A stretch of DNA of 64,000 nucleotides from Methylorubrum aminovorans (GTDB lineage Bacteria; Pseudomonadota; Alphaproteobacteria; Rhizobiales; Beijerinckiaceae). Each line of letters starts with the position of its first letter. Position 1 is the first letter of the stretch. A model generated the notes under the pieces. The model was not told the DNA's origin. It did not search any database and saw only the letters and a list, made by a program, of their open reading frames with translations. The stretch is from NCBI RefSeq assembly GCF_022179725.1, contig NZ_BPRC01000006.1, positions 124,001 to 188,000 of the forward strand, written 5' to 3'. Below, in pieces: positions 1 through 64,000 of this stretch. A program made the translations under genes and the position numbers.

Positions 1-1
1 C

Positions 2-337
2 ATCAACCTGCGCTCGGCCCTGCCGATGAACCTGCGCAGCCTCCACCGCGGCTTCAAGATCTTCAACGGTGCCAAGGGCGACATCGAGCGAATCTGCGCG
101 ATCTTCGAGGATTGCCTGTCGCGCTCGGGCGGACCCTACCTGTTCGGGGCGCGGCCGACCCTGGCGGATGCGATGTACGCGCCCGTCTGCACCCGCTTCC
201 GCACCTACGACGTCGCCCTCCCCTTCACCGCCGCGACCTACCGCGACACGATCCTCGCCTGGGATCTGATGAACGAGTGGGCGGCCCTTGCCGAGAGCGA
301 ACCGGAGGAGATCGAGGAACTCGACATGGAGTTTTAG
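2..337 (+). CDS. Glutathione S-transferase family protein, C-terminal part (5' end outside window)
   Basis: The reading frame is open from the first bases of the window and stops with TAG at 335-337, so only the last 111 residues are visible. They look like the all-helical C-terminal domain of a cytosolic glutathione S-transferase. There is a stretch resembling the usual helix-6 region (GPYLFGARPTLADAMYAPV, with the conserved Asp after the Pro-Thr-Leu-Ala cap), followed by an amphipathic C-terminal helix with an acidic tail. The thioredoxin-like N-terminal domain that binds glutathione must lie upstream. The substrate cannot be told from this fragment. The next gene is convergent, on the minus strand. 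Confidence 0.75.
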   Translation: MNLRSALPMNLRSLHRGFKIFNGAKGDIERICAIFEDCLSRSGGPYLFGARPTLADAMYAPVCTRFRTYDVALPFTAATYRDTILAWDLMNEWAALAESEPEEIEELDMEF

Positions 338-491
338 AGTGCCTCACAAAGCTCCCGGTCACCGACCGTTCTCGCTCGGGCGAGGACAGCGCGGCGGGCG
401 TGTCGTGAGAGACACCGAGCGACGCCGGCCCGCGCATCGGGCCGGCGGCGGGGCTGGTGATGGGAAGCGTCGGCGCCGGGCGGCGCACGGA

Positions 492-1664
492 TCAGGCCAC
501 CATGACGCGATTGCGGCCGAGGTCTTTCGCTCGATAGAGGGCGGCGTCGGCGGCGTTCACGAGCGCATCCAGTTCCGTGTCGCCGTTCTTCCAGTCGGCG
601 ACCCCGATCGACAGTGTCACCACGCCCGCGGGCCCGAGACCGGGATGGGGAATGCGCACGCCCTCTACGCGACGGCGGATGGCGTCCCCGAGCACGGCGG
701 CCTGCGCGGCCGACATGCCTGGGAGCAGCACGAGGATCTCCTCGCCGCCGAAGCGCACGGCCGTTCCCAGCGGGGGCGTGTTCTCGTTGGCGGGAGCCAG
801 CATCTCGCGCACCAGATCGCTGATGGCACGGATGCAGCGGTCGCCCGCCAGATGCCCCTGGGTGTCGTTGAACCGCTTGAAGTGGTCGATGTCGATCAGG
901 AGTGCCCCGAGAGGCTCGGCGTCGCTCTTGGGGATGAGATCGGCGCCGATCGTCGCGAGATGATGCCGGTTGAACAGGCCCGTCAGTTGATCCGTCCGGG
1001 CCATCGCCTCGTTGTGCTCGATCATCGAATCGGCCCGGAGCCGCTGGAGGAAGCCGTAGCGCTCCGTCCGCTCCAGCACGAACGATCCCAGGAGGAGGAT
1101 GACCGACGCGAGGACGTAGAAGCTCACGATGTACCAGAAGGTCGCGGCATCCACCTCGGGCCGGCTCGCGATGGTCGCGACTTGGATGAGGACGATGAGC
1201 ACCAGTCCGAGGACGGCCAGCCGGAACCGGACGCGCTGCACCAGAACCAGGTAGATGATGATGAGAATCGCGCCGAACTGATAGATCGCGACATAGTTCG
1301 ACGTGCCGAGCGAGATGATCGTCGAGGGCATCAGCACCGAGAGGACGGAGGTCGCCACGAGCAGGCCGTCGACCTGCCAGACGCATCGGCTGCGCGGCAG
1401 GGTCCAGATGGTCAGAAGGGCCAGCGGCGTGGCGATGCCCAGGCGCATCACGGTGAGCGGCCACAACACGTCCGGCAGGATCACCCAATCGGCCAGAAGG
1501 AAGACGTCGTAGAGGAGGATGGCGACGGCGAGCGTCGTCCGGCCGAGTTCGATGCGTTGGGGGAGCCCTGCCTTCTCGAACAGCGCCTCGATCGGGGGCG
1601 AGAAGCGCAGTTGGTTGAGGCTTGCGAACTCACCGTCGATGGGTCCGGAATGGGGAAGACTCAT
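492..1664 (-). CDS. Membrane-anchored diguanylate cyclase (GGDEF domain)
   Basis: A 390-residue protein with about six hydrophobic segments in the first 190 residues, followed by a GGDEF domain in the cytoplasm. The domain has the metal-binding stretch IDIDHFKRFND and an active site GGEEI beginning near residue 306. This is a permitted variant of GG(D/E)EF, so the enzyme should make cyclic-di-GMP from two GTP. The inhibitory RxxD site normally found just before the active site is absent: the equivalent residues are PPLG. Product feedback inhibition is therefore not expected. The N-terminal membrane part is not a recognised sensory domain to me. The gene stands alone, and 1665-1910 upstream must hold its promoter. 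Confidence 0.88.
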   Translation of the reverse strand: MSLPHSGPIDGEFASLNQLRFSPPIEALFEKAGLPQRIELGRTTLAVAILLYDVFLLADWVILPDVLWPLTVMRLGIATPLALLTIWTLPRSRCVWQVDGLLVATSVLSVLMPSTIISLGTSNYVAIYQFGAILIIIYLVLVQRVRFRLAVLGLVLIVLIQVATIASRPEVDAATFWYIVSFYVLASVILLLGSFVLERTERYGFLQRLRADSMIEHNEAMARTDQLTGLFNRHHLATIGADLIPKSDAEPLGALLIDIDHFKRFNDTQGHLAGDRCIRAISDLVREMLAPANENTPPLGTAVRFGGEEILVLLPGMSAAQAAVLGDAIRRRVEGVRIPHPGLGPAGVVTLSIGVADWKNGDTELDALVNAADAALYRAKDLGRNRVMVA

Positions 1665-1910
1665 CGAGGCGAGGACCGAGCTGCTCTGGGCGGCTCACGG
1701 CTAAAGCAACGGGGTTGCCGAAGTCTTACAAAGACGTTTCAGGACTGATCATCCGCGGGTTAACCTTCTCCGCTGGATGAGCTTGAACTGAAAACATGCC
1801 CTCGGCCGGAAGTGGCGGCCCACGCCAATGTGAGGTCGTGAACGGAGCGGGACAGGTCGGGGGGGCGTCGCAGGGCGCGGCACTGCCTGGCCGTTCCTCG
1901 CGGACGAGGG

Positions 1911-3452
1911 CTACGCCGACTTGGTGGCAGCCCCCGCCTCCCCCGCCTCCCCCGTCCGCCCGGCGGCGAGCGGCAGCTCGATGCGGGCGCAGAAGCCGCC
2001 GCCGGGGCGGTTCTCCAAGGTCAGCTGCCCGCCATGCCCCTCGACGATGGCGACCACGATCGACAGTCCGAGGCCGAACCCGCTCGCCGCATCGAGATTG
2101 CGGGCGCGGTCGCCGCGCACGAAGGGCTGGAGCATGGCGCTGCGCTCGGCGTCGGGGATGCCGGGTCCGTCGTCGATCACCTCCACCGCCACGCCGGGAT
2201 GGTCGCCGGAGCCCGCCGGCCCCATGACGAGGCGGGCGCCGCCGCCATACTTCACGGCGTTGTCGACGAGGTTGGTGATCGCCCGCTGGAGGTCGTCGGG
2301 GCGGCCGCGCACGAGGACGTGGCGGGTCCGTTCCAGGCTCACCGCCGCGCCGACGTCGCTGAACCCGTCGCAGACCGTCTGCACCACCGAGGCGAGGTCG
2401 ATCAGCGTGGTCTGGCCCTCGCCCGGCGCGCCCTGCCCGTCCCGGACATAGGAGAGCGCGGATTCCACGAGCCCGTTCATCTGGTCGAGGTCGCGCAGGG
2501 TCATCTCGCGGGCGCGCTCGTCCTCGATGAACTCCGCGCGCAGCCGCAGGCGGGTGATCGGGGTGCGCAGATCGTGGCTGATCGCGGCCAGCATCTGCGT
2601 GCGGTCATCGAGCAGGCGCAGCAGGCGGGTGCGCATCCGGTCGAGCGCGCGGGCGAGCGCCAGCACCTCCTCCGGCCCGCGCTGAGGCAAGGGCGGCGGC
2701 TCCTCCGCCGTGCCGAAGGCTTCCGCCGCCGCGGCGAGCCCGGCGAGCGGCGCGGTGAGTGCCCGCGTCGCCCAGAACGAGAGCAGCGTGAGGCTCACCC
2801 CGAGGGAGACGAAGGTGAAGATGATCAGCCCCTGCGCCGGCGGACGGGGAAAGTCGTCGGGCAGCACCGCCTGCAGTCGGGCACCGGCCGGTGTGGTGAT
2901 GCCGATCTGCAGCAGGCCCGTCCTTCCCCGGTCATGGCCGGGGGAGAGATCGGTCACCGGCAGCGCGCGGCCGAAGCCGTCGCGCAGGCGCTCGATCAGC
3001 GGGTGGCGCCCGATCTCGTCCTCCTCGTCGCCCTGGCCGGCCGGCGGCACGGCGCCGTCCCAGGGGGCGATGCGCAGGGTCGGCAGGCTGCGCGCCGCCG
3101 CCCGGAGAATCCCGTCACGCTCGCCCGGCTCGGCGGTATCGAGCAGCCGCGCGACCACGGAAAGCCGCGTCGCGGCCACCCCCGGCCGCTCGTCCGGCCG
3201 CCACGGCTCGCGGAGCGCCACCAGCATGACCGCCGCGAGCCCATGGGTGCAGAGCAGGGCCGTCACGACGAGGAGCGCGATCTGCCCGGCGGCCTTTCTC
3301 GGGCGCGGCCAAGGACGGTGCAGCCAAGGACGGTGCAGCCAAGGACGGTGCAGCCAGGGGCGGTGCAGCCAGGCCGGCCGTCGCGGACGGCGCGGTTCGG
3401 CGGCGGGGGGCGGGGCCTGCGCCGACTCTGCCGTGGTTCTGGCGGGGCTCAT
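1911..3452 (-). CDS. Sensor histidine kinase of an OmpR-type two-component pair
   Basis: A 513-residue EnvZ-like kinase. In order it has a proline- and arginine-rich cytoplasmic N-terminus, a tandem five-residue repeat at about residues 28-47, a first membrane helix at about 57-80, a periplasmic domain, a second membrane helix, a HAMP linker, a dimerisation domain with phospho-acceptor His293 in SHDLRTP, and a HATPase domain. The ATPase domain has an N box (NLVDNAVKYG), a G1 box (DDGPGIPD) and a G2 box (GFGLGLSI). The start was chosen at 3450-3452 because it overlaps the response regulator stop in an ATGA, so the two are translationally coupled. The frame stays open further upstream, but that part only shadows the regulator. 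The stimulus is unknown. Confidence 0.9.
   Translation of the reverse strand: MSPARTTAESAQAPPPAAEPRRPRRPAWLHRPWLHRPWLHRPWLHRPWPRPRKAAGQIALLVVTALLCTHGLAAVMLVALREPWRPDERPGVAATRLSVVARLLDTAEPGERDGILRAAARSLPTLRIAPWDGAVPPAGQGDEEDEIGRHPLIERLRDGFGRALPVTDLSPGHDRGRTGLLQIGITTPAGARLQAVLPDDFPRPPAQGLIIFTFVSLGVSLTLLSFWATRALTAPLAGLAAAAEAFGTAEEPPPLPQRGPEEVLALARALDRMRTRLLRLLDDRTQMLAAISHDLRTPITRLRLRAEFIEDERAREMTLRDLDQMNGLVESALSYVRDGQGAPGEGQTTLIDLASVVQTVCDGFSDVGAAVSLERTRHVLVRGRPDDLQRAITNLVDNAVKYGGGARLVMGPAGSGDHPGVAVEVIDDGPGIPDAERSAMLQPFVRGDRARNLDAASGFGLGLSIVVAIVEGHGGQLTLENRPGGGFCARIELPLAAGRTGEAGEAGAATKSA
3311..3370 (-). repeat. 15-bp tandem repeat, four copies, inside the histidine kinase gene
   Basis: Four head-to-tail copies of a 15-base unit (plus-strand aaggacggtgcagcc; the fourth copy differs at three bases) encode repeated Trp-Leu-His-Arg-Pro units just before the first membrane helix of the kinase. 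The unit is a multiple of three, so changes in copy number would keep the frame. Confidence 0.9.
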
Positions 3453-4171
3453 GTCCGGGCAATCTCCGGCGCGAACAGGTAGCCGCCCGAGCGGATCGTG
3501 CGGATGATCTCGGGGTTGCGCGGGTCGCGCTCGATCTTCTGGCGGATGCGCGAGACCAGCACGTCGATGCTTCGCTCGAACGGACCCGCCGCCCGCCCTT
3601 GGGTCAGGTCGAGGAGCTGGTCGCGGGAGAGCACCCGGCCGGGCCGCAGGCAGAGCGCGTGGAGCAGGTCGAACTCGGCCCCCGTCATGGCGATGCGCGC
3701 GCCCTCCGGGCTCAGCACCTGCCGCAGGCCGACATCGAGGGTCCAGCCCGCGAAGTGGAAGCGGCGCGCGCCGTCCCCGTCCTGCGGCTCGGCGCCCTTG
3801 CGCCGCAGGATCGCCCGGATGCGCGCCAGCAATTCGCGCGGGTTGAACGGCTTGCCGAGATAGTCGTCGGCGCCGATCTCCAGCCCGACGATGCGGTCGA
3901 TCTCTTCGGACTTCGCCGTGAGCATCAGGATCGGCACCTGCGACGCGGCCCGAAGGCGCCGGCACAGGCTCAGGCCGTCCTCGCCCGGCAGCATCAGGTC
4001 GAGGACGATGAGGTCGACCCGGGCATCGGCCAGCACCCGGTCCATCTCGCGCCCGTCGCCCGCCAGGCTCACCCGGCACTCGTTGGCGCGCAGGTAGCGC
4101 GCGACGAGCGCGCTGATCTCGCGGTCGTCCTCAACGACGAGGATGTGGGGCGTCGGCTGGTTCGTGGTCAT
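3449..4171 (-). CDS. OmpR/PhoB-family response regulator
   Basis: A 240-residue two-domain regulator. The receiver domain has the acidic pair Glu-Asp-Asp near residues 14-16, the phospho-acceptor Asp58 in VLDLMLPGEDG, the conserved Thr in MLTAKS and the Lys in LGKPF. The C-terminal winged-helix domain ends with the usual RSGGYLF hairpin. It shares an ATGA overlap with the downstream kinase gene at 3449-3452, so the two form one operon and a cognate pair. The 242 bp upstream (4172-4413) is shared with divergent ubiK and should contain promoters for both. Target genes are not evident. Confidence 0.93.
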   Translation of the reverse strand: MTTNQPTPHILVVEDDREISALVARYLRANECRVSLAGDGREMDRVLADARVDLIVLDLMLPGEDGLSLCRRLRAASQVPILMLTAKSEEIDRIVGLEIGADDYLGKPFNPRELLARIRAILRRKGAEPQDGDGARRFHFAGWTLDVGLRQVLSPEGARIAMTGAEFDLLHALCLRPGRVLSRDQLLDLTQGRAAGPFERSIDVLVSRIRQKIERDPRNPEIIRTIRSGGYLFAPEIART

Positions 4172-4413
4172 GGCGGGGACAGTCTTACGCCCGCACGCGC
4201 TCGGCCCGGAAGTATGGCCGACGGTGAAGATTGTAACCCCGCGTTTCCGCTGCCGGCTCCGACACCTGCGGCAACAATCCGGTCCGGCTTTCCAGGGCTG
4301 TCGCTCAGAGCGATCGCCCTGTTTCGTGAGCGCCCCTCGATTGCCCTGCCGGCCGCCGATTCTTATGTCGTGGGAACGTGCTCGAACAGGTCCGGGCGCG
4401 GGAGGAGATCCCC

Positions 4414-4695
4414 ATGCAAGGCTCGAACCGCCTTTTCGACGATGTCGCCCGCCTGTTCACCGATGCCGCCGGAGCGGCCCAAGGGGTGCGCCGCGAGGCG
4501 GAGACGATGTTCAAGGGCCAGGTCGAGCGCCTGATCCGCGACATGGACGTTGCCACCCGCGAGGAGGTGGACGTGCTGCGCGACCTCGTCGCGGCCCTGC
4601 GCAGCCAGAACGACGCGCTGGCTGCCCGCGTCAGCGCCCTGGAGGCCCGCCTCGGCGCCGAGGCGGGGAGCGCCGGCAGCACGGAATCGGTCTGA
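4414..4695 (+). CDS. ubiK: UbiK/BMFP-family accessory factor
   Basis: A 93-residue protein with the features of the membrane fusogenic/ubiquinone accessory factor family (YqiC/UbiK, formerly DUF526). It has an amphipathic N-terminal helix (SNRLFDDVARLFTDAAG), then a C-terminal coiled coil with a regular heptad pattern (EVDVLRDLVAALRSQNDALA). In enterobacteria the family helps aerobic ubiquinone biosynthesis at the membrane by binding UbiJ; that role here is by family. The ATG at 4414 was chosen over an in-frame ATG at 4378 because a strong GGAGGAG ribosome site lies at 4401-4407 and the protein then begins where the family does. Confidence 0.82.
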   Translation: MQGSNRLFDDVARLFTDAAGAAQGVRREAETMFKGQVERLIRDMDVATREEVDVLRDLVAALRSQNDALAARVSALEARLGAEAGSAGSTESV

Positions 4696-5033
4696 GCGCC
4701 GGCGCCGACTCACCGGAGGCTCAGCAAAGACTCACCCTTGGGGGAAAACGCGGAATCCGGATTTCTTTGCACAGGAAGCATCGGTGGATAGCCGCGTTGC
4801 CCACCGCTGATGCCCGGGCGACGCTTTGAAGCCCGCGGCCCGCGCGGGCTATAAACGATCCGAAGTTGATTCGCCCCGGCGGAAAGGTGGAACCAAACCC
4901 TGGGGCGGTGAAATCTGGATTGAACCCCTCCGCAGGACGGAGATCGACGGGCGTCGCCTCGATTCCCGTCACGGCCCTGCTTTGACCGCCGGCCCGATCG
5001 AGCGCATCGACCGGGTCGACAACTTGGATCGCC
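4696..5033 (+). other. Intergenic stretch with a GC-rich hairpin
   Basis: No gene is supported in these 338 bases. An inverted repeat at 4830-4850 (8-base arms, AGCCCGCG and CGCGGGCT, 5-base loop) could act as a terminator for ubiK, although it is followed by ATAAACG rather than a T-run. The rest must include the promoter of the following YbjN-family gene, but no convincing -35/-10 pair stands out. Confidence 0.5.
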
Positions 5034-5540
5034 ATGACCCAGCTTAGCCTCATCGAAGACAGCGACCGGCCGGAGCACCCGCTCGATGTCGTCGAGCGCC
5101 TCGCCTCGCTGCGGGACTGGATCTTCGATCGGATCGAGACGGATGAGATGTCGGTCTCCGTCTCGGGACGCTGGGCCGAATACCACGTTGCCTTCACCTG
5201 GATCGAGGAAGTCGAGTCGCTGCACGTGGCCGCCGCCTTCGACCTGAAGGTGCCGGAGCGGCGCCGGGCCGAGATGCTGCGCCTCGTGGCGCTGGTGAAC
5301 GAGCAGCTCTGGATCGGCCATTTCGACCTGTGGTCGTCCGACAGCGTGGTGATGTTCCGTCACTCGCTGCTGCTCACCGACGGCATCGCGCCGACGCAGG
5401 GCCAGTGCGCCATGATGATGAAGACCGCCGCCGATGCCTGCGAGCGCTACTATCAGGCGTTCCAGTTCGTGCTCTGGGCCGGCAAGAGCGCCCGCGAGGC
5501 CCTCGACGCGGTGCTGTTCGAGACCGAAGGCGAGGCCTGA
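5034..5540 (+). CDS. YbjN domain-containing protein
   Basis: A 168-residue soluble protein that fits the YbjN family (PF10722), a type III secretion chaperone-like fold found throughout Proteobacteria. It starts with MTQLSLIEDS, has a tryptophan-rich first half (LRDWIFDRIE, GRWAEYHV), the helix with LVALVNEQLWIGHFDLW, and a C-terminal helix running to the end. Its role in alphaproteobacteria is not established. It lies 22 bp upstream of proC on the same strand, an arrangement that suggests cotranscription. Confidence 0.82.
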   Translation: MTQLSLIEDSDRPEHPLDVVERLASLRDWIFDRIETDEMSVSVSGRWAEYHVAFTWIEEVESLHVAAAFDLKVPERRRAEMLRLVALVNEQLWIGHFDLWSSDSVVMFRHSLLLTDGIAPTQGQCAMMMKTAADACERYYQAFQFVLWAGKSAREALDAVLFETEGEA

Positions 5541-5562
5541 GCGCCGCGCGGGATCAGTAACG

Positions 5563-6393
5563 ATGACGCAGGACCACGCCCCGCCCCCGTTCCCCACGCC
5601 CCTGGTTCTGGCCGGTGCCGGCAAGATGGGAGCGGCCCTGCTGCGGGGCTGGCTCGCGGGTGGCCTCGACCCCGCCGCCGTGACGGTGATCGATCCGCAG
5701 CCCTCCCCGGAGATCGCCGTGCTCTGCGCCGAGCGGGGCTTGCGCCTCAACACCGAAGCGGCCGCTCCGGCCGGAGCCCTGGTGCTCGGCATCAAGCCGC
5801 AGGTCCTCGACGAGGCCGCCCCGGCGCTCTCGGCCTGGATCGGCCCCGAGACCCTCGTCGTCTCGATCCTGGCGGGCAAGACCATCGCCGACCTGAAGCG
5901 CCGCCTGCCGTCGGCCCGCGCCGTGGTGCGCGTCATGCCCAACCTTCCCGCCAGCATCGGCCGGGGCGCGACCGGCGCCGTCGGCAGCCCCGAGGTCCGG
6001 GAGTCGGCGCGGGCGGGGGCGGAGGCGTTGCTCGCCAGCTCCGGCCTCATCGCGTGGCTCGACGACGAAGCGCTGATCGATGCGGTGACCGCGGTCTCGG
6101 GCTCGGGGCCGGCCTACGTCTTCCTGCTGGCGGAGGCGCTGGCCGAGGCCGGCGTGGCGGCGGGTCTGCCGCCGGACCTGTCGGCGCAGCTCGCCCGCGC
6201 CACCGTCGCGGGCGCCGGCGCCCTGCTCGATGCCGATCCCCGCGAGGCCGGGCAATTGCGCCGGGACGTGACCTCGCCGGGCGGCACCACCGCGGCGGCG
6301 CTGGCCGTGCTGATGCGCGAGGGCGCCCTGCCCGAGCTGATGCAGGAGGCGGTCGCCGCGGCCAAGCGGCGGGCGGGCGAATTGTCCGGCTGA
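5563..6393 (+). CDS. proC: Pyrroline-5-carboxylate reductase
   Basis: A 276-residue enzyme that reduces 1-pyrroline-5-carboxylate to proline with NAD(P)H, the last step of proline synthesis in the cytoplasm. The N-terminal Rossmann fold has the dinucleotide motif AGAGKMGAALLRGWL. The C-terminal dimerisation domain has the family signature: SGSGPAYVFLLAEAL followed by the DVTSPGGTTAAAL segment. Length is typical. The ATG at 5563 was chosen because the protein then begins a few residues before the Rossmann strand; the frame is open further upstream but shadows the preceding gene. Confidence 0.95.
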   Translation: MTQDHAPPPFPTPLVLAGAGKMGAALLRGWLAGGLDPAAVTVIDPQPSPEIAVLCAERGLRLNTEAAAPAGALVLGIKPQVLDEAAPALSAWIGPETLVVSILAGKTIADLKRRLPSARAVVRVMPNLPASIGRGATGAVGSPEVRESARAGAEALLASSGLIAWLDDEALIDAVTAVSGSGPAYVFLLAEALAEAGVAAGLPPDLSAQLARATVAGAGALLDADPREAGQLRRDVTSPGGTTAAALAVLMREGALPELMQEAVAAAKRRAGELSG

Positions 6394-6463
6394 CGCCGTG
6401 GCGGGTTCAACCCGGCGACTTCGCCCCTACATGAGACGTCGAACCGAACACGGAGCACGGATC

Positions 6464-7273
6464 ATGGCGACGGCCCCCGAGTCCAACACCGGCGGCGAGT
6501 CCGAGGCCGGTGGCAAGTCCGAGACCAATGCAAAGTTCGGTTCGTCGCAATCCGGCGCCTCGTCCAATCCGCCCAAGCCCAACCCATCGAAGCCCAACCC
6601 GCGCGAGGCCGCGGTCGAGGCGCTGATGCGGCTCGCCGCCGAGCAGCCCTGGAACGACATCGAGGTCGGCGACATCGCCCGTGAGGCGGGCCTGAGTCTG
6701 GCCGAGTTGCGCGATCTCTTCCCCTCGAAGGGGGCGGTGCTCGGCGGCCTGTCGCGGATCATCGACCGCAAGGTGCTGGAAGTCGACACCGCCGACCTCG
6801 CCGACGAACCTGCCCGCGAGCGCCTGTTCGACGTGCTGATGCGCCGGCTCGACGCGATGACGCCCTACAAGCCGGCCCTGCGCCGCATCGCCTTCGCGCT
6901 GCGCGGCGACGTGCTGTCCATGCTGGCGCTCAACGGGGTCGCCCTCAACTCGCACCGCTACATGCTGGCCGCCGCCGGCATCGACACGGAGGGGCCGCTC
7001 GGCCGGCTCAAGCTTCAGGGCACCGTGATCGCCTTCGCCCGCACCGTCGAGGTCTGGCTGGAGGACGACGACCCGGCGCTCGCCCGCACCATGGCCAAGC
7101 TCGACCGGGAGATCCGCCGCGGCGAGACCATCATGGAGCGCGCCGACGACGCCCGCCGCCTCACCGCGCCCCTGCGCGCCCTCGGCCGCGCCCTGATGGA
7201 GCGCCGATCCCGCAACGACCGGACGCCGCCGGCCAGTGATCCGGAGGATCGCGACCCGGCCGCGGCGATCTGA
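6464..7273 (+). CDS. TetR-family transcriptional regulator
   Basis: A 269-residue protein. An unusually long, polar, low-complexity N-terminus rich in Gly, Ser, Glu and Asn/Pro/Lys repeats (about residues 1-45) precedes a TetR-type helix-turn-helix (VGDIAREAGLSLAELRDLFPSK). The C-terminal ligand-binding domain is all-helical. The ligand and targets are not evident, and the gene is not next to an obvious efflux or catabolic operon; proC lies 70 bp upstream on the same strand. The start was set at the ATG at 6464, though an upstream in-frame start is possible and would lengthen the disordered tail. Confidence 0.8.
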   Translation: MATAPESNTGGESEAGGKSETNAKFGSSQSGASSNPPKPNPSKPNPREAAVEALMRLAAEQPWNDIEVGDIAREAGLSLAELRDLFPSKGAVLGGLSRIIDRKVLEVDTADLADEPARERLFDVLMRRLDAMTPYKPALRRIAFALRGDVLSMLALNGVALNSHRYMLAAAGIDTEGPLGRLKLQGTVIAFARTVEVWLEDDDPALARTMAKLDREIRRGETIMERADDARRLTAPLRALGRALMERRSRNDRTPPASDPEDRDPAAAI

Positions 7274-7419
7274 GCCGCGGGTTTTCGAGCGGGAGGGGCG
7301 GCGCCGGAGTGCCGCCTTCCCCGGCGCTGTGTGTAACCCCACCGACGAATGCCATCTTAACGGGTTCATCCCGCGGTTGTGCTTCTTGAGAGAGAGCGCT
7401 TCGGTGGGATGCCTCGCCC

Positions 7420-7830
7420 ATGCAGTCCAAGTATCGAAAATTTGCATCGATCGTAGCGGAGAAGATGGCTTTCTTCGCACTGGTGGGGGCGGCCTCGGGG
7501 ATCGGTATGATGATCCGGCCGGGACCTGGCCCTGATGAGTATCTGCTGCATTGGGATTCGTCGAAGATCGTCATCGGCGCCGTGATCGGTGCGACGACGG
7601 GAATCGTCGTCGGCGTGCTCGAGGCCCGGCGGTGGTTGAAACAGTACTGGGAGACGGTTCAAACCCTGGCAGCCGAGGGCAAAGACGCGTCGGTTCTTCA
7701 CGCCGCGATCGCGCGCTCGGTCGCCGTTCGGGCCGTGATGAGCTTGCAGGGATCGTTCGTTGCCGCGCCGCCAGTACGACGACCGCACAAAACGCCTGTG
7801 CTGGTCCTGACGGTTCGATGCAATCTGTGA
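7420..7830 (+). CDS. Small hypothetical membrane protein
   Basis: A 136-residue protein of unknown function. Two hydrophobic, glycine-rich segments (about residues 16-34 and 50-66, the latter IVIGAVIGATTGIVVGVL) suggest a helical hairpin in the membrane. They are followed by a basic helix and a C-terminal soluble tail ending in a hydrophobic stretch. I recognise no domain. The region is less GC-rich than its neighbours, and no strong ribosome site is seen before the ATG, so the gene call is moderate. Confidence 0.5.
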   Translation: MQSKYRKFASIVAEKMAFFALVGAASGIGMMIRPGPGPDEYLLHWDSSKIVIGAVIGATTGIVVGVLEARRWLKQYWETVQTLAAEGKDASVLHAAIARSVAVRAVMSLQGSFVAAPPVRRPHKTPVLVLTVRCNL

Positions 7831-7889
7831 TGGGCGCGGCCGGGATGGGCCCTATCTGAATCCTCCGTATCGACGGGAGGTTCTGGCCC

Positions 7890-8486
7890 ATGACGTCAAC
7901 CGCCGCACCCGGCGCCGCTCCGAAGCCCGTTCCTGCCTTCCCGCGCTACACCCGCACGGCGCAGGCGCTGCACTGGTTGACCTCGGTTCTCGTCCTCGCC
8001 GTCCTGCCGCTGGCCTGGGTTGCCACGAGCCTCGCCAAGGAGGCGGCGTCCAAGCCGGTGCTGTTCCAGTTTCACAAATCGGTCGGGCTCACGATTCTCG
8101 CGCTGGTGGTCGTCCGCATCCTGTGGCGCGCCTTCAACCCGCCGCCGCCCGAGGTGAGCGAGCCGGCAGGCCTCGCCCTCATCGCGAAGATCAGCCACTG
8201 GCTGCTCTACGCGGTGTTCCTGCTGATGCCGGTGAGCGGCTTCCTGCTCAGCGCCTTCAACGGCAGCACGACGCAATTCTTCTATCTCTTCCCCATCCCC
8301 GGCTTCGAGAAGAACGAGGCGCTGCGCAACCTCTTCCAGTCGGTCCATCTCGCCGGGCAATGGGCCGTCTACGCCCTGGTGGGGCTGCACATTGCCGGCA
8401 CCGTTTGGCACGTCGCGATCCGCCGCGACGGCGTGCTCGACCGGATGCTGCCGGAGCAGGATCCGCGGCGGTCGATGCGCGGGTGA
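7890..8486 (+). CDS. Cytochrome b561 family protein
   Basis: A 198-residue, four-helix membrane protein of the bacterial cytochrome b561 family (CybB-like). The first helix carries a His in RTAQALHWLTS, the second FHKSVGLTIL, and the fourth VGLHIAGTVWHVAIRRDGVLDRMLP. These are the positions of the axial histidines that bind two b-type haems. Family members move electrons from ubiquinol, for example to superoxide in E. coli CybB. A GGGAGG ribosome site lies just before the ATG. It is transcribed alone; its physiological partner here is unknown. Confidence 0.9.
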   Translation: MTSTAAPGAAPKPVPAFPRYTRTAQALHWLTSVLVLAVLPLAWVATSLAKEAASKPVLFQFHKSVGLTILALVVVRILWRAFNPPPPEVSEPAGLALIAKISHWLLYAVFLLMPVSGFLLSAFNGSTTQFFYLFPIPGFEKNEALRNLFQSVHLAGQWAVYALVGLHIAGTVWHVAIRRDGVLDRMLPEQDPRRSMRG

Positions 8487-8572
8487 CGCCGGCCCGGCCG
8501 TGATCACGAGCCGCGATCGCGACGCATCATCCCTGAGAACGCGATCGGGGACGGTGCGCCGCAGGTTCAGGC

Positions 8573-9262
8573 CTACCCTTGCCGGGCGCCGCCCATCATT
8601 GCCTGCATCCGCGAGAGCTGGGCGATGTGGCGCTGGATCAGCGGGAGCGCGCCCGCCGCGATGCGGCGCAGGGCTGGGTCCTCGCCGGCCTGCGCGTAGG
8701 AGCCGTGGATCTGGTACGCCTCCTGATGGCCCTGGAGCGAGGCGTTGACGAACATCGCGTCGTAGTCGGGGCCGGGCTGCATCCCCGAGAGCTGTGACAG
8801 GATCTGGGCCTTCTGCTCGTCCGTGGTCATGGCACCGGGGCCGGCTCCGCCGGGCACGCCCAGGGCGCCGCCGACGACCCCGCCCACCGCGCCGACGGTC
8901 GCCCCCGCGACACCGCCGGCCACCGCCAGCGGCGCGGCGACCAAGCCGCCGACGAGGCCGCCGGGACCGGCGGGTGCGCCGCCCGTCATCGGCGCGGCAC
9001 CGAGATACGGGTCGAGCTTGCGGGCGAGGTCGACCTGCTCGGTCACCTCGGCCCGGCTGAAGGCCTTGATGCGCGGATTGCGGGTCTTGGCGTGGGCGTC
9101 GCGCGCTGTGTTCTCGAGGAACAGGCCGCCCTTCGTCGCCATCGCGAGGTAGACGGGCGTCGGCATGGCACCGGCCGGCGCCGGTTGGGCCAGCGCCGTG
9201 CGGGTCACCGCCAGCGCGGCCGTTGCGGTCAGCAGAGTCGTCAGAAAATCGCGCCGATGCAT
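8573..9262 (-). CDS. Exported DUF4142-type protein
   Basis: A 229-residue secreted protein. The start at 9262 gives MHRRDFLTTLL followed by a hydrophobic stretch and an Ala-x-Ala site, a twin-arginine-type signal peptide. The mature part has two helical segments typical of the DUF4142 ferritin-like family: YLAMATKGGLFLENTARDAH, and near the end one containing SLQGHQEAYQIHGSYAQ and HIAQLSRM. They are separated by a long glycine/alanine/valine-rich insert (about residues 85-135) that looks like flexible or membrane-associated low-complexity sequence. Function is unknown. An upstream in-frame ATG at 9358 is less likely because it precedes the signal peptide. Confidence 0.75.
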   Translation of the reverse strand: MHRRDFLTTLLTATAALAVTRTALAQPAPAGAMPTPVYLAMATKGGLFLENTARDAHAKTRNPRIKAFSRAEVTEQVDLARKLDPYLGAAPMTGGAPAGPGGLVGGLVAAPLAVAGGVAGATVGAVGGVVGGALGVPGGAGPGAMTTDEQKAQILSQLSGMQPGPDYDAMFVNASLQGHQEAYQIHGSYAQAGEDPALRRIAAGALPLIQRHIAQLSRMQAMMGGARQG

Positions 9263-9416
9263 GGTATCGGATCTCCCGGTCTGGACACGACAGCCAGGCG
9301 CCGATTGTCTTGGAGCGGTGCCGGAGTCTGACGGGCAAAACCTTCGCGAAATCAGCAATGTTCCTGTGATCCAGGGGCTTCGACGCTCGAAGACGCTCGG
9401 GCGACCCGTGCCGGAT

Positions 9417-9917
9417 TCAGAGCCCGCTCGTCGGGCGCAGGCGGGCCATGCAATGCACGTCGTCGAGGCGGCCGTTGCGGAACGAGGCGGCCCGGTGCGT
9501 GCCCTCGATGACGAAGCCGAATTTCTCGTAGAGTGCGATGGCGCGGGCGTTGTCGGTGAAGACCGTCATCTCGATGCGCGAGACATTGATCCAGTTGTCC
9601 GCCGTGTCGATCACCGCCGCGAGGAGCCGCGAGCCGATGCCGTTGCCGGCGAAATCCTCGTGCACCGCGATCCAGAACTCCGCCGCGTGGGCGCGCCGGC
9701 CGTAGAAGGGGCGCAGGGCCGCCGCCCCGACGAGGCGTCCCTCCCGCTCCGCCGCGAGGTGGAGATCGCGCGGCGAGCGCGGCTCGGCCCACTTCTTCAC
9801 GGCCTCGAAGGATTCGTAAGGAAGTGCCAGGGTGCCGAAGCGGAAGGCGGGCTGATTGTAGATTTCGAAGAGATCCTGCGCATCGTCCTCGCGCATGGCC
9901 CGTATCGTCAGGTCCAT
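9417..9917 (-). CDS. GNAT family N-acetyltransferase
   Basis: A 166-residue single-domain acetyltransferase. It has the acetyl-CoA pyrophosphate loop (FAGNGIGSRLL, a Q/RxxGxG/A-type motif with Asn), an upstream strand (AEFWIAVHEDF) and the C-terminal NARAIALYEKFGFVIEGTHRAA, a RimI/RimL-like ending. The acceptor substrate cannot be deduced. The start at 9917 gives MDLTIRAMREDD, the usual N-terminal beta strand; the frame is open further upstream, but that part lacks similarity to the fold. Confidence 0.88.
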   Translation of the reverse strand: MDLTIRAMREDDAQDLFEIYNQPAFRFGTLALPYESFEAVKKWAEPRSPRDLHLAAEREGRLVGAAALRPFYGRRAHAAEFWIAVHEDFAGNGIGSRLLAAVIDTADNWINVSRIEMTVFTDNARAIALYEKFGFVIEGTHRAASFRNGRLDDVHCMARLRPTSGL

Positions 9918-9991
9918 ATCGTTCCTCGTGCCGCTGATTTCAGAGGTTGTCGGAAGATGTTGCCTTATTTTGCTCAGGCAATCTGAATGCT

Positions 9992-10121
9992 CCTCATGCT
10001 GAGGGGCTGCGTCAGCAGCCTCGAAGCACATCGCGACGGTTCTCCCGGCAACCCGATGCCGCGGGGCGATCGTTCAGGCGTGCTTCGAGGCAAGCTTGCA
10101 GCCCGGCGCCTCAGCATGAGG
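9992..10121. repeat. Long imperfect inverted repeat (intergenic)
   Basis: Outer arms CCTCATGCTGAG (9992-10003) and CTCAGCATGAGG (10110-10121) are perfect complements. Inner arms CCTCGAAGCA (10019-10028) and TGCTTCGAGG (10081-10090) are also perfect complements. The whole 130-bp unit can fold into a long hairpin. It resembles the dispersed intergenic palindromes of Methylobacterium and other Rhizobiales. It separates the GNAT gene from the metallophore operon and may act as a terminator or mRNA stabiliser. Confidence 0.8.
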
Positions 10122-10172
10122 TACGCTGCGCTCGCCAAAACAACGCAGGCCGGCCGGCTCGTGCGACGGTGC

Positions 10173-10451
10173 TCACGTCCAGTCGAAGCGCAGCGTCTCG
10201 CGGAAGGCGAAGCGCTCGATGTGGCGCACCACGACGTCGCGCAGACCGGGCAGGCTGGCGGCATCCTGCGCGGTCAGATCGATCGTCAGGGTCTCCGCGT
10301 CGGCGGACAGCCGCGTCTCGCCGAGCGGCAGGGCGATCCGGGCGTTCGTGTCGCTGAACTCGGTCTCGAACCGGTGGGCCCAGTGCTTGCAGAGCTGCTG
10401 GAGATAACGGCCGGCATGCGGGGTGCTGACCACGGCGTGGCTCTCGGTCAT
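10173..10451 (-). CDS. DUF2218 domain protein at the end of the metallophore operon
   Basis: A 92-residue protein of the DUF2218 family, recognisable by the N-terminal ATPHAGRYLQQL-type segment (here STPHAGRYLQQLCKHWAHRF) and a C-terminal FRETLRFDW. Members are often found beside iron-uptake or siderophore genes, but no biochemical role is established. It lies 35 bp downstream of the AsbF-like gene on the same strand, so it is probably the last gene of the metallophore operon. The 9992-10121 hairpin follows it. Confidence 0.75.
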   Translation of the reverse strand: MTESHAVVSTPHAGRYLQQLCKHWAHRFETEFSDTNARIALPLGETRLSADAETLTIDLTAQDAASLPGLRDVVVRHIERFAFRETLRFDWT

Positions 10452-10486
10452 GGCGGTCTCCTGCGGTCTCTTGAACTGCGGCGTGC

Positions 10487-11323
10487 TCAGCGCGCGGCGT
10501 GGCGGGGGCTGGCGGCGTGGCGGCCGGCGGTGGCACTGCGCACGCGGAAAAGGTCGGTCGGCAGGACCGCGAACGAGGCGTCGCCGAACCATTCGAGCGA
10601 GGCTTCCGCCTGTGGCGGCAGCGTCTTCAGGAAGGTGCCGTAATCCAGCGCGCCCTCGAACAGGGCGGTCATGCCCTCGCGCCGTCCGGCCGCGGCGTAG
10701 ACGTTGGCCGGCTCGAACACCGGCAGGTCGGCCCGGCTGCGCACGTTCTTGAGGTGGTAATAGTCGATATGGGGGCTCAGCCGGGCATGGGCCGCGAGCG
10801 GATCGTCGCCGCCCTCCCAGACGTGGAGCGTGTCGAAATTCACCCGGAGGTTCGGGTGATCGACCGAAGCCAGCAGGTCGAGGAGCGAGTCGGTGGTGTC
10901 GGCGAGCGTGCCGGGATGCGTCTCGACCACCAGCCGCAGGCCGTGATCGGCGAGCTGGCCCGCCGCCATCCGCAGGCGTGCCGCGACGTGCGCCCGCTCC
11001 TCCGCCGAGGCGTCCGCACTGCCCTTGGTGCCGGCGAAGGTGCGCAGGCGCGGCGCGCCCCAGCTGCCCGCGAGCCGGGCGAGTTCGGCCGTCCGCTCGG
11101 TCAGGGTTTTTGGCGGTGCGTCGAGGGGCAGGTAGTCGCTCAGCATCGGCACGTGCAGGCCGTAGGCGGCGAGCCATTCGGCGTGGTCGCCGGGGCCGAG
11201 ATTGCGGGCGTGAACCCCCCACAACTCGATCCCGTCGAAGCCGTGGCCGCGGGCGAAGCGAGCGAGTTCGCCGATCGAGACGAGATGGTGGCGAAAGCTG
11301 ATGGTGCAGAGGGCGATTCTCAT
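10487..11323 (-). CDS. mllF: 3-dehydroshikimate dehydratase, AsbF-like (MllF)
   Basis: A 278-residue TIM-barrel enzyme of the sugar-phosphate isomerase/epimerase-like family that includes AsbF of petrobactin synthesis. AsbF turns 3-dehydroshikimate into 3,4-dihydroxybenzoate, the aryl cap of the metallophore. Visible metal-ligand segments are VVETHPGT, NFDTLHVWE, DYYHLKN and LEWFGD. It starts at 11323 in an ATGA overlap with the upstream carrier-AsbE gene, so it is coupled in the operon. In the lanthanide metallophore methylolanthanin the aryl group is reported as 4-hydroxybenzoate, so the exact product here should be treated as an aryl acid of this route. The mll name is from memory of the M. 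extorquens locus. Confidence 0.85.
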   Translation of the reverse strand: MRIALCTISFRHHLVSIGELARFARGHGFDGIELWGVHARNLGPGDHAEWLAAYGLHVPMLSDYLPLDAPPKTLTERTAELARLAGSWGAPRLRTFAGTKGSADASAEERAHVAARLRMAAGQLADHGLRLVVETHPGTLADTTDSLLDLLASVDHPNLRVNFDTLHVWEGGDDPLAAHARLSPHIDYYHLKNVRSRADLPVFEPANVYAAAGRREGMTALFEGALDYGTFLKTLPPQAEASLEWFGDASFAVLPTDLFRVRSATAGRHAASPRHAAR

Positions 11324-12630
11324 GCGGGGAGCCTTTCGCGGGAGGGCGGCGCGGCGTGTCCGAGGTCCGGGCTTCTCTGCCGCCACGCGGCGTAGGCCGC
11401 GGCGAGCTGCCGCTTGATCGCGAATTCCTGCGCATCGAGGGCATCGAGCCGCGCGAGGACGGGGGCGAGTTCGGCCGCGTCCCCGGTCCGGGCAAGCTTC
11501 AGCACGGCGTAGTGCAGGGCGGTGAGGCCGTTCACCAGGGCCTCGATCTCGTCGCAGATCCGCTGGAACTCCGGGTCCGGCCAGCGCAGGGCGCGCCAGA
11601 AGAAGGCGAAGCCGTGCTCGTAGGCCCATTTGCGGATGGTGATCACCGGCAGTTCGCGCAACGCCTCGCCGAGATCGGTCAGCTTCAAGCCGCCGCGCCC
11701 CTCGGCATGGGCGAGCACGATGGCGCGCGCCGCATCGATCAGTGGGTTGGCGTCGAGCCGGAAGCAGGCATCGAAGAAGGCCGCCAGATCCGTGTCCCTC
11801 GGCGGGTGGGCCAGCGAGGGATCGAAGCGGTAGCCGCCGGCCACGCTCGGTTGGCGGATGGCGTTGAGCATCCGCTCGCGCTCGATCTCGCCCTCCCAGC
11901 GGAAGTCGGGGTCGCGCACCTGCCAGAGGTCGGGATCGTCGGAGAGCGACACCAGCAGGTAGTGCGGGAAGGGGTTCTGGTTGAACTTGTTCTCCCGCTC
12001 GGGGAGGTGGAACATGTCGAGCATCACCATGATGCATTCGTCCGGTTGCCGCCGCTCCATGAGGTCGAGCAGGGTGGCGACGTTCTCCTCCTTCGAGCGG
12101 GAATGGTCGTACCAGGGCACGAGCGGCACGCCGTAGAGCCGCTCGAACCAGTAGCGGAACGACTCGTGATCCATCGCATCCGAGTGGTAGGCGAGCTTCG
12201 ACCCGTCGGTAATCGCGAACTCGGCATCCCAGATCAGGGCGTAGAACGGACGGTGATCGATGCCGCGGCGTTTCAGCCCGTCGCAGACGCAACTGACGAA
12301 GCAGTGGATCTTCAGATCGTAGGGCATCGCCCCGTGGACGCCCTCGGAGGGGGCCTCCGGTTCGGCGGCCGGTGTGGCCGGTTCCGCGCCCGGCGCCAGC
12401 AGGCGGGCGAGGTCAGCCACAGTCGAGACGTCCTGCCGGTTGATCGCCTCTTCCGGCACCGACACGCCGTGCGTCAGCTCCAGTGCCAGGATGAGCTGAA
12501 GCAACTGCACGGAATCGAGGTAGAGATCCTCGTTCAGCCGCGCCTCCGGCCCGAACCCATCGAGATGGGGATGGCGCATTTCCTCGCGCAGCACCGTGCC
12601 GATCGCGGCGATCAACGTCTCGTTGCTCAC
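11320..12630 (-). CDS. mllDE: Aryl carrier protein-AsbE fusion (MllDE)
   Basis: A 436-residue fusion of two proteins that are separate in Bacillus petrobactin synthesis. Residues 1 to about 80 are an acyl carrier protein with the phosphopantetheine attachment Ser40 in LYLDSVQLL. A linker rich in Pro, Ala and Glu follows (about 81-101). From Met102 (MPYDLKIHCF) to the end is an AsbE-like domain, which in Bacillus condenses the carrier-bound dihydroxybenzoyl group onto spermidine. The GTG start at 12630 overlaps the upstream gene's TGA (GTGA), and the stop overlaps the next start (ATGA). No other carrier is seen nearby, so the adenylating domain of the upstream gene should load this one. Confidence 0.88.
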   Translation of the reverse strand: MSNETLIAAIGTVLREEMRHPHLDGFGPEARLNEDLYLDSVQLLQLILALELTHGVSVPEEAINRQDVSTVADLARLLAPGAEPATPAAEPEAPSEGVHGAMPYDLKIHCFVSCVCDGLKRRGIDHRPFYALIWDAEFAITDGSKLAYHSDAMDHESFRYWFERLYGVPLVPWYDHSRSKEENVATLLDLMERRQPDECIMVMLDMFHLPERENKFNQNPFPHYLLVSLSDDPDLWQVRDPDFRWEGEIERERMLNAIRQPSVAGGYRFDPSLAHPPRDTDLAAFFDACFRLDANPLIDAARAIVLAHAEGRGGLKLTDLGEALRELPVITIRKWAYEHGFAFFWRALRWPDPEFQRICDEIEALVNGLTALHYAVLKLARTGDAAELAPVLARLDALDAQEFAIKRQLAAAYAAWRQRSPDLGHAAPPSRERLPA

Positions 12631-15605
12631 GCCACCGCCTCCAGGCCGCCGTCCCGGTACTGCGCGGCGACCGCGCGTCGCGAAATCTTGCCGTTGGCCT
12701 CCCGCGGGATCGCGCCGACCTGCACCGCCTCCACCGGCACCTGATGGCCGGCGAGCCAGCGGCGGCACCAGTCCTGAAGGGTGCGGGGCGGCATGGGGCC
12801 TTCCGCGCTGAACAGCAGCGTCACCCGCTCGCCCGCGAACGGATCGGGCCGGGCGAAGGCGACGGCGTCGGTGATGCCGGGCAGGGCCATGACCACGTCC
12901 TCGACCTCGCCGGGATAGACGTTGAGGCCCGAGACGTTGATCGTGTCGTCCCGGCGCGCGACGAAGACCAGCATGCCGTCGGGTTGGAGGTAGCCGAGAT
13001 CGGCGGTGCGGATCGTGCCGCCCTCCCCCTCGACCACGATCTCTGCCGGAGCGTCGGGACCCGTTCCCGCGCGGACGCGGTGATGCGGCAGCGGGCGGCC
13101 GATGGCGTCGGCGCGGCGCAGATCCGGGTTGATCGCGATGCAGCCGGCTTCCGAGCAGCCGTATTGCTGGAACAGGTGGGTGACGCGCTCCCGGATGGCG
13201 GCAAACCAGGGCGCGGGCAGGAGCGTGCCCGAGACCATCGCCGCGTGGATTGTCTCGCCCTCGGGCAGGAGCCGGGCCAGCGTGTGCAGCATGGCCGGCG
13301 CGGTGTAGAGCACCGGGCGCTCGATCTCGCGCAGGCGGCGCAGAAGATATTTCGGATTCGTGGTGTCGACGATCACCGGCACGCGGCCGCGGCGTAGGCC
13401 GACGAACAGCCCGCAGATCAGCCCGTAGGAATGGGTGATCGGGCAGGCGATGACCGGAATCATCCCGTCCGGCTCGGTGAAGGCGCCGACGTAGCTCTCG
13501 ATCTCGCGCTCGACCGCGCCCCAGGGGCGGGCGATGCATTTGGGCTCGCCAGTGGTGCCGGAACTCATCTGGAGCAACTCGCCCTCTCCCGGCACCGGCG
13601 GGGCGGCGCCAGCCAAGGCCTCGCCCTCCAGGCTGTCGAGGAACAGGCGGTGGCAGCTGGCGCGCTCGGCGAGCCGGCGCGCGCCCTCATCGGGCAGCGC
13701 CGGATGGATCGGCAGCAGGCTCGCGCCATGCCGGCGGGCGGCGAGGATGAAGGCGAGGCTCTGGGCGGTGTCGCGAAAGCGCGCGGCGACACGCTCGCCG
13801 CTGCCGCCGCGGAAGGCCGCCGCGTCCCCGGCGCGGCGGATGGCGGCCTCCATCTCGTCGGCAGGGATGGTGCGGCCGTCGATCTCGATCATGCAGTCTC
13901 CGGAAGGGGCGTCGGGGGAGTGGAACAGGGTGTTGGGCGCGTGGAGGCTGCCCTGCGCCTCGCCGAGCCCGAGCTTGCGCGACAGAAGCGCCTCGACCCG
14001 CAGCCGGGGCGCCTCGACGGCGAGGCGGGCGAAGCGCGCCTCCAGCCCGTACTCCGCAGCGTGGCGCCGCAACTGCCGGCCGAGGCGGCGCCAGAAGCCC
14101 GCCTCATCGAGGCCATGCCGACGCGCGAGAGCGGCGGTGATCTCGCTGAGGTTGAAGACGAACAGGCTGTCGGTGACGAGTTCGGCCAGCGTCGCGGCCG
14201 AGCGCATGGCGTGGAAGCGGTCCTCCGCCGGGCCGGCATGGGCGGGGTCGATCGCCCCGAAATCCGGCACGCCTGCCGGGTCGGTCACGAAGTCGGGGGC
14301 GTATTCCGCGCTCTCGTGGAAGTCGCGCAGGATCACCCGTTCCGGCCAGCCGTCGCGGTGGACCAGGATCATGTTCTGGCCGTGCGCCTCCAGGGCGACG
14401 CCGTGGGCGGCGAGCAGGTGCCACACCGGCAGCACCGCGACCGCGACTAGGCGGTCGAGCCAGGCGTCGCGGCCGTATCGTTCGAGCCAGGGCGCAACGA
14501 AGGGGCTGCCATCCGCTTCGCATACGGTCAGCGCGTTGAAGGGCACGGCCGCCTCGCCGGGCGCGAGGCGCGGGCTCTCCCGCCAGATCGCGGCGAGATG
14601 GCCGGCGAGCGGCCCGCCCCGGTCGGCGAGTGCGGCGGCGTATTCACGCAGCACCGTCACGTGCTTACGCAGTGTGGGGTCGGCGGCGACGATGTCCGCG
14701 AGCCAGTCCGACAGGGCCGGGCCGGTCAGCACGAAATGCGGGTCGAGGATGCGCAGGCTGGAGGTCGAGACGACGGCGAGCGCCAGCTTCACGCTCGCGG
14801 CGGACGGATCATCGTGGTTGTGCAGCGTGCGCAGGGATTGGCTGGCGACGTAGCGCGGGCCGGCGATGCCGAGGGCGACGGCGCGGCCCTCCGCCAGCCA
14901 GGGCTGCAAGGCGTCTTTTTCGAGCCGGCGCATCTGCCAGGGATGGACCGGCAGAAGGGCGTGCGTGTCGAGAGAGTGCCCGGTCGCGCCGAGACGCTCC
15001 GCCAGCACGTCCCATTCCCCGCCGAGTTCGGCCCGCCAGAACGCGGCTTCCGCGCCCGGCCCGGCGAGGGCGATCGTGTCGCGGCGGATCGCCAGCCATT
15101 CGAGGCGGAACGGCGCAGCGGCTTCGGGCCCGTAGCGGCGGTGATCCTCCAGGCTGAAGCCGGTGCGGGCCTTGAAGCTCGGATGGTAGGGATGACCCTC
15201 CCAGAGCGCTGCATCCAGGGCGGCGAAGGGCAGAGTGCGGCGCTCCGGCGGCGACAGGTTTTCGGCGTTCCAGCGGCAGAGTTCGACCGTCTGTTCAAGC
15301 TCCGCCAGCAGCCGCGCCCGGTGCTCGGGAGCGGCGGGCAGGGCCTCGACGAGGGCGGCGAGATCGGCCGGTTTCCAGCCCCCCTCCCCGTCCGCCATCT
15401 CGACCGAACCGGGATCGAGGCGAGGGCGGCCGAAAGCGCCGAGCGTGCCGGTTGCGCGGAAGCGGTGCGGGCCGAGGCGCCATTCGATCCGACCGGAGGC
15501 GCCGACAGGTCCGCGCTCGGCCAGCCCCTCGAACAGGACGGCTTCCGCCAACTGGCGCAGGACGCGTGCCTCCGGCGGCTCCCTGTCGTTACGAAGCGAG
15601 GGCAT
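12627..15605 (-). CDS. mllBC: NIS synthetase-aryl adenylating enzyme fusion, AsbB-AsbC-like (MllBC)
   Basis: A 992-residue bifunctional protein. Residues 1-571 are an IucA/IucC-type, NRPS-independent siderophore synthetase, with LLPVHPWQM, the ATP-binding strand SVKLALAVVSTSSLR and the FhuF-like C-terminal part with EAHGQNMILV. It would join an amine to a citrate carboxyl. Residues 572-992 are an AMP-forming ligase with the phosphate loop MSSGTTGEPK and the C-terminal GKISRRA lysine segment; by analogy to AsbC it activates the hydroxybenzoate and loads the carrier. The boundary is marked by an in-frame Met572 (MIEIDGRTIP). The start at 15605 overlaps the upstream gene's stop by 17 bases. Standalone relatives are about 600 and 410 residues, so both halves are complete. 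Confidence 0.9.
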   Translation of the reverse strand: MPSLRNDREPPEARVLRQLAEAVLFEGLAERGPVGASGRIEWRLGPHRFRATGTLGAFGRPRLDPGSVEMADGEGGWKPADLAALVEALPAAPEHRARLLAELEQTVELCRWNAENLSPPERRTLPFAALDAALWEGHPYHPSFKARTGFSLEDHRRYGPEAAAPFRLEWLAIRRDTIALAGPGAEAAFWRAELGGEWDVLAERLGATGHSLDTHALLPVHPWQMRRLEKDALQPWLAEGRAVALGIAGPRYVASQSLRTLHNHDDPSAASVKLALAVVSTSSLRILDPHFVLTGPALSDWLADIVAADPTLRKHVTVLREYAAALADRGGPLAGHLAAIWRESPRLAPGEAAVPFNALTVCEADGSPFVAPWLERYGRDAWLDRLVAVAVLPVWHLLAAHGVALEAHGQNMILVHRDGWPERVILRDFHESAEYAPDFVTDPAGVPDFGAIDPAHAGPAEDRFHAMRSAATLAELVTDSLFVFNLSEITAALARRHGLDEAGFWRRLGRQLRRHAAEYGLEARFARLAVEAPRLRVEALLSRKLGLGEAQGSLHAPNTLFHSPDAPSGDCMIEIDGRTIPADEMEAAIRRAGDAAAFRGGSGERVAARFRDTAQSLAFILAARRHGASLLPIHPALPDEGARRLAERASCHRLFLDSLEGEALAGAAPPVPGEGELLQMSSGTTGEPKCIARPWGAVEREIESYVGAFTEPDGMIPVIACPITHSYGLICGLFVGLRRGRVPVIVDTTNPKYLLRRLREIERPVLYTAPAMLHTLARLLPEGETIHAAMVSGTLLPAPWFAAIRERVTHLFQQYGCSEAGCIAINPDLRRADAIGRPLPHHRVRAGTGPDAPAEIVVEGEGGTIRTADLGYLQPDGMLVFVARRDDTINVSGLNVYPGEVEDVVMALPGITDAVAFARPDPFAGERVTLLFSAEGPMPPRTLQDWCRRWLAGHQVPVEAVQVGAIPREANGKISRRAVAAQYRDGGLEAVA

Positions 15606-17367
15606 GGCCGGCCTCGCCCCGAGCCGCCGCGTGAAGCGGGTTCGGCATGTCGATGTAGTTGCCGCGGCCGTCGCCCGAGGCGAGTTCGTCGCGGTCGGAC
15701 AGGCGCACCCGCAGGTTGGCCTTGGTGCAGAGCGTCGGCCCGTCGAGCACCGAGCGGGCGAAGGCGTAGCCCGCACCCGTCAGGCGGTGCGCCATCGCTT
15801 CAAGGCGCCGGGCGAGATCGTCGAGGAGCGTTTCCTCGCGCGCCAGCCCGTCATGGCCCATCCGGGCGATCACGGAAAAGATCTGGTTGACCACGAGATA
15901 GTAGGCGAGGCGTCGGCGGATCTCGCCGTCGGCGAAGTAGAGCGAGGCGATCGAACCGGTTTCGGGCGCGTCGCGCAGGAGCCGCGGGCGGGCGGCCTCG
16001 GAGAGGTAGAAGCCCTGGTTGTCGCGGTAGAAGCCGCGCTCCGGCCAGCCGGAGGCGACGTCGAGCAGGGCGTTCTGCTGGTGGGCCTCAAGCGCGATGC
16101 CGTGCCCGTCGTAGAGGGCGACGACGGGCTCCAGCATGCAGTCGAGATAGCGGCTAAACCACGTGCGGGCGGCCTGGGCGCGGGCGGCCGCGCCGTCCGG
16201 GCAGACCTGCCGCAGGAGCGCCTCCAGCCGCGAGGGGCGGCCGGGCAGCGGCTCGGCGGTGAGTGCCGCCAGGGTGGCGACCCCCCGCTCCGCGCCGTTC
16301 CGGAAGGGGTTTTCGCGCAGGACCGTCTCGAAGCCGCTCTCCTCGCGGCCGGGACAGTGCAGGGTGAGATAGGCGGGGTCGGCCAGGATCCGGAAATTCG
16401 GATGGCGCGCGCCGAACCCGCTTTTCGCCAGCAGCCGCGCCATGGCGACCCCGGCCTTGAGTTCGGCGAGCCGGTTCACCCGCAACGAGTTGGTGAGGGT
16501 GACGGGCAGTGAGAACTTCGCCATCCACGGGCTCTCGGCGGCGTAGACGGTGCGCAGCGAGGAGGTCGCGGTGAAGCGCGGGCCGAAGGCGCCGAGGGGC
16601 CGCAGGCGGCCCGCCTCGACGAGCGCCGCGACGTGCGGCTCCAGCATCAGCGCCTCGGCCTGGAGCGGGTGCATCGGCAGGGCGATCTCGCCCGCGCGCA
16701 GATCCAGGCGGGCGTCATCCGAGCCGATGAGGTCGAGGGCGAGGTCGGGCGCGGCGCGGGTCTCCGCCGAATCGTGGCGCACGAGGCTCGCCTGCGCCGC
16801 GAACACGGCGAGCCGGAACGAGCCGCCCTCCTCCGGCGCGTAGGTGCGGGCCTGCCAGGTGGTGAGGCCCTGGCGGCTCTTGGGCGTCGGGTGCAGCCAG
16901 TGGCCGAAGACGAGGGCGCGCTCGGCGGCGATGAAGCCGGTGGCGTCCGCCTCCCGCTCCGCAAAATCAAGCAGGCGTGCGGTCTCGCGGTAGCTGTCGA
17001 GCACGCGCCCGAGCAGTTCCAGTTCACGTTCGCGGGCGGTCTCGCCCCGGCCCTCGTCGGCGCGGGAATAGGCCTCGCCGAGAAGCTCCTGCAGCGCGCG
17101 CATCGGCGCCACCGCCCGCCAGCGCGGTTCGTGCAGGTGACGCGTCCAGAGACGGCCGAAGGCGTGCGCGCCGCACAGTGACGGGGACAGGATCTCGGCG
17201 CGGATCGCGAGGCGACGGCTGCGCAGGTTCCACTCGACGCAGCGTGCGGGCGGGCCGTCCGGCAGCGCGTGGCGGACCCGGATGCCGGGGTCGATCTCGC
17301 GCAGATATCCGTTGGCGAAGCTGCGGAAGGCGGCCGCCTCGGCCACGGCTTGAGACGATGGTGGCAT
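15589..17367 (-). CDS. mllA: NIS synthetase, AsbA-like (MllA), first gene of the metallophore operon
   Basis: A 592-residue IucA/IucC-family synthetase. In petrobactin synthesis AsbA condenses citrate with a spermidine. Family marks are GHWLHPTPKSRQG, ALPMHPLQA-type sequence (here IALPMHPLQAEAL), the ATP-binding part FTATSSLRTVYA with KFSLPVTLTNSLRVN, and EAHQQNALLDV near the C-terminus. The ATG at 17367 was preferred over an upstream in-frame start because a GAGG-type ribosome site precedes it and the added residues have no family similarity. It is the promoter-proximal gene of the biosynthetic operon (15589-17367, then mllBC, mllDE, mllF and the DUF2218 gene). Confidence 0.9.
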   Translation of the reverse strand: MPPSSQAVAEAAAFRSFANGYLREIDPGIRVRHALPDGPPARCVEWNLRSRRLAIRAEILSPSLCGAHAFGRLWTRHLHEPRWRAVAPMRALQELLGEAYSRADEGRGETARERELELLGRVLDSYRETARLLDFAEREADATGFIAAERALVFGHWLHPTPKSRQGLTTWQARTYAPEEGGSFRLAVFAAQASLVRHDSAETRAAPDLALDLIGSDDARLDLRAGEIALPMHPLQAEALMLEPHVAALVEAGRLRPLGAFGPRFTATSSLRTVYAAESPWMAKFSLPVTLTNSLRVNRLAELKAGVAMARLLAKSGFGARHPNFRILADPAYLTLHCPGREESGFETVLRENPFRNGAERGVATLAALTAEPLPGRPSRLEALLRQVCPDGAAARAQAARTWFSRYLDCMLEPVVALYDGHGIALEAHQQNALLDVASGWPERGFYRDNQGFYLSEAARPRLLRDAPETGSIASLYFADGEIRRRLAYYLVVNQIFSVIARMGHDGLAREETLLDDLARRLEAMAHRLTGAGYAFARSVLDGPTLCTKANLRVRLSDRDELASGDGRGNYIDMPNPLHAAARGEAGHALAS

Positions 17368-18254
17368 GATCCTCAAAACCTCATCCTCGAAAGGAGCCTT
17401 CGGGGCCGGCCCCGGCCGTTCTGTCGATCGACGGCGCCCCACATGGCGCGTCGGCGGCCCCGCACGCGGATGACGGCGGCCATCCGCTTGCCGGCGCGCG
17501 GGCCTCACCGCCGTCGTGCGGGCCGACGGCGTGCCGAACTCACCGTTGCGGAGAGGGGCAAAAATCGATGCGCGATTTCGTAAGTGGGAAGAAGATGTTG
17601 GGAGAAGCGTAAGAGTAAGAAAATTGCTTTTCGTTGTACTTGCTCATCGGACTGAGGACTCCCTCGAATCGCGTAAAGCTGAGGGCGTGTTGCGCAAACT
17701 TCAAGTGCGCGTCAAGTGAAGTTGAGCCGATTGGAATTGTTCTTGATATAGGGTGATACGGTGTTTGTTGTTCCGTTGCAGTTGCTTGGCGGTGCAGATG
17801 CCCTTGATTTATTCTTGCCTGTTGCGAGTTGCGCCTGGAGGTCCCTCGCTTGCCACGGCGCCCCTCGAGAAGCGGCGCGTATGACGCCCGATCGGTGATT
17901 GTGGCGCGTCACCGCCTCGTCGCGGCGCCCACCATGCCGCCGGCTTCATTCGGATCGGGGCTCGACCCCCGACTTCGGTTTCGACCCCGCGGTATGGACC
18001 CGGCGGGGGAGCACCCGCAGCGTGGCGGCGAACCAGCCTGTTGCGGATCTGCAACGAGATGATGAAATGGTTTCGATGCTTGAGTTGTAATAATTCTTGT
18101 CTTCAGCTTCTGGCAGACATTTCGGTTGTTAGTCCAACGTGTTGCGGAAGCGACGGCGCCTAGACTGGAAGTTATACAAGCTATTGCGGGACTTGCATCG
18201 TCCGCCCCTCTCGTTCTGGTCGCTCCTCACTGATCGAACGGTGCGGGATCATCT
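17368..18254. promoter_or_regulatory. 887-bp divergent regulatory region between mllA and the sigma factor gene
   Basis: No convincing gene lies here; the short open frames have no ribosome site or recognisable product. The middle (about 17560-17830 and 18060-18200) is clearly more AT-rich than the flanking genes, as expected for promoters in this genome. It must carry the start signals of the biosynthetic operon leftward and of the sigma/receptor genes rightward. A palindrome lies at 17697-17723. I cannot assign a -35/-10 pair with confidence. Confidence 0.6.
17697..17723. promoter_or_regulatory. Candidate operator palindrome upstream of mllA
   Basis: Arms AACTTCAAGT (17697-17706) and AAGTGAAGTT (17714-17723) match as an inverted repeat at 8 of 10 positions, including the outer seven, around a 7-base spacer. 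It sits in the AT-rich core of the intergenic region, about 330 bp before mllA. It is not a match to a regulator site I know, so the role is inferred from position only. Confidence 0.3.
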
Positions 18255-18797
18255 GTGAGCGACGGGGCCGATGTCATGACGGGAGGGGCGGCGGGGGTGT
18301 CGATCGACGCCCTGTACCGGCACGAGGGCCTGAAGCTCCGGCGCTTCCTCGGCCGCCTGCTCGACAACCCGGCCGATGCCGCGGATGCGAGCCAGGAAAC
18401 CTATATGCGCATGGTCGCCGCGCTCTCGCGCACGAGCATCGAGCACCCGTCCGCCCTGCTGTTTCGCATCGCCACCAACGTCGCCCTGCGGATGCGCAAC
18501 CGCGGCCGGCTGGAACGGACCCTGTTCGCGGCGAAATGCGAGGCGGAACTGGCCGAGGTGGCCGACGGCTACGCTCTCCCGGAGCGGCAGGCGATCGCCC
18601 GTCAGGAGCTGCGGCGCCTCGCCGGGGTGATCGACGCGTTGCCGCCCCGCTGCCGCGAGGTGTTCCTGCTCAGCCGCCTCGACGGCCTTGCCAACGGAGA
18701 GATCGCGTTGCGCCTCGGCATCTCGCGCAACATGGTCGAGAAGCACATCATCAAGGCCCTCCTGCAGTGCCGCCGCAGCCGCCTCGATCTTTTTTGA
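18255..18797 (+). CDS. mluI: FecI-type ECF sigma factor of the metallophore system (MluI)
   Basis: A 180-residue extracytoplasmic-function sigma factor. Region 2 has DALYRHEGLKLRRFL and the core-binding DASQETYMRMV. Region 4 has LPPRCREVFLLSRLDGL with the recognition helix in NGEIALRLGISRNMVEKHI, the pattern typical of FecI-like iron-starvation sigmas. With the FecR-like and receptor genes that follow it forms a cell-surface signalling cascade: loaded receptor to FecR to sigma. The start is a GTG at 18255; an ATG at 18276 is a possible alternative. It probably drives the receptor and perhaps the divergent biosynthetic genes. The mlu name is from memory of the M. extorquens locus. Confidence 0.88.
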   Translation: MSDGADVMTGGAAGVSIDALYRHEGLKLRRFLGRLLDNPADAADASQETYMRMVAALSRTSIEHPSALLFRIATNVALRMRNRGRLERTLFAAKCEAELAEVADGYALPERQAIARQELRRLAGVIDALPPRCREVFLLSRLDGLANGEIALRLGISRNMVEKHIIKALLQCRRSRLDLF

Positions 18798-18895
18798 ACG
18801 AGTCGCATCAGGAGGCCGCGACCTCGTTGATCTAAGGGGATAGGACACCCGCGCGGCGCCATGTCGGGCTGCCGGAGGCCCCCGGGGGATGAGAC

Positions 18896-19864
18896 GTGGC
18901 CGGCAGCGACGGGGCAGAGGCCGACGAGACCGACGACGGCGACGATCCGGTCGAACGCGCGGCCGCGGCCTGGGTCGCGCGGCTTTCCTCCTCCGACGCC
19001 ACCGAGGCCGACCGCCGGGAATTCGAGGCGTGGCGCAGGGCCGACCCGGCCCACGCGGCGGCCTACGCCGAGATGGATGCGCTGTGGCGCAGGCTCGGGC
19101 AGCTTCCCGATCCCCGCCCCCGCGAGGGGCTTCCCAAGGGGTCGCCCAAGCGGCCGCCGAAGACGCTTGCGAGCTTGGCCGCCCTCGCCCTGTTCGGAGG
19201 CGGCCTGGCATACGAGGTCGGGCTCCTCGACCGGCTGCGCGCGGATCTGTGGAGCGATGTCGGCACCATCGCGCACGCGACGCTTCCCGACGGCAGCGGC
19301 GTCGCGCTCAACACCGACACGGCGATCGCGCTGCAGTTCACCGAGCGGGAGCGCGGGATCGCGCTTCTGCGCGGCGAGGCCAGCTTCGATGTCGTGCCCG
19401 ATCCCAACCGCCCGTTCGTCGTGCGCGGCGGCGGCCTGAGTGTGCGCGCGGTCGGAACCCGCTTCTTCCTGCGCGCGGATGGGGCACTCCGTCCCGTGGG
19501 CGTGGCGGAGGGGCGTGTCGACGTGTCGGGGCCGAGCGGGCGCGCCGTGGTCTCGGCCGGAGAGGAAATCCGTATCGGCGGCGGCGCCCTGCAGGTGACG
19601 GCGGCCGATGTAGAGCGCGACCTGGCTTGGCGCGACGGCCGGCTGATCTTCGCAGGACAGCCGCTGGCGGCGGTCCTGGCGGAACTGAACCGCTACCGCC
19701 GCGGGCGAATCGTGCTGCTCGATCCCCGGCTCGGCGAACGGCGGGTGACCGGCGCCTTCGACGCCCGCAACACCGACGAGGCCCTCGACGTGATCGCCGC
19801 GACCATGGGCGCGCGCATCCGGCGCCTCTCGCCCCTGCTGGTGCTAGTCGGATCGCCCCTGTGA
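18896..19864 (+). CDS. mluR: FecR-family transmembrane sigma regulator (MluR)
   Basis: A 322-residue regulator. The cytoplasmic N-terminus (about 1-78) binds the sigma factor and has the family's ERAAAAWVARLSS and EFEAWRRADPAHAAAYAEM segments. A single membrane helix follows (about 82-100). The periplasmic FecR domain includes TLPDGSGVALNTDTAI and GEASFDVVPDPNRPF. The C-terminal small domain (QPLAAVLAELNRYRRGRIVL) resembles the short signalling domain that contacts the TonB receptor. The GTG start at 18896 follows a GGGGGATGAG ribosome site. It sits between the sigma gene and the receptor, as in fecIRA. Confidence 0.9.
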   Translation: MAGSDGAEADETDDGDDPVERAAAAWVARLSSSDATEADRREFEAWRRADPAHAAAYAEMDALWRRLGQLPDPRPREGLPKGSPKRPPKTLASLAALALFGGGLAYEVGLLDRLRADLWSDVGTIAHATLPDGSGVALNTDTAIALQFTERERGIALLRGEASFDVVPDPNRPFVVRGGGLSVRAVGTRFFLRADGALRPVGVAEGRVDVSGPSGRAVVSAGEEIRIGGGALQVTAADVERDLAWRDGRLIFAGQPLAAVLAELNRYRRGRIVLLDPRLGERRVTGAFDARNTDEALDVIAATMGARIRRLSPLLVLVGSPL

Positions 19865-19938
19865 GGGCGGCCGAAAAAAATCGCGCGCGCCACGTCAGGA
19901 GTTCGCGGGCCCGTTGATCTTCATCATCGAGGGCGCGG

Positions 19939-22557
19939 ATGACGCGACGCGTGCCGCCCCTCGCGATGGATCGATGGGGCTTTGGCATGGCGTCGCGCGC
20001 GCGCAAGTTTTCACGGGGCCGGGTGGCGGGGCTCGCGCTGGCCGGCGTGTCGGTCGCGGTGATGGCCCAGGCGGCTGTCCAGGCCGGCGAGATCACCGGC
20101 GAGGCGAAGCGCACGCGTGGCCCGGCGGCGCGCACGATCCTGGCCGAGACACCGATGGCCGCCGAGCCGGTTCGCCTCGCCATCCCGAAAGGCTCGCTGG
20201 AGAGCGGTCTCGTCGCCTTCACCGAGCAGGCCGGGGTCAAGCTGGTCTACCCGACCGCGCTGACGGCGCGGCTGGAGACGCAAGGGCTCGCCGGCGAGTT
20301 CGCGCCGATCGAGGCCCTGACCAGGATCCTGGAGGGCACGGGCCTCACTTACCGCCCGGCCGGCGCCTCGACCATCACCCTGGTCAACCCACGCTACGTC
20401 CAACTCGGCGCGGAGGCTGCGGGCGCGGTGCAGCTCGACGAGCTGCATGTCCAGGGGCAAGGTCAGGGTCGTGCCGCGGTCGCCGGCCTGCCGCCGCCCA
20501 CGGGAACCGTCGGACAGCCGCCCGTGCCCTATGCCGGCGGCCAGGTCGGTTCAGGAACCCGGGTCGGCTTGCTGGGCAACCGCTCCGTCCTGAAGACGCC
20601 CTTCAGCATCACGGGCTACACCGAGAAGCTGATCGAGGATCAGCAGGCGGTGTCGCTCGCCGACGTCGTGCTGAACAACTCATCGGTGCGCAACGATGCG
20701 CCGCCCTATAGCGAGCGCGATTCCTACTTCATCCGCGGCTTCTCGGTCACCAACCTCGACACCGCCTTCGACGGCCTGTTCTATCTCGCCAATCCGCGCC
20801 GCTCCTTCACCGAGGGGCTGGAGCGCGTCGAGATCCTGCTCGGCCCCTCCGCGCTTCTCAGCGGCGGCACCGGCCGCGTCGGCGGCACGATCAACCTCAT
20901 CCCGAAGCGCGCCTACGACGAGCCGTTCGCGCGACTCACCACGACCTATCTCAGCGACGCCCAGATCTGGACCCATGCCGATCTCGGCCGCCGCTTCGGT
21001 GAGTTCAAGGAATGGGGCGTGCGTTTCAACGGCGCCTACCGCACCGGCGCCACGCCGCTCGACAACAACGCGATCGAGGTGGGGGTCGCCGCGCTCGGCC
21101 TCGACTATCGCGGCGACCGGTTCCGCGCCTCGCTCGACATGACCCACTCGACGCAGAACGTCACGGCGCCGACCTCACTGTTCAACGCGGTCGCGCCGGG
21201 CATCGCGATTCCGCGGGCCCCGAATAACCGGATCAACACCGCAAACCCCTTTGAGTACAACGACAGCCGCTACGGCATGATCGCGGGCCGGGCCGAGTAC
21301 GACGTCCTGCCCGACACGACGGTCTACATCGCCGGCGGCGCCAGCCGCTACAACGAGGACTTCCTCACCTCGAACTACCGCGTGACGAGCACGACCGGGC
21401 TGGCGACCAATACGCTCGCGATCCAGCCCCAGGAGATCCAGGGCCTGACCGGCGAGGTCGGCCTGCGCACCCGCTTCAGCACCGGCTTCCTCGACCATCA
21501 GGTGAACATTTCCGCAGTCGAGGCGAACAACAAGAACTTCCGCAGCGGCTTCGTGCCCCCTGTCTTCACCCCTTACACGATCAACATCTATAATCCTGTC
21601 TATCTGCCGACTGGGTCGATTCCAACGATCGGACTGCCCCGCTCCGCCGCGCAGCCGCTCTTCGCCCAGCTCTCCGCACGCAGCGTGGCGATCGCCGACA
21701 CCCTGTCGCTGTTCGGCAGCGACCGGTTCCTGCTGACGCTGGGCGGGCGCTACCAGGAGATCGACCAGCAGGGCTTCGCCACTCGGCCAGGACCGACACA
21801 GGGGCAGGTGACCTCGAATTATCAGGAGGGCCGCTTCAGCCCCGCCATCACCTTCGTGCTGAGCCCATTCGAGAACCTGTCGTTCTACGGCAACTACATC
21901 GAGTCGCTCGACCCGGTGGCGGCTGCGCCCCTCACGGCGATCAACAGCAACGAACTCTTCCCGCCCGCCGTCGGGCGGCAGAAGGAGATCGGCGTCAAGT
22001 ATGATTTCGGCACCATCGCCGCCACGGCTGCCCTGTTCGAGATCGAGCTGCCGAACGCCTTCACCGATCCCGGGACCCGCATCTATTCGGTCAGCGGCCG
22101 GCAGCGGAACCGCGGCGTCGAGCTGAACGTATTCGGCGAGGTCGTGCCGGGCCTGCGGCTGCTCGGCGGCGTCACCTTCATCGACGCGGAACTGGTCAGC
22201 ACCCCAGGGGGGCAGTTCAACGGAAAGGCCGCGCCCGGCGTGCCGGATACGGCGTTCAACCTCTACGCCGAGTACGACCTGCCGCCGTGGCTGGCGCCGG
22301 GCCTAACCCTGACCGGCCGGGCGATCTACACGAGCAGCATGTTCTATGATCAGGCCAACACCCAATCGGTCCCGGACTGGACCCGCTTCGATGCAGGCCT
22401 GCGCTACACGACCGAGGGCGTGAACGGGAAACCCGTCGTGTTCCGCGCCCTCGTCCAGAACCTGCTCGACGATTCGTACTGGGCCTCCGCCGCCCGCGGC
22501 TTCCTCGCCGTCGGCGCGCCGCGCACCTTCATCGTGTCCGCCTCGGTCGATTTCTGA
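19939..22557 (+). CDS. mluA: TonB-dependent receptor with N-terminal signalling domain (MluA)
   Basis: An 872-residue outer-membrane receptor. A signal peptide (core GRVAGLALAGVSVAVMAQA) is followed by an STN signalling domain (about 70-135; IPKGSLESGLVAFTEQAG to GTGLTYRPAGASTITLV). This is the FecA-type extension that talks to FecR. Next come a plug domain (TPFSITGYTEKLIEDQQA, GPSALLSGGTGRVGGTINL) and a 22-strand barrel ending in the C-terminal aromatic signature SASVDF. It should import the metal-loaded metallophore with energy from TonB. The start at 19939 has GAGGG 5 bases upstream; ATGs at 19966 and 19987 are alternatives that also keep a signal peptide. No TonB, ExbB/D or inner-membrane permease for this ligand is obvious beside it. 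Confidence 0.92.
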   Translation: MTRRVPPLAMDRWGFGMASRARKFSRGRVAGLALAGVSVAVMAQAAVQAGEITGEAKRTRGPAARTILAETPMAAEPVRLAIPKGSLESGLVAFTEQAGVKLVYPTALTARLETQGLAGEFAPIEALTRILEGTGLTYRPAGASTITLVNPRYVQLGAEAAGAVQLDELHVQGQGQGRAAVAGLPPPTGTVGQPPVPYAGGQVGSGTRVGLLGNRSVLKTPFSITGYTEKLIEDQQAVSLADVVLNNSSVRNDAPPYSERDSYFIRGFSVTNLDTAFDGLFYLANPRRSFTEGLERVEILLGPSALLSGGTGRVGGTINLIPKRAYDEPFARLTTTYLSDAQIWTHADLGRRFGEFKEWGVRFNGAYRTGATPLDNNAIEVGVAALGLDYRGDRFRASLDMTHSTQNVTAPTSLFNAVAPGIAIPRAPNNRINTANPFEYNDSRYGMIAGRAEYDVLPDTTVYIAGGASRYNEDFLTSNYRVTSTTGLATNTLAIQPQEIQGLTGEVGLRTRFSTGFLDHQVNISAVEANNKNFRSGFVPPVFTPYTINIYNPVYLPTGSIPTIGLPRSAAQPLFAQLSARSVAIADTLSLFGSDRFLLTLGGRYQEIDQQGFATRPGPTQGQVTSNYQEGRFSPAITFVLSPFENLSFYGNYIESLDPVAAAPLTAINSNELFPPAVGRQKEIGVKYDFGTIAATAALFEIELPNAFTDPGTRIYSVSGRQRNRGVELNVFGEVVPGLRLLGGVTFIDAELVSTPGGQFNGKAAPGVPDTAFNLYAEYDLPPWLAPGLTLTGRAIYTSSMFYDQANTQSVPDWTRFDAGLRYTTEGVNGKPVVFRALVQNLLDDSYWASAARGFLAVGAPRTFIVSASVDF

Positions 22558-22592
22558 AGCGCCTGACCGCTCGATCCAGCCATACCCGCCCT

Positions 22593-22613
22593 GCCCCGGC
22601 ATCGTGCCGGGGC
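22593..22613 (+). terminator. Hairpin after the receptor gene
   Basis: A perfect stem GCCCCGGCA / TGCCGGGGC with a TCG loop starts 35 bases after the receptor stop codon. No strong T-run follows, so it may be a factor-dependent or bidirectional terminator separating the metallophore genes from the ABC operon. Confidence 0.5.
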
Positions 22614-22802
22614 GCCCGTTCGCACCCGTGCCGTCTGCCGCTGAAACGGGCAGATCGACGGGGCGCCCTGCCCGTCCCCTGACCAGCCCGCCCCACCGCT
22701 CCCGCCAAGCTGACCGATCTGTGCCTTTTGTGGCTTCTGGCACGCGTCCTGCAGTGTGGTTTTTGACCGCTTTGATGGATGCGTGGGAACTCGGGGCGCC
22801 GC

Positions 22803-24386
22803 ATGAACGGAATGATGGATCGCAGACGGTTCCTGCAAGGAGCCTTGCAGGGCGGTGCTGCCGCTGTGGGATTTGCCCAGATCAATCCCGACTTCCTGAT
22901 CTCCTCGGCCTTCGCGCAGACCGGCAAGCCGCTGGTCTTCCTCTCGGCCGAGAACATCACCGGCAACTGGGACCCGACCGCCCACACCACGCTCTCGCAG
23001 AAGAACATCGAGGGCTTCGTGATGGGCTTCCTGACCCGCACGCCGATGACCCTCGATGACCCCGGCAAGGTCGTCTACGAACTCGCCACCGACATCCAGC
23101 TCCTCGATCCCCACCGCCTGCAGATCAAGCTGCGCAAGGGCGTGCACTTCCACGACGGCAAGCCGTTCGGGCCCGAGGACGTGAAGGCGACCTTCGAGTA
23201 CGGCGCGGGCAAGGACCGGCCGGCGCAGTGGTATCCCGGCCCGACCGAGACGCTCACGATCACCACGCCCGACGACGAGACCGTGATCGTCGACACCTCC
23301 AAGGGCGGCTACCCCGCCCACCTCTTCATCTTCCTGGCCTCGTTCCTCCCCATTCTGTCGGCCAAGGACGTCGCCGAGGGGCCGGGCGGCGCCCTCACCC
23401 GCCGCCTGAACGGCACCGGGCCTTTCCGTTTCGTCGAGCAGCGCGGCAACGACACCGTGCTCAAGGCCCATGACGGCTATTTCCGCGGCAAGCCGGCGGT
23501 GCCGGGTATCAACTTCACCTTCACCGGCGATTCGACCACGCGGATGCTGTCGCTGATGAACGGCCAGGCCTCGATCGTCGAGCGGCTCGAACCCGAACAG
23601 GTCGAGACGGTTAAGGGCAACCCGAAGATCGCGATCAACGAAGTGGTCTCGGTCGAGAACAAGTATCTCTGGTTCCGCTGCTCCAAGCCGCCCTTCAACG
23701 ACGTGCGGCTGCGCCTGGCCGCCTGTCACTCGATCGACCGGGCGATGCTGCTGGAAATCCTCGGCGCGGCGGGCCATGCCTCGGCCAACTTCATCTCGCC
23801 GGTGAAGTTCGGCTACGTCGATCTGAAGAACTACCCGGCCTACGACCCTGCCAAGGCCCAGGCGCTGCTCGCCGAGGCGGGCTTCCCCAAGGGCAAGGGG
23901 CTGCCGCCGCTCGAATACATCACCTCGGTCGGCTTCTACCCGAAGACCAAGGAATACGGCGAGGTCATCACCGCGATGCTCAACGAGCAGGGCTTCCCGG
24001 TGAGCCTCACGGTGCTTGAGCCGGCGGCCTGGAACGAGCGGCTCTATCACCGCCCCGGCGGCGGGCCCGGCCACATGGTCGATTGCGGCTGGTCCACCGC
24101 CTCGCCCGAACCCGATCTGGTGCTGCGCACTCACTTCCACTCCTCCTCGCACCGGATCACCGGCATCGAGGATGCGCAGATCGACGCGAGCCTCGACCGG
24201 GAGCGCGCGGCGCCGACGCTGGAGGAGCGCAAGGCCATCCTCCAGAACGAGACCATGCCGCTGCTGGCCGCCAAGATGCCGGCGCTGTCGCTGTTCACCT
24301 CGGTGATGATCCACGCGATGCAGCGGGAACTGAAGGGCCTCTACATCTACCCGGACGGCTCCATCGACGCTTCGAAAACCGCCTGA
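22803..24386 (+). CDS. ABC transporter substrate-binding protein, dipeptide/oligopeptide (SBP_bac_5) family
   Basis: A 527-residue periplasmic binding protein of the DppA/OppA class. The N-terminus MNGMMDRRRFLQGALQGG is a twin-arginine signal, so it is probably exported folded. The mature part has the family's LRKGVHFHDGKPFGPEDVKATFE and the GTGPFRFVEQ segment. It is the first gene of a plus-strand operon with two permeases, a fused ATPase and four enzymes. The ATG at 22803 was chosen; in-frame starts at 22779, 22812 and 22815 cannot be excluded and do not change the signal. Ligands in this family range from peptides to opines, nickel complexes and glycosides, and the ligand here is unknown. 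Confidence 0.88.
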   Translation: MNGMMDRRRFLQGALQGGAAAVGFAQINPDFLISSAFAQTGKPLVFLSAENITGNWDPTAHTTLSQKNIEGFVMGFLTRTPMTLDDPGKVVYELATDIQLLDPHRLQIKLRKGVHFHDGKPFGPEDVKATFEYGAGKDRPAQWYPGPTETLTITTPDDETVIVDTSKGGYPAHLFIFLASFLPILSAKDVAEGPGGALTRRLNGTGPFRFVEQRGNDTVLKAHDGYFRGKPAVPGINFTFTGDSTTRMLSLMNGQASIVERLEPEQVETVKGNPKIAINEVVSVENKYLWFRCSKPPFNDVRLRLAACHSIDRAMLLEILGAAGHASANFISPVKFGYVDLKNYPAYDPAKAQALLAEAGFPKGKGLPPLEYITSVGFYPKTKEYGEVITAMLNEQGFPVSLTVLEPAAWNERLYHRPGGGPGHMVDCGWSTASPEPDLVLRTHFHSSSHRITGIEDAQIDASLDRERAAPTLEERKAILQNETMPLLAAKMPALSLFTSVMIHAMQRELKGLYIYPDGSIDASKTA

Positions 24387-24479
24387 CCAGGACTGCCGCG
24401 CCCGGCGCGTGACCCGGCCCACCTCCGCGGGCGGACGGGCCCCGCCCCGCCGATTCCGTCACCGGACCCGAAGCCTTCG

Positions 24480-25460
24480 ATGTTCGTTCTCAGCTTCCTC
24501 GCCCGGCGCCTCGCGCAGGGTGCGGTCATCATCTTCCTCGTCTCGCTGCTGATCTTCACCCTGCTGCGGGTGATGTCGGGCAATCCCGTGCGCCAGATGG
24601 TGGGCGGGATGGCGCCCGACTCCCTCGTGGAGCAGATCGCCACCACGATGGGCCTGCGCGATCCGATCCTCGTGCAGTTCGGCCGCTACGCTGCCCAAGT
24701 CGTCCAGGGTGACCTCGGCCGCAGCTTCGTGCGGCCGGCCAACGGCGCGGCGACGGGCGGCGCGAATTTCGACGACCTGACCCGCGGCGCGCGCGCCGGG
24801 GTCGGCGACCTCATCCTCGACACCCTGCCGATGACCCTGCAACTCGCCGCCCTGGCGCTTGCCATCGCGCTCGCCTTCTCGGCTCTGCTCGGGATCGCGG
24901 CGGGCCTGCGCCCCGGCGGGTTCTTCGACCGGCTCGCCTTCGCGGTCTCATCGGTCTTCATCTCGATCCCGAACTTCTGGCTCGGCATCGTGCTGGCCCT
25001 GCTCCTGTCGGTGAAGCTCGGCTGGCTGCCAGCAATCGGCTACGGCGGCTTCTCCTACACCGTGCTGCCGGCGCTGGTGCTCGCCGTCGAATTGTCGCCG
25101 GTGCTGATCCGGACCCTGTCGAGCGCGGTCGCCGCGCAGATGAGCGAATCTTACGTCGCCGTCGGGCATGTGCGCGGCCTGTCGCGCCCGCGCATCGTCG
25201 CCGCGCATGCCCTGCGCAACGCCTCCGTGCCGCTCCTCAACCTGCTCGGCGTGCAGTTCTCCTCGCTGCTCGGGGGCGTGATCATCGTCGAATACATCTT
25301 CGACTATCCCGGCCTCGGGCTGCTCACCATCAACGCCGTGCTCCAGCGCGACTTCCCGCTGATCCAGGGCATCGCGATCGTCACCAGCGCGATCTTCGTC
25401 CTCATCAACATCCTCGTCGATCTCGCCGCGACCTCCATCGATCCGAGGCTCGAATACTGA
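24480..25460 (+). CDS. ABC transporter permease, DppB-like
   Basis: A 326-residue inner-membrane permease with about six helices. It has the N-terminal DppB signature (FLARRLAQGAVIIFLVSLLIF), the Gly-Asn-Pro motif MSGNPVRQM, and the EAA coupling loop near SYVAVGHVRGLSRPRIVAAHALRNASVPLL. It pairs with the next gene to form the membrane channel for the dipeptide-type importer. The stop TGA overlaps the next start codon by one base, so translation is coupled. The 94-bp gap from the binding-protein gene has no strong terminator. Confidence 0.92.
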   Translation: MFVLSFLARRLAQGAVIIFLVSLLIFTLLRVMSGNPVRQMVGGMAPDSLVEQIATTMGLRDPILVQFGRYAAQVVQGDLGRSFVRPANGAATGGANFDDLTRGARAGVGDLILDTLPMTLQLAALALAIALAFSALLGIAAGLRPGGFFDRLAFAVSSVFISIPNFWLGIVLALLLSVKLGWLPAIGYGGFSYTVLPALVLAVELSPVLIRTLSSAVAAQMSESYVAVGHVRGLSRPRIVAAHALRNASVPLLNLLGVQFSSLLGGVIIVEYIFDYPGLGLLTINAVLQRDFPLIQGIAIVTSAIFVLINILVDLAATSIDPRLEY

Positions 25461-26383
25461 TGGATGCCGTGGATTCCTCGCTCGCACTCGCCCCGCCGCG
25501 CGTCGACGTCACGGCGTCGCGCTCCATCGGCCGGCGCATCCTCGGGCGCGCCGCCCGCTCCGGGGGCTTTCGCATCGGGGCCGTCCTGCTCGCCGGGCTC
25601 GTGCTCGCCGCGGCGCTCTATCCCGAACTCAGCGGTATCGACCCGGCGATGCGGGATATCCGCGCCCGCCTGCTGCCGCCGCTGTTTCTCGGCGACAAGT
25701 GGAGCTGGGCCCATCCGCTCGGCACCGACCAGATCGGCCGCGACATGCTGGTGCGCTGCCTCGTGGGCTTGCGCTACTCGCTGCTGATCGGCGTGGCCTC
25801 GGTGGCCGTCACCGTGCTCATCGGCTGCGCGCTCGGCACGGTCGCCGGCTATTTCGGCGGGCGCACCGACACGGTGATCATGCGGATCACCGACGCGCAG
25901 CTCTCGATCCCGATGATCATCCTGGCGATCGCCGTTCTCGGGGCCGACCGCCCGACCATTCCCGCCATCATCCTTGTGCTCGGGCTATCGAACTGGCCGG
26001 TCTATGCCCGCGTGATGCGCTCGGTGACGATGGCCGAGCGCGGGCGCGAATATGTGCGCGCCGCGCAGGTCTCGGGTGCCACGCATCCGCGCATCCTCCT
26101 CACCCTCCTCGTGCCGCTCCTAGTGCCGCCGCTGCTCTTCACCTCGGTGCTCGACGTGGCGCGGATGATGATCTTCGAGTCGACGCTCGGCTTCCTCGGG
26201 CTGGGCGTGCAGCCCCCGACGCCGACCTTCGGCTCCATCATCGCCGACGGGCGCAAATACCTGCTCAACGCGTGGTGGATCGCCACCATGCCCGGCGTGT
26301 TCCTGTGCCTCACGCTCACCGCCATCAACCTGATCGGCGCCGCCTTCGAGCGCGCCCGCAACACGATCCACGGGGGCGCCTGA
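25460..26383 (+). CDS. ABC transporter permease, DppC-like
   Basis: A 307-residue partner permease. It has the DppC-type N-terminal cytoplasmic tail, then a first helix (GAVLLAGLVLAAALYP), the conserved HPLGTDQIGRDMLVRCLVGLR, and the EAA loop REYVRAAQVSGATHPRILLTLLVP. The C-terminal half carries the usual FESTLGFLGLGVQPPTPTFG. Its start overlaps the previous stop by one base and its stop overlaps the ATPase start in the same way, so the three transporter genes are translated as a block. Confidence 0.93.
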   Translation: MDAVDSSLALAPPRVDVTASRSIGRRILGRAARSGGFRIGAVLLAGLVLAAALYPELSGIDPAMRDIRARLLPPLFLGDKWSWAHPLGTDQIGRDMLVRCLVGLRYSLLIGVASVAVTVLIGCALGTVAGYFGGRTDTVIMRITDAQLSIPMIILAIAVLGADRPTIPAIILVLGLSNWPVYARVMRSVTMAERGREYVRAAQVSGATHPRILLTLLVPLLVPPLLFTSVLDVARMMIFESTLGFLGLGVQPPTPTFGSIIADGRKYLLNAWWIATMPGVFLCLTLTAINLIGAAFERARNTIHGGA

Positions 26384-28221
26384 TGGACCCGGTGCTCTCC
26401 GTTCGCGACCTCTCCGTCGATCTCACCCTTCCGGGGCGTGAGCGAAGGATCCTCGACGCAATCGGCTTCGACGTCGCGCCCCGCGAGATCGTCGGCGTGG
26501 TCGGCGCCTCGGGGGCCGGCAAGACCGTGCTGGCCCGGGCCGTGGTCAACTGGATCGCGGCCCCGCTCGCGATCCGATCCGGTGAGGTCCGCTTCCGCGG
26601 AAAAGACCTGCTGGCGCTGCCGCCGCGGATGATGCGGGGCTTGCGGCGCGACATCGCCTATGTCGGCGCCGACCCGATGGGCGCCCTCGACCCGACCCTG
26701 CCGGTCGGGCGCCAGATCGTCGAGAAGCTGCGCGCCGTCATGCCCGAAGTGGGCCGCCGGGAGGCGCAGGCGCGCGTGATCGCCCTGCTCGACGCCGTGC
26801 GCATCCCCTCCGCCGCATCGCGCTTCCACGATTACCCGTCGCAATTCTCCGGCGGCATGATGCAGCGCGCGCTCATCGTCGACGCCATGGTCTCGAACCC
26901 GGCTTTGCTGGTGGCCGACAACGTCACCCAGCCTCTCGACGTGACCGTGGCCGCCCAGGTGATCCGTCTGATGCGCGAACTCACCGAGCGCTTCGACACC
27001 GCGATCCTGTTCGTCTCCTCCTCGCTCCCCGTGGCCCGCGAGGCGGCGAGCCGGACCCTCGTGATCGATGGTGGCCGACTGGTCGAGGAGCAGCCGACCG
27101 AGGCGCTGATCGCCGCTCCGCGCCACGCCTATACCCGCGATCTCGTCGCGCAGATCCCAGTGATCTGGGGCGAGCGCCCGCGCCTGCCCGCGGTCCCACG
27201 CGCCGCCGGCGCGCCGACGCCCGAGGTGATCATCAGCCTGCGGGACGTGTCGCAGACCTACCGGGTGAAACGGCGCGGAAGCTTCGCCGGCACCAGCGAC
27301 CTGCGCGCGGTCCGCAACGTCACCTTCGACATCGCCAGGGGCGACAGCTTCGCCGTCGTCGGCGAATCCGGCTGCGGCAAGTCCAGCCTGATGCGGTTGC
27401 TCAGCCGCCTGGAGCGCCCGAGCGGCGGCAGCGTCCTGTGCGAGGGCCGCGACATCGCTGGCCTGTCGGGATCGGAGCTCCTCGGCTTCCGCCGCAAGCT
27501 GCAGCTGGTGCTCCAAGACCCGTTCAACGCGCTGCCGCCGCGCACCGGCATCGGCGCCATGCTGGAGGCGCCGCTTCGCACCCACGGCTGGCGTGACGCA
27601 AAAACAATCCGCGAGCGTGTGCGCGCGGTGATGGACGATGTCGGCCTGCCGGTCGCGCTCTACGACGACCTGCCGCTCGGGCTCTCGGCCGGGCAGCGCC
27701 AGCGGATCAACGTCGCCCGCGCCATGGTGCTCGAGCCCGAGATCCTGCTCATGGACGAGACGCTCTCGGCCCTCGACCAGACCGAGCAGTTCAAGCTGCT
27801 GGCCCTGTTCGAGAAACTCCAGCGCGCGCACGGGCTGACCTACATCTACATCAGCCACGACCTCGCGATGGTGCGCAAAGCCTGCAACCGCGTCGCGGTG
27901 ATGTATCTCGGCGAAGTCGTCGAACTCGCCGACAACGAGCGCCTGTTCTTCGATCCGGGTCATCCCTACACCCGCGCCCTGCTCTCGGCGATGCCGGCCC
28001 TGGAGGCGCGGCGCTACCGGCCGGAGGATTGCCTGATGGAGGGCGAGCCGCCGAGCCCGATCGACCTGCCGCAGGGCTGCGCCTTCCGCTCGCGCTGCCC
28101 GCAGGCCTTTGACGCCTGCGTCACGCATCCCCCGTTCCTCACCGTGCGCGGCGCGCGTGACTTCGCCGCCTGCCACCGCGTGCCCGGCGCCGGCGTCGCC
28201 CTGCTCGCGGGCGCCGCCTGA
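26383..28221 (+). CDS. Fused double ABC ATPase (DppD-DppF type) with a degenerate first site
   Basis: A 612-residue protein with two ATPase domains in one chain. Domain 1 (about 1-265) has Walker A GASGAGKT and signature FSGGMMQ. However, its Walker B is LLVADNVT: the catalytic Glu is Asn180, and the switch His is Ser213 in FVSSSLP. Domain 2 (about 283-612) is canonical: Walker A GESGCGKS, signature LSAGQRQ, Walker B LLMDETLSALD, switch His in YISHDL, and the oligopeptide-transporter C-terminal Cys-rich segment (CAFRSRCPQAF). The pair should power uptake with only one normal hydrolytic site. It begins in a one-base overlap with the permease stop; open sequence further upstream only shadows the permease. 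Confidence 0.92.
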   Translation: MDPVLSVRDLSVDLTLPGRERRILDAIGFDVAPREIVGVVGASGAGKTVLARAVVNWIAAPLAIRSGEVRFRGKDLLALPPRMMRGLRRDIAYVGADPMGALDPTLPVGRQIVEKLRAVMPEVGRREAQARVIALLDAVRIPSAASRFHDYPSQFSGGMMQRALIVDAMVSNPALLVADNVTQPLDVTVAAQVIRLMRELTERFDTAILFVSSSLPVAREAASRTLVIDGGRLVEEQPTEALIAAPRHAYTRDLVAQIPVIWGERPRLPAVPRAAGAPTPEVIISLRDVSQTYRVKRRGSFAGTSDLRAVRNVTFDIARGDSFAVVGESGCGKSSLMRLLSRLERPSGGSVLCEGRDIAGLSGSELLGFRRKLQLVLQDPFNALPPRTGIGAMLEAPLRTHGWRDAKTIRERVRAVMDDVGLPVALYDDLPLGLSAGQRQRINVARAMVLEPEILLMDETLSALDQTEQFKLLALFEKLQRAHGLTYIYISHDLAMVRKACNRVAVMYLGEVVELADNERLFFDPGHPYTRALLSAMPALEARRYRPEDCLMEGEPPSPIDLPQGCAFRSRCPQAFDACVTHPPFLTVRGARDFAACHRVPGAGVALLAGAA

Positions 28222-29558
28222 TGCCGCTCCTTCCCGAGACATCGATGAGTTTCATGCCCGACATGACGGCCGAGATGACGGCTCCGCTCCCCGTGCGAAT
28301 CGACCCCGCCCGCCTCCAGGCGATGATGGAGGCGGTCTCGGCCTTCGGCGGCGGCGCGGACGGCGCCCTGACCCGCCTGACGCTGTCGCCCGAGGACGGG
28401 CAGGCGCGCGACTGGCTCGCCGCGTGGTTTGCCGCGCACGGCTTCACGCAGAAGATCGATGCGATCGGCAACCAGTTCGGCGTCGTGGATCTCGCCGGAC
28501 CCGGCGCCCCGACGGTGATGGTCGGCTCGCATCTCGATAGCCAGCCCAATGGCGGGCGCTTCGACGGGACGCTCGGCGTGCTCGCCGCCTGCGAAGCGAT
28601 TGTTTCCGTACGCGCGGCGCTCGAAGCGGCGGGTGCGGCTTCGGCCTGCAACTTCACGGTCGCCAACTGGACCAACGAGGAGGGGGCCCGCTTCCAGCCG
28701 AGCCTGCTCGGCAGCAGCGTCTTCACCGGCGCGGCCGGGCTCGACTGGGCGCTGGCGCGAAGCGACGGCGACGGCGTCACGGTGGCCGAGGCGCTGTCGC
28801 GGATCGGTTATGCCGGGAGCGACGCCGTGCCGGTGCCCGACGCCTTCCTCGAGCTGCATATCGAGGGCGGGCCGGTGCTGGAGCGCGAGGGCCTGCACTT
28901 TGGCGCCTTCACCCGCTTCTGGGGCGCCACCAAGTACCGCCTCGCCTTCCTCGGGCGCCAGGCCCATACCGGCCCGACGCCGATGGCCGAGCGCCGCGAC
29001 GCGCTCCTCGGCGCCGCCTACCTGATCGCCGACCTCAAGGCGATGACGGCCGATTACGGCCTCGATCTGCACACCTCCGTCGGCCGGCTCGAAGTGCGGC
29101 CGAACTCGCCCAACACCGTCCCGAGCGAGGCGGTGCTGTTCATCGAGCTGCGCTCCGGCTCGCCCGCGATCCTGGAGGAGGCCGAACTCCGGCTGAAGGC
29201 CGCCATCGATTTTGCTGCCGCCCGCGCCGAGGTCGGCTACGAGGTGCGCTCGATCGACCGCCGCTCCGCCGGGCCGATGGCGCCGGGCCTCGTGCGGCTC
29301 GCCGAACGCGCGGCCGCCGCCAAGGGCACGACGACCCGCCACCTCGACACGATCGGCGGCCACGACGCCGTCAGCCTCTCCGCGGTCTGCCCCGCGGTGG
29401 TGCTGGCGGTGCCCTGCCGCGGCGGCGTGATGCATCACCCGACCGAGTTCGCGAGCCCGGAGGATCAGGCCTTCGGCACCCAGCTGCTCGCCGACATGCT
29501 GATGATCCTGGTGGTCGAGGGCGTGGCTGCCATCGAGACCGGGGGGGAGGAGCGATGA
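28221..29558 (+). CDS. M20-family Zn-dependent amidohydrolase (hydantoinase/carbamoylase type)
   Basis: A 445-residue metal enzyme of the N-carbamoyl-L-amino acid hydrolase / allantoate amidohydrolase / beta-ureidopropionase group. Metal-binding and catalytic segments are GSHLDSQPNGGRFDGTLGV (His and Asp), NWTNEEGARF (the Glu pair), GRQAHTGPTPM and the C-terminal MHHPTEF. The dimerisation domain contains LEVRPNSPNTVPSEAV. The family cleaves amide C-N bonds of carbamoylated or ureido compounds, and sometimes peptides. The start overlaps the ATPase stop by one base. Being in a transporter operon beside sarcosine/betaine genes, it may open an imported N-acyl or N-carbamoyl compound; this is inference. 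Confidence 0.88.
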   Translation: MPLLPETSMSFMPDMTAEMTAPLPVRIDPARLQAMMEAVSAFGGGADGALTRLTLSPEDGQARDWLAAWFAAHGFTQKIDAIGNQFGVVDLAGPGAPTVMVGSHLDSQPNGGRFDGTLGVLAACEAIVSVRAALEAAGAASACNFTVANWTNEEGARFQPSLLGSSVFTGAAGLDWALARSDGDGVTVAEALSRIGYAGSDAVPVPDAFLELHIEGGPVLEREGLHFGAFTRFWGATKYRLAFLGRQAHTGPTPMAERRDALLGAAYLIADLKAMTADYGLDLHTSVGRLEVRPNSPNTVPSEAVLFIELRSGSPAILEEAELRLKAAIDFAAARAEVGYEVRSIDRRSAGPMAPGLVRLAERAAAAKGTTTRHLDTIGGHDAVSLSAVCPAVVLAVPCRGGVMHHPTEFASPEDQAFGTQLLADMLMILVVEGVAAIETGGEER

Positions 29559-30535
29559 AGGCGCTGGGGGTTCCCGAGGACGCGTCGGAGCGGCTGGCCG
29601 AGGTCGCCCTGGCGCAGGCTTTTTCCGCGCGGCCGGAGCTGCGGGGAAAGGCCCCGCATTACGCGGTGGCGGTGCCGGGCCTCGCCTCGCCCTCCTATCA
29701 CGGGGTCGAATCCGCGACCTACCGCGTGGCGGAGGGCCGGGACGCCGAACCGAGCCTGTTCCTCAAGGTCTCCGAGCCCTGCGCCGCCGCGCTGCTCGAC
29801 CCCGCCGCCGCCTTCCGCGCGGCCCAAAAGATCGCTGCGCTGGGCCTCGCGCCGGAGCCGCTGCACTTCGCCGAACGAGAGGGCGCGATCCTGTTCCGCT
29901 GCCTCGGTCCGGATTGGCGCCCGGCCACCCTCGACACGCTGCAGCAGCCCGACAGCATGGCCACGGTGATCGACGCCTTCCGCCGGATCGGCGCGGGCGA
30001 AGCCTTCGGCCGGCCCTGGAGCGTGTTCGAGGCGATCCGCCACCTCCGCGCCCTGCTGGGCGAAGGGGGCGACGCCCTGCCGCCCGATGCGTGGTTCCTG
30101 TTCGACTGGGCCGAGGCGATCGAGGCGGCACTTGCTGCCGCCGGCACCGACACCCGCCCGGCGCATGCCGACCCGCACGCCTCCAACCTGCTGTTCGGCC
30201 CCGGCGGCGCCCTGCAGCTCGTCGATTTCGACATGGCCTGCGACACCGACCCCCACTACCAGCTCGGCGCCTTCCTCAACGAGGCCTGCCCCTTCGAGAC
30301 GCCGATGAAGGCCGGCATCGAGATGGCGGAGGGCGCCTTCCGGCCGGAGGTCTTCAACCGCGCCCGCGCCTACGCTGCCGCCGACGACCTGCACTGGGCC
30401 CTGCGGGCGCTCGCCATGGACCGGCTGTCGCCGCGCCGCGGGCTCGAATTTCGCAAGTTCGCGGCTTGGCGCTTCCTGCGCTGCCGGATGCGCGTCGGCG
30501 GTCCGGGCTTCGAGGAAACCCTGAGGGCCTTGTGA
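29555..30535 (+). CDS. Aminoglycoside phosphotransferase/choline kinase-like protein (first of two)
   Basis: A 326-residue kinase-fold protein of the APH family. The catalytic loop is HADPHASNLLF and the metal-binding LVDFDMACDTDPHYQLGAFLNEA gives the DFD triad. An N-terminal lobe has a Lys in SLFLKVSEP that could bind ATP. APH-family proteins phosphorylate small alcohols (choline, ethanolamine, methylthioribose, homoserine, drugs). The start at 29555 lies in an ATGA overlap with the amidohydrolase stop, so it belongs to the operon. Resistance to antibiotics is unlikely from context; the substrate is unknown. Confidence 0.83.
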   Translation: MKALGVPEDASERLAEVALAQAFSARPELRGKAPHYAVAVPGLASPSYHGVESATYRVAEGRDAEPSLFLKVSEPCAAALLDPAAAFRAAQKIAALGLAPEPLHFAEREGAILFRCLGPDWRPATLDTLQQPDSMATVIDAFRRIGAGEAFGRPWSVFEAIRHLRALLGEGGDALPPDAWFLFDWAEAIEAALAAAGTDTRPAHADPHASNLLFGPGGALQLVDFDMACDTDPHYQLGAFLNEACPFETPMKAGIEMAEGAFRPEVFNRARAYAAADDLHWALRALAMDRLSPRRGLEFRKFAAWRFLRCRMRVGGPGFEETLRAL

Positions 30536-30545
30536 GGAGGGGACC

Positions 30546-31481
30546 ATGATCGCTCTGGGTCAGGCTGCAACGGACGCCGAGCACGCGTTCGAAGCGGCCC
30601 TGCGTACCGTCCCACGCTGGCAGGGGCGCCCGACGCGCTACCGCCCGGTGCTCGGCGGGATCAGCAACGTCAACTGGCGCGTCGAGATCGAGGGCGAGCC
30701 GCATCCCTACTTCGTCAAGATGCCGGGCCGCGGCACCGAGATGTTCATCGACCGCGCCGCCGCCCGCGCCGCGAGCCGGCAGGCGGAGGTGATCGGCCTC
30801 GGCCCCCGCACCTTCGACGACCTCGACGCGCACGGCATCGAGATCGCCGAGTTCGTGGACGGGCGCCGCCCCTCGACCAACCGCGACTTCACCGACCCGG
30901 CCCTGCGGGCGGAGGCGATGCGCGTCTATCGCCGCTTCCACGCCGCCCCGCTCCTGCCGCTGACCAAGACCGTGTTCGACATGATCGACGAGCACGACCG
31001 GCAGGCGGCCGAACTCGGTGCGCTCCTGCCGCCCGATCAGGCCTGGCTCACCCGCCAGACCCGGCTGGCGCGGACGGCCTTGGAAGCTTCGGGCCTCGAC
31101 CTCGTGCCCTGCTTCAACGACCCGATGCCGGGCAACTTCCTTCTCGGCGAGGACGGTTCGATCCTCCTGATCGATTTCGAATACGCCTCGAACAACGACC
31201 GGCTCTACGACATCGCGATCTGGAGCGGGGAGATGTTCTTCCCCGAGAGCGTCGATCGCGAGCTGATCGAGCAGTATTTCGGCCGCTACGACGACGCGTT
31301 GTTCGCGCGTCTGATGGTGCACAAGGCGCTCGCCGACGTGAAATGGTCGACTTGGGCGATGGTGCAGAACCGGATTTCGACCCTCGACTTCGATTTTTAC
31401 AAGTACGGGATCTGGAAGCATATGCGCGCCCGCTCGATCATGAACGACCCGCGCTGGCCGCTCTTCCTGAAGGCGCTGTGA
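30546..31481 (+). CDS. Choline/ethanolamine kinase-like phosphotransferase (second of two)
   Basis: A 311-residue APH-fold protein closest in look to bacterial choline kinases (LicA type). It has LGGISNVNWRVEI (the glycine-rich ATP loop), YFVKMPG with the Lys, the catalytic loop CFNDPMPGNFLL and ILLIDFEYASNNDRLYDIAIW (metal-binding Asp, then the choline-kinase-like ANN-type extension). It follows the first phosphotransferase by 10 bp with a GAGGAGGGG ribosome site. Two different kinases in a row suggest either a heteromeric pair or two phosphorylation steps. Choline is a plausible but unproven substrate given the neighbouring betaine genes. Confidence 0.85.
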   Translation: MIALGQAATDAEHAFEAALRTVPRWQGRPTRYRPVLGGISNVNWRVEIEGEPHPYFVKMPGRGTEMFIDRAAARAASRQAEVIGLGPRTFDDLDAHGIEIAEFVDGRRPSTNRDFTDPALRAEAMRVYRRFHAAPLLPLTKTVFDMIDEHDRQAAELGALLPPDQAWLTRQTRLARTALEASGLDLVPCFNDPMPGNFLLGEDGSILLIDFEYASNNDRLYDIAIWSGEMFFPESVDRELIEQYFGRYDDALFARLMVHKALADVKWSTWAMVQNRISTLDFDFYKYGIWKHMRARSIMNDPRWPLFLKAL

Positions 31482-31484
31482 GCG

Positions 31485-32291
31485 ATGGACCGGCCTCCGC
31501 CCACGACCGGCACACTCGCCCCGGAAGAGATCCTTGCCTTCGCGGCCGAACTGGCCGAGGCGGCGCGCCCGATCGCGCGCGCCTATTTCCGCACTCCGCT
31601 CGACATCGTGACCAAGGCCGACGAGAGCCCGGTGACGCTGGCCGACCGCGCCATCGAGGCGCGCCTGCGCGGCCTGATCGAGGCGCGGTTTCCCGATCAC
31701 GGCATCTTCGGCGAGGAGATGGGCGTGAAGCCCGGCGCCGCGCCCGGCGACGGCCCGGTCTGGGTGATCGATCCGATCGACGGCACCAAGAGCTTCGTCA
31801 CCGGCCTGCCGCTGTTCGGCACCCTGATCGCCTTCCTCGACGGCGGCGTACCCGTCGTCGGGCTGATCGACATGCCCGCACTCGGCGAGCGCTGGACCGG
31901 GGTTCCGGGGGAGGCGTGCTTCGGGGCCGAGCCCGCCCGCACCAGCGCCTGCCGGAGCCTGTCGGCGGCGCGCTTCTTCACCACCGCGCCCGACGGGTTC
32001 GTCGGCGCCGACGCGGTGCGCTACCGCCGCCTCGTCGCGCAAACGGCCCTGCGCCGCTTCGGCGGCGATTGCTACGCCTACGGCCTGCTGGCCTCCGGCC
32101 ATTGCGACCTGATCGCCGAGACCAGCCTGCAACCCTACGACATCATGGCCCTGGTGCCGGTGATCCGGGCGGCGGGCGGGGTCATCACCGATTGGAACGG
32201 CGAAGACCTCAGCCTCCACTCCGACGGGCGGGTGCTCGCGGCGGCGACCCCGGAGCTGCACGCCGAGGCGCTGGCGGTCCTGCGGGGATAG
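31485..32291 (+). CDS. Inositol-monophosphatase-family phosphatase (HisN/SuhB-like)
   Basis: A 268-residue Mg-dependent phosphatase. The three metal sites are visible: GEEMG (Glu), DPIDGTKSFVTG (the family signature) and QPYDIMAL (the final Asp, with Tyr instead of the usual Trp before it). Relatives dephosphorylate inositol phosphate, histidinol phosphate or PAP. The ATG lies 3 bases after the upstream stop, so it is the last gene of the kinase block. Because it follows two small-molecule kinases, it may remove a phosphate from a pathway intermediate; a histidine-pathway role cannot be excluded from sequence alone. Confidence 0.87.
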   Translation: MDRPPPTTGTLAPEEILAFAAELAEAARPIARAYFRTPLDIVTKADESPVTLADRAIEARLRGLIEARFPDHGIFGEEMGVKPGAAPGDGPVWVIDPIDGTKSFVTGLPLFGTLIAFLDGGVPVVGLIDMPALGERWTGVPGEACFGAEPARTSACRSLSAARFFTTAPDGFVGADAVRYRRLVAQTALRRFGGDCYAYGLLASGHCDLIAETSLQPYDIMALVPVIRAAGGVITDWNGEDLSLHSDGRVLAAATPELHAEALAVLRG

Positions 32292-32412
32292 GCCCGCGAA
32301 CCGGTGGTTTCCCCGCGTCGCGGTTTGCCAAGGGGATGTCGCTGATATGGAAGCGACCGGACCCGTGCCGCACAATAATTCCCGAAAGCCAGATACGGCT
32401 CGGGAGGTCCCC

Positions 32413-33672
32413 ATGCTCGATGTGACGCCGACCCCGCTTCAGCGCCTGCTGCGTGAGCGTCGCCCCGGCTACACCCTCGCCGCCCCGTTCTACCTCAGCC
32501 CCGAGGTGTTCGAGGCCGACATGGAGGTCATCTTCGGGCGGCACTGGATCTATGTCGGCGTCGAGCCCGACGTGCCGGAGGCCGGCGACGTCATGGTCGT
32601 CGAGATCGGCAAGACCTCGGTCGCGATCGTGCGCGACGACGACAACGAGATCCGCGCCTTCCACAATGTCTGCCGCCACCGCGGCGCCCGCCTCGTCCAC
32701 GAGGAGAAGTCCACCGTCGGCAACCTCGTCTGCCGCTATCACTCCTGGACCTACAACCTCGAAGGCAACCTCATCCACGCCGAGCATATGGGCCCGGACT
32801 TCAAGAAGGAGTGCCACGGCCTCAAGCCGGTGCATGTCCGTTCGCTGGCGGGCCTGCTGTTCATCTGCCTCGCCGACGAGCCTCCGGCCGATTTCGACGA
32901 GATGGCGGCGCGCCTCGGGCCCTACATCGAGCCGCACAACGTGCGCGAGACCAAGGTCGCCTTCCAGAAGGACATCATCGAGCCCGGCAACTGGAAGCTC
33001 ACGATGGAGAACAACCGCGAGTGCTATCACTGCGGCGCCAACCATCCCGAGCTGACCGTGCCGCTCTTCGCCTACGGCTTCGGCTTCGCGCCGGAGGAGA
33101 TGGACGAGCACGACCGCGTCAACGCGGAGCGCTACGGCTGCCTGCTCAAGACCCGCCACGGCGAGTGGGAGGCGGAGGGGCTGCCCTCGAAGGAGATCGA
33201 CGAGCTCGACACGATGGTGACGGGCTTCCGCACCGAGCGCCTGCCGCTCGACGGCGAGGGCGAATCCCACACCCTCGACACCAAGGCCGCCTGCAAGCGG
33301 CTGCTCGGCAACTTCACCAACGCCAAGCTCGGCGGCCTCTCGGTCTGGACGCAGCCGAATTCGTGGCACCACTTCCTCGGTGACCACATCGTCACCTTTT
33401 CGGTGTTGCCGCTCGATGCCGAGCGCTCGCTCCTGCGCACCAAGTGGCTCGTTCACAAGGACGCGGTCGAGGGCGTCGATTACGACCTCGCCAACCTCAC
33501 CGGCGTCTGGGAGGCCACCAACGACCAGGACAGCGAGCTCGTCGGCATCTGCCAGCAGGGCGTGGCGAGCCCGGCCTACGAGCCCGGCCCCTACTCGCCG
33601 CACACCGAGATGCTCGTGGAGAAGTTCTGCAACTGGTATGTCGGCCGCATGGCCGCGCATCTGGGGCGCTGA
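32413..33672 (+). CDS. gbcA: Glycine betaine monooxygenase, Rieske oxygenase subunit
   Basis: A 419-residue ring-hydroxylating-type oxygenase. The Rieske cluster ligands are in CRHRGARLV and CRYHSWTY. The mononuclear iron site lies in MENNRECYHCGANHPE. In Pseudomonas GbcA with GbcB removes one methyl group of glycine betaine as formaldehyde, giving dimethylglycine. The assignment, rather than carnitine or stachydrine oxygenase, rests on the adjacent gbcB-, dgcAB- and sox-type genes. The ATG at 32413 has GGGAGG at 32402-32407; an upstream in-frame ATG (32347) adds residues without similarity. The 121-bp gap before it may hold its own promoter, though the upstream operon could read through. Confidence 0.92.
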   Translation: MLDVTPTPLQRLLRERRPGYTLAAPFYLSPEVFEADMEVIFGRHWIYVGVEPDVPEAGDVMVVEIGKTSVAIVRDDDNEIRAFHNVCRHRGARLVHEEKSTVGNLVCRYHSWTYNLEGNLIHAEHMGPDFKKECHGLKPVHVRSLAGLLFICLADEPPADFDEMAARLGPYIEPHNVRETKVAFQKDIIEPGNWKLTMENNRECYHCGANHPELTVPLFAYGFGFAPEEMDEHDRVNAERYGCLLKTRHGEWEAEGLPSKEIDELDTMVTGFRTERLPLDGEGESHTLDTKAACKRLLGNFTNAKLGGLSVWTQPNSWHHFLGDHIVTFSVLPLDAERSLLRTKWLVHKDAVEGVDYDLANLTGVWEATNDQDSELVGICQQGVASPAYEPGPYSPHTEMLVEKFCNWYVGRMAAHLGR

Positions 33673-33675
33673 GCC

Positions 33676-34803
33676 GTGACTTCGGCCTCCTCCGAACCGG
33701 CCGCCGCGCGGCTCGCGGCCTCCGCGCCCTGGGATGCGGAGGCCGACGACAGCCTGGTCTGCCTCGCGGTGCGCGACGAGACGCACGACGTGAAGACCTT
33801 CGTGCTCGCCCCGAAGGAGCCCCGGCGCTTCGCCTATGCGCCGGGCCAGTTTCTGACCTTCTCCTTCGAGGTCGGCGGCGAGACGATCCACCGCTGCTAC
33901 ACCATCTCCTCGTCGCCGACCCGGCCGAACACGGTCTCGTTCACGGTCAAGCGCGTGCCCGGCGGCCCGGTCTCGAACTGGCTGCACGACAACCTGAAGC
34001 GCGGCGACACCGTTCGGGCGCTCGGTCCGATGGGCGAGTTCTCCTGCTTCACCCATCCGGCGAAGAAGTACCTGCTCCTGTCGGGCGGCAGCGGCGTCAC
34101 GCCGATGATGTCGATGGCGCGCACCTTCCACGATCTGGGCGAGGCTCGCGACGTGGCCTTCGTCCACTCCGCCCGCTCGCCCGCCGATATCGTGTTCCGG
34201 GGCGAGCTGGAGACGATCGCCCGGCTCGATCCCGCCTTCCGCTTCCACGCGGTCTGCGAGACCGATGCGCCGAACGAGATCTGGGCAGGCCCGAAGGGCC
34301 GGCTCTCGCTCGACATCCTGCGCCAAGCGGTGCCGGACTTCCTCGAGCGCGAGGTCTTCGTCTGCGGCCCGAAGCCCTACATGGACGCCGTGCGGGCCAT
34401 GCTGAAGGATGCCGGCTTCGACATGGCCCGGCACCATCAGGAGAGCTTCGACTTCGGCGAATTGCCCGAGGCCGAGCAGGCGGCGGCAGCGGAGGCGGGT
34501 CAGGAGCTCGACGCCGAGGCCGCACCCACGGAGGGCGTGCGCACCTTCCGGGTGGAGTTCGCCAAGACCCGCCGGGTGCTCGAATGCCCTGAGAACGAGA
34601 CGGTGCTCGACGCCGCCCGCAAGGCCGGCATCCGCCTGCCCTCGTCCTGCGCCAAGGGCCTGTGCGGCACCTGCAAGTCGAAGCTCACCTCCGGCACCGT
34701 CGCCATGACCCACGCCGGCGGCATCCGCCAGCGCGAGATCGATGCCGGCATGGCGCTGCTGTGCTGCTCCAAGCCGACGAGCGACCTCGTCGTCGAACGC
34801 TGA
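33676..34803 (+). CDS. gbcB: Glycine betaine monooxygenase, reductase subunit
   Basis: A 375-residue flavin reductase that feeds electrons from NAD(P)H to GbcA. The FAD-binding domain has HRCYTISSSP, the nucleotide domain has LSGGSGVTPMMSMAR and FVCGPKPYMDAV, and the C-terminal plant-type ferredoxin has CAKGLCGTC with a fourth Cys in LLCCSKP for a 2Fe-2S cluster. The GTG start lies 3 bases after the gbcA stop, so the two are co-translated. A short Glu/Ala linker (about 255-285) joins the reductase and ferredoxin parts. Confidence 0.93.
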   Translation: MTSASSEPAAARLAASAPWDAEADDSLVCLAVRDETHDVKTFVLAPKEPRRFAYAPGQFLTFSFEVGGETIHRCYTISSSPTRPNTVSFTVKRVPGGPVSNWLHDNLKRGDTVRALGPMGEFSCFTHPAKKYLLLSGGSGVTPMMSMARTFHDLGEARDVAFVHSARSPADIVFRGELETIARLDPAFRFHAVCETDAPNEIWAGPKGRLSLDILRQAVPDFLEREVFVCGPKPYMDAVRAMLKDAGFDMARHHQESFDFGELPEAEQAAAAEAGQELDAEAAPTEGVRTFRVEFAKTRRVLECPENETVLDAARKAGIRLPSSCAKGLCGTCKSKLTSGTVAMTHAGGIRQREIDAGMALLCCSKPTSDLVVER

Positions 34804-34809
34804 GAAACC

Positions 34810-34829
34810 CCGGCCGCCGCGGCGGCCGG
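34810..34829. other. Perfect 20-bp GC palindrome between gbcB and dgcA
   Basis: CCGGCCGCCG followed directly by its reverse complement lies 6 bases after the gbcB stop. With no T-run it is more likely an mRNA processing or stabilising hairpin or attenuator than a full terminator, because the same pathway continues with dgcA 48 bp later. Confidence 0.5.
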
Positions 34830-34877
34830 TGCTGTCAGCGTCCCCAAGTCTCCCCCATCGCCTTCGGGAGTCGTCCC

Positions 34878-36920
34878 GTGATCGCCAATGCCGACGCGCT
34901 GCTGAAGCCGCTCACCATCAAGGGCCTCACCATCCGCAACCGAGTGATGTCCACGAGCCACGCTCCCGGCTACGGGCGGGACGGCAAGCCGCAGGAGCGC
35001 TACCAGCTCTACCACGCCGAGAAGGCCAAGGGCGGCATCGGGCTCACCATGTTCGGCGGCTCGTCCTCGGTGGCCGTCGACAGCCCCGCCGCGCCCTGGA
35101 ACCAGATCTCGGTCGCCGACGATTCGGTGATCCCGTTCTTCCAGCAGTTCTCGGACCGGGTGCACGCGCATGGCGGCAAGCTGATGATTCAGCTCACCCA
35201 TATGGGCCGGCGCACCAAGTGGGACACCGAGCACTGGCTCCCCACCGTCTCGCCCTCGCCCCGGCGCGAGCCCGCCTCCCGCACCATCCCGAAGGAGATG
35301 GAAGAGGAGGACATCGCCCGCATCGTCAAGAGCTTCGCCCAGGCCGCCCGGCGCTGCCGCGAGGGCGGCCTCGACGGCTGCGAGGTCTCGGCCGCCCACG
35401 GCCACCTGATCGATCAGTTCTGGTCGCCCTCCGTCAATCAGCGCACCGACAAGTACGGCGGCAGCCTGGAGAACCGGATGCGCTTCGGCATCGAGGTGCT
35501 GGAGGCGATGCGCGCGGAAGTCGGCGACGACTACGTCATCGGCATCCGCATGTCCGGCGACGAGATGATCGCCGACGGCCTCTCCCAGGAGGATTGCCTG
35601 ACGATCGCCGCCGAGTACGCCCGGCGCGGGCTCGTGGACTTCCTCAACATCCTCGGTGGCCAGGCGCGCGACCACATCGCCCACGCGATCTCGCTGCCGA
35701 ACATGTCCTTCCCGGTGGCGCCGTTCCTGTTCCTGCCGAGCGCGATCAAGCGCGAGGTTGACGTGCCGGTGTTCCACGCCCAGCGCGTCACCGATCTCGC
35801 CACCGCCGCCCGCGCGGTGGCCGAGGGCCATGTCGACATGGTGGCGATGACGCGCGCCCACATCGCCGATCCGCATCTCGTGAAGAAGCTGTCCGAGGGC
35901 CGCGCCGACGACATCCGGCAATGTGTGGGTGCGGGCTACTGCATCGACCGGATCTATGTCGGCGGCGACGCGCTCTGCATCCAGAACGCCGCCACCGGCC
36001 GCGAGGCGAGCATGCCGCACGAGATCCGCCGGGCGGACCTGCGCCGCCGCGTGGTGGTGATCGGCGCCGGTCCCGGCGGGCTCGAGGCGGCCCGCGTCTG
36101 CGCCGAGCGCGGCCATTCGGTGGTGCTGTTCGAGAAGAGCGGGCAGGCCGGGGGCCAGATCTCGATCGCCGCCAAGGCCGGCTGGCGCGAGGCGATGTCG
36201 GGAATCACCCGCTGGCTCGTCTCGCAGGTGACCAAGCTCGGCGTCGATCTGCGCCTCAACACCGAGGCGACCGAAGAGGCCGTGCTGGCGGAAAAGCCCG
36301 ACGTCGTCATCGTCGCCACCGGCGGCACGCCGTTCCGCGGCCACGCCAAGGGCGCCGAGCAATACGCGGTCACCACCACCGAGGTGCTGACCGGTGCGGT
36401 CGAGCCCACCGGCTCGGTCCTGCTCTACGACGAGATGGGCCAGCACAACGCCTCGTCGGTCGCCGAGCAGCTGGCCAAGCGCGGCTGCCTCGTCGAGATC
36501 GCCACGCACGACCGCATGGTCGCGGAGGAAGTCGGCACCACCAACCAGCCGATCCACCTGCGCGAACTCTACAAGCTCGGCGTGGTGATGAGCCCGAACA
36601 TGGAGCTGATCGAGATCTATCCGGAGGGCAACCGCTTCGTGGCGGCTTTGCGCAACACCATGACCGATGCCGAGGAGGAGCGCCTCGTCGACCGCATCGT
36701 CGTCGATCACGGCACGCTGCCGGTGGACCGGCTCTACCATGGCCTGAAGGAGGCCTCGGTCAACCGGGGCCAGACCGATCAGGACGCGGTCCTGCGCGGC
36801 GAGCCGCAGCCCTACGACCTGTCGCAGGGCTACGCGCTCTACCGCATCGGCGACGCGGTTTCGGGCCGCAACATCCACGCGGCGATCTACGACGCCCTGC
36901 GGCTGTGCAAGGACCTGTGA
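34878..36920 (+). CDS. dgcA: Dimethylglycine demethylase, flavin subunit
   Basis: A 680-residue enzyme of the trimethylamine dehydrogenase / dienoyl-CoA reductase group. It has an N-terminal FMN TIM barrel (SAAHGHLIDQFWSPSVNQR, YGGSLENR), an iron-sulfur segment, then an FAD/NAD-type domain starting VVVIGAGPGGLEAARV. It oxidises dimethylglycine to sarcosine and formaldehyde with DgcB and an electron-transfer flavoprotein. In the iron-sulfur segment, Cys349, Cys355 and Cys367 are present, but the fourth usual Cys is Ala352. The GTG start at 34878 has GGGAG just upstream and gives a family-like N-terminus. Confidence 0.92.
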   Translation: MIANADALLKPLTIKGLTIRNRVMSTSHAPGYGRDGKPQERYQLYHAEKAKGGIGLTMFGGSSSVAVDSPAAPWNQISVADDSVIPFFQQFSDRVHAHGGKLMIQLTHMGRRTKWDTEHWLPTVSPSPRREPASRTIPKEMEEEDIARIVKSFAQAARRCREGGLDGCEVSAAHGHLIDQFWSPSVNQRTDKYGGSLENRMRFGIEVLEAMRAEVGDDYVIGIRMSGDEMIADGLSQEDCLTIAAEYARRGLVDFLNILGGQARDHIAHAISLPNMSFPVAPFLFLPSAIKREVDVPVFHAQRVTDLATAARAVAEGHVDMVAMTRAHIADPHLVKKLSEGRADDIRQCVGAGYCIDRIYVGGDALCIQNAATGREASMPHEIRRADLRRRVVVIGAGPGGLEAARVCAERGHSVVLFEKSGQAGGQISIAAKAGWREAMSGITRWLVSQVTKLGVDLRLNTEATEEAVLAEKPDVVIVATGGTPFRGHAKGAEQYAVTTTEVLTGAVEPTGSVLLYDEMGQHNASSVAEQLAKRGCLVEIATHDRMVAEEVGTTNQPIHLRELYKLGVVMSPNMELIEIYPEGNRFVAALRNTMTDAEEERLVDRIVVDHGTLPVDRLYHGLKEASVNRGQTDQDAVLRGEPQPYDLSQGYALYRIGDAVSGRNIHAAIYDALRLCKDL

Positions 36921-37028
36921 GGCGATCTTCCCCTCTCCCCGCGTGCGGGAGGGGGATGCCCGGTCTGCGAACGACTTGCTTCAAACCGAAGAAATCCAAG
37001 CTGTCGCCAAGCCCTTAGGCTCACCGTC

Positions 37029-38927
37029 ATGACCAGCGCCGCCCCCCTAACCCTGGTGTTTCCCGGCCTCGTCTGGTTGATGGCGGCGCTCGCCCTCGTC
37101 CAGGTCTCGCGCCGGGCCGCCCTCTGGCGCGTCGGCACGGCGGCGCCGGTGGCGTGGCTCGACGGGCTCGCCAAGCTGCCCCGGCGCTATCTCGTCGATG
37201 TCCACCACGTCGTGGCGCGCGACGCCTACGCCTCGCGCATGCACGCCGTCGTCGCCGGCGGCCTGCTCGCGTCCTCGATCCTGACCGCGCTGGCGATCCT
37301 GCCGCCGCTGGCCGACTTCCGGCCCTACTGGTTCCTCGTGGCGCTGGCCTTCGGAGTGACCGCGATCGGCTCGCTGCTCGTCGGCGCCCGGCGCTATCCG
37401 GCCAAGCAGAAGCGTCTCTCCGCCGGCCGCTTCCAGATCCTGCCGTTCCTGCTCCTCGCCTACGCCTTCGGCGGCACGATCACCGCGCTGGTGCTGGCCT
37501 TCGGCGCCGGCGGCGTGTTCGGTTCCGTTGCCCTCGCCCTCGCCGCAGCCGGCGGGCTCGGCCTCGCCTTCGAGGTGCGCCACGGGCCGATGCGCCACGC
37601 GGCGGCCGGCGCGCTCCACCTCGTCGCCCATCCCCGGCCCGGCCGGTTCGAGGGCCGCCCCGACACCGCGCTCCAGCCCCTCGACCTCGACGCGCCTCGG
37701 CTCGGCTCGGAGATGCCGGCCGACTTCACCTGGAATCGGCTCCTGTCCTACGATTCCTGCGTCAGCTGCGGGCGCTGCGAGACCGCCTGCCCGGCCTTCG
37801 CCGCCGGACAGCCGCTGAACCCGAAGAAGCTGATCCAGGATCTCGTCGCTGGCCTGTCGCCTGCCGAACCCGCCTATGCCAGCAACCCCTATCCCGGCGG
37901 CCGGGCGGGGCAAGGCGAGCGCGGGGCGCTGGCCCGGCTGATCGGGCCGGACGCGCGCATCCATCCCGACACCCTGTGGTCCTGCACCACCTGCCGCGCC
38001 TGCGTCGAGGAATGCCCGATGATGATCGAGCATGTCGATGCGGTGGTGTCCTTACGTCGGCATGAAACGCTGGAGCGGGGGGGGCTGCCCGAGAAGGCGG
38101 TCGTGCCGGTGACGGAACTGCGCCAGGCCGGCGATCCCGGCGGCCGGCCGCTGGCCTCGCGCACCGACTTCGCCGCCGGTGTCGAGCTGCCGCGCATCGC
38201 CGATCGGGGCGGGGCCGAGATCCTGCTCTGGCTCGGCGAGGGCGCCTACGACCTGCGCTACGGCCGCTCCTTGCGCGCCCTGGTGCGGCTCTTACGCGAG
38301 GCCGGCGTCGATTTCGCGGTGCTGGGGGCGGAGGAGCGCGACACCGGCGACCTCGCCCGGCGGCTCGGCGACGAGGCGACCTTCCAGGCGCTGGCGCGGG
38401 AGAACATCGCGACGTTGGCCCAATACCGCTTCTCGCGGATCGTCACCGCCGACCCGCACGCACTGCACGCGCTGCGTAACGAGTATCCGGCCTTCGGCGG
38501 GCGCTACACGGTCGTGCATCACACCGCCTTCCTGCTGGAACTGATCCGGGCCGGAAAGCTCAATCCCGGCCGTCTGCCGGACCTCTCGGTCACCTACCAC
38601 GACCCCTGCTACCTCGCCCGCTACAACGGGGAGACCGAGGCGCCCCGCGCCGTGCTCGACGCGATCGGCGTGGCCCGCAGCGAGATGGCCCGTTCGGGGC
38701 GCCGGGCGATGTGCTGCGGCGGCGGCGGCGGCGCGCCGGTGAGCGACGTGCCGGGCGAGCGGCGCATTCCCGACATCCGCATGGCCCAGGCCGCCGAGAC
38801 CGGTGCCGGCATCGTGGCGGTGGCCTGCCCCTCCTGCACGGCGATGCTGGAGGGCGTGACCGACCGCAAGGCGGAGATCCGCGACGTGGCCGAATTGCTG
38901 CTCCAGGCGGTGGAGGCGGGCCGATGA
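37029..38927 (+). CDS. dgcB: Dimethylglycine demethylase, membrane iron-sulfur subunit
   Basis: A 632-residue protein. About five N-terminal hydrophobic helices (residues 1-185) anchor it in the membrane. A cytoplasmic domain follows with two 4Fe-4S ferredoxin motifs (CVSCGRCETACP and CTTCRACVEECP) and two cysteine-rich CCG domains (YHDPCYLARY, MCCGGGGGAP, VACPSCTAML), as in heterodisulfide-reductase/glycolate-oxidase-type subunits. It likely passes electrons from DgcA and the flavoprotein pair to the quinone pool. Its stop overlaps the next start (ATGA). Confidence 0.92.
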   Translation: MTSAAPLTLVFPGLVWLMAALALVQVSRRAALWRVGTAAPVAWLDGLAKLPRRYLVDVHHVVARDAYASRMHAVVAGGLLASSILTALAILPPLADFRPYWFLVALAFGVTAIGSLLVGARRYPAKQKRLSAGRFQILPFLLLAYAFGGTITALVLAFGAGGVFGSVALALAAAGGLGLAFEVRHGPMRHAAAGALHLVAHPRPGRFEGRPDTALQPLDLDAPRLGSEMPADFTWNRLLSYDSCVSCGRCETACPAFAAGQPLNPKKLIQDLVAGLSPAEPAYASNPYPGGRAGQGERGALARLIGPDARIHPDTLWSCTTCRACVEECPMMIEHVDAVVSLRRHETLERGGLPEKAVVPVTELRQAGDPGGRPLASRTDFAAGVELPRIADRGGAEILLWLGEGAYDLRYGRSLRALVRLLREAGVDFAVLGAEERDTGDLARRLGDEATFQALARENIATLAQYRFSRIVTADPHALHALRNEYPAFGGRYTVVHHTAFLLELIRAGKLNPGRLPDLSVTYHDPCYLARYNGETEAPRAVLDAIGVARSEMARSGRRAMCCGGGGGAPVSDVPGERRIPDIRMAQAAETGAGIVAVACPSCTAMLEGVTDRKAEIRDVAELLLQAVEAGR

Positions 38928-40150
38928 GCCGCCTGCGCCGCGATCCGAGGGCCGAGCGGGCAGCCGGTTTCATCGCCGGTGACGGCCCTCGCCCGCTTTA
39001 TGACCGGACCCGGCGCGCAGCCGGTTCCGGCCGGCCCCGCCGCGATCCGCGGGCCGAGCGCGAGGCCCAGCGCATCGGCGGGGCTGCGCGGCTGCGCTAC
39101 GACCTCAGCCAGGTCGGCCGCCCGCGGGGCGAGGCCGTCACCGCCGCGCCCCGGTCCGCGCCCGTGGCGGAAGCGCCGAAGACGGTCATCGTCGAGACGC
39201 CCGCCTTCCTCGTCGCGGTGGTGCCGGATGCCCCCGGCGGCCGTCTATCGAGTCACGATCGGCAGGTGCTCGGCGCCGCGCGGGTGCTCGCTGGCCGCGA
39301 GGGCGCCGTCGCTGTCATCGTGGAGGCCGCGTGCGAGGGGCTCGGCGCGGCGGGCGCCGACCGGGTGCTCCGGCTCGACGGTGCGGAGGGCTACGATCCG
39401 GCGGCCCGCGCCGCCCGCATCGAGGCTGCGCTGGCAGGCGTGGGCGCGCGCCACGCCCTGTTCCCGGAATCGCTCGACGGCGGCGACCTCGCCCGCCGCG
39501 TCGCGGTGGGCCTCGGAGAGGCGCTGTTCACCAATGCCGAGGTGGTGGCCGCCAAGGGCCTCGTCCGCCCGGCCCGGGGCCGGCGGGTCGAGCAGAGCCT
39601 TGCCCCGCCCCGCCTCGCCACCGTGGCGCCGGATGCGGTCGCCGACTATGCCGGCCCGCCACGGGAGGCCCGCGCCCTGCCCTTCGAGGGAGCGCCGCCC
39701 GAACCTCACGGCAGCATCGTCTCGGCGACGCGCATCCCGGCCGATCCTGCGGCCGTGCCGCTGTCGCTCGCCGAATTCGTCGTCTCGGCCGGCAACGGCC
39801 TCACCGATCTCGACACCTTCCGCGAAGTGGTTGCGGCGCTCCACGCGACGCCGGGCGCGAGTCGCGTGCTGTGCGATGCCGGCTTGATGCCGCGCCACAC
39901 CCAGGTCGGCGCCTCGGGCACCGTGCTCGCCGCGACCTGCTACTTCGCGCTCGGCATCTCCGGGGCGCCGCAGCACCTCCAGGGCATCGCCGGCTGCGAG
40001 CACGTGGTGGCGGTCAACACCGATCTCCACGCGGCGATGATCGAGCGGGCGGGCCTTGCCGTGGTGCAGGATGCGCAGGCCGTCATGCCGGCCCTGCTGC
40101 GGCTGCTCGCCCAGGAAGCGGCCGGCGCGACGGCGGGGGAGCCGACATGA
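38924..40150 (+). CDS. etfA: Electron-transfer flavoprotein alpha subunit of the dimethylglycine system
   Basis: A 408-residue ETF-alpha-like protein. An arginine-rich N-terminal extension (1 to about 75) contains two copies of RRDPRAER. The FAD-binding C-terminal part has LMPRHTQVGASGTVL (the usual SGTV-type loop), GISGAPQHLQGIAGCEHVVAVN, and the terminal AGLAVVQDAQAVMPALL. It should carry electrons from DgcA toward DgcB or the chain. It is coupled to dgcB and to the beta subunit by ATGA overlaps on both sides, so it is dedicated to this pathway and is not the housekeeping ETF. Confidence 0.9.
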   Translation: MSRLRRDPRAERAAGFIAGDGPRPLYDRTRRAAGSGRPRRDPRAEREAQRIGGAARLRYDLSQVGRPRGEAVTAAPRSAPVAEAPKTVIVETPAFLVAVVPDAPGGRLSSHDRQVLGAARVLAGREGAVAVIVEAACEGLGAAGADRVLRLDGAEGYDPAARAARIEAALAGVGARHALFPESLDGGDLARRVAVGLGEALFTNAEVVAAKGLVRPARGRRVEQSLAPPRLATVAPDAVADYAGPPREARALPFEGAPPEPHGSIVSATRIPADPAAVPLSLAEFVVSAGNGLTDLDTFREVVAALHATPGASRVLCDAGLMPRHTQVGASGTVLAATCYFALGISGAPQHLQGIAGCEHVVAVNTDLHAAMIERAGLAVVQDAQAVMPALLRLLAQEAAGATAGEPT

Positions 40151-40947
40151 AGATCGCGGTCCTTCTCTCCGCCGGGCAGCATCCCGTCTCCGGCGCGCCC
40201 GTGCTGCCGCGGGTCGAGGCGCAGGCGATCCGAATCGCCGCCGGACTCGGCGATGTCGGCGGCGAGGTCGTCGGCCTCCATGCCGGGCCGGACACCAGGG
40301 CCGTCACCGAGGCCCTCGGTCAGGGCCTGCCCCGGATCGAGCACATCCCGGTCGCGGCCGGAGACGACCCCGTGCCGGCGCTCGCCGCGCGGCTCGCCGC
40401 CCTCGCCCCCGATCTCATCCTGGCCGGGCGCCGCAGCCAGGGCGGCGACGAGAGCGGCCTCGTGCCCTACGCCCTGGCCCGCGCCCTCTCGATGCCCCTG
40501 ATCTCCAACGTGGTCGCGGCGGCAGCCGAACCGGATGGCACCCTGCGGCTCGACCAGAGCCTCGGCCGTGGGGCCTTGCGCCGGGTCCTGATCCGCGGAT
40601 CGGCCGTCGTCACCTGTCATCCCGATGCCCCTGCCCCGCTGGCCTTCGCCTACGGCCGAGCCCGCCGCGGAAGCGTGGCGGCGCTGGCTGCGGCCCCCGT
40701 GGCGGGACGCGCGACCGTCGACACGGCGGTGGAGGAGCGCCCCTATCGTCGCCGGCCGAAGATCGTGAAGGGCGCGCCCGCGGGCGGCTCGGCGGCGGAG
40801 CGGCTGAAGGCGGCCACCGGTGAGAGCGGCGCGGCCTCGAGCAGCCAGCTCCTGATCCAGCCTGATCCCGAGGACGCCGCCCGCGCGATCCTGGCCTATC
40901 TGCGGCAGATCGGCGTGCTCGCCGCATCGGCCGAACCGAAGACCTGA
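40147..40947 (+). CDS. etfB: Electron-transfer flavoprotein beta subunit of the dimethylglycine system
   Basis: A 266-residue ETF-beta-like protein. It has the N-terminal strand MKIAVLLSAGQ, the AMP-binding-type segment LILAGRRSQGGDESGLVPYALA, and PRIEHIPVAAGD. The C-terminal quarter (YRRRPKIVKGAPAGGSAAER) is basic. It begins in an ATGA overlap with the alpha subunit. The adenosine-binding consensus of housekeeping ETF-beta is only partly kept, as is common in these dedicated pairs. Confidence 0.88.
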   Translation: MKIAVLLSAGQHPVSGAPVLPRVEAQAIRIAAGLGDVGGEVVGLHAGPDTRAVTEALGQGLPRIEHIPVAAGDDPVPALAARLAALAPDLILAGRRSQGGDESGLVPYALARALSMPLISNVVAAAAEPDGTLRLDQSLGRGALRRVLIRGSAVVTCHPDAPAPLAFAYGRARRGSVAALAAAPVAGRATVDTAVEERPYRRRPKIVKGAPAGGSAAERLKAATGESGAASSSQLLIQPDPEDAARAILAYLRQIGVLAASAEPKT

Positions 40948-40967
40948 GCAGAGCGGAACGACATCCC

Positions 40968-41477
40968 ATGCCCCTGAGCCCGGACGACCTGCTGACGCGG
41001 CTGCGCGAGCGCGGCATCGCCTACAAGCTCTACGAGCACGAAGCCGTCCTCACCGTCGAGGCGATGATGGCGGTCTGCGGCGATATCGCCGGCGCCCACA
41101 CCAAGAACCTGTTCCTGCGCGACGGGAAGAAGACCTACTTCCTCGTCACGCTCCAGCACGACGCCGCCGTCGATCTCAAGGCATTCCGCGCCGTGCTCGG
41201 CGCTCGCGGCGGCCTGTCCTTCGCGAGTCCCGACGCCTTGCGCGAGATCCTCGGAGTCGAGAGCGGGGCCGTCTCGCCGCTGGCGGCGCTCAACGCCGCG
41301 CCGGGCAGCGTGCGGGTGTTTCTTCAGGACAGCCTGCTGGACGAGACGCGGGTCAACATCCACCCGCTCGTCAGCACGCGCACCCTTTCCCTCGTTCCGG
41401 CCGACCTCGTGGAGGTGCTGAGGGCGGAAGGGCACGAGCCCACATCGATCACCCTGTCGGAGAGCGCGGCGGCCTGA
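40968..41477 (+). CDS. YbaK/ProX-type aminoacyl-tRNA deacylase
   Basis: A 169-residue free-standing editing domain related to the INS domain of prolyl-tRNA synthetase. It hydrolyses mischarged tRNA, usually alanyl- or cysteinyl-tRNA(Pro). The conserved Lys lies in GAHTKNLFLRD and the GxxxP-type loop near VNIHPLVSTRTLSL. It has a full-length, single-domain form (PrdX-like). It sits 20 bp after the flavoprotein beta gene on the same strand, so it may be read from that operon, although its function is unrelated. Confidence 0.87.
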   Translation: MPLSPDDLLTRLRERGIAYKLYEHEAVLTVEAMMAVCGDIAGAHTKNLFLRDGKKTYFLVTLQHDAAVDLKAFRAVLGARGGLSFASPDALREILGVESGAVSPLAALNAAPGSVRVFLQDSLLDETRVNIHPLVSTRTLSLVPADLVEVLRAEGHEPTSITLSESAAA

Positions 41478-41510
41478 GGGCCGCTGCCCGTATCGGCGGA
41501 GCTCTACGAC

Positions 41511-41553
41511 ATCGTCCCGAAAGGGGGCCGCCGGCTTTCGGCAAAGATGATGC
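41511..41553. repeat. Dispersed palindromic repeat (Rhizobiales-type)
   Basis: An imperfect inverted repeat, CATCGTCCCGAAAG pairing with CTTTCGGCAAAGATGATG around a GC-rich loop. A related copy lies at 50730-50776. This is the common intergenic hairpin of Methylobacterium/Bradyrhizobium-like genomes. It lies between two convergent genes. Confidence 0.7.
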
Positions 41554-41634
41554 TCTAAGGAAACCGAGGGCGGCCGCAGGGCGCACTCTCGGCCGGCTCC
41601 GTTCGTTCGCGGGCCCGCGGCGTCGAACCGGCGT

Positions 41635-41856
41635 TCAGGCCGTCTGGAGGGCGCTGGGGAAGGCAAGGGCCGCGAAGAGCGGCGCGACGCTCACGGCCTC
41701 CGGGCGGGCCGGCGCGGAGCCGGTCCGCAGCTCTGAAACCGCGCCACGGGTCAGGCCGATATCGTCGAGCGCCGCGTCGCTCAGGTTCATCAAGGCCTCC
41801 TCATTGGCCCTGGCGCGAAGATAGGCGCGGACACTCTCGGAAACTTTGCTGAACAT
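41635..41856 (-). CDS. DUF1127 small protein
   Basis: A 73-residue protein. The N-terminal 45 residues match the DUF1127 (YjiS-like) pattern, with an Arg/Ala-rich helix followed by LMNLSDAALDDIGLTRGAV. The C-terminal 25 residues are hydrophobic and unlike the usual basic tail. Alphaproteobacterial DUF1127 proteins have been linked to RNA turnover and to phosphate and carbon responses; nothing here shows which applies. The upstream region (41857-42139) contains its promoter and no other gene. Confidence 0.82.
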   Translation of the reverse strand: MFSKVSESVRAYLRARANEEALMNLSDAALDDIGLTRGAVSELRTGSAPARPEAVSVAPLFAALAFPSALQTA

Positions 41857-42139
41857 GGGATGGGCCTCGATCGCGCCGCCCTGATCAAGACGAGGGCGGC
41901 TCGCGCTTCGTCGGATATGGGCCTTTCTCAGTCGTCGGAGGAGCGCGGATGCTTGGGATCAGCTCTGCTTGATGCGCATGCATTGTGCAGAAAAGACCAT
42001 GTTTTAGCAGATTGCTTACCTATTATGCATGGAGGCCGCCCGCCGGGCCGTCGTCGCCCGTGATCTGCGGTGGACGGCCGGGCCACCGGAGCCACGCTTT
42101 CCGAGGCCGGCCCCCCTTTCGAACGATGCCCTGAACGCG

Positions 42140-42170
42140 AAAAACCCCTCTGCCGGAGCCGGCAGAGGGG
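42140..42170 (-). terminator. Rho-independent terminator after sdaA
   Basis: A stem CCCCTCTGCCGG / CCGGCAGAGGGG (12-base perfect arms, short loop) is followed on the minus strand by a five-T run. It lies about 70 bp beyond the sdaA stop codon and should end the sox-sdaA transcripts. The rest of 41857-42239 holds no gene. Confidence 0.85.
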
Positions 42171-42239
42171 ATGGGATCGGTCGAAGGCCGGAACGGATCG
42201 GCCGCGTCGCGAAACACCCGCTTCCGTCGCAGGGGTGCG

Positions 42240-43598
42240 TCAGCAGGCGGCGACGTTGACGGCCAGCCCGCCGAGCGAAGTTTCCTTGTACTTGGCCTGC
42301 ATGTCGTGGCCGGTCTGGCGCATGGTCTCGATTACCTCGTCGAGGCTAACCCGGTGCTGGCCGTCGCCGCGCAGCGACAGGGAGGCGGCCACCACCGCCT
42401 TGTTGGCACCGAAGGCGTTGCGCTCGATGCAGGGCACCTGCACGAGACCGGCGATCGGATCGCAGGTCATGCCAAGATGGTGCTCCATGGCGATCTCGGC
42501 GGCATTCTCGATCTGGAAGGCCGAGCCGCCGAGCGCCGCGGTGAGGCCTGCCGCCGCCATCGCCGCGGCCGAGCCGACCTCGCCCTGGCAGCCGACCTCC
42601 GCCCCCGAGATCGAGGCGCGGGCCTTGATCAGCCCGCCGATGGCGGCGGCGGTGAGCAGAAAGTCGCGTCCGCGCTCGTCGTTCCAGTCGGGACAGAAGT
42701 CGCGGGTGTAGCGCAGGACCGCCGGCACGATCCCGGCCGCGCCGTTGGTTGGCGCCGTCACGACGCGGCCGCCGGACGCGTTCTCCTCGTTGACGGCGAG
42801 CGCGTAGAGGCTGATCCAGTCCATGATTTCGTGGGCCGGGCGGCTGTTGGCGAGTTTGGTCGCCTCCAGCGACTCGTAGAGCCGCTTGGCGCGTCGCCGA
42901 ACCCGCAGGCCGCCGGGCAGTTCGCCGTCCATGCGCAGGCCGCGCTCGATGCAGGCGAACATCGCGTCGCGGACCGCGTCGAGGCCGGCATCGATGTCCG
43001 CGCGCGAGCGCAGGGTCAGTTCGTTGGCGAGCTGAATCTGGGGGATCGTCAGCCCGGTGCGCAGCGTCAGGTCGAGGAGTTCGCGCCCGCTGCCGAAGGC
43101 CAGCGGCGGCTCCTGCCCGGCCTCCCCGGCCGAGGCGGCCTCGGCTTCCGCGGCCGTGACGACGAAGCCGCCGCCGACCGAGTAGAAGATCTGGTCCTCG
43201 ACCGCGTCACCGGCGGCATCGTAGGCGCGGAAGCGCATGCCGTTGGTGTGCAGCGGCAGGATGTCCTTGAAGTTGAAGACGAGGTCGCGCTCGGTGTCGA
43301 AGTGGACGCCCGGAATGCCGAGATCGCCGGTGCGGCGCAGTTCGTCGGCGAGCGGAGCGGTCCGGTCGGGATCGATGGTGGCGGGCGCGTGGCCGAGCAG
43401 CCCGAGCAGGATCGCCACGTCGGTGCCGTGGCCGCGGCCGGTCCAGGCGAGCGAGCCGTAGATCTCGGCGCTGATGCGGGCGACGCCGCCGCGGGCGAGC
43501 ACGGTGTCGCGGAACCGGCGCGCGGCGACCATCGGCCCGACGGTGTGAGAACTCGACGGACCGATCCCGATCTTGAACAGATCGAAGGTGCTGATCAT
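42240..43598 (-). CDS. sdaA: L-serine ammonia-lyase (iron-sulfur, single chain)
   Basis: A 452-residue enzyme converting L-serine to pyruvate and ammonia with a 4Fe-4S cluster. The beta-type N-terminal domain starts [20 protein letters not shown]. The alpha-type catalytic domain has [39 protein letters not shown] and [20 protein letters not shown]. The chain ends with a Cys (VNVAAC) that caps the active site in the family. It lies 143 bp downstream of soxG on the same strand. Serine made from glycine and a one-carbon unit can thus reach pyruvate, completing betaine catabolism. Confidence 0.95.
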
Positions 43599-43741
43599 CG
43601 GATCCGTTGCTCTCTAAAAAGGCGCCTCGCCCTCAGGCGGATGCACGTTTGGGGGAGGCACGCATCACAACAGGATGGCCGGGGCCGCGCGGGGGCATCG
43701 GCGACGAGATGGGCTCGCCGCCCACATGCATCAATCCCGCA

Positions 43742-44332
43742 TCAATGCGTGGCCGACCCTTCGACCCCGAACACGGCCTCATTGAGGAAGCCGTGGACGT
43801 AGGTCGAGAACGAGCGCCAGCACTCGACGCGGTAGAGCGGCGCGGCGGTTGCCCGGATCAGCACGATCTCGGCCTTGCCGAGCAGGGTGCGGGTGGCGCT
43901 GCCCGGCGGGAAGGCGGCCTCGGACAGGTCGATCGGGCAGCCGGCATTGAGCGCGACCGCCGCCTGCCGGCCCGATACGTCGATGCCGACATTGCGGTGC
44001 GAGACATCGACCAGCGAGTGGGGCAGCCCGGCCAGCGCCTCGTGGATGCGGCCCTGCAGCAGGTCGGCGTCGGCCTCCGGACCGCCGACGAGCCACTCGT
44101 CGGGCCCGAGGCGGGCGATCCAGACCTCGCCGTCGGTGCCGACCGTGTTGATCGGCGCGTCGAGCACGAGTCCGCCGACCTTCGGCGCGGCGCCGGCACC
44201 GAGCCGTGCCCGCAGGGAGAAGCGCGATTCGGCGCCCACGGGGCGGACCGACACGCCCGAACCCGAGGAGACGGGACGGGACACGGCGCCGAGCGGCAGG
44301 GCGCGGGCAGCGCGGTAGCGGGTCTCAAGCAT
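43742..44332 (-). CDS. soxG: Sarcosine oxidase gamma subunit
   Basis: A 196-residue subunit of heterotetrameric sarcosine oxidase. It has a GcvT/folate-barrel-like fold fragment with RLGPDEWLVGG, SHRNVGIDVSG and the C-terminal RSFSTYVHGFLNEA, all typical of SoxG. It overlaps the soxA stop region by 8 bases, so it is translated directly after the alpha subunit. It has a structural role in the complex and no cofactor site. Confidence 0.92.
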   Translation of the reverse strand: MLETRYRAARALPLGAVSRPVSSGSGVSVRPVGAESRFSLRARLGAGAAPKVGGLVLDAPINTVGTDGEVWIARLGPDEWLVGGPEADADLLQGRIHEALAGLPHSLVDVSHRNVGIDVSGRQAAVALNAGCPIDLSEAAFPPGSATRTLLGKAEIVLIRATAAPLYRVECWRSFSTYVHGFLNEAVFGVEGSATH

Positions 44333-47312
44333 TGATGCGCTCCCCCTGGACGTCGAAGAAGACCGGTTCGCAGACGGTGACGCGGGTGAACCCGTCCGGC
44401 GTGGTGACGTGGAGATGGCCGCCCATCCGCTCGCGCCCGCCCTCGACCAGGGCCAGCGCGATGGAGCGGCCGCAATTGGCGCTCCAGTAGCTCGACGTGA
44501 CGTGGCCGAGCATGTGCATCGGGATCGGCTGACCGGTGTCGGCGACGATCTGCGCGCCCTCGTCGAGGACGAACTTGGAATCGTCGGTCATGAGCCCGAC
44601 GAGCTGCTTGCGGCCGGTGGCCACCACATCGGGACGCGCCAGCGAGCGCTTGCCGACGAAGTCCTTCTTCGCCTTCGGGATCATCCCGGCCATGCCGACA
44701 TCGTCCGGGGTCACCGTGCCGTCGGTCTCCTGGCCGACGATGATGTAGCCCTTCTCGGCGCGCAGCACGTGCATCGTCTCGGTGCCGTAGGGCGTGATGC
44801 CGTAGCGCTGGCCGGCCTCGAACACCGCCTCCCAGACCGCGCGGGCGTGGTCGGCGGGCACGTTGATCTCGAAGCCGAGCTCACCGGTGAACGACACCCG
44901 GAACAGCCGGGTCGGCACGCCGCAGATCGTGCCCGTGCGCATCGCCATGTGCGGGAAGGCTTCGGGCGACAGGTCGATGCCGTCGACGAGCGGGGCGATC
45001 ACGTCGCGGGCCTTCGGGCCCTGGAGCGCGATCACCGCCCATTGCTCGGTGGTCGAGGTGAGGAACACCTCGAGGTCCGGCCACTCGGTCTGGAGGTAAT
45101 CCTCCATGTGGCCGAGCACCCGCGCGGCACCGCCCGTGGTGGTGGTGACGTGGAAGCACTCGTCCGAGACGCGGGCGACGACGCCGTCGTCGAGGATGTA
45201 GCCATCCTCCTTCAGCATCAGCCCGTAGCGGCAGCGGCCCGGCGCGAGCTTGGTCCAGGGGTTGATGTAGAGGCGGTTCATGAACTCGGCCGCATCCCGG
45301 CCGACGATCTCGATCTTGCCGAGCGTCGAGGCGTCGAAGATGCCCACACCCTCGCGCACCGCCTTGCACTCGCGGGCGACCGCGGCGTGCAGATCCTCGC
45401 CGGCCTTCGGGAAGTACCAGGCGCGCCGCCACAGGGCGACGTTCTCGAACAGGGCGCCGTGGGCCTCGGCCCATTCATGGATCGGCGTGGTTCGGATCGG
45501 GTCGAACAGCGCGTGGCGGGCCGGGCCCACCAGCGCGCCGAAGGTCACCGGGGTGTAGGGCGGGCGGAAGGTCGTGGTGCCCACCGCCGGCAGGGCCTTG
45601 TCGAGTTGCCCGGCGACGATGCCGAGGGCGTTCATGTTCGAGGTCTTGCCCTGGTCGGTCGCCATGCCGGTCGTGGTGTAGCGCTTGACGTGCTCGATCG
45701 ACTGGAAGCCCTCGCGGACCGCGAGCTTGATGTCCTTGGCGGTGACGTCGTTCTGATAGTCGACGAAGGCGCGGACCTTGGTCGGGTTGGCGTCGGTCGG
45801 CATGATCCGCACCGGCTGGAAGCCGGTCAGCGTCGGCGTCGCGGCGAAGTCCCGGCGCTCGTCCGAGCCCGCGGCGGCGGCACCGGCGGCGAAGCCGTCG
45901 CCGAGGCAGGCGGCGAGGTCGTAGGTGCCGCGGGCGGCGCCCGCCGAGCGCTCGGCCTGGGCCGAGATGCTCGGCACGAAGGCATCGATGGCATCGTCGT
46001 AGCGGAGCTTGCCGCGAGACTGCGAGAACAGGTGGACGGCGGGCGTCCAGCCGCCGGACATGCCGACGCAGTCGCAAGAAAGAATGCGACGGCCGCCGCA
46101 CCGGCCGTCGCTCCCGACAGGCGCCACGATTAGACCCGTGACGCGCTTTCGGCCCTTCGATCCGACCACGGTGTGGCCGGTCAACACTTCGGCCCCGGCC
46201 GCGCGCAGCTGCGCCAGCTCCGGCCCGCAATCCGCCTCCAGGCGCAGATCGACGAGGGTGACGTCGAGGCCCGCAGCCCGCGCATCGAGCGCGGCTTGGT
46301 AGGCGGAGGCGCCGCTCGTGGCGAAGACGAGCTTGCGGCCCGGCGCCACGCCGTAGCGGTTGAGGAAGACCCGTACGCTCTCGGCGAGCAGGATGCCCGG
46401 CCGGTCGTTGTCGGCGAAGACGAGCGGACGCTCGTGCGATCCGCCGGCGAGCACCACCTGCTCGGCGCGCACCTGCCACAGGCGCTCGCGGGGGGCTTGC
46501 CCCGCGGCGGACGGCAGGTGGTCGGTGACGCGCTCGGTCATCGCGACGTGGTTGTGGTTGTAATAGCCGAAGGCGGTGGTGCGGGAGAGCAGGATTACGT
46601 TTTCCCGCGCGTCGAGATCGGCCAGCGTCTCGGCGAGCCAGCTTGCGGCGGGGCGTCCGTCGATCTGCGAGGTCGTGTCGTGCAGGAGCGAGCCGCCGGG
46701 CTCCGCGCCCTCGTCGGCGAGGATGACCCGCTTGCCGGTGCGCGCGGCGGCGAGCGCGGCGGCGAGACCGGCCGGACCGGCGCCGACGACGAGCACGTCG
46801 CAATGGGCGTGACGGTTGGCGTAGCGGTCGGGATCGGCCTGGGTCGGGGCCTTGCCGAGACCGGCCGCGGCGCGGATGAACGGCTCGTAGACCCGGTCCC
46901 AGAACTTCCGCGGCCACATGAAGGTCTTGTAGTAGAAGCCCGCCACGAAGACCGGCGACAGCAGATCGTTGACCGCGCCGACATCGAATTCGAGCGAGGG
47001 CCAGTGGTTCTGCGAGGCCGTGCGCAGCCCGGAGCGCGCCTCGACCACGGAGGCGCGGTTGTTCGGGTCGGTCCGGCCGGGCCCGCGATCGACCGAGAGC
47101 AGCGCGCTCGGTTCGTCCGGGCCGTGGCTCAGGATGCCGCGGGGGCGGTGATACTTGAACGAGCGCCCGACGAGGTGGATGCCGTTGGCGATGAGCGCCG
47201 AGGCGACGGTGTCGCCGGCGTAGCCGTGAACCGGCTTTCCGTTGAATTCGAAGACGATGGGGCGGGTGCGGTCGATGCGTCCGCCGCGGGACAATCTGAA
47301 CGGCTGTGCCAT
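44325..47312 (-). CDS. soxA: Sarcosine oxidase alpha subunit
   Basis: A 995-residue subunit. The N-terminal ferredoxin-like domain (RPIVFEFNGKPVHGYAGDTVASALIANG) is followed by an NAD-binding Rossmann domain (LVVGAGPAGLAAALAAARTG) and a C-terminal GcvT-like tetrahydrofolate domain (from about residue 600; EFMNRLYINPWTKLAPGRCR, TGELGFEINVP). The complex oxidises sarcosine to glycine and H2O2, and passes the methylene group to tetrahydrofolate. Length matches the family. The start lies 1 base after the soxD stop. Confidence 0.95.
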   Translation of the reverse strand: MAQPFRLSRGGRIDRTRPIVFEFNGKPVHGYAGDTVASALIANGIHLVGRSFKYHRPRGILSHGPDEPSALLSVDRGPGRTDPNNRASVVEARSGLRTASQNHWPSLEFDVGAVNDLLSPVFVAGFYYKTFMWPRKFWDRVYEPFIRAAAGLGKAPTQADPDRYANRHAHCDVLVVGAGPAGLAAALAAARTGKRVILADEGAEPGGSLLHDTTSQIDGRPAASWLAETLADLDARENVILLSRTTAFGYYNHNHVAMTERVTDHLPSAAGQAPRERLWQVRAEQVVLAGGSHERPLVFADNDRPGILLAESVRVFLNRYGVAPGRKLVFATSGASAYQAALDARAAGLDVTLVDLRLEADCGPELAQLRAAGAEVLTGHTVVGSKGRKRVTGLIVAPVGSDGRCGGRRILSCDCVGMSGGWTPAVHLFSQSRGKLRYDDAIDAFVPSISAQAERSAGAARGTYDLAACLGDGFAAGAAAAGSDERRDFAATPTLTGFQPVRIMPTDANPTKVRAFVDYQNDVTAKDIKLAVREGFQSIEHVKRYTTTGMATDQGKTSNMNALGIVAGQLDKALPAVGTTTFRPPYTPVTFGALVGPARHALFDPIRTTPIHEWAEAHGALFENVALWRRAWYFPKAGEDLHAAVARECKAVREGVGIFDASTLGKIEIVGRDAAEFMNRLYINPWTKLAPGRCRYGLMLKEDGYILDDGVVARVSDECFHVTTTTGGAARVLGHMEDYLQTEWPDLEVFLTSTTEQWAVIALQGPKARDVIAPLVDGIDLSPEAFPHMAMRTGTICGVPTRLFRVSFTGELGFEINVPADHARAVWEAVFEAGQRYGITPYGTETMHVLRAEKGYIIVGQETDGTVTPDDVGMAGMIPKAKKDFVGKRSLARPDVVATGRKQLVGLMTDDSKFVLDEGAQIVADTGQPIPMHMLGHVTSSYWSANCGRSIALALVEGGRERMGGHLHVTTPDGFTRVTVCEPVFFDVQGERINA

Positions 47313-47313
47313 C

Positions 47314-47646
47314 TCACGCCCTCGTCTCGCTCTGGGTTGCGGAATCGGTTCCGAGAATCGTTCCGGGTTTCACGCCGGATTTCGACGGCTCGCCGATCGG
47401 ATAGGTCTCGATGAAGCGGTCGCTGATCGTGTCGCGCAGCGCGTTGAACCAGCGGCCGCAGCCGTGGATGTGGCACCAGCGCTCGGCATGCACGCCCTTG
47501 GGGTTGGCGCGCACGAACAGGTGCTCGCTCCAGCCGCCGTCATCGACGGTCATCGGGTCGGCCGGGCGGGCGATGTGGGCTTGGCCGCCGCACCGGAACT
47601 CGGTCTCGGGCCGTTTGCCGCAATGGGGACAGGCGATCAGCAGCAT
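47314..47646 (-). CDS. soxD: Sarcosine oxidase delta subunit
   Basis: A 110-residue zinc-binding subunit. N-terminal CPHCGKRPETEF and C-terminal CHIHGCGRWFNALRDT supply three Cys plus a His, and the segment WSEHLFVRANPKGVHAERW is a SoxD hallmark. It lies between soxB and soxA with gaps of 15 and 1 base, in the usual soxBDAG order. Confidence 0.95.
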   Translation of the reverse strand: MLLIACPHCGKRPETEFRCGGQAHIARPADPMTVDDGGWSEHLFVRANPKGVHAERWCHIHGCGRWFNALRDTISDRFIETYPIGEPSKSGVKPGTILGTDSATQSETRA

Positions 47647-47661
47647 GGGTCTGGCTCCGGA

Positions 47662-48915
47662 TCAGTGCGCGACGGCCGCGGCGGCGGCTTCGTCGATGAG
47701 GCGCCCGGTGCGGAACCGGTCGAGGGTGAAGGGCGCGTTGATCTTGTGCGGCGTGCCGGTCGCGAGCGTGTGGGCGAAGACGTGCCCCGAGCCGGGGGTC
47801 GCCTTGAAGCCGCCGGTGCCCCAGCCGCAATTGACGAACAGGTTCTGAACCGGGGTCTTGCCGATGATCGGCGACCGGTCCGGCGTCACGTCCACGATGC
47901 CGCCCCAGGAGCGCAGCATCCGCATCCGGGTGAATTGCGGAAACAGCTCGCAGATCGCGTCGAGCGTGTGAGTGGTGATGTGGAGGCCGCCCTGCTGGCT
48001 GTAGGAGGTGTACTGGTCGGTGCCGGCGCCGATGACCAGCTCGCCCTTGTCGGATTGCGACAGGTAGGCATGGACCGCGTTCGACATCACCACGCAGGGG
48101 AAGCACGGCTTGACCGGCTCGGAGACCAGCGCCTGGAGCGGGTAGCTTTCCAGCGGCATCGACACGCCGGCCATCGACATCAGGGTCGAGGTGTGGCCGG
48201 CGGCGACCACGCCGATCCGGCCGGCGCCGATGAAGCCGCGGCTGGTCTCGACACCCACCGCCGCGCCGGAGGCGTCGCGGCGGATGCCGGTCACCTCGCA
48301 GTTCTGGATGATGTCGACGCCGCGGGCATCGGCGCCGCGGGCATAGCCCCAGGCCACGGCGTCGTGACGGGCGGTGCCAGCCCGGCGCTGGAGCGCGCCG
48401 CCGAGCACGGGGTAGCGTAAGGAGCCCGAGATATCGAGCGGCGGGCAGAACTCCTTGCACTCTTCCTTCGACAGCCACTCGTTGTCGATGCCGTTGAGGC
48501 GGTTGGCGTAGACGTGGCGCTTGAAGCTCTGGACGTCGTGGATGTTGTGCGCGAGCATCAAGACGCCGCGCTGGGAGAACATGATGTTGTAGTTCAGCTC
48601 CTGGCTGAGCCCCTCCCAAAGCTTGAGCGCGTGCTCGTACATCGCCGCGCTCTCGTCGTAGAGGTAGTTGGAGCGGATGATCGTGGTGTTGCGGCCGGTA
48701 TTGCCGCCGCCGATCCAACCCTTCTCCAGCACCGCCACGTTGGTGATGCCGTGCACGGTGGCGAGATAATAGGCCGTCGCCAGCCCGTGTCCGCCGCCGC
48801 CGACGATGACGACGTCGTAGCGGGGCTTCGGTTCGGGCGCGCGCCACTGGCGGCCCCAGCCGGTATGGCCCCGCAGGGATTCGGAAAGCAGCGACGTGAG
48901 GGAGAAGCGGCGCAT
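47662..48915 (-). CDS. soxB: Sarcosine oxidase beta subunit
   Basis: A 417-residue flavoprotein, the catalytic subunit with FAD and covalent FMN. It has the dinucleotide motif [19 protein letters not shown] followed by [13 protein letters not shown], and the C-terminal [20 protein letters not shown]. It is the first gene of the soxBDAG operon. The 443-bp upstream region is shared with the divergent GbdR-like regulator. Members of this pathway in Pseudomonas are activated by GbdR in response to betaine or dimethylglycine; the same is likely here. Confidence 0.95.
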
Positions 48916-49358
48916 CGGTCGACCTTGCGGTGTTGACGGATCATGGTCCGCCCATCGCCCCGGGGCTTGATCGACGGCGACCGCGAGTTTGGGATTCCCG
49001 ACTTCAGCCGTTTTCCGAGAACGCGCTGCTCGGGCGGCCCCATCGACCGGTTCGAGAGACGGCTCCGCGGCTTGCCCGACAAGTCTCTCGGATCGGCCTG
49101 TTGACTGACAATCCAGGCCTCTTGTCTGGTCACGCCGCCGTGAACGGGGCGGCGAACAAGAATTATTCTATTGCGTTCGGCCGACGATCGGAGATTAAGT
49201 TCCGGTATGGGCGCCGCCTCGGCGGACGTGCCGCCGCCTGATCGACGGAGCCGGTTGCAACCGGAGCGATCCTGCATCGCTTCCTCGCCGGCGAAAGGTC
49301 GGCGCGGCACGTGAATTGCCCATCAAGCCGCGGCATAGGCCGACAAACGGTGGTCGGG
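48916..49358. promoter_or_regulatory. Divergent promoter region between soxB and the GbdR-like gene
   Basis: No gene is supported in these 443 bases. The part at 49155-49210 (AATTATTCTATTGCG) is AT-rich for this genome and is the likely place for promoter elements. GbdR autoregulation and sox activation from here are expected by analogy with Pseudomonas, but I cannot identify a binding site with confidence. Confidence 0.5.
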
Positions 49359-50393
49359 ATGGAAATGACGATAGCTGCCGGGGAGACGGGCCCGGCTCAT
49401 ACGGTGGCCGCGAGCGAGGCGATCACCGGGAGAGGCATCGCCGTCGGCTTCATGCTGGTCGACCGCTTCTCGATGATCGCCTTCTCCTCGGCGATCGAGC
49501 CCCTGCGGCTCGCCAACCGCGCGGTTGGCCGCGATCTCTACCGTTTCTCGCTGTGGTCGGAGGATGGGGCCAAGTGCACCGCCTCGAACGGGATCGAGGT
49601 CAAGGTCGCGGGCCGTTTCTGCGACGCCCAGGATTTCGACATGATGGTCGTGTGCGGCGGCGTCGACATCCAGCGCCCGGATCACCGCGCCCTCCATTCG
49701 GCCCTGCGCCGGTGCAGTGCCCGCGGTGCGGCGATCGGGGCGGTCTGCACGGGCACCTACGTGCTGGCCAAGGCCGGCCTCCTCGACGGATACCGGGCGA
49801 CGATCCACTGGGAGAATCTGCCGGGCCTCGTCTCGGAGCATGACGGGCTGGAGATCGGCTCGGATCTGTTCGAGATCGACCGCAACCGCTTCACCTGCGC
49901 GGGCGGCACCGCGGCGGCCGACATGATGCTGTCGCTGATCATGCGCGACCACGGGCCGAGCTTGGCCTCGGAGGTCGCCGACCAACTCATCCATCACCGC
50001 ATCCGCGAGTCCGGCGAGCGCCAGCGGATGGACCTGCGCATGCGTCTCGGCGTCTCGCACCCGAAGCTGTTGCGGGTGGTGGGGCTGATGGAGACCTCAC
50101 TGGCCGAACCGCTCGGCAGCCAGGAGCTCGCCGACGCGGTGCAGCTCTCGACCCGCCAGCTCGAGCGGTTGTTCCTGAAGTATCTCGGCCGTTCTCCGGC
50201 CAAGCACTACCTGCGCATCCGTCTCGAGCACGCCCGCACCCTGATCCGGCAGACGGCGATGCCGCTGCTCTCGGTGGCCTTCGAGTGCGGCTTCACCTCG
50301 GCCTCGCACTTCTCGAAGGCCTATCTCGACTGTTTCGGCCAGCCGCCGAGCGCCGAGCGGAAGATCGGACCGGCGCAGGGCGCACGCGCCTGA
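49359..50393 (+). CDS. gbdR: GbdR-like AraC-family activator of betaine catabolism
   Basis: A 344-residue regulator with an N-terminal DJ-1/GATase1-like ligand domain (VVCGGVDIQRPDH, AIGAVCTGTYVLAKAGLLDGYRAT, CAGGTAAADMML) and a C-terminal AraC double helix-turn-helix (SQELADAVQLSTRQLERLF, SVAFECGFTSASHFSKAY). This architecture is that of GbdR, which senses glycine betaine and dimethylglycine and activates gbc, dgc and sox genes. Position between the sox and transporter genes supports that. The ATG at 49359 was chosen; a GTG at 49311 is also in frame but has a shadow-like extra N-terminus. Confidence 0.88.
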   Translation: MEMTIAAGETGPAHTVAASEAITGRGIAVGFMLVDRFSMIAFSSAIEPLRLANRAVGRDLYRFSLWSEDGAKCTASNGIEVKVAGRFCDAQDFDMMVVCGGVDIQRPDHRALHSALRRCSARGAAIGAVCTGTYVLAKAGLLDGYRATIHWENLPGLVSEHDGLEIGSDLFEIDRNRFTCAGGTAAADMMLSLIMRDHGPSLASEVADQLIHHRIRESGERQRMDLRMRLGVSHPKLLRVVGLMETSLAEPLGSQELADAVQLSTRQLERLFLKYLGRSPAKHYLRIRLEHARTLIRQTAMPLLSVAFECGFTSASHFSKAYLDCFGQPPSAERKIGPAQGARA

Positions 50394-50532
50394 GCCGCGG
50401 CGGCCGTCCGTTCGAGTCCCCCTCCCCCGACTCCAATGAGGCTGGGCTTCGGCAGGATCGCATTCGGCCGAGCCAGGCTCAGCGCGTTTGCCGCCGTTGC
50501 ACGACGGCAAGGCTCACGGCCTGAAAACGAGA

Positions 50533-50557
50533 ACGCCGGCTCCCTCGGAAGCCGGCG
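50533..50557. terminator. Hairpin between convergent gbdR and porin genes
   Basis: A stem ACGCCGGCT / AGCCGGCGT with a 7-base loop. Towards the minus strand it is followed by a T-rich stretch. It could end transcripts from either side. Confidence 0.5.
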
Positions 50558-50729
50558 TGTCGTTCGCGAAGATGACGTATTCTGGAGAGGCTGGCCTTGC
50601 GAACGTCGGGCCGGCGTCTCCGGATCGTTGCGCGTGCTCCCGACGAGCCGGAGACCGCCTCGTCGGAAAACGCTATAGGGCATCGTCCTGGATATCGGAT
50701 CCGGGACGATGCTTGAGATTATTATTTTT

Positions 50730-50776
50730 GCATCGACTTTGTCTGAAGGCCGGTGGCCACCTTTCGGGACGATGCT
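50730..50776. repeat. Dispersed palindromic repeat abutting the porin stop codon
   Basis: GCATCGACTTTGTCTGAAGG pairs imperfectly with CCACCTTTCGGGACGATGC. It resembles the element at 41511-41553 in the opposite orientation and is likely a member of the same family. The last base touches the stop codon of the porin gene on the minus strand. Confidence 0.65.
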
Positions 50777-52126
50777 CTAGAAGTAATACCCGATATTCAT
50801 GATGAAGCGCGACTTCCAACGGTTCTCGCCGCCCTGGGCGAGGCCGTTGTTGAATTCGCCGACGCCGACATAGGGGTCGTTCCGGCCGATGGCGGCCTCG
50901 GTGTAGATGATCAGGTTCGGGTCGGCCGTCAGCGTCCAGGCCCCGCCGAGTGTGAAGCGCTCGCTGGCCCGGAACGCCGCCTTGTCCTTGTAGAAGGCGC
51001 TGTAGCCGACGAAGGGCACGACCGTGAACGGTCCGATCGGATCGGGCACCTTGTAGGTCACCTCGCCCGAGACGAAGTTGCCGCGTGTGGCGAGATTGTA
51101 CGAGAAGTCGAAGCCGCCGATCGTGATGAGGTCGTTGCGGAAGGGGTTCTTCGGGTCGATGTCCTGGCGGACGTAGATCGCCTTGAAGCCCCAAGGGCCG
51201 TAGGTGCCCAGTGCGTGCAGGCCTTCGAGCTGCTTGGTGCCGGTCTGACGCGTGTCGAAGTTGTAGATGTCCGAGTGCCAGATCGAGGCGCCGAAGGCGA
51301 GCGAGGCGGTGTCGTTCTTGAGAACGAAGTACTCGGCCCGGCCGATGAACATGTTCTGTTCGGCGTTGCTGGTGCCGTTCGTGACATAGGGGTCGGCGCG
51401 AACGATGTTGGTCGAGTAACGCGCGCTATCGAGGCTGAGGCCGAAGGCGTTGGGATTGGCGCCCGGATAGAAGCCGACCTGATAATTGAAGTCCGGCTCG
51501 ACATGCGAGAACTTGACGCCGAAATTGTAGACTTCCTCCAGCCCCATGGCGAAGCCGAGAGTTTCGAGGAAGCTCGTCCCGTAATACGGGGTCAAGCCGA
51601 ACGGAGACTGGTTGAGGCCGACGGTGATGCTGTCCTCGGGCGTGAATTTGTAGCCGATATAGGCGAACATCGGGAAGTGGACTTCGCCCGGATTGCCGCG
51701 ATACCCGTTGCGTGGGCCGTAGATCGAGCTGCCGCCGTAGAACCGGTACTGTGCCGCGCCGAAGATGGTGTCGGAATCGTAGGCCGCCTTGAGCGCGAGG
51801 GTGTCGAAGTCGAAGTTCTCCCGCGCCTTGCGGACGCCGCCGCGGCTGGCATCGTCGAAGCGCCAGTCGTAGCGGGCGCGGATGGCGCCGCCGAAGGTGA
51901 AGGTGCCGGTGTTGGTCTTGCCCTTCGGCGGCCCCAGGTCGAAATTGCTCAGGGAATCGGGCGCGTCGCGGGGGTCGGGGACCGCGACCGGCTGCTCGCG
52001 GTTGACCTGGCTGGGCTCGGCATCGACCTCGACGGGGCCTCGCGCCTGCGCCGCTGCCCCCGACGGGCACAGCATCACCCCCGCGGCACAGGCCACTAGG
52101 GCCGCCGCCAAACCGTTCGCCGTCAT
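50777..52126 (-). CDS. Outer-membrane beta-barrel porin
   Basis: A 449-residue protein with a signal peptide (core AAALVACAAGVMLC, cleavage near AAAQA), then an acidic, proline-rich linker (about 30-65). A long series of alternating strands follows, rich in Tyr, Phe and Gly, ending in the C-terminal aromatic signature NIGYYF recognised for outer-membrane insertion. I cannot place it in a named porin family with certainty. It lies 80 bp downstream of the betaine-binding protein gene on the same strand, so it may supply the outer-membrane entry path for betaine-like substrates. Confidence 0.82.
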   Translation of the reverse strand: MTANGLAAALVACAAGVMLCPSGAAAQARGPVEVDAEPSQVNREQPVAVPDPRDAPDSLSNFDLGPPKGKTNTGTFTFGGAIRARYDWRFDDASRGGVRKARENFDFDTLALKAAYDSDTIFGAAQYRFYGGSSIYGPRNGYRGNPGEVHFPMFAYIGYKFTPEDSITVGLNQSPFGLTPYYGTSFLETLGFAMGLEEVYNFGVKFSHVEPDFNYQVGFYPGANPNAFGLSLDSARYSTNIVRADPYVTNGTSNAEQNMFIGRAEYFVLKNDTASLAFGASIWHSDIYNFDTRQTGTKQLEGLHALGTYGPWGFKAIYVRQDIDPKNPFRNDLITIGGFDFSYNLATRGNFVSGEVTYKVPDPIGPFTVVPFVGYSAFYKDKAAFRASERFTLGGAWTLTADPNLIIYTEAAIGRNDPYVGVGEFNNGLAQGGENRWKSRFIMNIGYYF

Positions 52127-52206
52127 GTTCCCCGATCCCCCTCCACCGAATTCCCGAATCGTCTTCCGAGCTGTCTCCGGTCGTTTTCAGCTCGCGGGCG
52201 GCGGCA

Positions 52207-53043
52207 TCACTTCAGCCAGCCGTCGACCGTCGCGCGGTTCCGCGCGATCCACTTCGCGGCGGTCTCCTCGGGCTTGGCGCCCTTCTCCTCGTTCTCCGCC
52301 ATCACGGCTTCTTCGTCCTGGATGGTGAGCTTGAACTTCTCGAGGATTCCGTAGACCTCCGGCATGTCCGCCTTGAGCCCCTTGCGGGCCAGCGTGTTCA
52401 CGCTCTCGGCTTCACCGAAGCTCTTCTTGGGGTCGGCGAGGTATTTCAGGTCGTAGCGCGCGAACATCCAGTGCGGCGTCCAGGCGGTGACGACCACGTC
52501 CTTCTTCTGCCGCACCGCGTCCTTGAGCGCGCTGGTCATCGTGGCATCGCTGCCGTCGAGCAGCTTGACCTTCAGGCCGTAGGCCTTGATCGCCGCCTCC
52601 GAACTCTTCATGACGCCGGCGCCGGGATCGATGCCGACCACCTTGCCGTCGACCTCGGACGCCTTGGTCGCCAGATCCTCGATCGAGTTGAGCGACGAGT
52701 AGGCGGGCACGGCCCAGCCGATCCTGGCGCCCGTGACGTTCGGGCCGATCAGGTCGATGCGGTTCTTGAGTTTTTCGTAATAGGCGCCCTGCGTGACGGG
52801 GAGCCAAGCCGCGACGCTCGCATCCGCATCGCCCGTCGCCACGGCCTGCCACATGGCGGCGGCCGCGAGCGGGATCGTCTTGACCTGATAGCCCTTCTCC
52901 TCGAGCGCGAGCTTGAGGATGTTGGTGGCGACCACGGCGTCGGCCCATTCCACGTAGGCGATCCGAACCTGCTTGCCTGCCGCCTCGGCCGGCGTGTGGA
53001 CCAGGGCAAGGCAGGCCATCACACCAAGTATCGGAGCGCGCAT
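52207..53043 (-). CDS. proX: Glycine betaine/choline-type ABC transporter binding protein (ProX/OpuAC family)
   Basis: A 278-residue periplasmic protein with a signal peptide (MRAPILGVMACLALVHTPAEA) and the OpuAC domain. Aromatic residues in WADAVVATN, AAMWQAVATGDAD, AAWLPVTQGAYY and TAWTPHWMFARYDLKYL are placed as in the Trp/Tyr box that holds quaternary ammonium groups. Beside the ProV/ProW genes and the betaine degradation genes, glycine betaine or choline is the expected ligand. It is 184 bp from proW, a larger gap than usual, and may have its own promoter to make more binding protein. Confidence 0.92.
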   Translation of the reverse strand: MRAPILGVMACLALVHTPAEAAGKQVRIAYVEWADAVVATNILKLALEEKGYQVKTIPLAAAAMWQAVATGDADASVAAWLPVTQGAYYEKLKNRIDLIGPNVTGARIGWAVPAYSSLNSIEDLATKASEVDGKVVGIDPGAGVMKSSEAAIKAYGLKVKLLDGSDATMTSALKDAVRQKKDVVVTAWTPHWMFARYDLKYLADPKKSFGEAESVNTLARKGLKADMPEVYGILEKFKLTIQDEEAVMAENEEKGAKPEETAAKWIARNRATVDGWLK

Positions 53044-53227
53044 GGGTCGGACCTTTCAGGATAGTTTGAGGATGTGCGGCGTTATTGGGCCGAGCTTTTG
53101 CTGTTCGGGCGCTGGGCCTGAAGTTCAGGTGCCGAGGCTGTTCGGTGATGATTTAGGTTTTGCAATATATGATGGTATTTCGTCCGGAGTGCAATCTTTG
53201 TTTGCGCTCCGGCCGAAGGTGTAACCT

Positions 53228-54079
53228 TCAGGCAACACCGTGGGGGCGGGCCCGGGCTGCGAGGGCCTGGGTGACGCGGTCGAGGATGACCGCCACGATC
53301 ACGATGCCGATGCCCGCCTCAAACCCGGCCCCCGCCTCAAGGCGTTGGATCGATTGCCAAACCGCGCGGCCGAGGCCACCGGCACCGATCATCGCCGCGA
53401 TGACGACCATGGAGAGGGCGAGCATCATGGTCTGGTTGACGCCGGCCATGATCGTCGGCAGCGCGAGCGGCAATTGCACCTTGAACAGCTTCTGGGTCGC
53501 CGAGCTGCCGAAGGCATCGGAGGCCTCGACGAGTTCACTCGGCACGTTGCGGATGCCCAGCGCCGTCAGCCGGATGACCGGCGGCACCGAGAACACGATC
53601 GTCGCGAAACAGGCCGAGACGGCACCGAGCCCGAAGAAGGGCAGAGCCGGGATCAGGTAGACGAAGCTCGGCAGGGTCTGCATCATGTCGAGCACCGGCG
53701 AGAAGGTCCGCCAAGCCCGTCGGCTGAGCGCGAACCAGATCCCGACGGGAACGCCGATCACCAGCGCCGCGGCGGTGGCGATGCTGACGAGGACCAGGGT
53801 CTCGACCGTCGCCTGCCACAGCCTCAGGTTCCACAGGAACAGCAGGCCGGCCAGCGTCAGGAGCCCGATCTTGCGGCCGCCGACACGATAGGCGGCGAGT
53901 GCCGCGATCGCGATGCAGATCCAGGGCGGGATCGAGACGAGCGCGGTGGTCAGCGTCTCGATCCAGTCGGAGACGGTGCGGCTGACGGCGCGGGTCAGCC
54001 AACTGCCATGCTCGGTGAGCCAGTCGAGACCGTTGTCGCTGAGCGTGTCGAGGGGAAATTTGGGGACGCTCCACTCCAT
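53228..54079 (-). CDS. proW: Glycine betaine/proline-type ABC transporter permease (ProW family)
   Basis: A 283-residue permease with about six helices (for example AAAALVIGVPVGIW and LPALPFFGLGAVSACFATIVF-type stretches). The EAA loop is ELVEASDAFGSSATQKLFKVQLPLALPTI and is followed by GVNQTMMLALSMVVIAAMIGAGGLG, both ProW hallmarks. It starts at 54079, inside the end of proV, with CAGGAG about 9 bases upstream, so the two genes overlap by 85 bases. The N-terminal 60 residues before the first helix are normal for the family. Confidence 0.92.
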   Translation of the reverse strand: MEWSVPKFPLDTLSDNGLDWLTEHGSWLTRAVSRTVSDWIETLTTALVSIPPWICIAIAALAAYRVGGRKIGLLTLAGLLFLWNLRLWQATVETLVLVSIATAAALVIGVPVGIWFALSRRAWRTFSPVLDMMQTLPSFVYLIPALPFFGLGAVSACFATIVFSVPPVIRLTALGIRNVPSELVEASDAFGSSATQKLFKVQLPLALPTIMAGVNQTMMLALSMVVIAAMIGAGGLGRAVWQSIQRLEAGAGFEAGIGIVIVAVILDRVTQALAARARPHGVA

Positions 54080-55311
54080 CGCGGTGCTCCTGACGGCTTC
54101 GAGAGGATCTGTTGACCTGTCTGCGACAGGCCGTGTGTGCCCGGGCGTGCGGCCAGCGCCTGCACCACGTCGCGGCTCGTGACGGAGCCGATCAGGCGCC
54201 CGTCCCTGCCGACGACGGCCACGCGCTCCTCGGCGGCGATCGTGGCGAGGATGGTGTCCAGCCGGCGATCCGCCTCGACGACGGGCTGCCCGAGATCGAG
54301 CAGGCCGGCGACGGTCTCGTCGGGTCGCGCGGCGGCGAGCCTGTCGGCGAAGATGCGGCCGACGAGTCGCCCGTCCCCGTCGGCGACGAGCCAGGAGCCG
54401 GCGCTCGCCCCGCCGAGGGCAATGCGCGCCTCGGCCACCGTCTGCGTGGGCGCCAGCCGGGGCGCGGAGCGGTCCGCGACCTGTTCCGCCCGCAGAACCG
54501 CAGCGAGGTCGATATGCTCGACGAACCGCTCGACATACTCGGTGGCCGGATGGGCCACGATGTCCTCGGGCTGCCCGATCTGGACCACCTCGCCGTCCTT
54601 CATCAGGACGATGCGACCGCCGAGCGCGATGGCCTCGTCGAGGTCGTGCGAGACGAAGACGATGGTCTTCTTGAGCGTGCGCTGAAGGTCGCGCAGCTCC
54701 GCCTGCATGTCGCGCCGGATCAGCGGATCGAGGGCGCTGAACGCCTCATCCATGAGGAGAATGTCCGCATCCGCCGCGAGCGCCCGCGCGAGACCCGCGC
54801 GCTGCTGCATGCCGCCGGACAATTGGCTGGGATACTTCGACTCCCAGCCCTTGAGGCCGACGAGTTCGATCGCCTGCATCGACCGCTCGACCCGCTCCTT
54901 GGCCGAGACCTGCTTGATCTCGAGCCCGAATCCGACATTCCCGAGGATGGTCCGGTTGGGCAGCAGGGCGAAGTGCTGGAAGACCATGCCGAAAGTCTTC
55001 TGGCGGAAGGCGAGCAGTTCCTTGCGCCCGAGCCGGGTGACGTCCACCCCGTCCACGACGATCCGTCCGCAGGACGGCTCCACCAGCCGGTTCATGCAGC
55101 GCAGGAGCGTCGACTTGCCGGAGCCGGACAGGCCCATCAGGACAAGGATCTCGCCCTCCTCGATGTCGAACGAGATGTCACGCAACCCGACGACGCCACC
55201 GCAGGCGGCAGCGATGTCGCTCTTCTGCTTCCCCTGAGCGATCAGATCGAGCGCCGTGGACGAGTTCGAGCCGAATATCTTGCTGATACCTTCAAGATTG
55301 ATCCGGCCCAT
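53995..55311 (-). CDS. proV: Glycine betaine ABC transporter ATPase (ProV family, with CBS domains)
   Basis: A 438-residue ATPase. The N-terminal helix-rich leader contains ALDLIAQGKQKSDI. Walker A is GLSGSGKST, the signature is LSGGMQQRAGLARALA, Walker B is ILLMDEAFSALD, and the switch His lies in VFVSHDLDEAIAL. Two C-terminal CBS domains (about 290-400) probably sense ionic strength or nucleotides as in OpuA/ProV. The last 40 residues (from about GLSQTGQQ) do not look like the family and lie in the 85-base overlap with proW. The start at 55311 gives MGRINLEGISK; the frame is open 24 codons further but without a ribosome site. Confidence 0.92.
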   Translation of the reverse strand: MGRINLEGISKIFGSNSSTALDLIAQGKQKSDIAAACGGVVGLRDISFDIEEGEILVLMGLSGSGKSTLLRCMNRLVEPSCGRIVVDGVDVTRLGRKELLAFRQKTFGMVFQHFALLPNRTILGNVGFGLEIKQVSAKERVERSMQAIELVGLKGWESKYPSQLSGGMQQRAGLARALAADADILLMDEAFSALDPLIRRDMQAELRDLQRTLKKTIVFVSHDLDEAIALGGRIVLMKDGEVVQIGQPEDIVAHPATEYVERFVEHIDLAAVLRAEQVADRSAPRLAPTQTVAEARIALGGASAGSWLVADGDGRLVGRIFADRLAAARPDETVAGLLDLGQPVVEADRRLDTILATIAAEERVAVVGRDGRLIGSVTSRDVVQALAARPGTHGLSQTGQQILSKPSGAPRWSGASPNFPSTRSATTVSTGSPSMAVG

Positions 55312-56047
55312 GGGGAAAGCCTTTCGATTTGGAGCGATATTGTCCTCGATCGAAATTTTTATAGTTTTATCTTGGACGATCAAAGGTTATTTTCAGTCAT
55401 TCAAGGCGGCTTGTCGTATTGCGACGTTTTATTGGCGCCGGACGACGTCCCGGCAGTTTATCGCTGCAATGGTGTGCGTCCGGCAGGGGTGTGGCGCGAA
55501 TCCGAGCAGCGCTGTCCAGAAAAGTTGCAAGATATGTGCGAGTTTTGGGCATCATGGCTGCCGCCGCGCGGCGATACGGCGGAGGTATCCGCCGTCCGGG
55601 CGCTGGACCGTCAGCGCGTCTTGGCGGGGTCGGGCGCTCTTATGCTCGGTGGCGTGGAATACAACATCGGAGTGAACCGTGTTCGAAACGCGGGCCTCGA
55701 CGGTGGAAACTTGATCAAGACGGCGATGGTCTTTTCTCGACCCGGAAAAGGACTGATCTCACAGCGCGCGTTGCGGTGATCGCGAGGCTTCCCCCATCAC
55801 GTCGATGCGTTTGGTCCGGGAGCGGCTGCCGCAGCGGGCGACATCCGCGGGGCCGCGACATACGCGAGGCGGCTGGGCCGGGAGGCCTTGGCGCCGGCCT
55901 GTCCCCAAGCCGCCCTGGCGATCAAAACTGAGTGTAAGTCCCTGCCGGCGCTGAAGGCCGCATTGCTCTTTTCCACGCCTTGTCCCCATATGGAACGAAA
56001 GGCGAACGAAAGTCTTTTCAGGGTCGATCAGGAGGAAAAGGGCGCCC
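55312..56047. other. Intergenic region upstream of the betaine importer
   Basis: No gene is convincing in these 736 bases; the open frames present have no recognisable domains or sensible composition. The part next to proV (about 55330-55435) is AT-rich. On the minus strand it contains TTGATC (55378-55383) and TATAAA (55358-55363) spaced 14 bases apart, shorter than the usual 16-18, so the promoter call is weak. An AGGAGG ribosome site belongs to the next gene at the far end. Confidence 0.5.
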
Positions 56048-56263
56048 ATGGCACGCTACCGCTTCCACGCGACGAATGGCTACGAGTGCGTGTTCGACGC
56101 GCAGGGCAAGGAGATCCGTGTCCCCGAGCGCCTCGTGCGGCGCGCCGACGAGGTGGTTCAAGAGGTGATGAGCAGCCTCGCGGACCGCGAGGATTGGTCG
56201 GAATGGCACGTCACCGTGCACGACCTCAGCGGCCGCCGCGTGCTGGTGAAGCCGTTCGTGTGA
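56048..56263 (+). CDS. DUF6894 small protein
   Basis: A 71-residue protein of the DUF6894 type, common in Methylobacterium and related Rhizobiales. It opens with the strand pattern MARYRFHATNGYECVFDAQG, has a helix (RRADEVVQEVMSSLADR) and ends with a strand (VHDLSGRRVLVKPF). A strong AGGAGG ribosome site precedes the ATG. Function is unknown. Family members often occur in several copies per genome and have been suggested as stress-linked, but nothing here supports a specific role. Confidence 0.8.
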   Translation: MARYRFHATNGYECVFDAQGKEIRVPERLVRRADEVVQEVMSSLADREDWSEWHVTVHDLSGRRVLVKPFV

Positions 56264-56294
56264 CGGTCGGCGCGGTCGCGAAACCGCGGCGCGC

Positions 56295-57179
56295 TCAAGC
56301 CAGGAAATCGCGAAGGGCAGCGAGCACGAGGTCGGGCCGCTCCTCCTGCAGGGTGTGGCCGCAATCGAGCGCGAAGCCGCGCACCTCGTGGGCCTTCTCG
56401 CGCCACGTGGCCGGCACGTCGTAGGTCCGCCCCACCGTCCCCCGCGCGCCCCAGAGGGCCAGGAGGGGCGCCTCGATCCGCCTTTCGGCATCGGCCGCGT
56501 CGTGTTCCAGGTCGATTCCCGCCGCCGCCCGGTAATCCTCGCAGATCGCGTGGCGCGTGGCCGGATCGCGGTAGACGCGCAGATATTCGGCGAAGAGCTC
56601 CGGGCTCGGGCTGCCCGGTGTCTTCGACTGGCCCTCGACATGGGTGCGCAGGAAGAATTCCGGGTCGGCCGCGATCAGGCGCTCCGGCAGGGGCGCCGGC
56701 TGGATCAGGAAGAACCACCAGAAATAGGCCGTGGCGAAGGCCTTGTCGGTCCGCGCGTACATCGTCGCGGTCGGCGCGATGTCGAGCACGGCGAGCCGGG
56801 TGACGGCGTCGGGATGATCGAGCGCGAGGCGGTGGGCGACGCGCCCGCCGCGGTCGTGCCCGACCACGGCAAAGCGGTCGTGGCCGAGGCGTCGCATCAC
56901 CGCCACCGCGTCGGCGGCCATGGCACGCTTGGCGTAGTTGGCGTGGCGTTCGCCGCCCTCCGGCTTCTGCGAATCGCCGTAGCCGCGCAGATCCATCGCC
57001 ACGACGCTGTGGCGCTCGGCCAGAGGTGGGGCGACGGCGTGCCAGGTCGCGTGGGTCTGCGGATGCCCGTGCAGCAGCAGGACCGGCGGCCCGGACCCGC
57101 CGACGGACGCGCGGATGCGCAGGCCGTCCGCATCGATGTCGTGAAGCGTGAAGCCCGCCAGAAACGGATCGGCCGTCAT
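56295..57179 (-). CDS. Alpha/beta hydrolase, fluoroacetate/haloacetate dehalogenase-like
   Basis: A 294-residue hydrolase resembling bacterial haloacetate dehalogenases (DehH1/FAcD). The nucleophile Asp lies in VVGHDRGGRVAHRLALDHP, the oxyanion region is LLLHGHPQTHATW, the halide-pocket segment is YFWWFFLIQPAPLPERLI, followed by YRDPATRHAICEDYRAA. The catalytic His lies in DCGHTLQEERP. The Asp nucleophile (not Ser) fits dehalogenase or epoxide-hydrolase chemistry. The start at 57179 (MTADPFLAG) matches the family; an upstream in-frame start exists. True substrates could be other haloacids or esters. Confidence 0.82.
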   Translation of the reverse strand: MTADPFLAGFTLHDIDADGLRIRASVGGSGPPVLLLHGHPQTHATWHAVAPPLAERHSVVAMDLRGYGDSQKPEGGERHANYAKRAMAADAVAVMRRLGHDRFAVVGHDRGGRVAHRLALDHPDAVTRLAVLDIAPTATMYARTDKAFATAYFWWFFLIQPAPLPERLIAADPEFFLRTHVEGQSKTPGSPSPELFAEYLRVYRDPATRHAICEDYRAAAGIDLEHDAADAERRIEAPLLALWGARGTVGRTYDVPATWREKAHEVRGFALDCGHTLQEERPDLVLAALRDFLA

Positions 57180-57241
57180 GGTCCACACCTCAACCGAGCG
57201 AGCTGCGCCTCGCCCCCGCATGCAAGCCCTACCGCAAGCCC

Positions 57242-57988
57242 TTATTCCTTGGCGAAGCCGATATCGGCGGCTACTGCCTTCAGCCGCTCCGGCTCGCGCT
57301 CCCTGCGCTCGGAATAGCGGTCGACGAGGTACCCGGCCCGTCCGCGGGTGAGAAGCGTGAACTTCATCAGTTCCTCGCAGACATCGACCACTCGGTCGTA
57401 GAGCGGTCCGGCCTTCATCCGGCCGGCCTCGTCGAACTCCTTATAGGCCATCGGCACCGAGGACTGGTTCGGGATGGTGGTCATCCGCATCCAGCGCCCG
57501 AGCACCCGCAGGCTGTTGACGGCGTTGAAGCTCTGCGAGCCGCCCGAGACCTGCATCACCGCCAGCGTCCGCCCCTGCGTCGGGCGCACCGAGCCCTCGC
57601 TCAAGGGCAGCCAGTCGATCTGGCTCTTCATGACCCCGGTCAGGTTGCCGTGCCGCTCGGGACTGACCCAAACTTGGCCCTCGGACCAGATCGAGAGGGC
57701 GCGCAACTCCTTCACCTTCGGATGGTCGGCCGTGCCGTCGTCGGGCAGCGGCAGGCCGTGGGCGTGGAAGAGGCGCACCTCGCCGCCCATCGCCTCCAGC
57801 AGCCGCGCCGCCTCGTAGGCCAGGAAGCGGCTGAACGAGCGCTCCCGCAGCGAGCCGTAGAGGATCAGGAAGCGCGGCGCGTGGGAGAGCGGTGCCGGCG
57901 CCTCCAGCGCTTCCGAGGTCGGCACCTCGAAATGGGCCGCTGAGAGGTTCGGCATCCCGTCGGAGAAGGAAGGCTGAGGCTTGTCCAA
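57242..57988 (-). CDS. arsH: ArsH, NADPH-dependent FMN reductase
   Basis: A 248-residue flavodoxin-fold protein typical of arsenical resistance loci; it oxidises trivalent methyl- and aryl-arsenicals. It has the FMN-binding [20 protein letters not shown], the [21 protein letters not shown] segment and [23 protein letters not shown]. The frame's TTG at 57988 is the longest start; an ATG at 57955 ([11 protein letters not shown]) is equally plausible. It diverges from arsR with 50 bp between, so the shared operator should control both. Confidence 0.93.
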
Positions 57989-58007
57989 GGCGTTGGATCC
58001 CGATACG

Positions 58008-58025
58008 TTTCAACGTGTGTTGAAA
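58008..58025. promoter_or_regulatory. ArsR operator palindrome
   Basis: TTTCAA (58008-58013) and TTGAAA (58020-58025) form a perfect inverted repeat with a 6-base spacer, in the 50-bp gap between arsH and arsR. The TTCAA...TTGAA layout matches the sites of ArsR/SmtB-family repressors. Confidence 0.75.
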
Positions 58026-58038
58026 TGATGGATCGATC

Positions 58039-58398
58039 ATGAACGAACGGCAAGCCCTCGCGGCCTTCGCCGCGCTCGGTCAGGAGCACCGCCTGCGGGT
58101 CGTGCGCGCCCTGGTCACCGCCGGGCCGGAGGGGCTAGCGGCCGGCGCGCTCGCGACCGTGGTCGGGGTCGCGAGCACCAACCTCTCCTTTCACCTGAAG
58201 GAGCTTTCCCATGCCGGGCTGATCACGTCCCAGCGGGAGGGCAAATCCGTCATCTACAGCGCCGCCTATGCCGGCCTGTCGGACCTCATCGCCTTCCTGA
58301 TGCGCGATTGCTGCCAGGGCCGGCCGGAGGTCTGCGACACCGCGCTCGCCGCCCTCTCCGCCTGCGATTGCCCCACCGGAGACACCGCCCATGTCTGA
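58039..58398 (+). CDS. arsR: ArsR-family arsenite-responsive repressor
   Basis: A 119-residue winged-helix repressor. The helix-turn-helix lies in VVGVASTNLSFHLKELSHAGLI. The classical ELCVCDL metal site in the third helix is absent. Instead the C-terminus carries Cys91, Cys92 and Cys99 (DCCQGRPEVC), like the C-terminal As(III) site of Acidithiobacillus-type ArsR; further cysteines follow (CDC). It is the first gene of arsR-arsC-acr3 and divergent from arsH; the palindrome at 58008-58025 is its likely site. Its stop overlaps arsC by 8 bases. Confidence 0.92.
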   Translation: MNERQALAAFAALGQEHRLRVVRALVTAGPEGLAAGALATVVGVASTNLSFHLKELSHAGLITSQREGKSVIYSAAYAGLSDLIAFLMRDCCQGRPEVCDTALAALSACDCPTGDTAHV

Positions 58399-58840
58399 GC
58401 CCGCGTCCGAGCCGTTCGACGTCGTGATCTACCACAACCCGGCCTGCGGCACCTCGCGCAACACGCTGGCGATGATCCGCAACGCTGGCATCGAGCCGCA
58501 TGTGGTCGAGTACCTGAAGACACTGCCGAGCCGGGCGCTTGTCCGTCGAATGCTGGCGCGTGCCGGCCTCTCGGTTCGGGATGTTCTGCGCGAGAAGGGG
58601 ACGCCCTATGCCGAGCTCGGCCTGGCTGATCCGGCGCTCACCGACGCGCAACTCCTCGACGCCCTCGCGGCCCACCCGGTCCTCCTCAACCGGCCGCTGG
58701 TGGTGAGCCCGCGGGGCGTGCGCCTGTGCCGGCCGTCCGAGGCGGTGCTGGACCTGCTGCCGGGCCAGCAGGGCGAATTCGTGAAGGAGGACGGCGAGCG
58801 CGTCGTCGACGCGCACGGCCGTCGCGTCGCCACCGCTTGA
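58391..58840 (+). CDS. arsC: Arsenate reductase, glutaredoxin-coupled
   Basis: A 149-residue enzyme reducing arsenate to arsenite with glutathione/glutaredoxin. The catalytic Cys19 is in YHNPACGTSRNTL, and the arsenate-binding arginines are in PLVVSPRGVRLCRPSE. Family length and fold. It starts 8 bases inside arsR and is followed by the exporter gene 10 bases downstream, so arsR-arsC-acr3 is one operon. Confidence 0.93.
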   Translation: MSEPASEPFDVVIYHNPACGTSRNTLAMIRNAGIEPHVVEYLKTLPSRALVRRMLARAGLSVRDVLREKGTPYAELGLADPALTDAQLLDALAAHPVLLNRPLVVSPRGVRLCRPSEAVLDLLPGQQGEFVKEDGERVVDAHGRRVATA

Positions 58841-58850
58841 GGAACCGCCG

Positions 58851-59918
58851 GTGTCCCTGTTCGAACGCTACCTCACCCTCTGGGTGGCCCTGTGCATCGT
58901 GGCCGGCATCGCGCTGGGCCACGTCATGCCCGGCTTCTTCCACGCCGTCGGCTCGGCCGAGATCGCCCGGGTGAACCTGCCCGTCGCCGTCCTGATCTGG
59001 CTGATGGTCGTTCCCATGCTGCTCAAGATCGACTTCGCCGCGTTGCGCGGGGTCGGGCGGCACTGGCGCGGCATCGGCGTGACGCTGTTCATCAACTGGG
59101 CGATCAAGCCCTTCTCGATGGCGGCGCTGGCCTGGCTGTTCGTGGGCACCCTGTTCCGGTCCTCCCTGCCAGCGGACCAGATCGACAGCTACATTGCGGG
59201 CCTCATCATCCTGGCGGCCGCGCCCTGCACCGCCATGGTGTTCGTGTGGTCGAACCTGACGCGGGGCGAGCCGCACTTCACCCTGAGCCAAGTGGCGCTC
59301 AACGACAGCATCATGGTGGTGGCCTTCGCCCCCATCGTCGGCCTGCTTCTGGGCCTCTCGGCCATCACGGTGCCTTGGGGCACGCTGGTCCTGTCGGTGG
59401 GGCTCTACATCGTGATTCCGGTCCTCATCGCGCAGGTCCTGCGCCGCAGCCTGCTCGCCTCCGGCGGCCCGGCCGCGCTCGGCCGGCTGCTCGGCCGACT
59501 CGGACCGGTTTCGCTGGCGGCGCTCCTGGCCACTCTGGTCCTCCTGTTCGGCTTCCAGGGCGAGCAGATCCTGGCCCAGCCGGCGGTCATCGCCCTGCTG
59601 GCGGTCCCGATTCTCATCCAAGTCTACCTGAATTCGGGGCTCGCCTACCTGCTGAACCGCGTCGCGGGCGAGCCGCACTGCGTCGCCGGCCCGTCGGCCC
59701 TGATCGGTGCCTCGAACTTCTTCGAACTCGCGGTGGCCGCCGCCATCAGCCTGTTCGGCTTCCACTCGGGCGCGGCGCTCGCCACCGTGGTCGGTGTTCT
59801 CGTCGAGGTGCCGGTGATGCTCTCGGTCGTGTGGATCGTGAACCGCAGCCGGGGCTGGTACGAGCGAGGTGGGGCGCGCAAGGACCTGAGCCTGGACCCT
59901 GCGTCCCGCCAGGCCTGA
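58851..59918 (+). CDS. acr3: ACR3-type arsenite efflux permease
   Basis: A 355-residue, ten-helix inner-membrane protein of the ACR3 family, which exports As(III). It has the conserved Cys in AAAPCTAMVFVWS, NWAIKPFSMAALAW, and the C-terminal GPSALIGASNFFELAVAAAI with Glu. The start is a GTG at 58851, 10 bases after arsC. It is the exit step of the operon. Confidence 0.95.
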   Translation: MSLFERYLTLWVALCIVAGIALGHVMPGFFHAVGSAEIARVNLPVAVLIWLMVVPMLLKIDFAALRGVGRHWRGIGVTLFINWAIKPFSMAALAWLFVGTLFRSSLPADQIDSYIAGLIILAAAPCTAMVFVWSNLTRGEPHFTLSQVALNDSIMVVAFAPIVGLLLGLSAITVPWGTLVLSVGLYIVIPVLIAQVLRRSLLASGGPAALGRLLGRLGPVSLAALLATLVLLFGFQGEQILAQPAVIALLAVPILIQVYLNSGLAYLLNRVAGEPHCVAGPSALIGASNFFELAVAAAISLFGFHSGAALATVVGVLVEVPVMLSVVWIVNRSRGWYERGGARKDLSLDPASRQA

Positions 59919-59938
59919 ACCGGCGGGCGGGCCCTGCC

Positions 59939-60628
59939 TCAGGACACCGACGGATCGTGACCCGCATCGTCAGGCTTCGGGCGCAGAATGCGGTGGCTGA
60001 CCGCTTCGGCTCCGACACCGATCGCGGCGCCGGCCAGGACGTCGACCGGGAAATGGGCTCCCCGGACGACCTGTATCGCCGCGACGCCGGCAGCGGCGAT
60101 CGCCGCCGCCGCTGCGAGGCCGGGATAGGCGCGGGCCACCGACCGGGCGACGGCAAAGCTCAAGGCGGCGTGCCCTGACGGGAAGGATTGCCAGGGACCG
60201 ATGCCGGTTCCGGGCCGGCCGCGTGCGTAGCGCCCCTCGTCCATCAGGACGTTGGGACGGGTGCGGTGGACCGTCCGCTTGATCGTGGTCTTGACGATGC
60301 TGGCCGCGATGCCGGCCGCGAGCATGTCGCGTCCCGCCTCGGCAAGACGGCGGTCGCCGACGGCCGTACCGCACGCCAGAACCGTGACCGACAGGGCGAG
60401 AAGGGACTGCCAGCTGCCGACCTCGCCGACGGATCCGAGGGCGCGATTGGCCGGGTGATCCTTCGTCCGCGCCAGCGAAACGCCGGTTGCGACATCAAGG
60501 GCCTCGAGGCCGCTGACCAGTCCCGCGGTTCGGGCACGGATCGGATGTCGCGAGATCTTCGAAAGCATGGCCGTAAACGCGGCCGGCCGGGAATCGTTCG
60601 CGACCGCCGGACTGGGCGAATTAATCAC
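59939..60628 (-). CDS. PAP2-family membrane phosphatase
   Basis: A 229-residue protein with several hydrophobic helices and the three PAP2 motifs: KTTIKRTVHRTRP, SFPSGHAALSFA (catalytic His) and VVRGAHFPVDVLAG. Such enzymes remove phosphate from lipid phosphates or undecaprenyl pyrophosphate. The GTG at 60628 was taken as start; an ATG at 60568 (MLSKISRHP) is an alternative. It is convergent with acr3, with 20 bases between. Confidence 0.85.
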   Translation of the reverse strand: MINSPSPAVANDSRPAAFTAMLSKISRHPIRARTAGLVSGLEALDVATGVSLARTKDHPANRALGSVGEVGSWQSLLALSVTVLACGTAVGDRRLAEAGRDMLAAGIAASIVKTTIKRTVHRTRPNVLMDEGRYARGRPGTGIGPWQSFPSGHAALSFAVARSVARAYPGLAAAAAIAAAGVAAIQVVRGAHFPVDVLAGAAIGVGAEAVSHRILRPKPDDAGHDPSVS

Positions 60629-60668
60629 TTGTTAGGCATCCCGCCGATACCGTCCCGCCGTTACGGGA

Positions 60669-61139
60669 ATGTCGGCTATGCTCGAGCACCGCAAGTCACG
60701 CACGATCGAGCACGCCGGCGCGCCGGACCCGTTCGAGCGCACCCTGTCCAAGGCCGTCGCGCACCGGGTGGCCGGGCGCTTCCAGAAGGCCCGCAGCAAC
60801 CTTCAGCGCCTGCTCGACGCCGCGCCTCAGCATGCGGAGGCGCACCATGAACTCGGCCTCCTGACCAGCAAGGCGGACGGGCCCGGACCGGCGGTGCCGC
60901 ACTTCGTCGCCGCCCTGAGAGCGGAACCCGAGCAACCGCGCCACTGGCTGGCGCTCGCGCAGTCGCTCCTTGTGCTCAATCGCGTCGGCGAAGTGCGCGC
61001 CCTGATGGAGCAGTTCTGCAGCCGCGGCCTCGTGGATGACGGCGGCCGCGCCGCGCTCACCGTGAGCATCAACGGTAATGTCACGCTCGGAGAAGGCGTC
61101 TTGTTCGCGGCCGGCAGCATGTTGATCCGCCCCCACTGA
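60669..61139 (+). CDS. TPR-repeat protein, truncated by an insertion sequence
   Basis: A 156-residue product with two or three tetratricopeptide repeats (AHRVAGRFQKARSNLQRLL, HAEAHHELGLLTSKADGPG, PRHWLALAQSLLVLNRVGE). The last residues come from the insertion-sequence end beginning near 61124, so the natural C-terminus, which in many such proteins is a transferase domain, is missing. It is probably non-functional or altered. It lies at the edge of the mobile region. Confidence 0.65.
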   Translation: MSAMLEHRKSRTIEHAGAPDPFERTLSKAVAHRVAGRFQKARSNLQRLLDAAPQHAEAHHELGLLTSKADGPGPAVPHFVAALRAEPEQPRHWLALAQSLLVLNRVGEVRALMEQFCSRGLVDDGGRAALTVSINGNVTLGEGVLFAAGSMLIRPH

Positions 61140-61187
61140 AGTGGTCCGCCCTGAGGTATGGCTTTTGAGCCAGATGAGGACGGGCAG

Positions 61188-61463
61188 ATGGGAACGAAGC
61201 GGCATAAGCCGGAAGACGTGGTCGCCAAGCTGCGGCAGGGGGATGTTCTGGTCTCGCAGGGCCAGAGCGTGGTGGAGGCGATCCGGGCCATCGGCGTGAC
61301 GGATGTGACCTACTACCGCTGGCGCAAGGAGTACGGCGGCCTGAAGAGCGATCAGGTTCGACGGATGAAGGACTTGGAGGTTGAGAACCAGCGGCTGCGC
61401 AAGGCGATTGCGGATCTCACCCTCGACAAGCTGATCCTGCAGGAGGCGGCTCGGGGAAACTGA
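61188..61463 (+). CDS. IS3-family transposase OrfA
   Basis: A 91-residue helix-turn-helix transposase subunit. It has KRHKPEDVVAKLRQGDVLVS, the recognition segment VTDVTYYRWRKEYGGL and a C-terminal leucine-zipper-like coiled coil (VRRMKDLEVENQRLRKAIADL). The ATG at 61188 follows GAGGACGGG; an ATG at 61158 is also open. A GGGAAAC stretch at the end is a plausible slippage site for making the OrfAB fusion, but OrfB is broken here. Confidence 0.88.
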   Translation: MGTKRHKPEDVVAKLRQGDVLVSQGQSVVEAIRAIGVTDVTYYRWRKEYGGLKSDQVRRMKDLEVENQRLRKAIADLTLDKLILQEAARGN

Positions 61464-61588
61464 CCAGCCCCGCGCGCCGACGCGCCTGCATCGCGCATGT
61501 CATGAACGTCCTAGACGTCTCCGAGCGCCGCGCCTGTCGGGCGCTCGGGCAGCATCGCTCGACGCAGCGCAAGGTGCCGCGGGGAGGC
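61460..61588 (+). pseudogene. IS3-family transposase OrfB fragment
   Basis: In the -1 frame relative to OrfA there are about 42 residues (SPARRRACIAHVMNVLDVSE followed by RRACRALGQHRSTQRKVP) matching the start of IS3 OrfB. They then meet a stop at 61586-61588. The DDE catalytic domain is absent. It is a relic and cannot transpose by itself. Confidence 0.8.
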
Positions 61589-61692
61589 GCCCACAGATGA
61601 GGCGCTGAGGCTGCAACGTCCGCTGCCTGATACAATGATGAAGGAGGTGGCGCGAGGCGAGCGTCACGATAGGGAGGCTCACAGCTAACGTC

Positions 61693-62172
61693 ATGGAAGA
61701 AAAGCGCAAAGCGGTCTCGCCTGCCCGCTCCAATGCGGGGAACACCCACATGGCAGGTGAGATGTTCGTCGCGGCTGAATTGGCGAAGCGCGGTTACTCG
61801 GTCTCACTCACCATGGGAAATGCCAAGGCAGTGGACCTATTCGCCGAACGGAACGGCAGGGCTATCTGCGTTCAGGTGAAGGCCATTGCCCATAAGCGTA
61901 ATGTTGGCTGGCCGTTACCCTTCGACAAGTCGAAGATCATCGACCGAGTGCTTTACGTCTGCGTGGTCCTCAACGAAATTGGAGTTGCGCCGACCTACTA
62001 CGTCCTGCCGCCCAACGAGGTTCGTGAGCGGGGCCGCTGGTATGAGACACGGGCCACTCTCGACATCGGCCGCTTGCGGGGCGGCGGATTTGAGGGGGCG
62101 TGGCACCTGATTGATGAGGCTCTTACGGGACTTGATAGCTTGGCGGATGCCCCTGCGGAGGGACACCTGTAG
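61693..62172 (+). CDS. Hypothetical protein with a PD-(D/E)XK nuclease-like core
   Basis: A 159-residue protein. The stretch HMAGEMFVAAELAKRGY, followed by AVDLFAERNGRAICVQVKA, has the layout of a restriction-endonuclease-like core: a helix with Glu, an Asp on a strand and a Gln-x-Lys on the next strand. Such small proteins include Holliday-junction-like and defence-linked nucleases as well as inactive relatives. I do not recognise a named family. Composition is less GC-biased than the chromosome genes, and it sits between an IS remnant and an integrase, so it was probably acquired. Confidence 0.65.
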   Translation: MEEKRKAVSPARSNAGNTHMAGEMFVAAELAKRGYSVSLTMGNAKAVDLFAERNGRAICVQVKAIAHKRNVGWPLPFDKSKIIDRVLYVCVVLNEIGVAPTYYVLPPNEVRERGRWYETRATLDIGRLRGGGFEGAWHLIDEALTGLDSLADAPAEGHL

Positions 62173-62221
62173 ACGCTAAAATACCACGCTCATTGCTCGT
62201 TCTACGAGGGCTCTGAGTTTC

Positions 62222-63924
62222 TTAGTTGCGTGCTTGCAAATGGGCCAAGTCCAAGCCCGCGTAACGCACCTTCTCAATCTCCCGGTACAGCGTCGCGGCC
62301 TTGAGTCCCTTGCCGTAGATGGCCTCCTCACCGTCGCTATCACGGCGCCACCCGCCCAGCGCACGGACCCGTTCAAGGCCAATCTCGGCCTCCCTCAGCG
62401 CGTCCCGATAGTTGTGTCTGAAGCTGTGGAAGGAGACCCCTTTCACCTCCATGTCGAGCTTTCCGAGAAAGCGGCGCTTGTCGTTGAACCACTTCGAGAA
62501 TGGGCCTGACAGGTACCCCAGGCTATCGGGCTTCAGCTCGGGGAATAGGCGCTTCTCTCCCCTCCCTCGCATCTCCTCAGCGAACGCCAGAAACCCGATG
62601 CGCTGAAGCTCATGGTGGACCGGCACGAACCGCTTACCGGCCTCGGTCTTCACCCGCTTCTTGTCCGCTTCGTCGGCTCCCGGCTCGCCAGCATCGTCAA
62701 TGAAGATGACCGGCACGCCCTCAAGCTCGGCCACGTCGTCCACGCGGAGCTGACAGCACTCGCCCAGCCGCATCCCCGTCCAGAGCGACAGGAGGGGCAC
62801 CCAAAAACGCCCACGTCGGGTCACGTTCGGGCCGGGCTTGGCGTAGCCCTCCTCATCATTCTGGCAGCCCGTATAGAGGGGCGCGTTGAAGATGGCCTGG
62901 AGCTGCTCCGTGCTGAACGGCTGGCGAAGGTCGCGCTGGTCCCGGTCATCAGGCAGGGCCAGCCCCTCGGCCGGGTTGCGGACCACTCTCCAGTTCTTCA
63001 CGCCCCACTTGAACAGGGCCGAGAGGTTGTGGAGTAGTTGTTGACCGCCGCGACCCCGAGGCGCTCCAGTTTCTCCGCATCGGCCACCTTCGCGGCATCC
63101 CCAAGGGACAGCTTCGGGAGCCGCTGAGTGGCGTTTCGGGGCAGCCGCATGATGACGTTGCGGATACGCTCGCAGTCCATGCGGTGGATGCTGTCCACGG
63201 GGGTCTCAGAGCCCAACAGCTCCCTCATGGCGCGGAAGACGGTCTGATAGGTCTTCAGCGTCCCCGGAGTGCGGCTGCGGGTCGGGTCCGCGAGATAGGC
63301 CGTAATGAGTTCCTCGACGGTGCAGGAACCGGGCGTAGAGGCTGCTGAGGGCAGCGCCGGTGTGTCGACCACCTCACCCACGTTGCGCTCCTGCAGGGCC
63401 TTGGAGAAGCGTTTCTGAGCCTTGAGCATTGCGTAGGAGAGGCGGCTCCACGCCTCCGTCCCAGGACGCACGTTGAGACCTTGAGATTGGAGCACCTCCT
63501 CCATCTCGAAGGCCATGAGGCTTTGGTCGCCGCGTGCCAGGGCTGCCCCACCGCCCATGTCGAGGATGTCTGCGGCTTCGACCTTCTGCCGTAACGCGCG
63601 CTCCGAGAGCCCTTCACGGCGGGTTTCCTCATCCTCCTCCAGCACCCATGCCAGCCAGATAGAGGCGAGCCGCTCGGCTTCCGCTACGGACAGTTCATGC
63701 GATGGGCCGTCCACGAGGCGACGCGCGGCGTCTAACTGCCGATCAAACTCCACGGACTTGAGGCGCGCACGGCGCACCGCTTCGGCCCGGTCGGATGTCC
63801 CGAGGGCAATCCACTTCTGCCCACTGCGCCCGCCAGGGATCACCTCACGCAGCTCGGGAGGCACCCAAGCGCGGAACGAGTAGGTGCCGTTAGGGCGGCG
63901 AACGAGGCGGGTTTCGAGGCCCAT
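62222..63924 (-). pseudogene. Tyrosine site-specific integrase, split by a single-base frameshift
   Basis: An integrase of about 567 residues in two frames. The N-terminal part (start at ATG 63924, MGLETRLVRR) has an AP2/SAM-like arm and core-binding domains, and runs off frame after AAVNNY near 63036. The catalytic domain continues in the next frame from NLSALFKWGVKNW and has the Arg in SLWTGMRLGECCQLR, the His-x-x-Arg in FHSFRHNYRDAL, GGWRR, and the Tyr in AATLYREIEKV. One missing base in the Tyr-Leu-His codons near 63033-63036 explains the shift. It is either inactivated or a sequencing error; its neighbours suggest a degraded genomic island. Confidence 0.88.
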
Positions 63925-63935
63925 TAGAGAGGAGC

Positions 63936-63958
63936 ACCTGTAGCAAGGACCTGTAGCA
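63936..63958. repeat. Short direct repeat before the integrase start
   Basis: ACCTGTAGCA occurs at 63936-63945 and 63949-63958 (10 bases, period 13), just upstream of the integrase start; GCACCTGT / ACAGGTGC also forms an inverted pair around it. It could be an integrase arm-type site or part of an attachment region. The tRNA or other target gene that often borders such elements would lie outside the window. Confidence 0.4.
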
Positions 63959-64000
63959 CAGGTGCCTGCCAACCCTCTGAAAGTCAACGCTTCTCGCCGT

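Follow-up and report, generated by a model that had tools for sequence, protein, structure and literature searches.

Organisation of the locus

The window, by which we mean the whole stretch of 64,000 nucleotides of Methylorubrum aminovorans DNA analysed here, contains an mll/mlu locus that is homologous to that of Methylorubrum extorquens AM1 and complete in its genes. The locus is a further copy of an already published metal-scavenging cluster of pink methanol-using bacteria. All ten gene types given for AM1 in Table 1 of PMC11317620 are found in matching orientation, with mluI, mluR and mluA on one strand and mllA, mllBC, mllDE, mllF, mllG, mllH and mllJ on the other, and the shared architecture recognised in an earlier note on this DNA is confirmed, both gene fusions included. 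This likeness to AM1 rests on the gene types, order and fusions in that table; sequence identity was measured instead on L191, a genome of the same genus, and amounts to 90-99% per gene, the receptor (77%) being the exception. The features are as follows.

8573..9358 (start uncertain), minus strand: mllJ, DUF4142 protein (DUF4142, 48.4 bits)
9417..9917 (start approximate), minus strand: mllH, GNAT acetyltransferase with a predicted role in acetylation of the polyamine linker (Pfam)
10173..10451, minus strand: mllG, DUF2218 protein (Pfam)
10487..11323, minus strand: mllF, AsbF-like 3-dehydroshikimate dehydratase, predicted 3,4-DHB synthase (AP_endonuc_2; AsbF 3dx5 match)
11320..12630, minus strand: mllDE, aryl carrier plus AsbE-like DUF6005 ligase, 436 aa (PP-binding, DUF6005)
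12627..15605, minus strand: mllBC, AsbB-like NIS synthetase plus AsbC-like aryl-adenylating domain, 992 aa (Pfam; start and stop read from the sequence)
15589..17367, minus strand: mllA, AsbA-like NIS synthetase (IucA_IucC, FhuF; start read from the sequence)
17368..18254, no strand: divergent intergenic control region (DNA alignment)
18255..18797, plus strand: mluI, ECF (FecI-type) sigma factor (Sigma70_r2, Sigma70_r4_2)
18896..19864 (GTG start assumed), plus strand: mluR, FecR-type anti-sigma factor (FecR, DUF4880)
19939..22557, plus strand: mluA, TonB-dependent receptor with a putative N-terminal signalling (STN) domain (TonB_dep_Rec_b-barrel, Plug)
20479..22348, plus strand: plug-and-barrel stretch of mluA, of differing ancestry (informative sites; identity profile against L191 and L088)
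22779..28221, plus strand: Opp/Dpp-type ABC importer (SBP_bac_5, two permeases, ATPase), probably outside the system (Pfam)

The earlier note had drawn the locus from 10173 to 22557; the core genes within these limits are real, but mllH and mllJ were overlooked and the locus reaches 8573. Across five close relatives, identity is 86-99% for mllH, 87-98% for mllJ and 92-99% for mluI. The divergent FecI-FecR-TonB receptor block that the note described was recovered with Pfam: a FecI-FecR-type pair, consisting of an ECF sigma factor and a FecR anti-sigma factor, adjoins the receptor, whose STN match is weak (25.2 bits against a gathering score of 28.4, E 1.4e-5). All five aligned relatives conserve 18 nt of the intergenic region at 17730-17747, as well as the greater part of 17631-17721 and of 18154-18198. 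An Irr/ICE-type iron box had no match in the window with up to three mismatches allowed, Rfam gave no matches, and nothing was gained from scanning for sigma-70 promoters and terminators (terminator-like sites numbered 5, with 7.1 expected).

Biosynthetic genes and the aryl acid

The petrobactin-type NIS set is complete, with homologues of AsbA, B, C, D, E and F identified by Pfam domains and by the alignment with AsbF (3dx5), so that the six Asb functions claimed at the outset are borne out. The same holds for the two fusions and their sizes: MllBC is a single chain of IucA_IucC, FhuF, AMP-binding and AMP-binding_C domains, and reading of the junctions showed that the GTG start of mllDE overlaps the stop of mllBC in the shared letters GTGA, that the mllF start and the mllDE stop share ATGA, and that mllA and mllBC have 17 nt in common. 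The authors of the AM1 study state that the BC fusion was previously unseen in characterized homologues (PMC11317620).

MllF aligns over residues 1-257 with AsbF (E 5.4e-68). Nine active-site positions, whose roles we take to be those assigned in work on AsbF, are identical in 60 of 60 homologues; MllF is thus catalytically plausible as an AsbF-type enzyme and, because it keeps the AsbF active-site residues, is predicted to furnish 3,4-DHB, as in rhodopetrobactin. A UbiC-type chorismate lyase was found in none of 16 genomes, the window's own among them, although the E. coli control was detected; within this search, which was limited to the UbiC route, no source of 4-HB was therefore found. The C domain was compared, with a view to its aryl pocket, between clusters with and without AsbF; of the four fixed differences between them, none was mapped to the pocket. 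Methylobacterium clusters without an AsbF match (L018, L020, L022, L025 and L027) are better candidates than double-fusion loci for a ligand with another aryl acid, for example 4-HB.

Comparison with related loci

The locus shares with AM1 mll/mlu (META1p4129-4138) the ten gene types, both fusions, the divergent layout and the DUF2218, GNAT and DUF4142 proteins (Table 1 of PMC11317620); it differs in being known from its genes alone, and its receptor barrel varies between close relatives. The rhodopetrobactin locus of Rhodopseudomonas palustris, as outlined in the same paper (PMC11317620), has the AsbA-F functions, the D+E fusion, GNAT and DUF2218 proteins, a receptor and cell-surface signalling, but its B and C are separate genes, unlike mllBC. 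They are likewise separate in the R. infernalis relative L074, where FecBCDE adjoins the locus and the genome gives no AsbF match. With asbABCDEF of Bacillus petrobactin the window has the six enzyme functions in common, to which it adds two fusions, a linker acetyltransferase, a Gram-negative receptor and sigma/anti-sigma signalling. Five Shinella clusters (L008, L029, L030, L032 and L034; L008 is labelled Roseateles, yet is closest to Shinella proteins and was counted with them) also have B+C and D+E fused together with AsbF, and four of the five carry sigma factor, FecR and receptor as the window does. They are 50-61% identical to the window in A, B, C, DE and F, have no mllH match, form a separate clade in the tree, and in four of the five an iron-type ABC transporter or its binding protein is adjoining. 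The tree holds 81 of 83 sequences (L012 and L070 were left out), and several of its deep nodes are weakly supported (0.48, 0.77).

The related loci compared are the best 80 of 162 confirmed matches, and counts among them are not prevalences. FecBCDE-like genes lie beside the locus in L007, L018, L020-L023 and L025-L027, and FecCD in L028; PepSY_TM adjoins the receptor in L015, L017 and L024, the loci that were read for it. One listing links PepSY_TM proteins to copper as well, and hence they are no proof of iron. Neither FecBCDE nor PepSY was seen in the Methylorubrum-type loci, and the single FecCD gene in the genome of the window lies away from the locus. L176 served only as one tblastn subject.

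The earlier note had seen no exporter and no inner-membrane permease. None of the 45 window frames scanned with Pfam encodes an exporter, and no permease was found within the locus proper, but the Opp/Dpp-type importer begins at 22779, apparently unlinked. Opine metallophores are taken up through an importer of this type, and by analogy this one might be the inner-membrane arm of the system: it lies on the same strand as mluA, 222 bp after it, and of ten mll-positive Methylorubrum-type genomes searched nine have it, with at least 95% identity in those compared. We consider this highly improbable and have rejected it as a likely reading, as the importer is broken by a deletion in L191, although mll is retained there at the identities given above, and is present without mll in two of nine mll-negative genomes (L189 and L190), where the stretch homologous to the window starts at 22735-22738. 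The AM1 regulon is reported as META1p4129-4138 only (PMC11317620).

The receptor is a mosaic

In a comparison of the window with L191, its nearest relative compared, and L088, L191-like informative sites make up 45 of 382 inside 20479-22348 and 192 of 235 outside it, a split that none of 5000 shuffles reached. It is well supported that mluA is a mosaic: between the window and L191, its plug and barrel differ in history both from its signalling domain and from the biosynthetic genes. The mosaic receptor was an unexpected result.

Iron or lanthanides

The host genome, which we place in the genus Methylobacterium in the GTDB sense, has two XoxF-like genes and one MxaF-like dehydrogenase gene, as well as two lanmodulin-like genes, whose identities to the query are 95% and 67%. 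Across genomes the locus does not track lanthanide-dependent enzymes: a close XoxF is present in 9 of 14 BC-fused genomes searched and missing from five (four Shinella and one Hyphomicrobiales MAG), and within the genus it occurs in 23 of 24 DUF6005-positive and 84 of 87 DUF6005-negative genomes. The B+C fusion was accordingly rejected as a lanthanide marker, Shinella being moreover a separate clade. Gene fusions do not settle whether iron or a rare earth is the main metal, and the earlier proposal of a lanthanide rather than iron is not supported as stated, given this mismatch of fusion and XoxF, an mll promoter that responds both to iron limitation and to Nd (PMC11317620), and M. extorquens PA1, in which a cluster of this kind yields rhodopetrobactin B, raised by iron limitation, with methylolanthanin undetected (PMC13251462).

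The sequence itself shows which genes are there, their order, domains and fusions, and that the predicted active site of MllF is intact; the biochemistry that follows is our inference, as are product and metal. MllF would convert 3-dehydroshikimate to 3,4-dihydroxybenzoate; the C part of MllBC would adenylate the aryl acid and transfer it to the carrier (D) part of MllDE, whose E part would join it to spermidine. Coupling of the arms to citrate would fall to MllA together with the B part of MllBC, and MllH would acetylate the linker. The secreted ligand would come back through MluA, whose signalling domain may relieve the inhibition of the sigma factor MluI by MluR, and MluI would then switch on both divergent units. 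The reading we favour, as somewhat probable, is a siderophore system of the rhodopetrobactin type that serves ferric iron first, lanthanides being secondary in this lineage, either as a substrate or through a disturbed iron supply. It is based on the full set of ten genes, the MllF that looks intact, the iron-type transport beside the loci of relatives, the rhodopetrobactin B of PA1, the iron response of the promoter and the better iron binding of rhodopetrobactin B as against methylolanthanin (PMC12780827).

Against this stand the AM1 results, namely induction of the cluster by poorly soluble Nd2O3 (~32-fold on average), a fall in Nd accumulation on its deletion and a product, methylolanthanin, that carries 4-HB despite the presence of mllF, no 3,4-DHB analogue having been seen (PMC11317620). 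The absence of FecBCDE and PepSY from Methylorubrum-type loci and the distant FecCD gene also count against it. A dedicated lanthanophore would account for the AM1 phenotype and product: methylolanthanin with 4-HB arms would be the ligand, MluA would import its lanthanide complex and iron effects would be regulatory cross-talk, in keeping with the XoxF-like and lanmodulin-like genes of the host and with a locus that has no iron permease. We regard it as unlikely, since fusion and XoxF do not strictly co-occur, 84 of 107 XoxF-bearing genomes of the genus are without the locus, MllF looks intact and a UbiC-type enzyme was not found. Furthermore, AM1 is still able to grow when it lacks both mxaF and mll, the receptor for lanthanides in Methylorubrum is described as LutH (PMC9301485), and methylolanthanin, like rhodopetrobactin B, precipitates lanthanides in vitro (PMC12780827).

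Such precipitation is the core of a further explanation, quite unlikely in our estimate, that the ligand is a plain iron siderophore, rhodopetrobactin B, and that lanthanides act only by precipitating it, which would bring about iron shortage. It agrees with the product and iron response of PA1 (PMC13251462), and the possibility is named, and then called rash, by the authors of PMC12780827. Overexpression in AM1, however, raised Nd accumulation ~3.5-fold, and iron accumulation is said to have been unaffected (PMC11317620). Finally, one conserved operon may serve differing metals or ligands by strain: barrel modules of MluA would be exchanged by recombination between Methylorubrum lineages while signalling, sigma factor and biosynthesis stay put, and the barrel type would decide whether rhodopetrobactin-iron or methylolanthanin-lanthanide is recovered. 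The mosaic invites this speculation, which we hold to be decidedly unlikely; escape from phage or bacteriocins would yield the same pattern.

The locus adds one genome to a published system, but of greater weight is the comparison, after which the double fusion can no longer be taken to indicate lanthanide use. The B+C fusion occurs in Shinella and in the MAG without a close XoxF, and the lanthanide reading is not established. The question of iron versus lanthanides is thereby sharpened, with MllF and the receptor barrel as the points to examine. If barrel exchange does take place, the barrel type could account for the disagreement between AM1 and PA1.

Identity of the locus

The petrobactin-like gene set described in the earlier note, with its two fusions and its divergence from a sigma factor, anti-sigma factor and receptor block, is present as claimed, as domain profiles, the relation to AsbF and the gene junctions indicate; the fusions do have 992 and 436 residues, and the gene overlaps, GTGA and ATGA, are exactly as stated. 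The set extends by two genes, mllH (a GNAT acetyltransferase) and mllJ (a DUF4142 protein), which are 86-99% identical to those of five close relatives.

8573-17367, - strand: mllA, mllBC, mllDE, mllF, mllG, mllH and mllJ, biosynthesis side
18255-22557, + strand: mluI, mluR and mluA (ECF sigma factor, FecR anti-sigma factor, TonB-dependent receptor)
22779-28221, + strand: Opp/Dpp-type ABC importer
30546-53043: putative choline/glycine betaine catabolic and transport genes (choline kinase-like, Rieske oxygenase and reductase, FMN oxidoreductase, DUF3483, sarcosine oxidase-like, serine dehydratase, AraC regulator, OpuAC)
57242-59918: arsenic-type cluster (FMN reductase, HTH regulator, ArsC, SBF-family transporter)

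The system of Methylorubrum extorquens AM1 comprises ten genes, mluA, mluR, mluI, mllA, mllBC, mllDE, mllF, mllG, mllH and mllJ (PMC11317620), and the window has a counterpart for all ten. The assignment to mll/mlu, the part of the earlier claim that concerned architecture, is secure; the part that made the metal a lanthanide rather than iron is not. The nearest named locus among the best 80 of 162 matches is that of Methylorubrum thiocyanatum (L011), with 93% identity in DE and 88% at the DNA level across the biosynthetic genes, and the nearest of eight relatives compared gene by gene is a locus of the same genus, L191, at 90-99% per gene and 77% in the receptor.

Between mllG and mllH, at 9992-10121, lies an inverted pair of CCTCATGCTGAGG resembling a REP element; with at most one mismatch allowed, the window contains this sequence three times, where 0.11 occurrences would be expected. 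Five relatives share strongly conserved blocks at 17730-17747, 17631-17721 and 18154-18198 of the divergent promoter region.

Predicted product and metal

All nine AsbF positions checked are conserved in MllF, as in 60 of 60 homologues, and the protein scores 92.9 bits against PF01261 (cut-off 31.1), from which we predict that it makes 3,4-DHB and that the ligand would be of the rhodopetrobactin type. The published products of related clusters conflict: strain PA1, with a highly similar cluster, makes rhodopetrobactin B, raised by iron limitation, and methylolanthanin was not detected (PMC13251462), whereas the AM1 product is methylolanthanin, with 4-HB (PMC11317620), for which weak iron binding and precipitation of lanthanides are described (PMC12780827, PMC13367227).

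The host itself probably uses lanthanides, judging from its gene content: its genome encodes two PQQ dehydrogenases with a DYD motif, which marks the XoxF type, and one with the DYA motif typical of MxaF, alongside a pair of lanmodulin-like genes that share 95% and 67% identity with the query. This does not make mll/mlu a lanthanide system, because a close XoxF (a match at E 1e-220 or better) occurs in 107 of 111 genomes of the genus and DUF6005, the domain of the E part of mllDE, in only 24. When the presence lists are compared, XoxF is found in 23 of the 24 DUF6005-positive and 84 of the 87 DUF6005-negative genomes; G233 is the sole genome of the 24 in which DUF6005 occurs without a match at that threshold.

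Nor does the B+C fusion coincide strictly with XoxF. B and C form a single open frame in 15 of the 82 loci that have a DE homologue (two of the 82 lie on plasmids, the others on genome contigs, being the best 80 of 162 matches), ten in Methylorubrum, Methylobacterium or the Hyphomicrobiales MAG L028 and five Shinella-like. XoxF was present in nine of the 14 fused genomes searched and was not found in the other five, namely four Shinella and the MAG, which may be incomplete. Since, moreover, the Shinella clusters form a separate clade distant from Methylobacterium in a tree of A, B, C and DE, the fusion has arisen or been transferred on more than one occasion. The locus L008 (NZ_CP084754.1) is recorded as Roseateles, a doubtful label because the regulators and the receptor of its mll region share 75-91% identity with those of Shinella loci.

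Iron-type transport genes accompany several related clusters. Five Methylobacterium loci (L018, L020, L022, L025 and L027) have separate B and C genes and a FecBCDE-type importer, and FecBCDE-like genes also occur in L021, L023, L007 and L026. AsbF was not found in those five loci, nor in a genome-wide search of their genomes and that of L016 (no match in six of six), so that the aryl acid of these six clusters must come from elsewhere. All six AsbF-less clusters are mll-like, keep B and C as separate genes and carry a GNAT gene; FecBCDE was not seen in L016, whose sequence ends early. A PepSY_TM gene adjoins the receptor in three Methylobacterium clusters (L015, L017 and L024), and the matches listed for such proteins include both siderophore reductases and copper-linked members. 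The window's genome has a PepSY_TM gene of 78% identity elsewhere, on contig C5 (L179), and its one FecCD gene lies on contig C18.

The adjacent importer

An importer of the Opp/Dpp type begins 222 bp 3' of mluA and accompanies mll in nine of ten mll-positive Methylorubrum-type genomes searched (a genome with two handles being entered once), which might suggest that it belongs to the system. We consider such a link very improbable, however: L191 retains mll, yet comparison of its positions 1-3396 with window 23191-31280 reveals a deletion that took most of the importer, and two mll-negative genomes possess the importer, with homology to the window beginning at 22735-22738, just 5' of it.

A mosaic receptor

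L191 is 97-100% identical to the window in mluI and mostly 92-98% in mluR and the first ~190 residues of MluA, but identity drops to 68-89% from ~20505 to 22300 before it recovers; over that same interval, identity to the Methylorubrum rhodesianum locus L088 climbs from about 83-91% to 87-98%. At the 617 informative sites, where the window matches only one of the two, L191-like sites number 45 of 382 within 20479-22348 and 192 of 235 outside, a split reached by none of 5000 shuffles. The mid-barrel of L014 is a third, distinct type, giving at least three barrel types among the six loci compared (window, L191, L088, L011, L013 and L014). Recombination of plug-and-barrel modules is, from these alignments, the likeliest origin of the mosaic. 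Because the biosynthetic genes do not follow it, its driver may be either other pressures, such as phages or bacteriocins, or strain differences in ligand.
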